A stretch of DNA of 64,000 nt from Halichondria panicea (Eukaryota; Porifera; Demospongiae; Suberitida; Halichondriidae): contig NC_087380.1 of the NCBI RefSeq assembly GCF_963675165.1, forward strand, positions 1,913,803 to 1,977,802, written 5' to 3'. Shown here piece after piece: positions 1 to 64,000 of this stretch. The notes beneath the pieces were generated by a model that saw only the letters and a program-made list of their open reading frames with translations, made no database searches and had not been told where the DNA came from. The position numbers and the translations under genes were made by a program. Every line of letters starts with the position of its first letter. Position 1 is the stretch's first letter.

Positions 1-1584
1 TGGAGTGGATCGGATCTAACGTGTGAAGGTTGGTGGAAAACGTTTACACTGTGTAGTAACAAGTGTTGTTTCTCCTATAGTTCTTATGTGTCCTCCTCTA
101 CCGGCCATTACCAATGGCATAATCTCCTACTCTCCTGATGTCCCCCCTGACTATGACCTGGGAACTGAGGCAACCTACACTTGTGAGGCTGGGTTCTATC
201 TTGAGGGTAATGAGGTACGAGTGTGTATGGATGATGATGGAATGGACGCCATTGGAGTGTGGAGTGGTCAGGAGCCAAGCTGTGTCCGTAAGTTTAGGAA
301 CTGTATTATTTCCCCAGTCGCCCCTCCTCCTGTACGTCCAGTGTTGTTCCAACTCAGACTTACCAACATCAACAACTGTCCTGACTGGGTGGTGAGTGCT
401 AAGAATGTCCTAAAGCTAAAGCAAACTAACAATTACTTATCTCTCTATACAGGACCAGGATGGGAGGTTAGAAATTGTAACGAATGCGTTTGCTGCCGAG
501 GTGGAGAGTCATTGTGGGTGTGGTTTCTCAAGCACGGTCATGACTGCCCCTCTCTTCCGCTGCTTCCCTGGGTCGGACAGAGCTGTCACATTCCAAGCCA
601 CTCTAACCGATTCCAAGCTCCTCACTCCCATACAAGCCTGGATACGGATTCATTCCCATTCAGAATATACTGATTGAGGTGGACAAGTCTTGTCAGGTGC
701 AGATATCGAGCCTTGCAGATATAGAGTGCACCACCAACCTGTAGCTGCAGCGATCATTGACCTAGCCACTGTGGTTGGTGGAGTGGTGGGAGGAGCGGTG
801 GGGTTGATCCTTCTGGTGGGCGTTGTTGTCATAGTGATTGCTGTACTGTTGTTGAAGAGTAGGAGACAGAAGATGATCGTCCACAGAACAACAAAGTGAG
901 TGAATCAATAATTTTACTGGAGCATTGAAGTGCAAACCCTCGGCGTTAATTTGTGATTTGATGTAGTCTACAGCCTCGAATCAAAGCCGCGTGAACATAC
1001 ATATATACATAGGCCACATGCAGCTTACTCACTTTTATTCGAAAACGAAACATCAAAAAATAGCTAGCCAACTTTACCTTGTTGTGTTGGGATAAAAACA
1101 GTGCTATCTCAGTTTACACAGAACGACAGACAGACTGACTGACCGACTATATACTATAAAACTCGTGGCGCCCGCGGCGCATCTCTGGTTAATTATGTAT
1201 CTCTCTACTGTTTTGAATTTGTACAAATTAACTATATCTACATTTCCCCTCCCCAGACATGACCTACCACCAGTGTCGCTAAAGGGTGTGGTCAGTACTG
1301 GTGAGATACAATCATACGAGATAATGGAAATGGGTCACGAATACGAGGAAGTGTCCAAGTTCCAACGAGCCGTTGGTGGAACACCACCCTTACATACAAG
1401 TGGCTCCGAAAGCAAGTATGTTATAAAGACTGAGCCATCACCACCCACTCTACCCACACCACCAACACCACAAACCTCACAAGCGTCTAAGGCTACTAAA
1501 AATGATACTGAGTTTACAGAGTGCATTGCTTACAGCAAGTGCACGGCCACCCACAGTTGCCCTCCACATCCCACCAGCTTATGA
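1..1584 (+). pseudogene. Unit A: 3' end of a CCP/SEA-like/TM receptor with Tyr-motif tail, frame-broken
   Basis: Only the 3' part of this unit lies in the window. Predicted exons are the end of a CCP (1-28), a full CCP (81-287), SEA-like part 1 (318-391), SEA-like part 2 plus membrane helix (453-895) and the cytoplasmic tail (1257-1584). All junctions are GT-AG and phases match the other units. The tail reads [18 protein letters not shown] and then carries YEIM, YEEV and YVIK, a Pro/Thr-rich stretch and FTECIAY. Compared with sister exons, the 453-895 exon lacks 8 bp near 639 and 4 bp near 740. Together these are a multiple of three, but the first shift meets TGA at 671-673, so the SEA-like/TM part cannot be read through. 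It is probably a recent pseudogene, or the two indels are assembly errors. As built, the ancestral protein would be a type I plasma-membrane receptor; ligand unknown. Confidence 0.75.
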
Positions 1585-2191
1585 ACTAACCCAACCCCCT
1601 GTATGCTACTGTTTGACTATTTTGCATACTGTATAATCTTGTCTAATGTTATTGCTTGCATGCATTTCATTTTGCATGGCAATTCTCATAAATTTTACGC
1701 ATCCTTGTTATTTGGACTCCACCCAACAACTGTGGATTATCATGCCATGTCGTTGAATATGGTTGTTATTAGCCGCTAAAAACTCATAGCAGCCTCTATT
1801 CCAGGCCATATTTCATCTAGCATTTGAAAAGCCGTTCTGGTGACAAATTAAAAAGTAAATGTGTGGCCTGGTGGCAGAGGAAGATAGTCAGTGTCAATTA
1901 AATCTGCTTCCATTAAAATTGCATTTCGATCGTCTACTCTTTCTTTTTTACCTCCAATCACAGTGAGTTTACAAGGGGGAGGTACTAAAGAAAGATTAGA
2001 TGATAGGAATGCAATTAAAATGTCCTCCGAAAGCAGATTTCAACTTTGACCTTGTGACTATCCAACTTGCGAGTATGAATCTAGCCGATAGACTCATTGT
2101 GACCGTATAATAATATGAAACTGTGTCCCTCCTAGGAATCTTTGCATGAAGTGTGTATTTTAATGAGTTTCATACCATAATTATGACTACA

Positions 2192-2466
2192 GTATAGCGG
2201 GAAATTTTCGTGGGTGCAAAATTTCACGTTTTTCGAGGGCAGAGTATAAGTTAACGCGAAAATTAAAACTGGGATAATCTCCCACGCACCGGTATTTCAC
2301 ATGTAAAGCTATTGGTGGGTGTGGTTTCCTGGCATTGAACCGCAGAACGGTATTTCACATGTAAAGCTATTGGTGGGTGTGGTTTCCTGGCATTGAACCG
2401 CAGAACCCACGAAAATTTCTGCTGAGGGCTCTAAAGTCAAATAGTGAAAATTTGCCGCTATACGGT
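2192..2466. mobile_element. Short TIR element (GTATAGCGGG family) with a 58-bp tandem duplication
   Basis: The ends are inverted copies of GTATAGCGGGAAATTTTCG and the segment has no coding potential. Inside it, 2291-2348 and 2349-2406 are two copies of the same 58-bp unit in tandem. Relatives with the same end occur at 21523, 27894, 42911 and 47473, so this is a dispersed non-autonomous family. Confidence 0.6.
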
Positions 2467-3254
2467 ATTAGAAAACACAATAATGTAGCTAGCACACTAC
2501 AAGCTTATACTGTAGTTGAACCCAAACATACTTATTGTGAGTCAACCAACATCTCTCTTGAGTGTATAGTCGGCTATACTGAGTATCCCTGTCAGCCCAA
2601 CGTCCACCCCATTACTACCAATACATGTAGGGCAGGTGCCCACATTGGTTTACCATTCCAACCACTGTAGACATATACAGCTGTTTACTTGTGGGTATAT
2701 GTGCGTGTGCTTGCTTTCAATCTGATGAGTGCTCAGTGTTTATTGTGAGCATTGCCTGTTGTGTTGCCCTAAGGCAATGTTTGTGCACTTTTCAATAGCC
2801 TAGGGCTGTGATAGTTTAGGAACTCTAGCAAATGATGGTGTTGACTTTGTTTCATCAATTTGTTCACCTTAGTGATGACATAATTATATAGAGTGATGTT
2901 ATCATTATTGTATAATATTGTACAATAATTAACGCACTTTGGTTTGAATTCATAACCCATCCAATACATTTACCTGCTACAATGTATGTGTTACTGTTTA
3001 GCATGCCATAACGCTTATTGACAATTCACGGTAATGCTTTAGTACATATACACACACACACTACCCCCAACACTGAACAAAGATTGATCGAAATTGAACA
3101 ATCTATATTTTAATTAAGGTGAGCTATATATGACATTGCACGTATAGAATTATGTTGATGAAAGCAATTGTGCATGTACTCCATGTTGCATGTGCGCTGC
3201 ATGTATAGATGCGTTCAGTTGCAAGGTAAACTTGTACTTTCCCTTGTCCCTATA

Positions 3255-4217
3255 TACAGGGTTTTGTAGAATTCTTGCAACAGGGCTTAAGACACAGCAA
3301 TAACTTCCATATATGGAAGTCAACTGTATAATAATAATAGTGTACATGTCCATGGAGGTACATGTATATGTATATAATTATTTGAATTGAAAGATGTCCT
3401 GTGAGCCTAGAAGAGCATCAGCTTATTCACAAGATTTAATTAAGGTGATGGATGGTGCACCAGGTGGAAATGCAAGGCAAATATTGTTGTGAAGTTGGTG
3501 TGTGCAGAACTGTTGGCATAGCTGTGTTATTGACTGATCATTATCAGTTGCTTTTAGTTGTATTCTTCAAAATATAACCAGACAGAAGATAGTTCTTGTT
3601 GCAAAGCAAAGAAGTGAGAGGAGCATACCTTCAAGACATGTAAATTTTCAATGATCATCGTGAAATGTTGATGAGACAGGAGCTGACAGAAGAAATTGCC
3701 AGAGGAGATTTGGTTACAATATAAGGCCTAAGGGGCAAGCCTTCTGTCTTCAAGCTTATCAATATCAGCCAATACCACTATTTTGAGGGTGTTTCGTTTA
3801 TCAACTGTTCCGATATCATTGAAAAGAGCAACAGTTCTCACAACCTTATGAATATAAGCTGATGCTCTCTGGACATCTTTGAATTCAAATAATTATACAC
3901 ATACCATGCAGGGTGGTGTCATACATGATTTTAAATTAGATGGGATTTTGAAAAGTCACCAGAACATTTAAAAAAAGGTCAACAGTTTTTTCAGTACCCT
4001 GCAGGCTATGGACACTCAGTCGTACGACTGAGTACCTGAATGCAAATTTTAGGGGGGAGGGAGGAATTGGAGCCAGAGGGGGATAATCATATATCCCTGT
4101 ATGCTGCATATACATGTACATGTACTCAAAATATTATTGTCAGCAGTTGACTTCCATATATGGAAGTCATTGCAGTGTCTGTTTAGCCCTGTTGCAAGGA
4201 TTTTACAAAACCCTGTA
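3255..4217. mobile_element. Fold-back DNA element, about 960 bp
   Basis: About 75 bp at 3255-3330 return inverted at 4143-4217. Each arm includes the perfect palindrome CTTCCATATATGGAAG. The interior around 3400-3700 has a short open stretch (YSQDLIKVMDGAPGGNARQI, interrupted afterwards) that vaguely recalls the helix-turn-helix start of Tc1-type transposases. That is too weak to name a superfamily. Confidence 0.55.
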
Positions 4218-4502
4218 CAACAAATGCCTTCAGCTTGTTGCTATACATGCTTGTATTGAGATAACTGTGTAAGCACTACTCATTGCATATGGTGTAGTTG
4301 TTGCCAGTTGTTGAATGTTTCTGAAAGCCTAACAGTAAGCATATGGACATTTGCTGCTAAAAAATGACCTTACTTCGAAACATTGGTATCTTTCGACTGT
4401 GTTGCTTGTGCTCTCGAGTAAGGCTGTGGTAGCTGTTTCTTTTGATAGTTCAGTGGTACTTGTGGTATGGATAATGGAATGTCTTGAGTGATTTCCAAGT
4501 GA

Positions 4503-4629
4503 ATGTACAGCTCCCCCACTCTCTCCTATGGAGAGATGGTTCTCGATACATGCTCACTGATAATTAATGGGACCTTCCTGGTTCGATCCAGCGCTGCCTT
4601 AATTGTCACACACACACACCATCGACTGT
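4503..4629 (+). pseudogene. SH2 domain, first-half exon (p85-like), best copy
   Basis: The frame reads EMVLDTCSLIINGTFLVRSS. The spacing from the E-x-V of helix A to the G-T-F-L-V-R strand matches the N-terminal SH2 of PI3-kinase p85, and the Arg is the phosphotyrosine-binding FLVR arginine (codon 4584-4586). A GTAAGT donor follows at 4630. The second half lies at 4899. Frame continuity across that intron could not be settled because an (AC)n run next to the donor varies between copies. Diverged copies of this exon occur at about 24596, 35963, 52224 and 57398, most with a stop (TGA) in place of the FLVR Arg codon. Confidence 0.6.
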
Positions 4630-4898
4630 GTAAGTATAGGGAAAAGTGGTTCATACATGTTACTGTAGCTGTAATGTCTGTCTTCATAGAGGCTAGCAAC
4701 ATGGCCATTACAAGTCAACTCTCTGTATACTTGTCAATAGCCCTAAATTGGTACAGTACAATGCTGCATGCATACTGTTTTCAAAGCAACCATTTGACGC
4801 CAATAGCTTATTGTGTACATGCATACAAAGTCTTAAATGCATTAGATTATATATTTGGGTAACTATAACTTATTTACATTGGTCATTCTCCCATGCAG

Positions 4899-5092
4899 AG
4901 ATGGAGGCAGATTCAAGAGGATCCCGTGTACAGAGACCCTGCTGGGGGGTACGGATTTGCATCACCATTATAATTTGACTCTCTGCTCAGTTTAGCTTTG
5001 TATTATGCCACCAGCACAATGGAGAAACACAACCCTGAACTGGAGGACAATGCTTAGATACCCTGCATTCCATGTGGACAGGGGTCATTGCT
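4899..5092 (+). pseudogene. SH2 domain, second-half exon, broken copy 1
   Basis: It follows a good CAG acceptor. It starts DGGRFKRIP as in the open copies, but one C is missing in the CCCCGTG stretch. This shifts the frame before the VYRDPAGGYGF segment, and further small changes (ATTATAATTT instead of ATTCGAATTT) follow. It is a decayed C-terminal half of the p85-like SH2 domain. Confidence 0.65.
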
Positions 5093-5233
5093 GTACAATA
5101 TTGTGCTGTATATGTATATGTGGGTGCATGTACACTTTGATGTGTGGAAGTTAATTTATTGTAATGATAATTTCAGACTTCCTGTTGTCATCACTATATT
5201 AAATTCTGGAATCAACTAATTTGGAGTATATGC

Positions 5234-8200
5234 ATGCATGAAGACAGCATGAAGAAGTTACAAGGTGGCTGTGTCTCTTGGCTGGTCCTTTTGACTGGAG
5301 CTGCTCAGCTCCTACTAGTGTGTGGAGAGGGTATGTTTTACTTATGCATGACCTCTGCCAGCAATATTCACTACTGGATTCCTTCCACAATCTCTCTTCC
5401 AGTTGTATGCCCATCTCTTCCTGCCCTGAACAATGGAATAGTCTCATACAACAACTTAATACTGGGTCTGAACACTGTGGCCACCTACACCTGTGACACT
5501 GGCTATACTATCTCTGTAGACAGTCACACTACCAGGACTTGTGAGAGGGATGGAGTGTGGAGTGGGTTACCTCCATCTTGTGAGCGTAAGTGGAATGGAT
5601 TTTGTACTGTTTGTGTACGTGTTTCAATTTCCATACTGTGATAGCACCCTGTTCTGACCTTCCTCTCATCACAAATGGAGACATTGTCTACACTGATGGA
5701 TTCTCTGACTACAGACCTATCAACTCTCTTTAGCTTTCTACAGCTGCAATCCTGACTACACTCTCACTGGAGGGAGCTTGTTCAGGATATGTATGAGTGG
5801 AGGGAGCTGGGATGGGTCAACTGTAACTTGTCAAGGTGAGTTTTATATATCCCTTAATGTTACTATTATAAACGGTACTAATTTTAGTGAATTTTAGCGA
5901 ATTTGTAGTAACGCTAAATTAAGTCCGCTAAAAACGCATTTATGAATATCATAAAAATAAAAATAAAAATGTTCTGTGTTTTTAAGGGTATGCTAAGCAA
6001 GCTATAGCCCTTCTGTATCTGATCCAAACTCAACCTTATACTTACAAGACCCATAAAAACATTATAATTGCTAGGATTGGCCAGAGGAAACACCAAAAGT
6101 GTAGAAAACAAGAAAGCGGGCGAGAGCATAAGTCCAATCCGTTACAACGTCATTCATATGTATGTAAAATTTGTTGGTGGTAGTTTTTATTATACCATGC
6201 TTAACTCATTGCTGGTATATATAGGTGGTGTTCTCTTTCCTACATGTATATACATCCGGCTAGAAAAACATTTGCAATATGAAATATTGCTAGGATTGGC
6301 CAGGGGAACCACCAAAAGCATGGTAACAAGAAATCAGACGAGATTCTATTACAACGTCATTCACATGTACTTTTTTCGCTGGTAGTTTTCCATGTTTGTC
6401 CCAGCCAATCCAAGCAATTTTACTGGTGGGATGATGACCGATCCGTATATATACATCCATTTTGGAATGTGCGGGTATATAATCATGATGATTTGCGATG
6501 AATTGATATTCCTAATACATGCAGTGTTGAGCACAGGTATACACAGTCCATCCATGCGTAGTGACATGCATGGAATGATGTGGTGGATTGAAGCTGGTAG
6601 ATGGATCTGGCAGTCATATACATGTTCATGACGTTGTAACGGATTGGAGTTATGCTCTCGTCTGAGTTCTTGTTTCCACGCTTTTTGGTGGTTCCCCCAG
6701 CCAATCTTAGCAATTTTTCACATATTGCAAATGTTTTTCTAGTCGGATTTTCCCATTCAGTACAGAAGTATAAATTTACGTATCATGACATGTATAAGTG
6801 GAACGTCACAAGAAGCAGTACAGAAGCTCAAGAAGAGAAAACAGAGTAATATTGCTCTAACTGATTAAATTTGTGAGTCAGTATTAAATGACAGCCATTT
6901 TCTGTGCAGTATTTCAAGAGCATGGAGGCCTATGCAGGGGCATAGCCAGGGGGGTGCTAGGGGTGCTCAAGCACCCCCAACCAGCCTGAGTCAAGTATAC
7001 AAATCACGTGCAGAGAAATGTATCTGATTATCCAGCTGAGCACCCCTTCTCTTCCAGATCTTGCTGCAGTTAGGCTGTTAGCTAGCTAGTATAGCAAGGA
7101 AAACGATTCAGTCTCTAAACTGTGAGCTATTCTGTATAAAAAGGTGTGGCTTCCGGTCAAGCACATTTCGGCCCTCTTTCGTCTATGATATCACCCCTTT
7201 CTCCAAAATCCTGGCTATGCCCCTGCTATGCCTATGATATCTTTATTTAGCCAGTTCATATAGCATATCTGTCAGAGAAAGGGAGCTAGAGCTGAACGTG
7301 TGAAGAAAAACACCACCTCTGGAAAAGCACTGCACTCAGATTTTCAAAAGGCGCACGGTTTCTTAGCAACGCCTAACTCTGTGCAGAATGTCCTGGATGT
7401 GGCTGTATACTTGGAATTAAAAAATGCTCCCCAAGAAACTTAGATCTACTAGTCAGTCAGACAAAGAGCAATGAAACGTTGGAACAGTGCAATTTTCAAA
7501 ATGACAATATTCATTCATTAAAATGCTTTTATACACAGTCAGCTCATGATGAACATTAATTTTTGCATGCAAACTCAAAGAATGGGTAATGATAGACCAT
7601 TATTGTTGTTGTTAAAACGATTGATGCCAAAAGTTCAAGTCTAAAATTAATGGCATCAGCAGAGCCTTTTAATTGCAGCTCTCTTCTCACTCTTGCAGCT
7701 ACCAATAGCTAGCGTTCTAGTGCAGAGCTAACTACTAAGTAGAGTAGCAACACTCGGTAAAGAAGTTTGGCTACGTGCTCTTCTGAAAAGGCTGCAATGC
7801 AATGCATTCCAAGTAAGCAAAACTAGGCATAACTCGAGAACGAAGCATTGTTTTGCAAATCCACAAACTAAAATCCAAGAAAACATGACTTGAAGCCTAT
7901 AGAAACTCTTGCTTGCACTTCATTGATCCTTGAGCAGCTATAGCAGTCTACACACACACACAAACACACTACCGTATACCTCGCTTGCGCATGCGCACCG
8001 AGGCATAACTATCTGTTCAGCCAGTTTCTTGAGAAGGCCTTTCCCTGCAGAGATAGAACAGTTTAAACTTTGAACATGAGTCAAAATATGTGAATTGTTG
8101 CTAACACAGGCAAACCCACTGCCAATCCGATGTAAAACCACAGATAGAGTATAGAGAGGGATTGGAAACAGAGGTACCCTCGAAGTACCATCCGTGTATC

Positions 8201-11200
8201 TCCGCGGTGCTTACTTTTTAACATGAGGGCTAAACATGAAGAATTGTTTTGCTCTCTGCATCAATGTAAGAAGTCCACGAGCAGTTCTGCTGCTAAACAT
8301 CAACTTTCATCTCATGCTTGAGGCCATTTGGGACACAGGACACTATTTAGTTACACAGCCTTAGCTATATCAAATATATAATATATAATATATATATATA
8401 TATATTGAAAAGGAAGGGATTGGAAACGACCAGGCCACCCTGTGTCAACGGGTGAAACACTCCGCGTTATGATTTCGCGCTCGTGAATATTTTAGTTTTT
8501 ACCGTACTCAGGTTGTATTTCAACTGTTTCTAGCTCTCCTATTCACTATCGATCACTCAGAAGCTGGGAGGTACTCTAGAGAAGTAAGTTTACACCACTG
8601 ACAAGCTCTAAGTCCCTTGTCTTTACTCTGTTTTTACTTTTTGTTGAGTTTAGCTTGAAATACTCCATGTCAACTTTTCTCTTTCCCTGCTGTGAAGCCG
8701 AAACAGCAAAGGACATTGCTTGACTTGGTTATTATGTATCTAAGTGCTATATAGGATGGTTTCATGCTATGGATAAGCTGTACTGTTCATAAACGTTGGC
8801 AGTATAGTCCTTCAAACTGCTTTAGTGTACTTTTAGAGACACCACGGGCCTTGACCTCCCACGACTTCATAGTAAGAGCTATTCCTTCTTGTATAGCATT
8901 TATTTGTTTAGTGATAGTGGCTGCGTTGCTTAGTCTACCTTTTAGAGCTAGATTCTCTTTACTTTTTAGAATAATCAACATTAAAAGTGATCAATTTCAC
9001 CATTTCTATGTACAACACATTGTATGGCAGCAAGACAGGTAATGAGCATGCTGACTATAAACATAATCTTTTGTAGTTTTAGCCACACCCTATAACGCGG
9101 AGTGTTTCACGCAAACATTTTCGTTTCCAATCCCCTTCCTTTTCAATCTATGATCAAAGGTACTATAGGAACACAAGCATGAAAAAGCGCTCTGTGTACC
9201 TCTAGCTACTTCACGACAATCGAGATTATATTTCTTCGTTTCCAATTGATACCTACTATCAGGGGGCATGTGATTCAGTAATGGGGGTAGCAGCTCTGAG
9301 ATGTATGCATTGGACACAATAAGATCCCCGGGCTTTTGCGGGAGTTATAAAGAGATACAAGGATGGTCCCAGAGCCACTAACGTAGACTTCATTGTAAAG
9401 CATCACGTGAATCACCAATCCCTCTCTACTTTATGGTAAAACAGTAGGTTTTACCAATACATGCATTTCGGGGGAAATTTTGTGGGACATAATTTTGCGT
9501 TTTGCGCAAGGTATATATAAGTGAATGTGTTGAGTGTTAGGCATAATAATTATACATGCACAGCCCATCCATTGTGTTGACATGCATATGGAAGTAATGA
9601 TGTGGTAGATAGATTACAGTGTGTACAATCTCGATTACAAGATATAGGTTTGTAATGCTAATATAATGTACGATACCACTAGCTGGTACAATCATGTTCA
9701 TGACGTTGTAACGGATTAGGGTTATGCTCTCACCCGCTTTCTTGTTTCTATGCTTTTTGGTGTTTCCTCTGGCCAATCTAGCAATTTTTCACATTGCAAA
9801 TGTTTTTATGGGTCTGGTTCCCATGCTTTTTTAGGGAAAATTGTCTAATAGAGATGTTGGAGTTAGTGCCTTAGCGGGCCTTAGTGGGCAGCGTGTTTTT
9901 GTAAGTTTGCAGTTATTTAGGTGTTATAGCGATGTTTAATGATCCTTGTTAATGCCTCGGTGTGCATGGGCAAGTGAGGTATACGGTATAGTGTGTTTGT
10001 GTTTGTGTGTGTGTGTGTGTCTGCATGTGTGTGTGTAGACTGCTACAGCTGCTCAAGGATCTGTATGTGCTTTAAGTTCAACCCAAGTAAACTATTCCGT
10101 CATCTGCGCGACCTAAGTAAGAAAAGTCCACAAACTAGAACAATAATCCACAACGGCTCCATCATCACAGAGACTGGACAGATTGCTGAAATTTTCAACA
10201 AATACTTTAACTCGACATTCACAAGAAGTGACTATACACTTCCTCCATGGGACAAAATGCCCTCCCCCACTTATCAACTGCTCAGGTATATTAAGGACTG
10301 GGACCTTCAATTATTGCTGAATCAGCTAAAACGCAGCCACGCCCACGATTTTTAATATGTTTTGTGTGTAAAAATTTTGTGCAGCTACTGATCTTTTTTA
10401 GTTCTAAAAACGGTGTTCTAAACCTTCCTTTTAGCTCTTAATTCTTAGTGTAGTAGGTAGTTCAAAGGCTTAAGCAGACATATCTGCTGGGAGAGAGCTA
10501 CTTCTTTGGCCAAAGGTGAGATTTTGCACAAAACTTAGTCTTACAGCTGACAATAAGTGACATTTTAATTTTTATAGGCTAATAACTTACTCTAAATAGA
10601 ACATGATGCTCTCTCCCAGCGGATATGTCTGCTTAAGCCTTTGAACTACCTACTACACTAAGAATTAAGAGCTAAAAGGAAGGTTTAGAACACCGTTTTT
10701 AGAACTAAAAAAGATAAGTAGCTGCACAAAATTTTTACACACAAAACATATTAAAAATCGTGGGCGTGGCTGCGTTTTAGCTGATTCAGCAATAATTGAA
10801 GGTCCCAGTCCTTAATATACCTGAGTGAGCTCTATCTCTATAGAAGAGTCTGAGGTGTACGAAACCCTCACCTCACTAGACACAACAAAGTCACCAGGCC
10901 ACGATAATATAAATGCGTCAACCCTCAAATGCTGTGCTACCGCTCTCACAAGATCAGTCATACACATTTTCAATTCTAGCCTATCTTCACATACTTTCCC
11001 ACCCCACTGGAAGGTCCACAAAATCTGCCCAATCCCAAAGAAGGGCGACCCCCATCTTGTAGAAAACTTTCGGCCCATCTCTCTTCTCCCAATTATATCC
11101 AAAGTCTTTGAAACTATCATCTACAAGAAAATTATTACATTCGTGAGACCAAAGATAACATGCCAACAATTCGGGTTCCTAAGAAACCGATCATGTCTTT

Positions 11201-14200
11201 CTCAATTAATCCTATTCTTTTCCCAAGTTTTTGACAACATAGAAAACCGAAAACCTACAGATGTCATCTACCTAGATTTTAAGAAAGCTTTCGACACGGT
11301 CCCACACAATGAGCTGTTGCTAAAGCTTTGAAAGACAGGCATCACAGGCCCTCTTTGGCTGTGGTTTAAATCGTACCTACATGACAGGATACACTTCACA
11401 AGTGTTATTAATACTCCATCCAACTACTTACCAGTTATGTCAGGAGTTCCGCAAGGAAGCATCCTAGGCCCACTGTTATTTATTATTTTTATCAATGACC
11501 TACCGGAGTGCATCTCATCTGCCAATCCATTTCTATTTGCGGACGACACAAAGCTAGTAAAGTGCATCACTTCTACGGAAGACCAATTGGAATTACAAAC
11601 AGACATCAACCAGTTGTCATCCTGGTGCACTACTTGGAACATGCAACTCAATGAAGGAAAATGTAATGTGCTGCGCATAACTCATCCTAGCTGGCACGAA
11701 GACAACCCTAATACACTCTACTCAATCCACAATTCTCACCTTAACTTTGCTACAAAAGAAAAAGACCTAGGCTTGTGCATAGCCAACAACCTCTCCTGGT
11801 CACTGCATTATAACCTCATATCGTCTAAGGCCTACCGAGCTCTTAACCTCATCTGACGGACGATTTCAATGAAATCAGAAACCAGCACAAAAAAATCGTT
11901 ATATATAACCCTAGTTAGATCCCAGGTCACCTACTGCTCCCAAGTCTGGAGACCAAATTTGATCAAAGACATTCAAAAACTAGAAAGAATCCAGAGGAGA
12001 GCCACCAAATTCATACTCAATGATTACTCAAGCTCATACAGATCAAGGCTGTCCGATTTGAAGCTACTACCTCTAATGTACTGGTTTGAAATACAGGACA
12101 TAATGTTTCTAGTAAAGTCACTAAAGGAACCCTCGGACAACTTCAACATAAGAGATCACATCAAATTCGTTACTGGTCGCACCCGCTTCAGTTGCAACAA
12201 CAAACTCACTGTACAAGCCAATCACTACAGCGCAAGCAGACACTTCTACCTCAATCGTATCACAAGGTTATGGAACTTGATGCCCACTATGCTGATGGAT
12301 ATCAGAGCACCACTAACTTCAACAAAGAATACACTCCACCATTACTTCTGGGAGCACTTCAAACAAAACTTTGTCTCTGACATCCCATGTACCTACCACT
12401 TAATGTGCCCATGCAACAGATGCTACACACGTAATTATAGCTAGCTTCACATGTAATCATTAAATTATCCAGCTGTGTCGCTCAATGCGGCACAGTCTGT
12501 CAGCTATAGTCTTTGCTACAACAATCACTTGTTTTTATATCATTCACGTTACAGGCTGTAAAGTCTTAATATAATAATAATAATAAATAATAAGTGCAAG
12601 TAAGAGGCTTCTAGTCATAGATTTAATTTGTGGATTTACCTTAGACTTGGACTTTTGGCATCGATCCTTTTTAATAGTAACCTTAGTTAGACACTGTTTT
12701 GGAGGTGCAGGTCTAGGGGATTTAAAAGCCCAAAGGCCCTGATTTAGAAAACCTCATATCATTTGCTAGCTCTCTGTGATGACATCACCCTTGCAAATGG
12801 AATGGTGACCTTTGACCCAACCTCTCCAAGACTGGAAAGAACTACGGCCACTCACATATGTAATAGTAGTTATGTTCTCTCTGGTGAATGTGAGAGAATG
12901 TGTCAGTCAGACAGAACGTGGAGTGGAGAAATTGTTACTTGCAACGGTAAATTAATGATCCGTAAGTGTTTTTAATTTATTTCCTTATAGCGATCAAATG
13001 CCCACCTCTTGTTGACTCACCCTATGGCTCAATATCCTACTCACCTGATACTTTCCCACACTTAATTGGAACACAAGCAACGTAAACTATCACATGCCCT
13101 CCTGGACATGAGAGGAGAGGAGGAAATGATGTGAGGATTTGCTTGGGAGATGGACAAACTGCTGTGGGGGTGTGGAGTGGAACTGCTCCCATCTGTGCAG
13201 GTTGGTAATGCACCATGAGTGTATTCATGTACAATATACTGCTCTTCATAGTTGCATATCAAGTAGCAGAGTGTTTTTCCATAGGTAATTGATCATTTAC
13301 AAACACACATGCATGTATAGACATTGGTGAATGTTCTGGTACTGCTCATGGCTGTGATCATATCTGCACCAACACTCCTGGATCATACACCTGTGACTGC
13401 AACTCTGGATATCTACTTACTGCTGATGGAAGAGGATGTAAGTTTAAATTTAGTGAATGACATCATTACTCGTATGTACTAAGATATTTGGGTCACCATT
13501 ATTGACTTTCTGCCTATACAGGTGATGATATTGATGAGTGTACTGGACCCAACATCTGCCAGCAAGTGTGTACCAACACTGAGGGATCATTCACCTGTGG
13601 ATGTGACGCAGGATATGTGCTGGGCAGTGATAGAACAACTTGTTCAGGTATTTAAATTTTATATAGTGTTATTTTTGTTTACTTTATAAAATTGTCACAG
13701 CAATCACCTGTTCTGATGTCTCCACTATTGCCAATGGGGTGATTGTTTACTCTAGCGACACAACTCCACCTTATGACTATGGAACAACAGCTACGTATGA
13801 GTGTTACACTGGGTATGAGATAACAAGTGGAGACAAAAAGAGAATGTGTACTAAATCTGGTTTGAATTCAGAAGGCATTTGGAACGGAACCATACCTACC
13901 TGTTCAGGTATAGTGATGTACATTGGGAAATCCATGCAAAATGCTATGTAATAGCTGTTTCCTGTGGCTCTCCTCCCACCACTCTCAATGCATCTCCTGG
14001 TGCACCCACACATGGCACATTGTATCAAGGGACAGTGACATACACCTGTGACAGTGGATACTGGATCCATCGTGGAGTCACCACAGCAACGACTACCTGT
14101 ATGGCTGACAGGACCTGGGGACCTCTACCAACTTGTCAACGTATGTAAATTGTAACCGGTGTGTACATTGTTCTCACCCAGGGAATACATACAACTGCCC

Positions 14201-17200
14201 TCAGAAGTACAATAAGCAGATATCCATTGTACAGGTAGCTTGTACTATGAACACCTATTGATTAGAAGCAATTAGAAGCTGTTCTTCAACCCATTTACAT
14301 CTGAGTAGTAGTAAACATTCTTTGATCCCTGTGTGCATGCACTGTGCACATTTTGTGTGCTTGTGCTTGCACTTGACAAACCACATTTACAACTTCAGAC
14401 AACCCAGTTCCAATGCGGTCTGTAGTTTTAGTGAATGTGATTGGATAGTGAAGAATTTATCTTCACAATGTGATCCAAGTGTGTCACAGTAGTGTTCTAT
14501 AAAAGAGAGGACTTTTAGGCTGACCACAGCCAATGTATCTTATAATAGGGTACATGCATGTACACCCTGGAGTAGCAGGGTACATGCATGGGATTTGTAC
14601 CCTGGAGTATCCTGAGAGTTTCAATGGATATTCCTTAGTGTCAGAGCACATCATGGTACAAGTATGGTTAAATGAATTTTGTATGTACAGTGGCGTGTAC
14701 AATGGGGGGCTTGAGCACCCCCTGTCCTCCCAGACAATCTTAAAACTAATCCTATCACTCAGTAGCTAGCTAGCTATTACCGTAAGCGTTCCAATTATAG
14801 AACCAGCCTCGGTTAGGGCGCCCTCTTTTATATAACGCCCATATACTACCATATAAAATCATTTTTTTGTACATTGTTTCTATTATTTTTTACTAGTTCA
14901 GAACGTTTACGGTACTGTGCAGCTCCAGAGGTACTCATTGACAACAATTACAAGTCATGGCCACGCCCAATTGAGCATGCGCAATCAGCATTGCCATTCT
15001 AATGTTGTTATATAATGCATAATAGCTGATCAAGATCCTCTGCACTCTCCCAGTCACCTCTTGCTCTAGTTGGGAGGTCGGGTTTCTCAAGCCTATGTCA
15101 GGATTTGTCTTGCTGAATTATGTAACACGCTGATAAGCAGCTATGAATAATCTGTGAATAATATTATTCTGAAGTGGGTGTTAACCAATTTTACCTTGCT
15201 TTAGGTTGCGCAACCGGACGTGACACAGACCACAGTAGAAATGCTGCAATCTGATTGGGCTGCAACTATATTGCAGCAAAGACAAATCCTGACATAGGTT
15301 TGAAACCCTACCTCCCGTCAGGGGCGGTCGGACTCCGCCCAACTACTCTTGCTCCACTGAGAGCTAGACTGAGGACATCCCCATTGCAGTGATTGACCAG
15401 TTTGCTAGGGTGTACCCCAGGAGAATAGTGCATGGAGATCCTACAAGATGACTAACTCATGCATATTAAATTATGTCTTATTATCACGCTATGCACGTAA
15501 AAGACGCGCCGCAATAAATGCGGGGGCGTAACATCGGCCCCATGTTTTCTGTGCTCTTAAGCACCCCCCTGCTTCAATCTCTAGAAATGCCACTGATATA
15601 CGTGCAGTTTTGGACTGTGGCTTTCCTCCGACTGTTACCAATGGATCTCCTGGGACACCAACACTTGGGACAACATTTGGAGGGACAGTGTCTTACACGT
15701 GCAATGATAAATATCACATGTCAGGATTAGCCACTGTGACTTGTGAGGCTAGTGGGAGTTGGAGCACAAAACCAACTTGCTCAGGTGAATAATTGCTGTT
15801 AACTGCCTATAAGATATAAAGGTGTGCAATGCATTCATAGCCATGTGCGAAGACGTCAACGAGATTGTAAATGGTGACATCATCTACAATCCTGATACCA
15901 CACCGAGAACAGAGGGAGCCATTGCCTTGTACTCATGTGTGTCTGGTTACCAGCTGTCTGGTCTGAGCACTAGGATCTGTGTGGACGGTCGCAGAGGAAA
16001 TGGTGGTGCGTGGACTGGATCAATGCTGAGCTGTATAGGTACGAAAACAAATAGCGATCTCAATTCCCTTTGTATGTATATTTCCAATCATGCAGCTATC
16101 TGTAATGATCTCACCCTCGCCCATGGAGAGATTAGCTATAGTCCAACTATTAAACTAGAGGGATCTGTGGCTACACACAGCTGTGATGAGGGGTACGGAC
16201 TGTCTCCTAGCGTGACAACAAGAATATGTCAACCTGATATGACATGGAGTGGAGAGGACATCACTTGCCAATGTGAGAAGACATTTTTTCTGAAATATAA
16301 TGCTCACAATCAAATTTCATATTTCCACATGCACTTGTTATACAGCTATCACATGTCCACCTCTCACTCACCCCCATGGCTCAGTACTCCACTTTTCTTC
16401 TGGACCACCTTACCCCTTTGGAACACAAGCACGATACTCGACCATATCTTGTCCTGAGGATACACAGAAAAGAGGAGGAAATTATTTAAGGAATTGTACT
16501 GGTGATGGTCATAGCACTGTGGGTGTGTGGAATGGAACTGCTCCCGTTTGTGCAGGTATGTATTGCATCAATATAATTATTATGCCATGTATGCATCTCA
16601 ATTATAATCCAGGTCAACCTGTCTTTCTGTCACTTCAAGGAATAGCGTATTCTACTAACAACAGTAATATTCTAGTGACCAGAATTGGAACCACACGGGA
16701 GTCTGCCTTGACCTGTCACACTGACTCAACCTGCTGTATGGACAATCCACAAGGAAATTCAGGAGAGTGGTTGTTTCCTAATGGAGAGCGTATTACCCAG
16801 AACAGTATCACTGGTGATGGGTTCTATTGGAGCAGATACTATCAAGTACTCAGACTGTATCGTCAAGGTGATATCCAGTCTCCATTGGGACGTTACTGTT
16901 GTAGAATACCTAATCGCCGTGGTGATGTAGTGAGTGTTTGTGCTAATCTTACAGGTGAGTTTATTGTAAACATACTTCAGAACATTTTTATAACTGTTTT
17001 ATAACAGCCGACACCATTCGATGTCCCTCTGACTCGTTGATGGCTCCCACTAATGGGATGGTCTCATACTCTAGTCCAGTGGAAGATGGCAGTTACGTTT
17101 TTGGAACTGTGGCCACCTTCTCATGCTCTACTGGTTTTAGTCTTGATGGCACCTCAACTAGAACATGTGAGACTGAACAGGGAACATTTAGTGGCACCAC

Positions 17201-19524
17201 ACCATCTTGTATAGGTGAGAGAATACCATCCGCCCATCCGGTACCATGTACTGTAATTATATGCTTATACAAATTACAGCAATCACCTGCTCTGCTCTTC
17301 CTGCTATTCAACATGGGATGATTGTCTACTCCCGTGGCGGCACAACTGACTATGGAACAACAGCTACGTATCAATGCAACTATGGATATAGTATAGCGAG
17401 TGGAGACAGTGAGAGGACCTGTACTGGTGATGATAGGAGCACAGTGGGAGAGTGGAATGGTGCTGCTCCTCAATGTTCACGTATGTTCTACTATTGCAAT
17501 TGGTCGCACTGTGTCACATGATAATATACACACACAGCTGTGGACTGTGGGACTCCTCCGTCTATTATCAATGGATCTCATAGGACACCAACAACCTCAA
17601 CATTCACAGGGACAGTGACCTACAACTGTAATGATGGCTATGCACTCTTTGGGATTGCTACAAGTACTTGTCAGGCAAATGCAACCTGGAGCAGACCACC
17701 AGAATGCAGAGGTACATGTGTAGTGTGCACATTCATAAAAATGTGTTATACAGGTACAAAACAATATAATTTATGCCGCTGACTAATAAGCTCTATGGAA
17801 TATAATTATTGTGGTTCTCAGTTAATTAATTAACGTTTCTCTACATGCAGTCTCTTTAGTGATTGTACATAATTATTACAGCCACTGTAACTGCACTGGC
17901 CTGTACTGATCTGATGGATCTAGTCAATGGAAGTATTGTTTACACTATGAAGAGCATTGACAACATACCAGTGAGCACTGTGGCCACCTACACCTGTGAC
18001 CCTGGCTACACTCTCAATGGAGGTACCACCAGGACTTGTGGGAGTGGAGAGAGATGGAGTGGATCGGATCCAACGTGTAAAGGTTGGTGGCAATACGTTT
18101 ACAATCGTGTCACTGTGTTGAGCAAACAAATTAACAGTTGTTTTCTCCTATATATATATACAGTCATTATGTGTCCTCCTCTACCGACCATTACCAATGG
18201 CACCATCTCCTACTCTCCTGATGTCACCTCTGACTATGACCTGGGAACTATAGCAACCTACACTTGTGAGGCTGGGTTCTATCTTGAGGGTAATGAGGTA
18301 CGAGTGTGTATGGATGATGATGGAATGGACGTCATTGGATTGTGGAGTGGTCAGGAGCCAAGTTGTGTCTGTACGTTTTGTGTGTGTTTTGCAAGAGAAA
18401 ATTTACCACTATAATTATCGTATGTTAGTTATAGTACGTACTGTCACTATCTCCCTATAGTCATCATACGTAAATACTTAACATGGTCAGCCAGAAAAAT
18501 TATTCATGAGCTGTTTGCCACTGTTTCCCCAGTCATCCATCCTCCTGTACACTCAGTTTTGTTCCAGCTCAGACTCACCAACATCAACAACTGTCCTGAC
18601 TGGGTCGTGAGTGCAATGCTGCTTATATATTTTAACGTTACCCGAAGAAAATGTAATATTGCTCTCTGTACATGCAGGACCAGAATGGGAGGATTGAAGC
18701 TGTGATGAGTTCGTTTGCTACCGAGGTGGAGAGTCACTGTGGGTGTGGTTTCTCAAGCACGGTCATTACTGCCCCTCTCTTCCGCTGCTTCCCTGGGTCG
18801 GAAAGAGTTGTCACATTCCGAGCCACTCTAACCAATTCCAAGCTTCTCACGCCCATACAGGACTGGATACAAACCGATGGATTCATTCCCATTCAGAATG
18901 TACTGATTGAGGTGGACAAGTCTTGTCCTGTGCAGATATCGAGCCTTGCAGACACAGAGTGCACCAATCAGCCTACAGCTGCAGGGAGCAGTGACATAGC
19001 CACTGTGGTTGGTGGAGTGGTCGGGGTGGTCCTTGTGGTCGGTTTTGTTGTTGTAGTAATTGCTGTACTGTTGTTTAAGAGCAGGAGAGAGAAGCTAACT
19101 GTCCACAGAACCAGAAAGTGCGTTTATTAATCATGCTCATTATGTCTGCTACAGTTTAACTGAATTATTGTCTCCCCCCCCTAGAAATGAAGTAACACCA
19201 GTGTCGCTAAAGGGTGTGGTCAGTACTGGTGAGATACAACCATACGAGATGATGGAAATGGGTCACGAATACGAGGAAGTGTCCAAGTTCCAACAAGCCG
19301 TCGATGGAGAGTATGAGATCATTGGAGCACCCTCACAGACAACTGGCTCCGAGGGCAAGGCTCCTATAAAGACTGAGTTATCACCACCCACTCCACAACC
19401 CACTCCACCCACACCACAACCCTCACAAGCAACTAAGCCTGCCGGAAATGATATTGAGTTTACAGAGTGCGTTGCCTACAGCACGACCACCCACATTCGC
19501 CCCCCACAGTCCACAAGTTTATGA
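5234..19524 (+). CDS. Unit B: large CCP/EGF/Ig-like receptor with SEA-like domain, TM and ITAM-like tail
   Basis: Predicted exons: signal peptide 5234-5330; CCP 5403-5585; CCP 5645-5835 (broken); CCP 12770-12946; CCP 12991-13200 (TAA at 13083-13085); EGF 13321-13437; calcium-binding-type EGF 13522-13647; CCP 13701-13907, 13955-14140, 15608-15784, 15841-16038, 16096-16272, 16346-16555; Ig-like 16613-16954; CCP 17008-17214, 17280-17480, 17538-17711, 17882-18082, 18164-18370; SEA-like 18533-18606; SEA-like plus TM 18678-19117; tail 19185-19524. All ectodomain exons have symmetric phase-1 borders, so the two damaged exons could be skipped without losing frame. The tail has YEMM, then YEEV-x10-YEII, and ends in FTECVAY. 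Joining the first two exons to the rest across a 6.9-kb transposon-filled intron is inference; 12770-19524 could instead be a separate gene that lost its signal exon. Confidence 0.7.
5645..5835 (+). pseudogene. Broken CCP exon in unit B
   Basis: It aligns with the CCP at 26583 and 53066, but the AACACTGTAGCTTTC stretch has become two bases longer. Exon length is 191, not a multiple of three, and an in-frame TAG appears. Both splice sites remain. Confidence 0.7.
6250..8140. repeat. Composite dispersed repeat, copy 1
   Basis: It begins with a TIR pair (6256-6365 and 6640-6753; arms contain TTGCTAGGATTGGCC and CCAATCCGTTACAACG). It continues with about 1.1 kb shared with 40704-41560 and, more diverged, 32330-33345. 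The shared part includes AAATGACAGCCATTTT and a (TTAC)n-type tract that has degenerated here. A younger element is inserted at 6935-7225. Confidence 0.6.
6935..7225. mobile_element. CAGGGGC-type TIR element, 291 bp, 5-bp TSD CTATG
   Basis: The ends are CAGGGGCATAGCCAGG and its inverse. The 5 bp CTATG flank both sides (6930-6934 and 7226-7230). The uninterrupted version of the surrounding repeat at about 40880-40910 supports the empty site. Non-autonomous. Confidence 0.8.
8152..9428. mobile_element. TIR element with an inner element
   Basis: The ends TAGAGAGGGATTGG (8152) and CCAATCCCTCTCTA (ending 9428) are inverted. The element is interrupted by 8405-9146. Only short fragments are open, and no transposase is recognised. 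Confidence 0.5.
8405..9146. mobile_element. 740-bp TIR element (TTGAAAAGGAAGGGATTGG ends)
   Basis: It has inverted ends, with a second inverted motif CACTCCGCGTTATA inside each end. A second, reverse-oriented copy lies at 43113-43803. The interior encodes at most a 64-residue minus-strand stretch conserved in part between the copies, possibly a coding relic of an autonomous parent. Confidence 0.6.
9984..10038. repeat. (GT)n microsatellite
   Basis: Imperfect GT run immediately upstream of the reverse-transcriptase remnant. Confidence 0.85.
10072..12600 (+). mobile_element. Non-LTR retrotransposon (jockey/CR1-like), 5'-truncated and mutated
   Basis: Reverse transcriptase motifs appear in order: [64 protein letters not shown]; and the catalytic FADDTKLV. 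These are followed by the thumb/C-terminal part ([27 protein letters not shown]). No endonuclease is present, so the copy is 5'-truncated. Stops at 11329-11331 and 11854-11856 break the frame, and a 545-bp fold-back element splits the N-terminal part at 10281-10825. The 3' end is a (TAA)n-like tail at about 12568-12593. The family call rests on motif resemblance. The copy is defective but not old, since only two stops have accumulated in the RT reading frame. Confidence 0.85.
10281..10825. mobile_element. Long fold-back element inside the retrotransposon
   Basis: Arms of about 218 bp (10281-10498 and 10608-10825) are near-perfect inverted copies, starting CTCAGGTATATTAAGGACTG. The loop is about 110 bp. 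The retrotransposon protein resumes after it ([14 protein letters not shown]), so it is an insertion into coding sequence. No clear target duplication could be assigned. Confidence 0.75.
14688..15595. mobile_element. CAGTGGCG-type TIR element in an intron of unit B
   Basis: The ends CAGTGGCG and GCCACTG(15595) are inverted, and the motif GAGCACCCCC recurs inverted near the right end. The interior contains another inverted pair (about 15068-15110 and 15283-15324). It sits between two CCP exons and leaves them intact. No coding capacity. Confidence 0.5.
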
Positions 19525-20508
19525 GCACTGAAATACCCCCCTGGCCCTGTCCTGGCCCTGTATGCAAATTGACTGTAAAACTGTGACGCATAATTTTATC
19601 CTTATAGATTTGCACATTAGTTTGTGATCTTTTTAATATATGTGGTGTGGATTCTCGTTAAATCATGTACTCCAGGCTACAACAGAGTAGCAATTTAATA
19701 GTTCTTAAGATGACCTTTCCCCTAGGTAAACACTGAAGCTGTTTCATTACCCTACTAGAAGACAAAGTGTACAGAGACTAAGACCACCTCTGATCTGAGA
19801 TAGAACGACCCTTGGAGAGTGGGAGGGGCCAGACCAGAGACCACTACTATTCCACCAATAGGAGAATAAGTAGTTGCCTCATTTCTGAGTCATCCTATTA
19901 CCAAGAATTATGTGCACGTATAATTATTGCATTTTATTTTGCATGGCAATATCATTAAAATAGTTGTGGATTCTCTCGAGGTCATGCCGCGGAGGAATGT
20001 GTTACCTTATAGAGGGTTATTTTCGAGGCACTACATTTTTTATTTTGAATGACCACACCCCTACAGTAGAGAGGTATTTGTTTTGGTGCATTGACACGGA
20101 TGCATGTATGTATCAGATTATGTGATTTTTGATCACTTTCCTCTTATTTCCCTGTGCAGAGATGAAGGCAGGTTCAAGAGGATCCCCGTGTACAGAGACC
20201 CTGCTGGGAGGTACGGATTTGCATCACCATTCGAATTTGGCTCAGTTTAGTTCTGTACTATGCCACCAACACGATAGAGAAACACAACCCTGAACTGGAG
20301 ACAATGCTTAGATACCCTGCATTCCATGTGGATATAGGGACCATTAGTAACTGAACTAGCAGCTGTACAGTATTGTATGTGTATTCATTTTCTGTGTACG
20401 TGGGTGGATGTACACTCATGCAGTTTTGATGTGTGGAAATTTCAATTCAAATTCCTGTTGTCATCATTTATAATAAAGTCAACAAAACCAATGAATGCAT
20501 GTGCATGC
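19525..20508 (+). other. Interval between units B and C
   Basis: 3' flank of unit B, then sequence at 19908-20617 duplicated at 41661-42870. It includes a broken SH2 second-half exon (20160-20347). No first-half SH2 exon is seen. Confidence 0.55.
20160..20347 (+). pseudogene. SH2 second-half exon, broken copy 2
   Basis: It reads DEGRFKRIPVYRDPAGRYGF and then FASPFEF-like sequence. A deletion of about 10 bp (lost CTCTCTGCT region after GAATTTG) shifts the frame to an early TAG. The same deletion is in the copy at 42423, so it predates the duplication. Confidence 0.7.
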
Positions 20509-23500
20509 ATGCATGAAGATAACATGAAGAAGTTAGGTGATTGTGTATATCTTGGTTGGTATTTGACTGGAGCTGCTCAGCTCCTACTAGTGTGTGGACA
20601 AAGTTCACCTGCAGCTGGTATGTTTACTTTCATGACCTCTGCCAGCTCTAGCATGCATAGTGTAATAAATGTTAATTGGATGCATGCAGAAGTGTACTTA
20701 TCTCATGGATCAAACAACATCACCACTAACAACACTGAGATCCCCATCACTGATATTGGAGAGGATGCTGTGGGTGGTCTGCCCTCTCTCATCTGTCAGA
20801 CTGACCTCACCGCCTGCTGTAGAAGTCACGCTGAGAACAATGGTAATGGAGGACTGGGACAGTGGGGACGTATCCTGATGGGAGTGTGATACTGAACAAT
20901 GCTGGGTCAATGGCTGCTGGACATCAGTTCTACATTGTGAGGAATGCTCCACAACTCATCAGACTGGCTCGTAGACAGTCTAACAATCCCCTGAGTCCAA
21001 CCGGGTCCTACTGCTGTACCATACCAACTACTGGAGGAGAAATGACCCTCTGTGCCAATATTAACCTGGGTGAGTGAGCTAGTACAGCTATAGTACATGC
21101 AGTGCATGCATGATGGATACATGTGCATATGCGACAATATGTATAATATACAGTAATAATTATTTTTCTGGTGAAAAACAAAATTACCTTTTGCCATCTA
21201 ACTATTGCGTTCTGCCAAGGATTGTATATATTTACCAGTATACAAATTTAGGTTTTGCTATTTTATTGTTGCGAATTGATCACCTTTCGCGTATGGTATA
21301 ATATATAGTGATAAATGCATGCATACAGTTGTGGACTGTGGCCCGCCTCCCACTATTTTCAATGGATCTCCTGGGACACGAACCAGCACAACATTTGGAG
21401 GGACAGTGTCTTACACATGCAACGATAGATACCGTATGTCAGGATCAGCCACTGTAACTTGTGAGGCTAGTGGGAGTTGGAGCACAAAACCAACTTGCTC
21501 AGGTCTGTGAAACATAATTGTGGTGCCGTATAGTGGGAAATTTTCGCGGGTGAACGTTTTTGCCATATGACTCAAGAGCCCTCAGAATAAATTTTCGCAG
21601 TTTTCGTTTCAATGCCAAAAAATCATCAATCCCCCATATACAAACATTGCACAGAGACACTATTTTGAAAACTTCCTTTTGGGATTGTGTGAAAGTAATT
21701 TGCTATCTTGAAAGTATTGAGTTTAAACTTCCTTTTTAGACTATGTGGAAGTAAAAACTTTAGATTCACCTTTTTAAAGCCAACACCCATGCATCAATAA
21801 AAATATTCGTGTGTGGGCCTAGTTTTGTGTTAGTTTTGTGTTAGCTAATTGTGTTAGCTAATGGTAGGGTCGTTTTTAGCTGCGATGGAGTGTGGGGATC
21901 GGATCCAACGTGTGAAGGTTGGAGGCAATACGTTTACAGTCATGCACTCTGTGTTGAGCAATATTAATATTTCAAGTGTATTAATCTCTTACAGCCATTG
22001 AGTGTCCTCCTCTCTACCGGCCATTATCAATGGTACTATGATCTCCTACTCTCCTGATATCACCCCTGACTATGACCTGGGAACTAATGCAACCTACACT
22101 TGTGATGCTGGGTTCTATCTTGAGGGTAATGAGGTACGAGTGTGTATGGGTGATGATGGAATGGACACCATTGGAGTGTGGAGTGGTCAGGAGCCAAGCT
22201 GTGTCCGTAAGTTTAGCAATTGTAGTGTGTGTTTTGCTACAGAACATTTGCCACTATGTTAGTTTACTGTAATGGCATACGTATAGTACTGTGCACCTAG
22301 ATCTCTGATTGTTTATTGGCAAGACCTATATTCATGAACTGTATCATTTCCCCAGTCACCCCTCCTCCTGTACGTCCAATGTTGTTCCAACTCAGACTCA
22401 CCAACATCAACAACTGTCCTGACTGGGTGGTGAGTGCCAAGAATGTCCTAAAGCTAAAGCAAACTAACAATTACTTCTCTCTCTACAGGACCAGGATGGG
22501 AGGTTAGAAACTGTAACGAATGCGTTTGCTGCCGAGGTAGAGAGTCACTGTGGGTGTGGTTTCTCAAGCATGGTCATGACTGCTCCCCACTTCCGCTGCT
22601 TCCCTGGGTCGGACAGAACTGTCACATTCCGAGCCACTCTAACCGATTCCAAGCTCCTCACTCCCATACAAGACTGGATACAAACCAATGGATTCATTCC
22701 CATTCAGAATATACTGATTAAGGTGGACAGTCTTGTCAGGTGCAGATATCGAGCCTTGCAGATACAGAGTGCACCACCAACCAGCCTGTAGCTGCAGCGA
22801 TCATTGACCTAGCCACTGTGGTTGGTGGAGTGGTGGGAGGAGCGGTGGGGTTGATCCTTCTGGTGGGCGTTGTTGTCATAGTGATTGCTGTACTGTTGTT
22901 GAAGAGTAGGAGACAGAAGATTATCGTCCACAGAACAACAAAGTGGGTGAATCAATAATTTTACTAGAGCATTGAAGTGCAAACCCTCGGCGGTAATTTG
23001 TGATTTGATGTAGTCTACAGCCTCGAATCAAAGCCGTGTGTACATACATGTACATAGGCCGCATGCAGCTTACTCGCTTTTATGAAAACGAAACATCAAA
23101 ACATAGCTAGCCAACTTTACCTTGTAAAAACAGTGCTATCTGAGTATACACACAACGACAGACAGACTGACTGACCGACTATATACTATAAAACCCGTGG
23201 CGCCGCGGCGCACCTCGGGTTAATTTTGTATCTCTGAATTTGTACAAATTAACTATATCTACATTTCCCCTCCCCAGACATGACCTACCACCAGTGTCGC
23301 TAAAGGGTGTGGTCAGTACTGGTGAGATACAATCATATGAGATAATGGAAATGGGTCACGAATACGAGGAAGTGTCCAAGTTCCAACGAGCCGTTGGTGG
23401 AACACTACCCTTACATACAACTGGCTCCGAAAGCAAGTATGTTATAAAACTGAGCCATCACCACCCACTCCACCCACTCCACCCACACCACAACCCTCAC

Positions 23501-23608
23501 AAGCGACTAAGCTTACTGGAAATGATACTGAGTTTACAGAGTGTGTTGCTTACAGCAGTGCACGACCACCCACAGTCGCCCCCCACATCCCACCAGCTTA
23601 TGAACTAA
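20509..23608 (+). pseudogene. Unit C: short Ig-like/CCP/SEA-like/TM receptor, several frameshifts
   Basis: Exons: signal peptide 20509-20617 (MHEDNMKKLGDCVY...LLLVCGQSSPAAG); Ig-like 20690-21069; CCP 21329-21502; remnant CCP end about 21882-21917; CCP 21995-22206; SEA-like 22356-22429; SEA-like plus TM 22489-22942; tail 23278-23608. Exon lengths show the damage: -1 in the Ig exon near 20868, +2 in the second CCP near 22007, -1 in the SEA-like exon near 22727 (GGACAGTC for GGACAAGTC), and -1 in the tail (ATAAAACTG for ATAAAGACTG). The SEA-like/TM exon cannot be bypassed, so no receptor can be made. The tail keeps YEIM and YEEV but lacks the third (YEII) motif. Its layout matches unit F, from which about 1 kb has been lost here. 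Confidence 0.75.
21523..21870. repeat. Truncated CCGTATAGTGGG element and flank, shared with unit F
   Basis: Near-identical sequence stands at 47473-47815 in the same intron position, so it was carried by the duplication that made units C and F. Only the left end of the element family is recognisable. Confidence 0.5.
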
Positions 23609-25323
23609 TACCCAACCCCCTGTATGCTACTGTTGACTATTTGCATATTGTATAATCTTGTCTAATGTATTGCTTGCATGCATTTCATTTAATTTTGCAT
23701 GGCATTGTCATCAATTTTACGCATCCTTGCTATTTGGACTCCACCCTGGATTATCATGCCATGTCGTTGAATGTGGTTGTTATTAAAACTCATAGCAGCC
23801 TGACCTCTATTCCAGGCCATATATTTCATCTAGCATTTGAAAAGCCGTTCTGGTGACAAATTAAAAAGTAAATGTGTGACCTGGTGGCAGAGGAAGATAT
23901 CAGTATATCAATTAAATCTGCTTCCAGAGGACTTGCATTTCGATCATCTACTCTTTCTTTGTTACCTCCAATCACAGGGAAGTTTACAAGGGGGGAGGTA
24001 CTTAAAGAAAGATTAGATGATAGGAATGCAATTAAAATGTCCTCTGAAAGCAGATTTTAACTTTGACCTTGTGACTATCCAACTCGCGAGTATGAATCTA
24101 GCCGATAGGATCATTGAGATGTAATAATATGAAACTGTGTCCCTCCTAGGGATCTTTGCATGGAGTGTGTATTGTAGGTATACTGAGTATTCCCTGTCAG
24201 CTCAACTTCCACCCCATTTAATACTACCACTGAATACATGTACTATTTCTTAGGGCAGGTGCCCACATTGGTTTACTATTCCAACCACTGTAGACATACA
24301 GCTGTTTACTTGTAGGGATGTGTGTGTGTGTGTGTGTGTGTGTGTGCTTGCTTTCAGTGTTTATTGTGAGCATTGCCTGTTGTGTTGTCCTAAGACAATG
24401 TTTGTCCACCTTTCGGCTGTGATAGTTTAGGAACTCTAGCAAATGGTGCATGTTGCCTTTGTTTCATTTAATAGTCAATCTGTTCACTGTGTGTGAAGTA
24501 CCTTACTAGTTAGTGATGACATAGAGTGATGTTGCAATGATTTTGTATTAACCCACCCGAGCCAGTGCAATTTTGTATTAACCCAACCCAACCCACTCTC
24601 AGGAAAGATGGTTCTCAAGACATGTCGCTCACAACGGGACCTTCCTGATTCGACCCAGCGTTGGCCTTAATTGTCACTGACACACTATATAAACTATAGC
24701 TGTAGTGTCTGTCATTGAGGCTATAGCTCATTACAAGTACATCTGTACTTGTCAATAGTCTAAATTGGTACTGTACAATGCTGTAATGTTTTTAAACCTA
24801 CCATTTGATACCAATAGCTTATTGTGTTCTTGCATTGAAATGCATCACATTGTAATTATAGACTCTATGTGGGTGACTATATTTACATCAGTCATGGTAT
24901 TCCCCATACAGAGATGGAGGCAGGTTCAAGAGGATCCCCGTGTACAGAGACCCTGCTGGAGGGTACGGATTAGCATCGCCATTCGAATTTGAAAGTACTA
25001 TGCCACCAACACGATGGAGAAAACCCTGATTCATGAACTAGAGACAATGCTTAGATACCCTGCATTCCATGTGGACAGGGGCCGTTAGTAACTGAACTAG
25101 CAGCTGTACAGTATTAATTGTATGCATGTACTCTTTCTGTGTATAATATTATGTGGTGCATATGGGACTTATTGTGGCATGCACTTTTGATATGAATTTA
25201 CTTCCTGTTGTCATCACCAATTCATTTGGAGGCATGTTTAATCAAAGATATAGGAAGGGAAGTACGTTAGTGATAACATGAGTGATTATTCTGAAGTCTT
25301 CCCTCCTATATCTCTGGTTTAAT
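23609..25323 (+). other. Interval between units C and D
   Basis: 3' flank resembling that after A and F, a (TG)n microsatellite (24317-24347), a diverged SH2 first-half exon (about 24596-24690, reading NGTFLIRPSVG but shifted relative to its upstream part), and a truncated SH2 second-half exon (24912-25088). No intact gene. Confidence 0.55.
24912..25088 (+). pseudogene. SH2 second-half exon, broken copy 3
   Basis: The start reads DGGRFKRIPVYRDPAGGYGLASPFEFE. An internal deletion then removes the LLSLVLYY segment and shifts the frame before the NPELETMLRYP-like end. Confidence 0.7.
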
Positions 25324-28300
25324 ATGCATGAAGATAGCATGAAGAAGTTACAAGGTGAATGTGTCTCTTGGCTGTTCCTTTTGACTGGAGCTGCTCAGCT
25401 CCTACTAGTGTGTGGAGAGGGTATGTTTAACTTACCTGCTAAATGACTGTGTACATATGCATACAGGAGTGTACTTATCTCTGGGATCAACCAGCATCAC
25501 CACTAACAACACTGAGATCCTCATCACTGGCATTGGAGATGATGTTGGGATTGGTCGTCCCTCTCTCATCTGTCACACTGACCTAGTGGCTTGTTGTAGA
25601 CCCAGTGAGACAATGGCAAGAGGAATTGGACTTTGGCACTATCCAAATGGGGCTCGTGTTCCTGGTGCATCAGGATCTAACTCAGCATCTCAACCATTTG
25701 TGACATTGAGAAATGTTCAATCCATTGAACTGGCTCGTAGAGAATATTTTACCCCCCCTCCCCTGAGTCCAACTGGTTCCTACTGTTGTATTATACTAAC
25801 TAATGAAAGAGTTACGGTTACCTTCTGTGCTAACCTGGGTGAGTGGTTGGGCAAATTCACACTCAATTCCATCCACAATCCCCTTCCAGTTGTGTGCCCG
25901 TCTCTCCCTGCCCTGAACAATGGAATAGTCTCATACAACGACTCAACACTGGGTCTGTATACTGTGGCCACCTACACATGTGACACTGGTTACACTCTCA
26001 TCGGAGGCACCACTAGGACTTGTGAGAGTGATGGAATGTGGTGGAGTGGATCAGCTCCGGTGTGTCAGGGTAAGTGGAATGGAATGTGGACATTCTTTAT
26101 TGAGTGTACCCTCTTCTCTACAGGTATTTGCTTTGACTTACCCCCACTGACCAATGGGATGATCTCCTACAATGATGCTGCATCCACTAACATCAGACCA
26201 GTGGGCACTGTGGCCATCTTCAGCTGTGACATTGGATACACTCTCAATGAAGACGCTACTAAGACTTGTGGGAATGATGGAATGTGGAGTGGGTCAGATC
26301 CAGTGTGTCAGCGTAAGTGGAATGGAATGTGGACATTCTTTTGTTGAGTGTACCTGCATGCTTCTCTACAGGTATCTGCTTTGACTTACCCTCACTGACC
26401 AATGGGATGATCTCCTACAATGGTGGATCCCCTAACGTGGCCACCTACACCTGTAACCTTGGCTACACTCTCAATGGAGGCAGCACCAGGGTCTGTGGGA
26501 GTGATGGGATGTGGAGTGGGTCACCTCCAGTGTGTCAGCGTAAGTGGAATGGATTTTGTAATATGTATTGATTCCCAAATAGAACTACTGATTTGTACTG
26601 ACCTCACTATCACAAATGGAGACGTTACCTATGGTGGTGATGGATCCCCTGACAACAGACCGGTGAACACTGTAGCTTTCTACAGCTGCAATCCTGGCTA
26701 CACTCTGCAAGAGTGAGAAGAGAGCTATATAGCTGCACAAGGCTGATCCAGCAGCCATTAAATTTAGACTTTGTACTTTTGACATCCTTTTTAGCAACAA
26801 TCATGGTCGATCATTTCCCACTCATTGAGTTTCCCTGCGATACTAATATAGCCTCTGCAAAAAAATAATATCATAATCATGTGTGTATATAGTACGGTGG
26901 CCCTGAGCGCTACTAGTAGTTGGTTATAATTATACTGCACTTCCCTTTTTGTAATTATAACAGGTATAGCAATCATAGTGTTAAGCTATTACGACTCATA
27001 ACCAATAGGAGATATAATACAAGAGAGATAAATGAGGATTTAAATGCTGACTCAGTTATATCTAAAAAAGTGTATTTATGTGATTTATTGATGACTATTA
27101 GACGACCTTATGCTAGCCCTGAAGATATTGTGGATAATTGAACTACACTGACCTTATGCCTTCTAATTTAAGGCATAATGAAAGCAACAATAATAATATA
27201 CCCTAAAACAAATTTGTAACCACATTTTTGTTATTACGATAATCTTAGCGTGTATTTTTTACTTGTTAGTTTCCAGCCAATACCTCAACCCGCCTGCCAA
27301 TAGTGCTATCATCTACACACCCACTTACAGTTTCCCATACATGTATCGTTACACCTGTTCCACATGCATTCCCTTCCTCACAGCAATCACCTGCTCTGCT
27401 GTCCCTACCATTGAGAATGGAACGGTTATCTATTCCAGTGACACTACTCCACCTTATGACTATGGAACAATAGCTACGTATGAGTGTGACACTGGGTATG
27501 AGATAACAAGTGGAGACAGTGAAAGGACCTGCACTGGTGATGTTGGTGATGGTCCAATGGTAGAGTGGAATGAAACTGCGGCACTTTGTTCAGGTACTAA
27601 ATGTAGTGCCTAGACGTCTATACTGCAAGCTACATGCAATTGAGATATTATACACTACACACACATACGCATGTGTAGACATTGATGAATGCTCTGGTAC
27701 TGCTCATAGCTGTGATCAGATCTGCACCAACACTCCTGGATCATACACTTGTGTCTGCAACTCTGGATACCAACTTGCTGCTGATGGAAGAGGATGTTAG
27801 TTGACTATATATCAATATTATGCTAGGGTTAGGGTTCACCAACACTGTAGTGCTAGAAATTTATGTGCAATGATATTTATGCCTGCGAGCAACTACCGTA
27901 TAGAGAATTTTTGTGGGGCAAAATATTCATGGTTTTTCGTGGTTGAAGGTCTGACCACAAATATTTTACCCATGATGGAAGTGACCTTGCCTACAGTGCA
28001 AGCTCCAACCGCGACCCACGAAATGTCTCAATATTGCTGAACCACGAATATTTTGTCCCCCGAAAATTACCCGCTATACGGTATATTGTCACATTTTTTT
28101 GTATTACTAAATAATCAGCATTTAGTTGCTGCATGTACAATCAAAATTTCGGAAAATCAAAATTGTACAAAACACAATGTTATGCTGGGGCCTATATTTC
28201 TTGCACTACAACATTAGCACTATTTCTGCGTACTATTTCTGCCTACACAGGTGATGATATTAATGAGTGTAGTACTGGACCCAACAACTGCCAGCAAGTG

Positions 28301-31300
28301 TGTGTCAATACTGAGGGATCATTCACCTGTGGATGTGAGGCAGGATATTTGCTAGACAGTGACAGATCATCATGTTCTGGTATAAACTTATAAATTTCAT
28401 TTCTCCAAACCTAACGTATCGTTTACTAGCTCTCTGTGATGACATCACCCTCACCAATGGAATGGTGATCTATGACCCAACCTCTTCTCCAAGACTGGAA
28501 GGAACTGTGGCCACTCACAACTGTAATAGTGGTTATGTTCTCTTTGGTGAACGTGAGAGAATGTGTCAGTCGGACAGAACATGGAGTGGAGAAATTGTTA
28601 CATGCAATGGTAAACTGGTGGGTAAGATCTGTAATGTTTTTACTTTGTTTATTTATAGCCATCATCTGTCCACCTCTTGCCTACTCTCCCTATGGCCCAA
28701 TATCCTACTCTCCAAACACTTCCCCATACTTATTTGGAACACAAGCAACATACACTGTTCCATGCCCTCCTGGAGAGGAGAGGAGAGGAGGAGATGATTT
28801 GAGGATTTGTTTTGGTAATGGACATAGTATTGTGGGGATGTGGACAGGAACTGCTCCCATCTGTGCAGGTTGGCAATGTACCATGAGTGTATTCATGTAG
28901 TTATCAACGATATACTGCTTTTCATTGTCCACTTAGTGGTATATCCATATGTCACACGTTCTTTAAGTAGCAGAGTGTTTTTTTCCAGGTAATTGAGATC
29001 TTATACAACTACACACATGTATAGACATTGATGAATGCTCTGGCAATACTCATAGCTGTAATCATATCTGTACCAACACTCCTGGATCATACACCTGTGA
29101 CTGCAACTCAGGATATCTACTTGCTGCTGATGGAAGAGGGTGTAAGTTTATTCAGGTTTCTCCAATTTTGATTTTGGGTAATTATTAGCACTATGTCTGC
29201 CTATACAGGTGATGATATTGATGAGTGTGCTGGACCCAACATCTGCCAACAAGTGTGTAACAACACTGAGGGATCGTTCACCTGTGGATGTGAGGCAGGA
29301 TATTTGCTAGACAGTGACAGATCATCATGTTCTGGTATAAACTTATAAATTTCATTTCTCCAAACCTAACGTATCGTTTACTAGCTCTCTGTGATGACAT
29401 CACCCTCACCAATGGAATGGTGATCTATGACCCAACCTCTTCTCCAAGACTGGAAGGAACTGTGGCCACTCACAACTGTAATAGTGGTTATGTTCTCTTT
29501 GGTGAACGTGAGAGAATGTGTCAGTCGGACAGAACATGGAGTGGAGAAATTGTTACATGCAATGGTAAACTGGTGGGTAAGATCTGTAATGTTTTTACTT
29601 TGTTTATTTATAGCCATCATCTGTCCACCTCTTGCCTACTCTCCCTATGGCCCAATATCCTACTCTCCAAACACTTCCCCATACTTATTTGGAACACAAG
29701 CAACATACACTGTTCCATGCCCTCCTGGAGAGGAGAGGAGAGGAGGAGATGATTTGAGGATTTGTTTTGGTAATGGACATAGTACTGTGGGGATGTGGAC
29801 AGGAACTGCTCCCATCTGTGCAGGTTGGCAATGTACCATGAGTGTATTCATGTAGTTATCAACGATATACTGCTTTTCATTGTCCACTTAGTGGCATATC
29901 CATGTCACACGTTCTTTAAGTAGCAGAGTGTTTTTCTCCAGGTAATTGAGATCTTATACAACTACACACATGTATAGACATTGATGAATGCTCTGGCAAT
30001 ACTCATAGCTGTAATCATATCTGTACCAACACTCCTGGATCATACACCTGTGACTGCAACTCAGGATATCTACTTGCTGCTGATGGAAGAGGGTGTAAGT
30101 TTATTCAGGTTTCTCCAATTTTGATTTTGGGTAATTATTAGCACTATGTCTGCCTATACAGGTGATGATATTGATGAGTGTGCTGGACCCAACATCTGCC
30201 AACAAGTGTGTAACAACACTGAGGGATCGTTCACCTGTGGATGTGAGGCAGGATATGTGCTGGACAGTGACAGAGCATCATGTTCTGGTATAATTATTAA
30301 TATACCGTAATACTATAGCTGGTTATTTTCAATCAGTTTTTCTACAGTATCTTCAGTACTAACTGATTGTACATATAATTATACTACAGCCACTGTAACT
30401 GCAATGGCCTGTACTGATCTGATGGTTCTAGCCAATGGAAATATCACTTACGATATAAAGAGCATTGAAAACAGACCAGTGGACACTGTGGCCACATTCA
30501 CCTGTAACACTGGATACACTCTCACTGGAGGCAGCACCAGGACTTGTGGGAGTGGAGGGATATGGAGTGGATCGGATCCAGCATGTGAAGGTTGGTGGCA
30601 GTACATTTACAAGCGTGTCACTGCCCAGTGGCGGATCCAGGGGGAGACCCCAGGGTGCCACGGATCTCCTCTTTCAGTCTAGCTATTATGGCTTTAGTAC
30701 AGCTACCAGCTAGCTATTTAGTGTAATTTGATTCAATGATTGCACCTGTTGTATCAACTGCAAAAAGAGTATTTAAAGTCAATGTTAGCCTAGGCTAGCT
30801 AGTTGACTGTTCGTAGCAGCTAGCTATAGCTCTACGCAATTAAGCCTATCATGACTTCCCCTGCTAAGAATGGGATTTTCCCTAGTCTTACTGCATACCG
30901 TGTGACTGAAAGTGGGCGTGACCTCAAAAAATGTTGCGCTGGGGGCTTGTTAGTTTGAAACCTTCCTTTCCTTTTTCCTGCATTCGCCACTGCTGTGTTG
31001 AGCAAACAAATTAACAAGTTGTTTTCTCATATATACAGCCATTGAGTGTCCTCCTCTACCGACCATTACCAATGGCACAATCTCCTACTCTCCTGATGTC
31101 ACCCCTGACCATGACCTGGGAACTAAGGCAACCTACACTTGTGAGGCTGGGTTCTATCTTGAGGGTAATGAGGTACGAGTGTGTATGGATGATGATGGAA
31201 TGGACACTATTGGAGTGTGGAGTGGTCAGGAGCCAAGCTGTATCTGTAAGCTATATCATGCAAGGGAATATTTTCCACTATATTAGCTATAAGTATACAT

Positions 31301-33705
31301 TACTGGTCCTATATATCTCCGCGTGACCATGCGTAATATTGATTGAAGGCTGGTTCTTGTTCCCCAGTCGTCCCCCCTCCTGTACGCTCAGTGTTGTTCC
31401 AACTCAGGCTCACCAACATCAACAACTGTCCTGACTGGGTGGTGAGTGCTAAGAATTTCCTAAAGCAAACAGTACTATTTCTCTCTCTACAGGACCAGGA
31501 TGGGAGGATAGAAGCTGTGATGAGCACATTTGCTGCCGAGGTGGAGAGTTACTGTGGGTGTGGTTTCTCAAGCATGGTCATGACTGCCCCTCTCTTCCGC
31601 TGCTTCCCTGGGTCGGACAGAGCTGTCACATTCCGAGCCACTCTAACCGATTCCAGGCTCCTCACTCCCATACAGGACTGGATTCAAACCAATGGATTCA
31701 TTCCCATTCATAATGTACTGATTGAAGTGGACAAGTCTTGTCTGGTGCAGATAGCAAGCCTTGCAGACACAGAGTGCACCAATCAGCCTACAGCTGCAGG
31801 GAGCAGTGACATAGCCGCTGTGGTCGGTGGAGTGGTGGGAGTGGTCATTGTGGTTGTGGTGGGCGTTGTCATCATAGTGATTGCTGTATTGTTGTTCAAA
31901 AGCAGGAGAGAGAATTCAAAGCTGACCGTCCACAGTAGAACAAAGTGAGTCAATAAATTTAAATTTTTTGTTACTCTACTGTAAAAAGATTCTGAATTCT
32001 ACATACAATCAAAACTAAAAAAACATTTGCAATGTGAACGTTGCTAGGATTGCCAGGAAAAGAAAAGCGCGAAAAAGCGAAGAAACAAGAAATTCGGCGA
32101 GTGCATAACTCCAATCCGTTACAGACCAATAACTGTGTGTTTATCCAATCTATATTTCGATTTTAAAATTCCTTATCAACAGTAGGCAACTCGACTGTAC
32201 ATGTTCATGACGTTGTAACGGATTGGAGTTATGCACTCGCCGAATTTCTTGTTTCTTCGCTTTTTCGCGCTTTTCTTTTCCTGGCAATCCTAGCAACGTT
32301 CACATTGCAAATGTTTTTTAGTTTTGATTCCCTTTCTTTTTTCATACAGTAGTACATTAATGATAAGATAAAATTAATGTGACGTTGATTAACTTGTCAT
32401 CGTCCTGTAATCTTGTTTAAGATGATATATAAGTGGTTGTTGGTATATTATACTCCTCAATAGCCTCGATCCCAGGCTGCACTTCACTCAGGGAATTGAG
32501 GAGTTAGCCTCCTTCACCGGCCTTCTTTTTCAATAATGAAAGTGAAATACCTATGAGGAACATCAAGAAGCAAGAGAAGTTCAAGAAGAGAAGACAGGAC
32601 TGGAAGAAACAGTATTCAGTATTTTATTCAGTCATTTATCTATGATAAAAATAATGGCAGCCATGTTTATACTGTAGATGTACTTCTAAGTGCAAAAGCA
32701 TGAAGGCCTACGGTAGATCCAGTCAGTGCATGCATCTAGGATAAATAGCATACCTGAAGTGAGTGAATGGAGAGCTGAGCTGAAGAAAGGATCTAGGAGG
32801 TTTTATGTTTATCGATGTCACAGCCACGCCCACCTCATAAGTTGCCATGTGCGTTGCTGTGGCAGTCATTTAAAGATGGCGGAATTGCATAGGTAAGAGA
32901 AGTGGAGCCTGAGAGGTCATCTGCCTCTTGGAAGCGGACGCAATTCTGAGAAAAACGCCCATGGTCCGGATTCTAGTCGACTAGAGGCTGTATCTAGAAT
33001 CTTCTGAACATGTCTGTACAAGGAGGAAATGCTTTCCAAGAATGTTACTTACTTACTTACTTACTTACTTAGATCTACTTACTTACTTAGTCAGTCAGAC
33101 GAAACGCAGTGAAATATGAAAATAGTGCAATTTTTCAAATATCAATAGTAATGCATAGAATATTCATAGAGTATAATATCACACATTTAGACAGATAAAA
33201 GGCTAACTAAGCTATCTGTCAACTCAGTTTCTTGCTGTGGCCCTTCCCTGCAGAAATACAGCAGTCTAAACACGAGTCAAAATTTATGCAATAATTGAAA
33301 ACACACACAACTGCACTGTCAATCCTATGTACAACCTACTGGTTGTACTAATAATCTTACATTCCTCCCCCCAGGCATGACCTACCACCACCAGTATCGC
33401 TAAAGGGTGTGGTCAGTACTGGTGAGACACAACCATACGAGATGATTGAAATGGGTCATGAATACGAGGAAGTGTCCAAGTTCCAACAAGCCGTCGGTGG
33501 AGAGTATGACATCATTGGAGCACCCTCACATACAACTGGCTCCGAGAGCAAGACTCCTGTAAAGACTGAGTCGCTACTGCCCACTCCACCCACACCACAA
33601 CCCTCACAAGTGACTAAGCCTGATGGAAATGATATTGAGTTTACAGAGTGTGTTGCTTACAACACGACCACCCACAGTCGCCCCCCACAGCCCACAAGCT
33701 TGTGA
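25324..33705 (+). CDS. Unit D: Ig-like/CCP/EGF receptor with SEA-like domain, TM and ITAM-like tail
   Basis: Exons: signal peptide 25324-25420; Ig-like 25467-25838; CCP 25890-26069, 26124-26312, 26372-26539; truncated CCP 26583-26716; CCP 27384-27593; EGF 27679-27795, 28251-28379; CCP 28430-28609, 28659-28868; EGF 29025-29141, 29209-29334; CCP 29385-29564, 29614-29823; EGF 29978-30094, 30162-30287; CCP 30390-30590, 31039-31245; SEA-like 31368-31441; SEA-like plus TM 31493-31944; tail 33375-33705. All except 26583 are open with matching phases. The EGFs include DIDEC/DINEC calcium-binding starts. The TM is [20 protein letters not shown] followed by the basic KSRREN. The tail reads YEMI, YEEV-x10-[13 protein letters not shown] type I membrane receptor is inferred; ligand unknown. 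The 29.3-30.3 kb part is a fresh tandem copy. Confidence 0.8.
26583..26716 (+). pseudogene. Truncated CCP exon in unit D
   Basis: The first two thirds of a CCP ([19 protein letters not shown]...NPGYTLQ) run into TGA and unrelated sequence resembling the repeat at 12620-12690. The last Cys/Trp segment and the donor are gone. Skipping it keeps the frame. Confidence 0.7.
26717..27270 (+). other. Intron segment with an unexplained open stretch
   Basis: It holds a repeat fragment (about 26717-26830) and an open stretch at 26920-27141 whose later part ([20 protein letters not shown], then [20 protein letters not shown]) has protein-like composition. I do not recognise it. It may be a fragment of a mobile-element or captured coding exon. 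Confidence 0.3.
27894..28082. mobile_element. TACCGTATAG TIR element, 189 bp
   Basis: The ends TACCGTATAG and CTATACGGTA are inverted, with further inverted similarity inside (CACGAATATTTTG region). It lies in the intron between two EGF exons of unit D. Confidence 0.65.
28322..30260 (+). repeat. Recent tandem duplication of a CCP-CCP-EGF-EGF block
   Basis: About 28322-29277 and 29277-30230 are near-identical, offset 955 bp and then 953 bp after a 2-bp deletion. I see only a few differences, for example 28830 versus 29785 and a TA loss near 29905. Each unit holds two CCP and two EGF exons with their introns, and both breakpoints fall within the calcium-binding-type EGF exon. The reading frame is preserved. 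Confidence 0.9.
30626..30992. mobile_element. CAGTGGCG-type TIR element, 367 bp, in an intron of unit D
   Basis: The ends CAGTGGCG and CGCCACTG are inverted. The flanks match the uninterrupted intron of unit B (GTGTCACTGTGTTGAGC at about 18107), which shows the insertion point. Confidence 0.7.
32005..33345. repeat. Composite dispersed repeat, copy 2
   Basis: TIR pair at about 32007-32115 and 32207-32330 (GCTAGGATTGCCAGG arms; AAGCGCGAAAAAGCGAAG variant). It is followed by diverged sequence shared with 6754-8140 and 40704-41560, including a (TTAC)n tract at 33044-33089. It occupies the intron between the TM and tail exons of unit D. Confidence 0.55.
33044..33089. repeat. (TTAC)n microsatellite
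   Basis: Tandem TTAC, interrupted once by AGATC. The equivalent tract at 41249-41291 is in the same position of the composite repeat. Confidence 0.85.
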
Positions 33706-36442
33706 ACTATATAAACATGAAACTGCAAACTGATAGAAATTGTGTTGACTGCTCTAGCAATTAATTTAATGATACATTCATTTGCTTGTATTTGCATGCA
33801 TGGGCCTTTTTTTGGCTATTACAAATTTATGTTCAAAATTCTTTGGTCTGCATTTTCATTTACACGTTCTTGCATGGGTAATGTCATCACCAGTCCTTCG
33901 TGAATATGAATATGACGAGGTATCCTCACTGCATAACCATTCCCACCACAGTGTGTATATTAATTGATACATTGGTATTCATGAGAGAAGATAGCTTTGA
34001 CATTCAGTTGTGTGCTTAGAGGGAGTGGCGTGTGCTTGCTTTCAATATGATATAGAGTGCTTTAGTGTTTATTGTGAGCATTGCTTGTTGTGTTGCCCTG
34101 AGACAATGATTTTGCACCTCTTAATACCTAGGGCTGTGATCAGATAGAATTCCAGCAAATGTTGCATGTTGCTTTTGCTCCATGGAGCATCTCACGTATT
34201 TCTTGCCCGTTGCTATGTGGTTGCTAAGGTATACAATGGTTTATAACTGTGATACAGAACCTGCTATTACATAGGAATGATTGGGTGTTTTTCACGTGTT
34301 TAAATACATACTTAACATGATTGTGTGATAAGGAAAATAAACAAAGAAAATGGTTAAAATAATAAGCAGTATGTGCATACCATAAATTAATGATTAAAAA
34401 GGAAGCACGTCTTCAGCAACGAAATCAAGCAGAGAGTCTAGCTCTGCATTAACAGCTACTACTGTTTGTGGTGGTTGTATAGAAAGTTGTACATAATTCA
34501 CTGGAGCTTGGTACACATGCACATTGCAGTTTTGAAACACATTGTTCGAGATTGCTCCAGAGCTGCTTGCTCCTTGATTGCTCTCAATTTTTTGGTGCTT
34601 GTTTTTCTGTGTAGCTGTCTAGGTCTTCTTCAGTGGCAGTTTTAAATCGAGATTCAAGTTGAAGTTTTTGTTTCTTTGTCAAAGGACCTGTCAAAGGACC
34701 CTCTTCATCAGAGAACCACCCTTCAGGGGCAACATTAAGTTTAAGGTCCATTGAGTAGCCTACACCTAGTCTAGTAGAACTCATTCTCTACTCTACTTGC
34801 TCTTTGTATGGCTAATAGCTACATGTAATAATAAATTCAAAATTGCTGTCAATAGCAACATGCAAGAAAACAGTTATTGACCAATCACACGGTTTGTATG
34901 GATATACAGTGCATTCAAACCTCGGGCAAAGCCCTCGGGCATCATGCACTGTATATTCCATACAAACCTTGTGATTAGTCTATAAGTTATAGTTATAACA
35001 CGGGCACAAGGGATGTATGGAATATATTGCACTGAAGCACGAGGGCGTAAGCCCCGAGGGCTGAGTGCAATATATTCCATGCATCCCGAGTGCACGTGTA
35101 ATAACTAGTTTATATCCCGAGGGCATAGCAACATAACACTGTCTTAGTAACACAATATAAACTGCACAAAAAGATGACAAAGACAGCTCTAGACACAGCT
35201 CCATCTCTTCTCTCTCCTCCTAGACGCCAGTATATGCAGCGTATAAGTGGCATGACCGACGAATGGCTTGACACAAAATTGTTGGAGTTCCAACGCTGAA
35301 ACCACTGCAAAACAGCCCCACCCCACTTCTGGTGCTGCAAAACAGCCCCACCACGCTCGCTACTGCTGGAAAGAAACAGCCCCACCCCATTTACTGCTGC
35401 GAAGAAACAGCCCCACCCCACTATACTACTCAGTGTAACTGCTGCTCGAACAGCCCCCTCCACTATCCTCGGCATCACAACCAAGCCAAAGAAGTTCGCC
35501 TCTACACTGCTGCAAAACAGCTCAAGCCCCCTGCAAAAAGAGCCGCTTCTAGTGCTATATGGTGAAGCCAGAATTGACCGTGCATCAAAGTGGAGGACTA
35601 GGTCTAGGAACACAGAATCTTCACAAAATGAGCCTGGGACGATTTAAAAACCTGCATGCTTGTAAAGAAGAAACTCCAGCAGTGCTGAACATTCCTGCAT
35701 GGCTGGACTTACTTTGATACTTGTTATTTCTCATGATAAAATATTTAATTTAATTATGCCAGAGGGGCGTTTTGTGGTCAGTGCAATATGACTTTTCAGC
35801 AGTGCAATATGACTTTTCAGCAGTGCAATATGCTTCATATTGCACTTGGCAACAACATAGCAACGGGATATAACTATAACATATAGACTACCTGTATACT
35901 ATATTGTGCAATCATGTATACTACTTTGTTTTGAAGTCATAATTATAACCACCCACCCCACCTCAGGAGATGGTTCTCGAGACATGCTCACTGGCATGGT
36001 AAACCTTTCCTGGTTTGACCCAAGGATAATGTGGAGGAGTCCTCAACTATGCCTTGTTACACACACACCATCGACATTGTAAGTTAAAGGGAAGAGCAGT
36101 GCATTGCTGTAGTGACTGTGTCTATAGAGAGAGGCCATTAGTTATACATGAAAAATTGATCTGCAAGTATGTAGACTATATTTTGTACTGGTCAATAGAG
36201 CTTAAATTGGTATTGTACAGTTCTATGCTTTATACTGCTTTGAAAATTGATGCCAATAGCTTGTTGTATGATATGATACAGAGTCTAAATGATTTTCTTT
36301 CTGTGTCTATGTGCTCAAGAGTACTCTTATAATACATGCATGTGGGTGCATGTACATTTTATACTTCCTGTTGTCATTAATTAAAGTGAATAATATGTAG
36401 ATCTACATGTAGATTCTACACTATAGAATTACCAATGACTGC
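33706..36442. other. Interval between units D and E
   Basis: 3' flank, then a likely 1.7-kb mobile element (34206-35873), then a decayed SH2 first-half exon (about 35963-36079, with TGA replacing the FLVR Arg). The SH2 second half is absent in this interval. Confidence 0.55.
34206..35873 (-). mobile_element. TIR element with KIAA1958/Crypton-like coding remnant and nested palindromes
   Basis: CCCGTTGCTATGTGGTTGC (34206) returns inverted near 35853-35873. On the minus strand, 34784 down to about 34587 reads MSSTRLGVGYSMDLKLNVAP and later RFKTATEEDLDSYTEKQAPK. This resembles the N-terminal part of KIAA1958/ZMYM-type proteins derived from Crypton recombinases. After a frame change, a second open stretch runs to about 34396 (NNVFQNCNVHVYQ, ending DVLPF stop). 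The recombinase core is missing. Palindromes occupy 34876-34990 and 34992-35110, a GC-rich minisatellite (AAACAGCCCCACCCC) spans about 35290-35460, and a repeated GTGCAATATGACTTTTCAGC motif lies at 35782-35845. The family call is tentative. Confidence 0.4.
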
Positions 36443-39400
36443 ATGCAAGAAGACAGCATGAAAAAGCTACAAGGTGACTGTGTCTCTTGGCTGGTCCTTT
36501 TAACTGGAGCTGCTCAGCTCCTACTAGTGTGTGGAGAGGGTATGTTTAACTTACCTGCTAAATGACTGTGTACATATATGCATACAGGAGTGTACTTGTC
36601 TCTGGGATCAACCAGCATCACCACTAACAACACTGAGATCCTCATCACTGGCATTGGAGATGATGTTGGGATTGGTCGTCCCTCTCTCATCTGACCTTGT
36701 GGCCTGTTGTACACCCAGTGAGACAATTATGGCAAAAGGTATTGGAAATTGGCGCTATCCAAATGGGACTCATGTTCCTGGTGGATCAGGATCCAACTCA
36801 GCATCTCGACCGTTTGTGTCATTGAGAAATGTTCAATCCATTAAACTGGTTCGTAGAGAGAGTGTTAACCCCCCTCCCCTGAGTCCAACTGGTTCCTACT
36901 GCTGTACTATACCAACTACTGGAGGAGAGATGATCTTCTGTGCCAACCTGGGTGAGTGGTTCTTTAATCTTGGATTCCATCCACAATCTGATTCTGTTTC
37001 CAGTTGTGTGCCCGTCTCTCCCACCTCTGACCAATGGAATAGTCTCATACAGCCACTTAACACTGGGTCTGAATACTGTGGCCATCTACACCTGCGACAC
37101 TGGCTACACTCTCAATGGAGGCACCACCAGGACTTGTGGGAGTGATGGAGTGTGGAGTGGGTCAAATCCAGTGTGTCAGCGTAAGTGGAATGGAATGTAG
37201 ACATTTTTATTGAGTGTACCCGCATGCTTCTCTACAGGTATCTGCTCTGACTTACCCTTACTGACCAATGGGATGATCTCCTACCTTGGTGGATCCACTA
37301 ACAACAGACCAGTGGGAACTGTGGCCGTCTTCAGCTGTAACACTGGCTACACTCTCAATGAAGACGCTACTAAGACTTGTGGGAATGATAGAATATGGAG
37401 TGGGTTAGATCCAGTGTGTCAGTGTAAGTGGAATGGAATATGGACATTATTTTTTTAAGTGTACCCTCTTCTCTACAGGTATCTGCTTTGACTTACCCTT
37501 ACTGACCAATGGGATGATCTTCTACCTTGGTGGATCCACTAACAACAGACCAGTGGGCACTGTGGCCATCTTCAGCTGTAACACTGGCTACACTCTCAAT
37601 GAAGACGCTACTAAGACTTGTGGGAATGATGGAATGTGGAGTGGGTCATCTCCAACATGTGAAGGTCATAATTATTAGCTGAGTGGTAGTACATGTACCG
37701 TGACTCCTGAGCTTATTCCTACAGCCATTATGTGTCTTCCTCTACCGATCATTACCAATGGCATGATCTCCTACTCTCCTGATGTCACCCCTGACCATGA
37801 CCTGGGAACTGAGGCAACCTACACTTGTGAGGCTGGATTCTATGTTGAGGGTAATGAGGTACGAGTGTGTATGGATGATGATGGAATAGACACCATTGGA
37901 GTGTGGAGTGGTCAAGAGCCAAGCTGTGTCCGTAAGTTATCAGTGAAAGTGTGTAGGTACTATACAAACACGAACATGCATGTGTTTGGTCATATACAAT
38001 TAATTATCACAGCCCTTATTTGTCCTCGTCTCCTTGTTCCTACCCACACTTCAATATCTTACCTTCCTCGTACCAGTTCCCTTTTCTCCTATGGAACACA
38101 AGCAACTCCAATAATAATTGTATTGTCGGCAGGTATCACATGTTCTGCTCTCATTAATGTTATTAATGGGTCCATTAGTTACTCTAGTGGTACTACTGCA
38201 CCATATGACTATGGAACAACAGCTACTTATCAATGCAACCTTGGGCACATGTTAACAACTGGAGACAGTGAGAGGACCTGTACTGGTGATAGTAGTACTC
38301 CTAGTGGTCAGTGGGATGGTGCTGCTCCTCAATGTCCACGTACGTTCTATTATTGCATTATCGTATCACATGATAATGTACACGCAACATAGCTGTGGAC
38401 TGTGGGACTCCTCGGCCTACTACCAATGGATCTCCTGGGATACCAACAACCACAACATTCACAGGGACCGTGACCTACAGCTGTAATGATGACTATACAC
38501 TCTTTGGGATTGCTACAAGTACTTGTCAGGCAAATGCAACCTGGAGCAGACCACCAGAATGCAGAGGTGTGTGCTTTAATACATTAATTACTGTTTGCAT
38601 TCAAAAGTTTAGTCCTGTTGTGCTATGTTGTTTGTTAGAGCATATATGCCCAGTGGGAACCTATCACGAAGAGTTGTCAACTGGAGAGAGTGTGTGTGTG
38701 TCTTGCCCTAGAAACACCTTCAGCATTGTTGAAAATAGTGTGGAGTGTACCTGTTTTCGCGGCTACTACAGGACAAAACTAGAAGGACCAAACTTTCCAT
38801 GTTCATGTAAGAATTGCACTCTGCAAGGCATGCATGTATGTGTGCAAGCGGGTGTTGTTCAGTATTTGAATTGTACAATACATATTGACAATTAAAATGT
38901 TCATATAGCCCCTCCGGTTAGCTGTAAGAGTTTCCAAGTAGTTACTGAGAGAACTCGAGGTAACACAATCACTGTGCGTTGGGAGAGGCCCAAGATCACT
39001 GGGAGAGACGACTTCTATTACAACATATTCTACTCTGAGGACAACCAGACCTTCACTCAACACAACAGCAGGCCGTACGTCAAACAAGACTCCCTGGTGG
39101 ACTACTCAGTGTCTGGTCTGCGGCCACTCACCACCTACACCATCCGAGTGATCCCTGAGAATGGAGTGAGTGATCAGGAGGACGAAGGGCAGAACAGGAG
39201 CTGTGATGTGGTAACCATGACTGGGGATACAAGTGAGTGGACTCGCATTTTTGAAACCATTCTGTTTAGATAATTATTGCATGTGTAGTTAGTTGTACAA
39301 TTGAAAATTATTGTGATTGATTAATATTTCTACCTTGCCCTCAAGGGTCTAATGCCCCCTCCCTGGTGATCGGTTTCTGCACCGTTGTGGTTTGGATCGA

Positions 39401-39755
39401 GCCCACAAGGTCGTATGGGAGGATCACTGGCTATGACGTCAGGTTCATTCCTCAAGGGTCTGGTTCAGATTTGGTGGTGTCCAAAGGAAGAAAAGAACTT
39501 TTCCACGCCATTGGAGATGATACCGGGCTCATCAGTACTGATAACGCCATGGTGCAGGTATGACTATATACATTGTATTTTAGCAATGCAATGTATATTG
39601 TTCAGGTGAGAGCAAAAACATCAGTTGCAGAGGGGAGGTGGAGTGAGCTGGTACCACTGGGTAAGTTTTGTGTGTGATTACACCAAGTTCCACATCACTA
39701 TACACTTCTATGTACAGGTTGCAAGAATACCGAAGGTTCCACTGACCCTATATGA
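36443..39755 (+). pseudogene. Unit E: Ig-like/CCP unit with Eph-type Cys-rich and FN3 domains, no TM
   Basis: Exons: signal peptide 36443-36539; Ig-like 36588-36951 (8 bp shorter than in unit D, with TGA at 36692-36694); CCP 37004-37180, 37238-37423, 37479-37664, 37725-37931, 38133-38339, 38393-38566; Cys-rich 38639-38806; FN3 38909-39232; FN3 39346-39557 plus 39606-39660; last exon 39718-39755 ending NTEGSTDPI stop. The Cys-rich exon (CPVGTYHEELSTGESVCVSC ... GYYRTKLEGP) followed by an FN3 with GRDDFYYNIFYSE is the order and motif pattern of the Eph receptor ectodomain. SEA-like, TM and tail exons are missing; only the last bases of a tail survive near 41603-41620. If the Ig exon is skipped, the rest is open and would give a soluble CCP-Eph-like protein; otherwise it is a pseudogene. 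Confidence 0.65.
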
Positions 39756-40144
39756 GTGAATGATGATACGCATGTTTAGAACAAAACATTGTGTATAGAC
39801 GATGTAGCAACAGCTAATGTTTAGATATTGTATAGATGATAGATGATGTAGCAAGATCTTTAGAGGTGATATTATTTGCAACCCGTTGAGGAAAGTAGAA
39901 AGTATAGTAGTAGAACTATCTGGACATTTTTTGCCGGGCTAATGGAACATGGGGAATGTAGTGGGTCGGTTCTAGTATGTACGAATGTTTGCTGTCGGTG
40001 TGTTTCTGTGCATTGATGTTTTCACATTGCTATAATAATTTATTCACTTTCAGACATTTTTTGAACAGCGTTATACAAAACTAAATGTAATGAAAAATGG
40101 ACGTTGTTGCCTATAATTATCATTCCCAGACACCTATTATTAAA

Positions 40145-41560
40145 TCCGACTAGAAAAACATTTGCAATGTGAAAAATTGCTAGGATTGGCCAGGGGAACC
40201 ACAAAAAAGCGTGGGAACAAGAAATCAGACGAGAGCATAACTCCAATCCGTTACAACGTCAATCACATGTATACTGGTAGTTTTCCCATGTTTTCCCAGC
40301 CAATATGCCACGCAATTTTTACTGGTGGAGTGATGACCAATCCCTATATATATTTATTATACATCCATTTTAGAATGTGGTGCACATAATCATGATGATT
40401 TGTGATGAATTGATGTTCCTAATACATGCAGTGTAGAGCACAGGTACACACAGTCCATCCATGCGTAGTAACATGCACGGACCGTACTGGTGACTGCATG
40501 GAATGATGTGGTGGATGGAAGCTGATAGGTGGATCTGGAACACAGTCTATTATTTAATATACTATGTATTGTACATGTTCATGACGTTGTAACGGATTGG
40601 AGTTATGCTCTCGTCTGATTTCTTGTTCCCACGCTTTTTTGTGGTTCCCCTGGCCAATCCTAGCAATTTTTCACATTGCAAATGTTTTTCTAGTCGGATT
40701 CCCTTTCTTTTTCAGTACAGTTTACGTATCATGACATGCATAAGTGGAACGTCAAGAGGCAGTACAAGAAGAGAAGACAGGACTAATCAGATATCTTCTC
40801 GAATATCTCTGGACTAATAATTATAGTATGAGTAATAATTTATTGCTTGATAATTATGTTGAATTTGCGAATCATTATTAAATGACAGCCATTTTAAGAG
40901 CATGATATCTAGCCAGTGCATATAGCATGCCTGTCAGAGAAAGGGAGCTAGAGCTGAACAGTGTGAAGAAAAGGAACACCTCAGGCTCTGGAAAAGCACT
41001 GCTGCACTGATTTTAGGCACACGGTTTATTAGCCACGCCTATCTATTATTATTGGCCACAACGCAATTGCTGAGTCATTAAAGATGGCGGAATTGTCTAG
41101 GTAAGAGAAATAGAGACTGAGAGGTCATCTGCCTTGTGGAAGCAATCGCAAATCTGAAGAAGCGCTTTGTAATCCAGGTTGTAGTCGTTTGGAAACCCTG
41201 TGCAGAATGTCCTGGAGATGGCTGTACTTGGAGTAAATGCTGGGCAAGAAACTTACTTACTTACTCACTTACTTACTTACTTACTTACTTAGTCAGTCAG
41301 ACAAAGAGCGGTGAAACGTCGAAATAGTGCAATTTTTAAAATGAAAATATTCATTCATTAAAATGTTTATGGATTATGAAATGAGAGATACAAAGAGAGA
41401 AAAGGCTAAATAAACTATCTGTTCAGCCAGTTTCTTGATGTGGCCTTTCCCTGCAGAGATAGAACAGTTTGAACATGAGTCAAAATAATTGAAATATTGC
41501 TAAACACGGGCAAACCCACTGCCAATCCTATGTAAAACCTACTGGTTTTACTAATAATTA
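40145..41560. repeat. Composite dispersed repeat, copy 3 (best copy)
   Basis: Inverted arms at 40147-40262 and 40577-40704 start GACTAGAAAAACATTTGCAA. They are followed by about 850 bp shared with the copy at 6754-8140 but without the CAGGGGC insertion. It includes a (TTAC)n tract at 41249-41291. Confidence 0.65.
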
Positions 41561-42422
41561 TGCTAAAAGTATTCCGAGCATAATTAATTTTATCGGGATC
41601 CCACAGCCCACAAGCTTATGAAATACCCAACCTCCTGTAATCATTATGCAACTGTCGACTATGTGCACGTACAATTATTGCATTTTATTTTGCATGGCAA
41701 TATCATTAAAATAGTTGTGGATTCTCGAGGTCATGCCGCGGAGGACTGTGTTACCTTATAGAGGGTTATTTTCGAGGCACTACATTTTTTATTTTGAATG
41801 ACCACACCCCTACAGTAGAGAGGTCTTTCAATACGAGGATTTAAATACTGAAAGTAAACCATGATTTCAAAATTTTAGAGGCACTAAATACAAGGTTTGA
41901 GGTCAATCCGCGAAAATCAGTAGATCCATCTTTCAATAAAAAGCCGCAACTTATACTGATAGCCTCGATTCCAGGCCATGTCATTTATACACGTCCCAAG
42001 ATTAGAGGTACGTAGTTGTCATCCTGATTCACCACTGGCCACTCTCAGGGGCCTCTGGATGCAGCCAGACAAAAATGAATGTGTAGAAACTAGACCACCC
42101 CCTCTGAGAAACGAAACTATGTCCCCTTACCGGAATTTTAATATAGCCAGTGTGCATTGTGTTTCAATGATTAATTATAGCATACTTCAATCTTACACTA
42201 CATTAACCTATTCTCCCCCCAGCGTGCCCTCCCGCCTTGTCTGAGAAAATTACAAGTACATAATTATCTGTAACTTGACAATGAGCCTAAATTAGTACTG
42301 TACATTCATGCTGTTTTGAAACCCACTTGTTGTCAATAATTTGTTTTGGTGCATTGACACGGATGCATGTATGTATCAGATTATGTGATTTTTGATCACT
42401 TTCCTCTTATTTCTCCGTGCAG

Positions 42423-42608
42423 AGATGGAGGCAGGTTCAAGAGGATCCCCGTGTACAGAGACCCTGCTGGGAGGTACGGATTTGCATCACCATTCGAATT
42501 TGGCTCAGTTTAGTTCTGTACTATGCCACCAACACGATGGAGAAACACAACCCTTAACTGGAGACAATGCTTAGATACCCTGCATTCCATGTGGATAGGG
42601 ACCGTTAG
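42423..42608 (+). pseudogene. SH2 second-half exon, broken copy 4
   Basis: It reads DGGRFKRIPVYRDPAGRYGF and then FASPFEFGSV stop, through the same deletion as at 20160. It belongs to the duplicated segment. Confidence 0.7.
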
Positions 42609-43030
42609 TAACTGAACTAGCAGCTGTACAGTATTGTATGTGTATTCATTTTCTGTGTACGTGGGTGCATGTACACTCATGCAGTTTTGATGTGTGGAAA
42701 TTTCAATTCAAAGTCCTGTTGTCATCATAATAAAGTCAACAAAACCAATGAATGCATGTGCATGCATGCATGAAGATAACATGAAGAAGTTAAATGATTG
42801 TGTATCTTGGTTGATATTTGACTGGAGCTGCTCAGCTCCTACTAGTGTGTGGACAAAGTTCACCTGCAGCTGGTATGTTTACTTTCATGACCTCTGCCAG
42901 CTCTAGCACATACCGTATAGCGGGTATATTTCGAGGGTATAAATTTTCGCGGATGGACCATTACAAAGGATTTCGCAGATTTTATTTTCGTGGTCTGAGT
43001 TCCCTTTGGCCAGAGATACAAAAGAAAGGG

Positions 43031-43112
43031 GCCTCGATCCCTGACCGAGTTTTCTCTTTTATAAGGGTTTGCCTACCGTTATAAAAGCGAAAACTCGGCC
43101 TGGGATCGAGGC
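43031..43112. mobile_element. Short palindromic element (GCCTCGATCC ends)
   Basis: GCCTCGATCCCTGACCGAG returns inverted as CTCGGCCTGGGATCGAGGC with an 82-bp total length. Related ends occur at 51647-51747. Confidence 0.7.
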
Positions 43113-43803
43113 TAGGATTGGAAACAAAATTTTTACGAAATTTTTGCGTGAAGCATTCCGCGTTATAGGGCGTGGCTAAAACTACAAAGGATTATATTTA
43201 TAGTCAGGCATGCTCATTACCTGTCTTGACTGCTCTACAATGTGCTGCACATAGAAACAGTGAAATTGATCATTTTTAATGTTGATTTTTCTAAAAAGTA
43301 AAGAGAATTTAGCTCTAAAAAGTCGACTAAGCAACGCAGCCACTATTACTAGACAAATAAATGCTATGCAAGAAGAAATAGCCTTTACTATGAAGTCGTA
43401 GGAGGGACAGGCCCGTGGTGTGTCTAAAAGTATACTAAAGCAGTTTGAACGACTATACTGCAAACGCTTATGAACAGTACAGCTTATTTATAGCATGAAG
43501 CCATTCTATGTAGCACTTAGATACATAATAACCAAGTCAAGCAATGTCCTTTGCTGTTTTGACTTCACAGGAGGGACAGAGAAAAGTTGACATAGAGTAA
43601 TTCAAGCTAAACTCAAAAAAATTGGAAACAGAGTAAAGACAACGGACTTAGAGCTTGTCAGTGGTATAAGCTTACTTCTCTCAAGTATCTCCTAGGCCCT
43701 GAGTGATCTCTAGTGGATAGGAGAGCTAGAAACCAGGGATACAAAACCGTAGCGCAGTCCTCCATGTAATTATTTGCGAGCGCAATAATTACACGGAGTG
43801 CTT
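43113..43803. mobile_element. Second copy of the 740-bp TIR element, reverse orientation
   Basis: It matches 8405-9146 on the opposite strand, including the CCGCGTTATAGGGCGTGGC end and the inner AAGCGACTAAGCAACGCAGCC-like region. The far end is degraded or replaced. Confidence 0.55.
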
Positions 43804-44165
43804 CATCGGATCATACATGTAGATAGTGTAGAAAGAGGGATTGGAAACGGATCGCAATCGTCGGCCAGTCCAGGCTGCGCAGGAAGTTAATTCCTGCACC
43901 GGAAGGGGATGGCAGCACAGATTACAGAGCAGACAGACAGCATATGAGACTTGAGAAGAGCTAGAGCTAAAGAGCAGTGATGAGCATTGAAGGTATAAGC
44001 CCAAAATACCAGTCTACATTTGTATAGCTTGCTTGTCCAATTTAATATTGTCCCTTTTAATTAATATTAATTAATACAGAGAAACACTCTACTGAGATCG
44101 AGAGAAGCCACTAAGCCTCTGTTTGTGAAGACGAAGGATTCAAGATATTTAGCAGTGCCAGCATC

Positions 44166-44764
44166 AGGCCACAACAAGAGGTAGTTCTGTTTCTGGTCCA
44201 TCCGCCGCTCAATATTTCACTGGGCTGTTTTTTCAGCAACACACCTAATGCGCATGCGCAAACCACACCCACTTACTTTAGGTTGAGTGGGTGTTGCAAT
44301 AATTACATGTACAGCACCTATACAGCACTTCAATATTCAGTAAGTTATAGTGTTTGTATCTTGTATTAATGTATGTAAAATTATTATCTTGTATTTTGCA
44401 TGAAAGATGTTATTATGCTAACACAATAATTATAATTATGGTCTCAGTTTGCGTTATAGCTTTGATAAGCTTACAGAGCACGTATAATGGCTCAAGCTAA
44501 TGACAGTATATAATTATATAGGTTTGATATAGAGACAATTCTCAGTTCAATGTTCTGCTTACCAAAAGCCTAAAATACCTCTACCTGTATGTTATTTATA
44601 GATGTTATTTTTGTGTTGTAAACCTTTTTTAAAGACAAACTGTGAAAAATAAAAAAAGTGATAACACTGCAAATATGTGTGGCTCAGTTGCTGTTGTCCC
44701 TCCTGGCCTCACGTAATCAGGAAAGCAACCTGACCAGAAACAGAACTACCTCTTGTTGTGGCCT
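44166..44764. mobile_element. Fold-back element, about 600 bp
   Basis: A 33-bp arm (AGGCCACAACAAGAGGTAG at its start) at 44166-44198 is inverted at 44732-44764. The interior is AT-rich and non-coding. Confidence 0.5.
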
Positions 44765-45928
44765 CATGTAACTGCACTGACTTTAGCAACAAAGTTGTAG
44801 CTATGAATGGATGATTTACGAGGGAAATACAATTTAATAGCTTGATCACTTTAGCGTATTGTGTATTCACACTCTTATACTCTTAGTATTATAGTTGATT
44901 CGATTCATAATTATAATTAGGGTTGTTTGATCACACGTAAAAAAATAATTATGTGCATCAAATAGAAATGTATTTAAACACTTCGAGAGGGTTCTAGCCG
45001 ATTCACTCACTCAGAAAGGCACTTGCGTCAGGGAGGATGAACAGGTCCCCTACCATGTCAATGAATGATTTGACTGCAAAGGGACGAGGGGAGTTTTAGG
45101 TTTACAATACACATTGTATATATACGTACATGACTGTGAACTTCAGTCCTTGTGGCATCACTACAGCATCTTAAGCTCCTTACGGCTAGAAACAGATTTT
45201 TCCCAGTATCCCAGTCGTCCAGGTATTCATTCTCCAACCCTATAGTATATATCACCCATGGGTAAGTAAACAAGACGGTAGTAACATAATAACGTATGAC
45301 CAGTATGTATATGCATGTACGTACGTCAATTTGTAAATATACATGTAGACTAAACATCACAGCTACTGCCAAAATAAGGCTTTGTTCAGTCAAATGAAGG
45401 TGTCTATTGCACAATATACAGCACTCACTATAATATAAAGGCATTTAGAAATACTCACGACAAATTATATGCCAAAGAGAGGTACGGAAAAGTGGACATA
45501 AATTTAGGTCAATTTGTCATTTTATCACCATGTTGTGAACTTTTCTTAGTACTTAGCAGGGCCAACTCAACACCATTTCATTCCTTACCTAATTCTCTAT
45601 CAACAACATCATCAATCTTTAATATTGCTTGTATAACAAAAAAGATATAGGTACAGAAAGTCATTCCAGTTTGAAAATGCCGCCAATTTCTGATATAGGA
45701 CTGGTCCCAATAAATAATAAGTATCTACATGGTAAAAGAGGCTCTAATAAATACTGCTACTAGTTTTAGTGCTTTACCTTTGTCCTAGAACAGGAGAAAA
45801 CCTTGTCTTTGTATCTCTGGACGGGCGTGATTTAGCGCTTATAGCTGCGTTACGCGCAGCCTGGATTGTCCGCAAGGCCCCAAGTTCATTACTGATAAGC
45901 CCACGTGATCCCGTTTCCAATCCTTCTT
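44765..45928. other. AT-rich non-coding stretch in the first intron of unit F
   Basis: I see no exon, RNA gene or clear repeat. A 128-codon minus-strand open frame at 45058-45444 has no recognisable domain and is not repeated elsewhere in the array. Confidence 0.4.
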
Positions 45929-46525
45929 ACAGGGATTTGAGGAGTTCTTGCAACTGTAATGTCGAGAGCGGAAGTACCTGTCACGTGAACCTTGGTAACA
46001 AGATTGAATTTTGGCTCATTCCAAACCAATTTTTCTCCAATAGAGCCTATTCATTTTTGTTAAACTGGGAAAACATCGACTTACATCAGAAAGCTAAGAG
46101 CCTTTGGTAAATATAAAGGCTTTGCACCACAGCAGGTTGTCAGCTGAAGCTATCCTTGAGATTCTAATCGTTTTGTGAGCTACTACTTGCCCCAGCCTGC
46201 CCATAAGCTGTTGAAAGTGTATCACTAGTCTTAGTAAAATCTCTCTTAGGCTAGCTCCAACTGGATACACAGTTTGTGTGACAGACTAATAGTAGTAGCT
46301 CACGATTGGGCTCAAGGATAGCTTTAGCTGTGGTGCAAAGGCTTGCAGATATTTATATGCAGAGCAAAGCCTCCTGTATAGGTCGATTTTTTCCCAAAAT
46401 AAACAGGCCTAAAGGCTTTATTGGAGAAAAATTGGTTTGAAATGAACCATAATTACGTAACTGTTCACGTGACAGGTACTTCCGCTCTCGACATTATAGT
46501 TGCAAGAACTCCTCAAATCCCTGTA
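45929..46525. mobile_element. Fold-back element with long imperfect arms
   Basis: TACAGGGATTTGAGGAGTTC (45929) returns inverted ending at 46525. The arms extend through the CACGTGA and GCTTTGCACCACAGC motifs, about 200 bp each. Confidence 0.6.
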
Positions 46526-46600
46526 CTACACTATCTATGACCGGATGTCAGTCCTTTTACATAGGGCGTGGGCGGTCGTTTCCAATTCCCTTTCTGCAGC

Positions 46601-46843
46601 CACAAAAAGTGCTAGGTCAGCATTAATACCATAGCAACTAATTTTAGGAAGCCTTATTTACTGTACCTACATTATGTAGTTAGAATATTGGGTATAGACT
46701 TGACGGTAGGACCTTGTTTGAACGAGATACATTGTTGAGGGGGAGGGGTTACATGTGTACATGTAATTTAGTCAAACAGCAAGGTGCGGCTAGCCCTCGA
46801 TAATTGACTTGTAGGTATTAATGCTGACCTAGCACTTTTTGTG
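46601..46843. mobile_element. Small TIR element, 243 bp
   Basis: CACAAAAAGTGCTAGGTCAG (46601) is inverted at 46824-46843, and the inverted match continues into GCATTAATACC. Confidence 0.6.
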
Positions 46844-47472
46844 CGAATACTTCTCAGCAAGTTTTCATTTGTGCAGCAGTGCAGCTGTTTCTGCTCAGCT
46901 AAAGGTTGATCCAGAGTAAAGTGGACATGAAAAAAAGCTGATGGCAAACTCAGATTTAGCTAATTGATGCTCTAAGTAGCTCAACTCGAAATTGCATCGC
47001 ATTCTCCGAATGCAATTATCGCACGTTTATTTTTGCATGCTCATTACCTCATTATGAAGAAAGCTGTGAAGCTGATACCGCACCAGATCGATAGTTTCTG
47101 CATAGCTCTTTCTGTTTTTGCTAGCCGTCGTGCTAAATCGTCCGGATTTTCATGTAGCTTGAATTTCCATGCTTTACTCTACATGCACAAATTTATTTTA
47201 TTGTTGCGAATTGATCACCTCGCAAAGTTCGCGTATGGTATAATAATTATAATTATAGTGATACATTCATGCATGCAGTTGTGTACTGTGGCCCACCTCC
47301 CACTATTCCCAATGGATCTCCTGGGACACCAACCAGCACAACATTTGGAGGGAGAGTGTTTTACACATGCAACAATAGATATTACATGTCGGGATCAGCC
47401 ACTGTGACTTGTGAGGCTAGTGGGAGTTGGAGTACAAAACCAACTTGCTCAGGTCTGTGAAACATAATTGTG

Positions 47473-48447
47473 GTGCCGTATAGTGGGAAATTTTCGCGGG
47501 TGAACGTTTTTGCGATATGGCTCAAGAGCCCTCAGAATATATTTTCGCAGTTTTCGTTTCAATGCCCCATATATATACAAACATTGCACAGAGACACTTT
47601 TGAAAACTTCCTTTTGGGATTGCATGTGTAAGTAATTTGCTATCTTGATAGTATTGAGTTCAAACTTCCTTTTTGGACCATGTGGAAGTAAAAACTTTCG
47701 ATTCAAGCCAACACCCATGCATCAATAAAATATCCGTGCGTGGGAGTTTCTCCTAGTTTTGTGTTAGCTAATGGTGTTAGCTAAGTGGTAGGGTCGTTTT
47801 TAGCTGCGGCTATTTTTTATATGAGGCCACCTTGCTATTCCGACCAAGCTGCACTTCCCAAGGGTGGCCGGATTAACGAGAGTCCATTAATAGCTACTCT
47901 TTCAAAATTCATAAGAAATGGAAAAACAGATCAAACAAAAACGTTGGTAGTGATAATGGATTACACAACTGTAAAAATTATGCCGTAGGGTAAAGCTGAC
48001 TGTGTGTGTGTGTGTGTGTGTGTATTCTAGCTGTAACTGCTCAACTGTTTACTAATGCAACGAAAACTAACATGTACAGTTTTGATATGCTTCTAGCCAT
48101 GTCCATTTGGATTATAATTTGTGGATTTGCAAAACTAAAGCTTCTTTCGGCTTTAGTTTTGCTTACTTGGAGGCCATTGAAGTCTCAGTTTAGACTCTTG
48201 CGTAGCAATATCTGTTAATTTATAGGATAGTAGTTGTTTCTGCATGCAGTAAAGCAATAGTTGCAAAAGTTACACTGCCTTGCAATATATCCGTTGCATC
48301 AAGTTATTGCATCATGCAATGCTACACATAATACATGCCAACTTATAGTCTACCGCGTGATGTTGTTTTACTTTTAGCATCCGTTTCACAGTTATTCATT
48401 TCCTCAATTCATCACTGTGTGTAAACTTGAATTATTCGTTATTACAG
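47473..48447. other. Intron segment of unit F
   Basis: A copy of the 21523-21870 sequence, a (TG)n microsatellite (47999-48022), a perfect hairpin AAACTAAAGC...GCTTTAGTTT near 48133-48163, and an open stretch at 47818-47988 (PCYSDQAALPKGGRINESPL and onward) that I do not recognise. Confidence 0.35.
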
Positions 48448-48517
48448 CTGCTGAAACTGCAATGGTCTGTACTGATCTGATGGATCTAGTCAATGGAGGT
48501 GATATGGAGACCAAAGA

Positions 48518-48910
48518 CAGGGGCGTAGGGAGGGGGAGGGCTTTGGGGGCTGGAGCCCCCCCTTTCTCTGCAAAAACTACACTAAGAGCCCCACCTTCTC
48601 TGATGAGTCTTCAGCCTGGGAATTACTGGTATAGATTAGTGGCAGACAAACAGCATGTCCAAGAGCTAGCTATACTATACTAGTAACTTTGATTCTTTAG
48701 TGCAACTAAGCTAGCTAGCTACGGCTAGCTAGCTAGCTTTAGCAGTATTATTAATTGAAGCAAGGTGTGGCTATTTCTTGCACATGTGCAATGAGTCATT
48801 AATTAGGGGGTGTGGCTTCCCGTCACCGGAATTTTCGGCGCTCCGCGCCAAGTAGTTTCTGGCCCGAACAGCTCAGCCCCCCCTTCCTCAAATTCCTGCC
48901 TACGCCCCTG
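48518..48910. mobile_element. CAGGGGC-type TIR element inserted in a CCP exon, TSD AAAGA
   Basis: The ends CAGGGGCGTAGG and CCTACGCCCCTG are inverted. AAAGA occurs at 48513-48517 and 48911-48915. Removing the element and one TSD copy restores a 192-bp exon whose protein ([17 protein letters not shown]) matches the CCPs at 17882 and 30390. Same family and TSD length as 6935-7225. Confidence 0.85.
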
Positions 48911-51324
48911 AAAGATAACAGACCAGTGAACACTGTGGCCACCTACACCTGTGACACTGGCTACACTCTCAATGGAGTCAGTACCAGGACTTGTGGGAGT
49001 GATGGAGTGTGGAGTGGATCAGATCCAACGTGTGAAGGTTGGTAGCAATACATTTACAGTCATGCACTCTGTGTTGAGCAATATTAATATTTCGAGTATT
49101 ATAACAAGTTGTTTTCACTTGGGTGTATACAGCCATTGAGTGTCCTCCTCTACCGACCATTACCAACGGTATGATCTCCTACTTTCCTGATGTCACCCCT
49201 GACTATGACCTGGGAACTAATGCAACCATCACTTGTGAGGCTGGGTTCTATCTTGAGGGTAATGAGGCACGAGTGTGTATGGATGATAATGGAATGGACA
49301 CAATTGGAGTGTGGAGTGGTCAGAAGCCAAGCTGTGTCCGTAAGTTTAGCAATTGTAGTGTGTGTTTTGTGTTTTGCTACAGAACATTTGCCACTATGTT
49401 AGTTTACTGTAATGCATACGTATAGTACTGTCACCTAGATCTCTGATTGTTTATTGGCAAGACCTATTCATGAACTGTATCATTTCCCCAGTCGCCCCTC
49501 CTCCTGTACGTCCAGTGTTGTTCCAACTCAGACTCACCAATATCAACAACTGTCCTGACTGGGTGGTGAGTGCTAAGAATGTCCTAAAGCTAAAGCAAAC
49601 TAATGATTTACTTCTCTCTCTACAGGACCAGGATGGGAAGTTAGAAACTGTAACGAATGCGTTTGCTGCCGAGGTAGAGAGTCACTGTGGGTGTGGTTTC
49701 TCAAGCATGGTCATGACTGCTCCCCGCTTCCGCTGCTTCCCTGGGTCGGACAGAACTCTCACATTCCGAGCCACTCTAACCGATTCCAAGCTCCTCACTC
49801 CCATACAAGACTGGATACAAACCAATGGATTCATTCCCATTCAGAATATACTGATTGAGGTGGACAAGTCTTGTCAGGTGCAGATATCTACAGCCTCGAA
49901 TCAAAGCCGTGTGTACATACTGTTACATGTACATAGGCCACATGCAGCTTACTCGCTTTTATTCGAAAACGAAACATAAAAAAATAGCTAGCCAACTTTA
50001 CCTTGTTGTGTTGGGATAAAAACAGTGCTATCTGAGTATACACAGAACGACAGACAGACTGACTGACCGACTATATACTATAAAACCCGTGGCTGGCGCC
50101 GCGGCACACCTCTGGTTAATTATGTATCTCTCTACTGTTCTGAATTTGTACAAACTACATTTCCCCTCCCCAGACATGACCTACCACCAGTGTCGCTAAA
50201 GGGTGTGGTCAGTACTGGTGAGATACAATCATACGAGATAATGGAAATGGGTCACGAATACGAGGAAGTGTCCAAGTTCCAACGAGCCGTTGGTGGAACA
50301 CTACCCTTATATACAACTGGCTCCGAAAGCAAGTATGTTATAAAAACTGAGTCACCACCACCCACTCCACCAACACCACCCACACCACAACCCTTACAAG
50401 CGTTTAAGGCTACCGGAAATGATACTGAGTTTACAGAGTGCGTTGCTTACAGCAGTGCACGACCACCCACAGTCGCCCCCCACATCCCACCAGCTTATGA
50501 ACTAATACCTATAACCCCCTGTATGCTACTGTTGACTATTTGCATATTGTATAATCTTGTCTAATGTTTTTGCTTGCATGCATTTCATTTCATTTTGCAT
50601 GGCATTGTCGTCAATTTTACGCATCCTTGCTATTTGGACTCCACCCAACAACTGTGGATTATCATGCCATGCCGTTGAAGTGGTTGTTATTAGCCGCTAA
50701 AAACTCATAGCCTCAATCTACTTCAAGTCATATTTTATCTAGTATTTGAAAAGCCTTTCTGGTGATAAAAAGTAAATGTGTGGCGTGGTGTCAGAGGAAG
50801 ATAGTCATTGTCAATTAAAATTTGCTTCCGGAGAACTTCAAAATTGCATTTCGATCGTCTACTCTTTCTTTGTTACCTCCAACCACAGTAAAGTTTACTA
50901 GGGGGAGGTACTAAAAAAAGATTAGATGATAGGAATGCAATTAAAATGTCCTCCGGTATCCTCCTAGGCCTGGCGTGGTGGGTGGTGGTCATCTAGCCAG
51001 CTGATTTGAGAGAGGACGACCCTCGGAGAGTGGGAGGGGAAAAACCAGATACCACTATATATATGTACCGCTACTACCCACTGGTATAGGTAAAACTCAC
51101 AGCAAAAGTGACGGCTCGCGAGTACGAGTACAAATCTAACAGGTAGGATCATTGAGAATGTATAATAATATGAAACTGTGTCCCTCCTAGGGATCTTTGG
51201 AGTGTGCATTGTAATATGAGTTTTATACCACATGACTATTAGAAAACACAATAATTATTATATAGCACATACTAGATCTACAAGCTTACACTGCCCTTTC
51301 GGATGAACCCGGCCAAAGTTTGTA

Positions 51325-51417
51325 TAGCCGACTATGCACTCAAGAGTTGACTCACGATAAGTATGTTTGGGCCAAAACAAACTTATCGTGAGTCAACTCT
51401 TGAGTGTAGTCGGCTAT
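51325..51417. repeat. Palindromic inverted duplication
   Basis: AGCCGACTATGCACTCAAGA... is followed, after CCAAAA, by its inverse. The single-copy ancestor stands at about 2519-2580, so this is a local inverted duplication rather than an element end. Confidence 0.65.
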
Positions 51418-51470
51418 AAATACTGAGTATTCCTGTCAGCCCAACTTCTACCCCATTAGGCCAGTGTTCG

Positions 51471-51900
51471 TCAATGTCTTGTTTCTGGTTTGGAAATCAC
51501 CTTACCACTAGTGAGGGAGGGAGGTTATCATTATTCATTATTGTGACATCACTTCCTGTAAAACCCCATTTCCTGTTAATTAAAATAACCACACTGGATA
51601 TACAATAAAACCACAAATATGAAAAAGGAAAATCTTACCTAATCTTAGCCTCGGTCCCAGGCCGATTTTTTTTTAATAGAACAAAGTTGAAAAATACGTA
51701 GGCGACCTAGCGTTCAATTGGAGACGGATCGGCCTGGGATCGAGGCTAACCTAATCTATGCTGCAATCTATGCTATTTATCATGTGACACACCCACAAGT
51801 AGGTGTGGCTAATGAAAATAATGGAGTGATGTCATAATAATGAGTTTTTTGATGAGGCAGTGAAATTTGAGGAGGGAGGTAACCAGAAACAAGACATTGA
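51471..51900. mobile_element. Inverted-repeat element with nested GCCTCG-ended element
   Basis: TCAATGTCTTGTTTCTGGTT (51471) is inverted at the right end (ACCAGAAACAAGACATTGA, 51882-51900). The inner element at 51647-51747 has AGCCTCGGTCCCAGGCCGAT and its inverse. Confidence 0.6.
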
Positions 51901-52571
51901 TTAACACATTGGCCTTACTACCAATACATGTACTATTCTTAGGGCAGGTGCCCACATTGGTTTACCATTCCAACCACTGTAGACATACAGCTGTTTACTT
52001 AGTGTGCATGTGTGTGCTTGCTTTCAATCTGATAGGCTCAGTGTTAGTGAGTTGTTGTGTTGTCCTGAGGCAAGCACCTTTCAATAGCCTAGGGCTGTGA
52101 TAGTTTAGGAACTCTAGCAAATGGTGCATGTTGCCTTTGATTGTCAATCTGTGTGAAATACCTTAGTACTGAGTGATGTTATCATTGTACAATCATGATG
52201 CAAATCATAAGTATTAACCCACCCCCCACCTCAGGAAAGATAGTTCTCGAGACATGCTCACAACGGGACCTTCCTGGTTTGACCCAGCGTTGCCTATTGC
52301 CACACACACACCATTGACTGTGTAAGTATATAGGTTCATGCATGTAGCTGTATATAGTGTCTGCATGTCTTCATACACGTAGAGGCTAGCAACGTGCAAG
52401 TGCAGATAGCCCTAAATTGGTACTGTACAATGCTGACTGTATACTGTTTTCAACCCTGCCATTTGACGTCAATAGCTTATTGTGTACATGCATACAAAGT
52501 CTTGCATTATGAAGATTATTATAATTATTTGGGTGACTATAATTATTTACATTGGTCATTCCCCCATGCAG

Positions 52572-52767
52572 AGATGGAGGCAGGTTCAAGAGGATCCCCG
52601 TGTACAGAGACCCTGCTGGGGGGTACGGATTTGCATCACCATTCGAATTTGACTCTCTGCTCAGTTTAGTTCTGTACTATTCCACCAACACGATGGAGAA
52701 ACACAACCCTGAACTGGAGACAATGCTTAGATACCCTGCATTCCATGTGGACAGGGGCCGGAACTAG
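52572..52767 (+). pseudogene. SH2 second-half exon, open copy 5
   Basis: Open from a CAG acceptor to a stop: DGGRFKRIPVYRDPAGGYGF, FASPFEFDSLLSLVLYYSTN, TMEKHNPELETMLRYPAFHV, DRGRN. The YGF, F-S-L-x-x-L-x-x-Y-Y and NPxLxxxLxYP pattern is that of the p85 N-terminal SH2 rather than Src-type SH2 domains. The matching first-half exon (52224-52324) has TAG and TGA stops, so the pair cannot encode a domain unless joined to another exon. Confidence 0.65.
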
Positions 52768-52905
52768 CAGCTGTACAGTATTGTATGTGTATTATATATA
52801 CACTTTTGATGTGTGGAAATTCATTGCAATGATAATTTCAGACTTCCTGTTGTCACTGATCACTATTAAATTGGAGTACATGTAGGCATGCATGCATGAA
52901 GAAGC

Positions 52906-55900
52906 ATGAAGAAGTTACAAGGTGACTGTGTCTCTTGGCTGGTCCTTTTGACTGGAGCTGCTCAGCTCTTACTAGTGTGTGGAGAGGGTATGTTTTACTT
53001 GTGCATGACCTCTGCTAGCAAGATTGACTATTGGATTCCATACAATCTCTTCCATACTGAGGTAGCAATCTGTTCTGACCTCACTCTCACCAATGGAAAC
53101 ATTTTCTACACTGCTGGATCCCCTGACAACAGATCTCTCTATTCTGGAGCTACCTACACGTGCAATCCTGGCTACACTCTCATTGGAGAGAGCACCACCA
53201 GGACTTGTGTGAGTGGAGGGATCTGGAGTGGGTCACCTCCAACTTGTCATAGTAAGTTCTATATAATTGTTAGATACTGTTTTTTGGAGGTGTTTAGGGG
53301 TTAGAAGCCCAAAGGCACTGATTTAATATCCCAAGCGGTAGCGATGGGTATAATTATATAGAGTAAGTAACCCATTTTCGCCAGACACCTATAATCGGCG
53401 GCTATTGCACGAAGCACAAGACCATTTTGCACAAAACTTAACTACATGGACCTACAGATGGGTAAGAAAGTAACAGCTCCCAAAAATTTGGAAAGAATAA
53501 CTTGCTTGCGGACGGAATGGTGGTCATGAGAAGTGAGCTGCCGAATGTATCGATTAGGCCACTCCAAATGAGACTGTAGTTTCCCGTCAGAGACTCTAGT
53601 AAATTATATGCGGGTGTGAGCATAATGAACTCATTATAAATGTGTTGCGTCATGAATGGCTGCATTAGCAGAGCCTTGCAGCTCTCTTCTCATTCTTGCA
53701 GCTACCAATAGCTAGCATTCGAGTGATGGTAGCACTCCTAGTGGTCTGTGGGGTCAATGTCAACGTATGTTCTGTAGTTGCACATGCATCCATGTCACAT
53801 GATTGCATGCAAATATATACAGCTGTGGACTGTAGCACTCCTCCATCTATTACCAATGGATCTCCTGGGATACCAAGGAACACAACATTCACAGGGACAG
53901 TGACCTACAGCTGTAATGATGGCTATGCACTCTTTGGGATGGCTACAAGTACTTGTCAAGCAAGTGCAACCTGGAGCAGACCACCAGAATGCAGAGGTAC
54001 GTGTGCATATTCATCATTGGGTACATAACATGCATGCACCATACTCTAACACAGGTGTCCACATTGGTGGTATCCAATCTGGTGTGCCCATCTTAATTGG
54101 AGGTTCTGTTACTATCAGCTGCACCACTGATTCTCCTGCTGACTCAATAATGTTGCTCCAAGATGACCAACCTCTTCATGAAGCTCAACAGTCATCAACC
54201 ACCACCTTGATGTATACTAGTTCTTTTGTGTCTGACAGCATTCATCGAAACACTTTCAAATGTGAAGCACTGCTAACAGAGAGAACATATTCTTCAGATA
54301 CTGCCTTTGATATGGTTACCATTTCCATAGAATGTAAGTAATACAGCATATGTATGTGTATGGACTTAATTTCCCCACAGTTCCCCAACAACCTATTACC
54401 GCTATCATTAGAACATCTAGCCCATCAATTCCACAAGTTGGAGAGCCGTACAGTCGAATTTGCACTGTGTCTAAATTTCCTGGACTAGCTCACACACCAA
54501 CTGCACAATGGCTCAAGATTTCCACGGGGACTGAAAGAATCGGCATGCCCACTCCTAATGAAGCTGCTCTTGAGTTCTTTCCACTGAGAACCTCAGATGC
54601 TGGTAGATACCGTTGTCAGGGAAACCTCAATACTACTGTTCGCTCTCAACCTCTTTTAAACAGTAGCGATTTCGATTTAATTTCTCAAAGTAAGTCAATC
54701 TTTGTAGGCTATATGAATATTGTATTGCACTCATGTTTTTACAGTACCAGCACCAACAGTGATAATCACAAGGTCTCCCTCTGATTTATTTTTGTTTGCT
54801 AACCTCAGTGTGGTAACATTTACATGTCAAGTGTCCATACATACAAGCATCGATACTCCTGTCAATCTGAGCTTGACTTGGACTCGTGAGGTTTATAGTG
54901 ATGAAGATGATACAACCACTGAAGTGATCATGGTGAATAGTACAACCAAAGTAATCGAGAGAAGATGGACCTTTAATGATTTAAGTTCAAAAGACCAGAG
55001 AGTGACTTGCAATGGAACAATTAGTTCAGCTATCAGTTTTATTCGAGGCAATAGCAGTACGGCTGATGACATGTTATCTGTTGCTGGTGAGTTGCCATCT
55101 TCATAACCTATGATAATTGAAGTGAACACTTTCTATTTCAGGTGTGTTTCTTGTGTTCAACAACAGTGTACTGGACAATACTACCTCTGTACTAGCGAGG
55201 GACTTACGTGTCATACAGTGTCACTCTGACAAGACAGATACATTCAATGAAGACCAACACGGATGGACTTTTCCTAATAGCACCAAGATTACCAACATCA
55301 GCACACTGGCTGTTGCAACACGGGAAGGAGGACACCTGGCACTCACTCGAGTGGGAAACAGTTCCTTGCCAGCTGGAGAGTATTGTTGCAAGGCTCAGGA
55401 CGCCAGGGAAACCAGCCACACCCTCTGTGTGCATGTGGAGCCAGGTGAGGGTGAAGGTAGATGTTATGTCATCTAATCTGTAGTGCAGCTAGTAGCCATC
55501 TAATTGCTCTGGGAATTAATGTGAGCTGGCACATGTGTAACCAACTCCTAGATGTAACTAACTATAGCGATGACTACTTCTAGTTACATAGCCCTAGCTA
55601 TACGCTCTATTTACTATCCACAGAACCAAGTCCCAGTGGCAGTGTCATGATTGGAGGGATAGCTGCTGCGATTGTAATTTTGGTGGTTGCTCTACTGATC
55701 ATCATTGGAGCAGTTATTCTCATTGTTGTCAGGTAAGTAAACATTGTAAACTAAGTCCTTTCTCTGGGAACCAGTCACACCCTCTGTGTGCATGTGGAGC
55801 AAAGTCGCTCAGTGTTGTTAAGGGCCCGATTGGTCGGTAGAGTGGTAGGAGGAGTGGTCATTGTCCTTATCCTTGGGGTTGTTGTCATAGTGATAGCTAA

Positions 55901-56315
55901 TTTTGTGTTTAAGAGCAGAAGAGAGAAGCTTACTATCAACAAAACAACAAAATAAATAGATGAATGTTTTATATGTTTATATTGCTGAATTCTGATACAC
56001 TTTCCTCTCTCCCCCAGATGTAACGTACCACCAGGGTCGCTAAAGGGTGTGGTCAGTACTGGTGAGATACACACATACGAGATGATTGAAATGGGTCACG
56101 AATACGAGGAAGTGTCCAAGTTCCAACGAGCCGTTGGTGGAGAGTATGAGATCATTGGAGCACCCTCACAGACAACTGGCTCCAAGAGTAAGGCTGTTAT
56201 AAAGACTGAGCCAATACCACCCACTCCACCACAACCTTCACAAGCAACTGGAAATGATATTGAGTTTACAGAGTGCGTTGCTTACATCACGACCACCCAC
56301 AGTCGTCCCCCATAG
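52906..56315 (+). CDS. Unit G: two CCP, four Ig-like domains, TM and ITAM-like tail (intact)
   Basis: Exons: signal peptide 52906-52987 ([20 protein letters not shown]; the upstream in-phase ATG used by other units is lost, so the second Met is the start); CCP 53066-53251 and 53823-53996; Ig 54055-54333, 54381-54689 (DAGRYRCQG), 54745-55086, 55142-55444 (PAGEYCCKAQD); TM 55624-55732 (MIGGIAAAIVILVVALLIII); tail 56018-56315. Every exon is open and phases agree, including phase 2 from this TM into the tail. The tail has YEMI, YEEV-x10-YEII, then a short Pro-rich part and FTECVAY. The membrane helix differs from the Gly/Val type of the other units, a relic of which follows at about 55770-55953. 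Predicted type I cell-surface receptor; ligand unknown. Confidence 0.85.
55770..55953 (+). pseudogene. Relic of Ig4-SEA-like-TM exons inside unit G
   Basis: It contains the end of an Ig4-like exon (SHPLCA frame-shifted, GTGGAGCAAAGTCGCTCAGT) joined directly to the Gly/Val-rich TM and [15 protein letters not shown], then stop. The SEA-like part between them is deleted. The organisation before the deletion matches unit H. Confidence 0.7.
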
Positions 56316-57900
56316 CCCACAGGCTTATGAACAAATACAGCCGTTGATGTTGACTGCTTACATATTATATGTGTACCTGTACATAATTTGTGCATATATT
56401 CGTGAAAACTCTGATAACGAGTGCAAGCGTTTTGCTTTGCTCATGTGTTAGCTATAACTATTATTACTTCTTGCTTTGTATATTTATTGTGTTTGCAATT
56501 GTTGACATGAACCCACACAGTCAATATCATAATTATAGAAGAGGAGTTTAGTTGAAACAGATGATGCGAATTATCTTCAAAGATAGATCTATACTGAGTA
56601 GACTCTCGCTCTTCCGGCTTTCTGAACTGCCAACATGAGTCAACCTATTAGTTCTGCTGATAACACACTACAAACCAGCTGATATATAGCCATTACCCAG
56701 AATACCACCTCCGAACAGCGTTGAATGCGACCTATATGCTCTACCGGCTCGGCTCGTATACACTAAAGGTATTTGTCACTCTCATTACTGTACATGTCAT
56801 TCTCTATATTAAACATTTACCCCATGGGGGGTCTCGGAATATATTTTTGATTTTAGTTCATCATGTGTCCGTTAGTTCATGTTCGAAGATCTTTGGTCTG
56901 CATTTGCATTTATGGCATCACCAGTTCTTCGTGAATATGAATATGACGAGGTTTCCTCATTGTACTATGTTTAGTAGCCATTCCCACCACGTGTGTATAT
57001 CGACACATTGGTATCATGAGACGATAGCTTTGACATTCAGTTGTGTGCTTAGAGGGAGTGGCGTGTGCTTGCTTTCAATACGATATAGAGTGCTTTAGTG
57101 TTTATTGTGAGCATTACTCGTTGTGTTACCCTGAGCATAGATAACAGAGACTGCTCTATTATCTACGCCCTGAGGCAGTGATTACCACCTCTTATAGAGG
57201 CCTTGTGATAGCTTAACAGCAAATGGTGCATGTTTTGCCTTTGCTCCAATATCAATCTGTGTTTGATATAATAGATCTAGAGATCTACTAACATGCAGAT
57301 CTATAGTGCCATGCATCTAACTTAAGACTATACTATAGTGCAGCAATCATGTACTTTGTTTTGAAGTCATGATTGTAATTATAACGAACCACCCCCCCCA
57401 GAGATGGTTCTCAAGACATGCTCTGGTAAACCCAACAGGACCTTCCTGGTTTGACCCAGGATAATGTGGAGGAGTTTTCCACCTTGCCTTGTCACACACC
57501 ATTGTAAGTAAGGTTAGTTCATTGCTGTCTGTCATGTCTATCTCTTATCCCCCATGCAGAGACGGAGGCAGATTCAAGAGGATTTTAGTGAACAGAGATC
57601 CTGCTGGGGGGTACGGATTTGCATCACCATTCGACTTTGACTCTCTGCTCAGTTTAGTTCTGTACTATGCCACCAAGGAGAAACACAACCCTGAACTGGA
57701 GACAATGCTTAGATACCCTGCATTCCTTGTGGACAGAGGCCGTTAGTAACTGAACTAGCAGCTGTACAGTATTGTATATGTCACTGTGTATGTGTAGGAT
57801 TCTCTTTCTGTGTATGTGGTGCATGTATATACACGTTTGATGTGTGGACAATTCAGACTTCCTGTGATTTGGAGCGTGCATGAATGCATGAAGACACAGC
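56316..57900. other. Interval between units G and H0
   Basis: Sequence similar to that after unit D (GTGAATATGAATATGACGAGG region), an SH2 first-half remnant (about 57398-57503, NRTFLV then TGA) and, only about 60 bp on, an open SH2 second-half exon (57560-57746). Confidence 0.6.
57560..57746 (+). pseudogene. SH2 second-half exon, open copy 6
   Basis: It reads DGGRFKRILVNRDPAGGYGF, FASPFDFDSLLSLVLYYATK, EKHNPELETMLRYPAFLVDR, GR stop. It is open throughout and p85-type, with a short intron to a stop-containing first-half exon. Whether it is expressed is unknown. Confidence 0.65.
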
Positions 57901-59119
57901 ATGAAGAAGTTACAAGATTACTGTGTCTCATCTTGGCTGGTCTTTTTGGCTGGAGGTTTTCAGCTCCTAGTAGCCTGGGTTTGTGTAGACAGTATGTTTA
58001 ACAGTTTCTTTTGTAACCTCTCCAACCACTAAGTATAAATGCTAGAGTCTCGTAAGCCAACCTGTGTCCGTAAGTATTTTATTTATACCATAGCAATAAA
58101 ATTATCTGTTACAAAGCAATTGTACAGGCTGTCTGTCAATGGTAGGTTTCGGAAGTAAATGAAATTTTGAGGATAATTTGGTACATTGGCAGTCTATCAC
58201 AAGTGTGCTTACAGTGAGAGTCGAACGTGTATCTTTGTTAATGGTGGAGAGACAATCGGGAGATTCAATGGAAGTGAACCAACTTGTGATCGTGAGTTGA
58301 TTGACTGCTATAATAAATTATTAATAAGCGTATTGTCCACAGGTATCACATGCTCTGCTCTCCCTGATGTTACGAATGGGACCATTGACTATACTCTAGT
58401 GAGATAACTGCACCATATGACTATGTAACAACGGCTACTTATCAATGCAAGGATGGGTATAGTCTAGCAAGTGGAGACAGAGTGAGGACCTGTACTGGTG
58501 ATGGTAGGAGCACAGTGGGAGAGTGGGATGGTGCTACTCCTCGATGTCCATGTTCGATTTATTATTGCAATTGGTCGTATCACATGACTTATACCACATG
58601 ATAGCTGTGGACTGTGAGATTCCTCCGCCTATTACCAATGGATCTCCTGGGATACCAACAACCACAACATTCACAGGGACAGTGACCTACAGCTGTAATG
58701 ATGGCTATGTACTTTTGGGGATTGCTACAAGTACTTGTCAGGCAAATGCAACCTGGAGCAGACCACCAGAATGTAGCACCATCGACATCGTGTAAGTGTT
58801 ACCATGTAAATGTATACAGGCTAAATTGACTGTACACTGCTTTGAAACTAACGATTTACTTGAATTCTAAACGAATTATGCATCTGATTTTCGATCACTC
58901 TTTCCCTATTATCCCCCTATGCAGAGATGGAGGAAGGTTTAAGAGGATCCCTGTGTACAGAGACCTTGTTGGGGGGTACGAATTTGCATCACCATTCGAA
59001 TTTGACTCTCTGCTCAGTTTTTAGTTCTGTACTATGCCACCAACACGATGGAGAAACACAACCCTGAACTGGAGACAATGCTTAGATACCCTGCATTCCA
59101 TGTGGACAGGGGCCGTTAG
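57901..59119 (+). pseudogene. Unit H0: signal peptide, CCP fragments and in-frame CCP-SH2 exon fusion
   Basis: Signal exon 57901-57991 (MKKLQDYCVSSWLVFLAGGF, open, phase 1); CCP remnants at about 58030-58075, 58180-58290 and 58343-58550 (the last with stops); CCP 58605-58791. The last exon keeps the whole CCP up to RPPEC, then runs STIDIV and ends at GTAAGT in the sequence that is the donor end of SH2 first-half exons. Its end phase (2) fits the SH2 second-half exon at 58925, giving IDIVDGGRFKRIPVYRDLVG and so on, until +2 bp near 59018 bring a stop after DSLLSF. The signal exon could splice to 58605 in phase. It is a recombination chimera; expression unknown. Confidence 0.6.
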
Positions 59120-59476
59120 TAACTGAACTAGCAGCTGTACAGTATTGTATGTGTATAGTGTCAGAGGAGGTACGACATCCGCCTGCCAAAGGAAATGTTT
59201 TAGACACACATTCCTTATAGGTCAAGAATTCAATATAATAAGGAATGTGTGTGTTAAGACACGCGGATGACACGCGGATGTCGTACCTCCTCTGGTGTAG
59301 GATTATCTTTATGAGTATGTATGTGGAGCATGTACATTTTTGATGTGTGGAAATTCATTGCAATGATAATTTCAGACTTCCTGTTGTCATCATATTAAAC
59401 TCAACCAAAAATTCATTTGAACTCTTGACTCAACTAATTTGGAGCATGCACCATACATGCACAAAGACAGCCAAGC
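59120..59476. other. Interval between H0 and H with a palindromic element
   Basis: A palindromic element with arms CAGAGGAGGTACGACATCCG spans 59162-59294. The rest is the usual upstream flank of signal-peptide exons. Confidence 0.6.
59162..59294. mobile_element. Palindromic element, 133 bp
   Basis: CAGAGGAGGTACGACATCCG is inverted at the right end, with an inner inverted AAGGAATGTGTGTG pair and a local repeat of ACACGCGGATG. Confidence 0.65.
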
Positions 59477-62400
59477 ATGAAGAAGAAGTTACAAGGTGAC
59501 TGTGTCTATTGGCTGGTCTATTTGACTGGAGCTGCTCCGCTCCTACTAGTGTGTGGAGAGGGTATGTTAACTTATGACCTTTGCCAGCAATATTCACATC
59601 CACAATCTCCTTCCAGTTGTGTGCCCATCTCTCGCTCCCCTGAACAATGGAATAATCTCATACAGCAACCCAACACTGTGTCTGGGCACTGTGGCCACTT
59701 ACACCTGTGACACTGGCTACACTCTCTTTGTAGACATTACCAGGACTTGTGAGAGTGATGGAATGTGGAGTGGGTTAGATCCAGTCTGTCTGCGTAAGTG
59801 GAATGGAATGTGGACATTCTTTTTTTGAGTGTACCCTCTTCTCTACAGGTATCTGCTCTGACTTACCCTTCTTACTGACCAACGGAATGATCAGCTACGA
59901 TGATGCTGGATCCACTAACAACAGACCAGTGGACACTGTGGCCATCTTCAGCTGTGACGCTGGATACACTCTCAATGAAGACGCCACTAAGACTTGTGGG
60001 AGTGATGGAATGTGGAGTGGGTTAGATCCAGTGTGTCAGCGTAAGTGGAATGGAATGTGAACATTCTGTTTTTTTATTTTTTAGTGTACCCTCTTCTCTA
60101 CAGGTATCTGCTCTGACTTACCCTCACTGACCAATGGGATGATCTCCTACAATGGTGCTGGATCCACTAACAACAGACTAGTGGACACTGTGGCCATCTT
60201 CAGATGTAACACTGGCTACGCTCTCAATGAAAACACCACTAAGACTTGTGGGAGTGATGGAATGTGGAGTGGGTTAGATCCAGTGTGTCAGCGTAAGTGG
60301 AATGGAATGTAGATATTCTTTTTTTGATTGTACCCTCTTCTCTACAGGTATCTGCTCTGACTTACCCTTACTGATCAATGGGATGATCTCCTACAATGGT
60401 GCTGGATCCACTAACAACAGATCAGTGGACACTGTGGCCATCTTCAGCTGTAACACTGGCTACGCTCTCAATGAAGACGCCACTAAGACTTGTGGGAATG
60501 ATGGAATGTGGAGTGGGTTAGATCCAGTGTGTCAGCGTAAGTGGAATGGAATGTGGACATTCTGTTTTTTATTTTTAGTGTACCCTCTTCTCTACAGGTA
60601 TCTGCTCTGAATTACCCTCACTGACCAATGGGATGATCACCTACCTTGGTGGATCCACTAACAACAGACCAGTGAACACTGTGGCCATCTTCAGCTGTAA
60701 CACTGGCTACGCTCTCAATGACGCTATTAAGATTTGTAGGAATGATGGAATATGGAGTGGGTCAGATTCAGTGTGTCAGCGTAAGTGGAATGGAATGTGA
60801 ACATTCTTTTTTTGAGTATACCCTCTTCTCTACAGGTATCTGCTTTGACCTACCCTCACTGACCAATGGGATGATCTCATACAATGATGCTGGATCCACT
60901 AACAGGAGACCAGTGGACACTGTGGCCACCTTCAGCTGTGACTCTGGCTACACTCTCAATGATGACGCTACTAAGATTTGTGGAAATGATGGAATGTGGA
61001 GTGGGTCATCTCCAACATGTGAAGGTCATAATTATTAGTTGAGTGGTAATACATGCACCGTGACTCCTGAGCTTATTCCTACAGCCATTATGTGTCTTCC
61101 TCTACCGGCCATTATTACCAATGGCATGATCTCCTCCTACTCTCCTGATGTCACCCCTGACTATGACCTGGGAACTGAGGCAACCTACACTTGTGAGGCT
61201 GGGTTCTATCTTGAGGGTAATGAGGTACAAGTGTGTATGGATGATGATGGAATGGACGCCATTGGAGTGTGGAGTGGTCAGGAGCGTAGCTGTGTCCGTA
61301 AGTTTATCGGTGAAAAGATATAAGTCCCTGGTACTGTAAAAACACGAACATGTGTATATTGTTTGGTCATGTGTCAATTAACTTATCGCAGCCATCACTT
61401 GTCTTTGTCTCCTTATTCCTACCCACACTTCAATACCTACCCTTCTCGCACCAGTTCACTTTCCCCCTATGGAACACAAGCAATTTACTCCAATAATAAT
61501 TGTATTGTCCGCAGGTATCACATGTTCTGCTCTCATTAATGTTATTAATGGGACCATCAATTACCCTAGTGGTACTACTGCACCGTATGACTATGAAACG
61601 ACAGCTACTTATCAATGCAACAATGGACATGTATTTACAAGTGGAGACAGTGTGAGAACCTGTACTGGTGATGGTAGTACTCCCAGCGGTCAGTGGGATG
61701 GTGCTGCTCCTCGATGTCCACGTATGTTATATTCTTGCATTATCGTATCACATGATAATGTACACACAGCTGTGGACTGTGGGACTCCTCCGTCTATTAC
61801 CAATGGATCTCCTGGGATACCAACAACCACAACATTCACAGGGACAGTGACCTACAGCTGTAATGATGGCTATGCACTCTTTGGGATTGCTACAAGTATT
61901 TGTCAGGCAAATGCAACCTGGAGCAGACCACCAGAATGCAGAGGTACATAATATTGGGCATGGTGACATGTATACTATACACCATATAACTGCACAGGTA
62001 TCACTATTGGTGGTATCCAATCTGGTGTGCCCATCTTAATTGGAGATTCTGTTACCATCAACTGCATCACTGACTCTCCTGCTGACTCAATAGTGTTGCT
62101 CCAAGATGACCAACCTCTTTATGGAACTCATCAGTCAACCATTTTGTTGTATACTATCCCTCTTGTGTCTGACAACATTCATGGAAACACCTTCAAATGT
62201 GAGGCTCTGCTAACAGGGAGGACAAGCTCTTCAGACACCGCCTTTGATACAGGTACCATTTTCATTGCAGGCAAGTAGATATTTTCGTGTGAATTTCGGA
62301 TCAACTTTGCTCCACAGTTCCTGAACAACCTATTACTGCTAGCATCAGCCCAACTATCCCTTCACTTCCACTAATTGGAGAGCCATACATTGTGACTTGC

Positions 62401-64000
62401 ACTGTTTCTTTATTGCCTGGACTAACTCGCACACCAACTGCTCAGTGGCTGAAGGTTACTATGGGAGAGGAAATAAATTACCTTAATCGATCCATTCTCA
62501 ATTTCGCTCCACTAAGACCCTCAGATGCTGGCAGATACCGTTGTCAGGGAAACGTCACTACTACTGTTCACTCTCAACCTCTCTCAGACAGCAACGATTT
62601 CGATTTAATTGCTCAAAGTAAGTAAAATCTTCGTACTGAGCTACTATAAACAATTCATGTTTTGCAGTACCAACACCAGGAGTGAAAATCTCAAAGTCTC
62701 CCTCTAGTTCAGCCTTGTTTGCTAACCTCAGTGTGGTAACATTTACATGTCAAGTGTCCATACATACAAACATTGATACTCCTGTCAGTTTGAGCTTGAC
62801 TTGGACTCGTGAGGTTTATAGTGATGAAGATGATACAACCACTGAAGTAATCATGGTGAATAGTACAACCAAAGTAATGGAGAGAAGTTGGACCTTTAAT
62901 GATTTAAGTTCAAAAGACCAGAGAGTGACTTGCAATGGAGAATTAAGTTCAGCTAGTAGGTTTATTCAAGGCAGTAGCAGTATATATGAAGACACGTTAT
63001 CTGTTGCTGGTGAGTTTGCCATCTTCGATAAAACCATGATAAAGCTAATACACTATTCAGGTGTGTTTTTGATGTTCAACGGCAGTGTATTTAACGACAA
63101 TATTACCTCTGTACCAGCGAGGGATGTACGTGTCATACAGTGTCACTCTGACAAGACAGATACATTTAATGAATACCAACGTGGATGGACTTTCCCTAAT
63201 GGCAGCAAAGTTATGGAGACAGATGCACTGGCTATTGCAACACCCGAGGGAGGACAGCTGGCACTCACTCGACTAGGAAACACGTTCCTGCCAGCTGGAG
63301 AGTATTGTTGCAAGGCTCAGGATGCCAGAGGAACCAGCCACACCCTCTGTGTGCATGTGGAGCAAAGTCACTCAGTGTTGTTCCAGCTCAGACTCACCAA
63401 CATCAACCACTGTCCTGACTGGGTCGTGAGTACAATATAACATTGTGTCGTTGTATTAACAAGTCTCTAATATACAGGAACAACCAGACAGGATAACTGC
63501 TGTCACTGAAGCATTGGTGTCTGAGATCCAAGGCCATTGTCAGTGTTCCTTTGCTCCTAGTGATATCCAAGAGCCATCCTTCCAATGCTTCCCGAAGTCA
63601 AACCAAGCTGTAACGTTCCGTGCTATCACTACCTCAACCTTCATTGATGATATATCACGCTGGATTGCTGACGTTGGTTTACTGAGAGTACAGATGGTTA
63701 TCATACGAGTAGACAAGTCTTGTCAGGTGGAGATATCGAGCCTTGCGGACACAGAGTGCAGTGCAGGGAGCAGCGACATTGCCACTGTGGTCGGTGGAGT
63801 GGTTGGGGTGGTCATTGTGGTTGGCATTGTTGTCATAGTGATTGCTGTACTGGTGTTCAAGAGCAGGAGAGAGAAGCTAACTGTCCACAGAACAACAAAG
63901 TAAGTTTATATGCATCTCTGCTAGTTTATTGTTTATGCAATTTATTATTGTGACGTTCCCTCCCACCAGACCTGACCTACCAGGGTCACTAAAGGGTGTA
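59477..64000 (+). CDS. Unit H: nine CCP, four Ig-like, SEA-like, TM and (partial) tail (intact, runs off window)
   Basis: Exons: signal peptide 59477-59561; CCP 59617-59793, 59849-60040, 60104-60292, 60348-60536, 60598-60780, 60836-61024, 61085-61297, 61515-61721, 61770-61943; Ig 61998-62270, 62318-62617, 62668-63009; Ig4 fused with SEA-like part 1, 63061-63425; SEA-like part 2 plus TM 63478-63899; tail from 63970. All are open, with consistent phases. The intron after 62270 has a GC donor (GCAAGT). The Ig4 exon continues without an intron from HTLCVHVEQ into the SEA-like start [18 protein letters not shown]. The TM is Gly/Val-rich ([20 protein letters not shown]) followed by [11 protein letters not shown]. 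The tail starts PDLPGSLKGV, as in the sister units. Five of the CCP exons are near-copies of one another. Predicted cell-surface receptor. Confidence 0.85.
59817..61024 (+). repeat. Tandem array of near-identical CCP exons in unit H
   Basis: Five successive units of about 238-255 bp (starts 59849, 60104, 60348, 60598, 60836) share the exon (LTNGMISYN...[13 protein letters not shown]...DGMWSG) and the intron with its GTACCCTCTTCTCTACAG acceptor. The same exon type occurs once or twice in units D and E. The pattern suggests copy-number change by unequal exchange. Confidence 0.85.

Follow-up and report, generated by a model that had tools for sequence, protein, structure and literature searches.

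Last exons of a PIK3R-like gene recur between tandemly arrayed receptor genes in the sponge Halichondria panicea

The DNA analyzed here, referred to as the window, is a 64-kb stretch (64,000 nucleotides) of the 131-Mb genome of the sponge Halichondria panicea (contig NC_087380.1, hereafter C4, positions 1,913,803-1,977,802); window positions are counted from 1. It contains a series of receptor genes, and between the tail exon of one gene and the signal-peptide exon of the next lie copies of the exons for the first half (e1) and the second half (e2) of a C-terminal SH2 domain (cSH2). A first-pass annotation had counted seven second-half and about five first-half copies between the receptor genes, and comparison with the exons of the parent gene described below bore this out, as the window holds exactly seven copies of e2, five of e1, and eight signal-peptide exons, remnants included (Table 1). 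The end of an e2 copy is found ~135-365 nt upstream of seven of the eight signal-peptide exons, while the eighth (36446) is preceded by e1 only. In a genome search, the best e2 piece at each place of the array gave E values of 2.7e-39 to 1.0e-7, which argues against chance similarity, and a search of the SH2 pieces against PDB returned a match to p85-alpha (E = 7.7e-15).

Table 1. Receptor, SH2 and linker exon features in the window.
Feature	Position in window	Strand
Receptor tail exon preceding the SH2 site (YEIM, YEEV)	1258..1584	+
e1 copy, broken: TG in place of the AG acceptor, in-frame TAA	4531..4629 (match to parent 4531-4586)	+
e2 copy, broken frame, terminal stop codon lost	4899..5089	+
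Signal-peptide exon of the next receptor	5237..5330	+
PIK3R linker exon fragment (exon after the inter-SH2 exons), 89%	19781..19844	+
e2 copy, broken frame	20160..20347	+
Signal-peptide exon	20512..20629	+
e1 copy, partial, broken	24603..24655	+
e2 copy, broken frame	24912..25088	+
Signal-peptide exon	25327..25416	+
e1 copy, unit without e2	35967..36080	+
Signal-peptide exon, unit without e2	36446..36535	+
PIK3R linker exon, 18-nt match	42092..42109	+
e2 copy, broken frame	42423..42608	+
Signal-peptide exon, found at the DNA level, missed by protein search	42769..42884	+
PIK3R linker exon fragment, 90%	51007..51058	+
e1 copy, partial, broken	52235..52284	+
e2 copy, open frame, DNA 98% identical to parent exon	52572..52760	+
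Signal-peptide exon	52895..52983	+
e1 copy interrupted by stops, TGA at the FLVR arginine	57400..57499	+
e2 copy, open frame, 2 residues shorter	57560..57746	+
Signal-peptide exon remnant, missed by protein search	57896..57966	+
e2 copy, broken frame	58925..59119	+
Signal-peptide exon	59482..59557	+

The receptor genes themselves show several further features. Frames that by eye resemble a LINE-type reverse transcriptase lie within the first receptor unit (window 10825-12444), and two near-identical translated frames ~955 bases apart (28363-28900 and 29318-29855) point to a doubling of receptor exons. The unit devoid of e2 encodes ephrin-receptor-like and fibronectin III domains plus a sushi repeat (38377-39273). 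Ectodomains may differ between units.

An intact copy of the SH2 exons outside the window, which the first-pass annotation had proposed to look for, was found in a PIK3R-like gene at C4:1,870,001-1,880,000 (locus L007). This gene, hereafter the parent, lies on the same strand (+) as the array and ends ~35 kb to the left of the window. In the part that we traced, an nSH2 exon (44.9 bits in Pfam) is accompanied by inter-SH2 exons, one of which (21.3 bits) stays under the cut-off (31.5), by linker exons, and by a cSH2 encoded by e1 (L007 8473-8592) and e2 (L007 8858-9050), followed by a stop codon. In-frame joining of the last three exons gives a cSH2 that is recognized by Pfam as SH2 (28.9 bits, cut-off 21) and whose best PDB match is p85-alpha. 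The parent therefore resembles PIK3R1/p85, the regulatory subunit of class IA PI3-kinase, in having an nSH2, an inter-SH2 region and a cSH2 with the stop right after it. A second PIK3R gene (L008), at C4:1.81 Mb, runs in the opposite direction; the intron of its cSH2 (17.9 bits, under the cut-off of 21) has the same place and phase as the intron between e1 and e2 of the parent. In both genes the nSH2 core, from FLVR to YGF, resides on a single exon. The receptor signal-peptide frame of the leftmost unit has its first ATG ~150 nt past the PIK3R stop codon.

The parent also contains repeated DNA. A linker intron (L007 5967-7320) carries transposon-like repeats with 80-97% identity at many places of the genome, as seen among the best 40 of 2,163 candidates. 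At another array locus, L013, the linker pieces flanking the position of these repeats are ~150 nt apart and free of them, and the repeats thus probably entered the parent later. A further match, to L007 1525-1648, looks like a dispersed repeat.

The SH2 pieces are the last two exons (cSH2) of this neighboring PIK3R-like gene. The first-pass annotation had assigned them to the N-terminal SH2 of p85; the p85-type PI3-kinase assignment held, and the N-terminal one gave way to a C-terminal one on the grounds of the neighboring exon, its position and its intron. One open array copy of e2 shares 61 of 63 residues (97%) with the parent cSH2 exon, compared to 20 of 41 with the parent nSH2, and the DNA of e2 in the 34 units of the array is 90-98% identical to the parent exon over aligned bases. 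The cSH2 of the parent stands after the inter-SH2 exons and before the stop, and its intron place is common to the cSH2 of both PIK3R genes. Furthermore, a genome-wide DNA search with the nSH2 exon revealed no copies beyond that of the parent. An nSH2 origin was rejected on three grounds: the neighboring gene, the place of the intron, and the lack of further nSH2 exon copies.

The comparison with the genome's PIK3R genes, also proposed at first pass, was less clear-cut. In a tree of 12 rows that included 6 open copies of the 34, the array and the parent fell on the cSH2 side, but the split (92/96) was under the tool's mark of 95/80 and the branches were long. When the neighboring cSH2 is left aside, plain similarity leans slightly toward nSH2 (scores of the array exon: p85-alpha nSH2 101 vs cSH2 95; L007 nSH2 104 vs L008 cSH2 83). 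The cSH2 assignment consequently rests on the neighbor's exon and on the intron position. A Pfam scan of three e1/e2 pieces alone gave no match.

Querying the genome with e2 returned 51 matching pieces that were merged by hand into 34 array places, the parent exon and two other SH2 matches, namely the parent nSH2 at 1,873,092 and a match on the opposite strand at 3,671,798; these counts are lower bounds. The at least 34 e2 places follow the parent over ~420 kb, all on the + strand within C4:1,884,648-2,295,618. Accompanying pieces, hereafter passengers (signal peptides, e1 and other exons), continue to 2.60 Mb, with inverted outliers at 2.59-2.60 Mb. Of 39 signal-peptide matches, 28 in the array and that of the parent have an e2 within 700 nt upstream (counted by hand), 2 have an e2 1.4-1.6 kb upstream, and 8 lack a full e2, 3 of which retain a 41-42 nt piece.

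The passengers extend beyond the two SH2 exons. Using L007 3630-5218 as a DNA query, we found the last inter-SH2 exon at at least 12 further places on C4 (2.00-2.60 Mb) among the best 40 of 89 candidates. Every one of these 12 matches begins at L007 5053-5083, that is, within ~30 nt of the left end of the exon, and the earlier inter-SH2 exons were in none of the 12 places among the same best 40 of 89; the remaining matches were short (query 806-905) and located elsewhere in the genome. The linker exon that follows was found at 18 further places on C4 in a genome-wide DNA search, and all copies of the inter-SH2 and linker exons are on C4, within the array or among the outliers up to 2.60 Mb. 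Additional passenger pieces in the window and in the fetched loci match L007 7406-7513 and 7724-8018. Because the passengers reach the last inter-SH2 exon and include nothing earlier and no nSH2, we infer a left breakpoint inside PIK3R, between L007 ~4824 and 5083.

The repeated unit consists of the 3' end of a PIK3R-like gene plus a CCP-type receptor gene, and these observations suggest the following course of events. Initially, a receptor gene would have lain directly downstream of the PIK3R gene, and a tandem duplication that broke PIK3R immediately to the left of its last inter-SH2 exon would have multiplied the receptor along with the last PIK3R exons. The SH2 coding function of these passengers is lost in nearly all units. 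Such a duplication predicts that nSH2 and the earlier inter-SH2 exons occur only in the leftmost copy, as is seen. That the SH2 pieces are a PIK3R 3' end copied along with the adjacent receptor is, in our view, very probable. An origin as retro-fragments, which the first-pass annotation had named as an alternative, is not supported, given the retained e1-intron-e2 order and the tandem arrangement, since a retropseudogene would lack introns and be dispersed.

The SH2 domains of p85 prefer pYxxM, and the first-pass annotation had linked the SH2 exons to receptor tails bearing YEIM or YEMM. Among the six tails lying wholly in the window, four do carry YEIM or YEMM and two carry YEMI; the second half of one of the six (at 23279) is frame-shifted. 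A seventh tail, cut by the window end, has YEMI. We read 33 tails in total, 25 from the array and 8 from related receptors (C4:122-234 kb and 848 kb). The first motif of the array tails is YxxM in 15, YEMI in 7 and YEMV in 1, and its tyrosine is missing in 2, while none of the 8 related tails has YxxM as first motif. In contrast, YEEV, which we take to resemble the preference of Src-family SH2 domains, occurs in 33 of 33 tails. The proposed link between YxxM and p85 is thus weak; judging from these motifs, it is not a fixed property of the receptor family, given that YxxM varies as described and YEEV does not.

Two other features of the tails were observed. In 20 of the 25 array tails, YEII or YDII follows YEEV by ~10 residues, a spacing reminiscent of an ITAM; the window tails are located near 1258, 19189, 23279, 33376, 50175 and 56025. 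The related receptors (C4:122185-234274 and 847671, loci L058-L065) form a second receptor set with tails that are 57-63% identical and have YEMI or YEII as first motif.

The coding ability of the copies is poor. At a threshold of 90% of the exon length, e2 has an open frame in 10 of 34 units (8 of 34 by a stricter frame test) and e1 in 2 of 34, and no unit of the 34 carries adjacent e1 and e2 as an open SH2 with the FLVR arginine. In the sole unit with both exons open, e2 is interrupted by an insertion of 116 nt and FLVR is replaced by FLVQ. In the 16 units with an alignable e1 context (18 could not be aligned in e1), the FLVR codon is TGA in 7, CAA in 2, CGA in 6 and AGA in 1. The first frame test took in 520 nt upstream of e2 and the second one ~1.5 kb, and within this longer stretch an additional e1 copy turned up in a few units. 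One of them, L017 (C4:2027730-2029410; e2 at 2,029,228), has an open e2, two residues short, and a distant e1 copy 1.5 kb upstream that keeps FLVR and a GTAAGT donor; this e1 would join the open e2 in frame, bypassing a nearer e1 with TGA. The next best unit, L013, has an open e2 and FLVR in its nearer e1, but this e1 is frame-shifted.

The first-pass annotation had put forward two further ideas, that the ancestral unit carried a receptor with its own adaptor, or a receptor with an alternative SH2-bearing C-terminus. Neither is supported: of the neighboring PIK3R gene the units carry the 3' end alone, in none of the 34 units is the adjacent e1-e2 pair readable as an SH2, and the one unit that could yield an open SH2 would do so via a distant e1. 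A version in which SH2 proteins or SH2-tailed receptors that bind the pYxxM of the tails are encoded by the units, or were until recently, could appeal to the proximity of a p85-type SH2 to the 15 YxxM-bearing array tails, to the 8 to 10 open e2 frames, to L017, and to a slight excess of synonymous changes in e2 (synonymous/nonsynonymous/stop, 40/74/3 seen vs 32/80/4 expected). Against it speak the lack of any adjacent open e1-e2 pair with the FLVR arginine, the loss of this arginine to TGA or CAA in 9 of 16 alignable units, the even spread of substitutions over codon positions (37/38/42 distinct minor alleles) and the equal likeness of broken and open e2 copies (identity of 0.934 vs 0.939), so that we consider this version very improbable. 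Coding constraint on e2 is not supported by the codon positions, and the synonymous excess is small.

e2 with the next ~45 nt is nevertheless better conserved than its intron or the signal-peptide exon. Aligned all together, the units spread out over 2,717 columns, and pairwise alignments to the parent were used instead, in which the intron identities are forced and rough. Mean pairwise identity among the 34 copies was 0.89-0.97 in e2 and the start of its 3' flank, compared to a rough 0.54-0.72 in the intron, 0.74-0.76 in e1 and 0.73-0.83 in the signal-peptide exon. The same was seen with the 26 frame-broken copies, with 0.934 in e2, 0.975 in the next 45 nt, 0.628 in the (roughly aligned) intron and 0.807 in the signal-peptide exon. 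Together with the even spread of changes over codon positions and the equal likeness of broken and open copies, these results indicate that the cause of the e2 likeness is non-coding.

The likeness could be only apparent, with e2 seeming conserved for the reason that intron and flanks align badly, and nothing maintaining it. Flanks with many insertions, the forced intron alignment and the four closest pairs of units, in which e2 and the upstream flank differ equally (~1.5% each), are consistent with such a neutral relic. However, in the 47 of 536 pairs with well-aligned flanks, which are not independent of one another, substitutions per site amounted to 0.054 in e2 and 0.119 upstream, and gap events per kb to 15.7 and 79, respectively, making a neutral relic improbable.

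The explanation that we find most likely, and hold tentatively, is a promoter role. e2 and ~45 nt of its 3' flank, situated ~105-345 nt before the receptor ATG, would belong to the receptor promoter region. In the compact genome of another sponge, Amphimedon queenslandica, intergenic regions are small and start and termination sites overlap, according to the available text of PMC4773876, which makes a promoter inside the 3' end of an upstream gene plausible. Several observations run counter to a promoter role: the signal-peptide matches without a full e2 (8 of 39) include one unit (1,910,857) with a normal tail downstream, at 1,915,060, the four closest pairs show no difference between e2 and upstream flank, and e1, too, has a somewhat higher identity than the intron. 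No RNA structure was detected in the parent e2 plus 45 nt (z = 0.53).

Alternatively, e2 may have no function of its own and be kept alike by gene conversion, either between units or with the PIK3R parent as donor, which we consider possible but somewhat less likely than not. It would account for the equal divergence of e2 and upstream flank in the four closest pairs next to a divergence near 6% in e2 and near 30% upstream (forced alignments) overall. Distances in e2 and in the flank are unrelated (Mantel rho 0.016, p 0.45; e2 vs upstream 0.19, p 0.11), as conversion would have it, a weak point given that the flanks are also mutually unrelated (0.13, p 0.18). Conversely, a home-made PHI-type test gave no signal of mosaic recombination within e2 plus 45 nt (50 informative sites, p 0.47), even if whole-exon tracts would escape it, and the conserved block begins sharply at the exon edge. 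Furthermore, at one site the parent base is absent from 32 of 33 copies, suggesting that the parent is no frequent donor; at another site 6 of 28 share the parent base. Constraint on e2 and gene conversion are both compatible with the data.

Carried one step further, the promoter proposal would have ~30 receptors driven by the former cSH2 exon of PIK3R, a dead exon turned into a shared promoter element of the array, which is conceivable but rather doubtful. A repeated dead exon is not among the features described in the available text on Amphimedon promoters (PMC4773876).

The closest known case would be STK19B in the human RCCX locus, where module duplication broke inside a neighboring gene. 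According to the available part of PMC8362596, a full STK19 lies upstream of C4A, and only its 3' end (914 bases), STK19B, lies directly upstream of the duplicated immune gene C4B as a result of the duplication. The present array has the same make-up, in that pieces from the 3' end of the flanking gene precede the duplicates and the upstream exons occur once, at the edge and on the same strand, except for the inverted outliers (2.59-2.60 Mb). RCCX differs in that it commonly has one to three segments, whereas at least 34 e2-bearing units are found here, and in that its module also leaves a truncated TNXA (PMC8362596, same part). More generally, breaks inside genes leave truncated copies, also in tandem arrays such as AFPIII, as the accessible portion of PMC3449122 describes; there the truncated copy becomes the gene, while here it is the passenger of another gene. 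Compared to PIK3R1/p85, the array passengers lack whatever precedes the last inter-SH2 exon, and a readable cSH2 is missing from almost all of them. In the available parts of the literature on sponge PIK3R/SH2 arrays, sushi-domain receptor clusters and CCP receptors with ITAM tails, we found nothing on the present locus.

What looked like a suggestive pairing of receptor and adaptor is thereby turned into a structural marker, as the PIK3R remnants mark the gene next to which the array was born and the break of its duplication. The well-preserved yet mostly untranslatable e2 offers a testable case of a neighbor's coding DNA retained as regulatory DNA of a gene family. If the promoter reading is true, the receptors of the array may share regulation with a PI3-kinase adaptor whose SH2 class recognizes YxxM.
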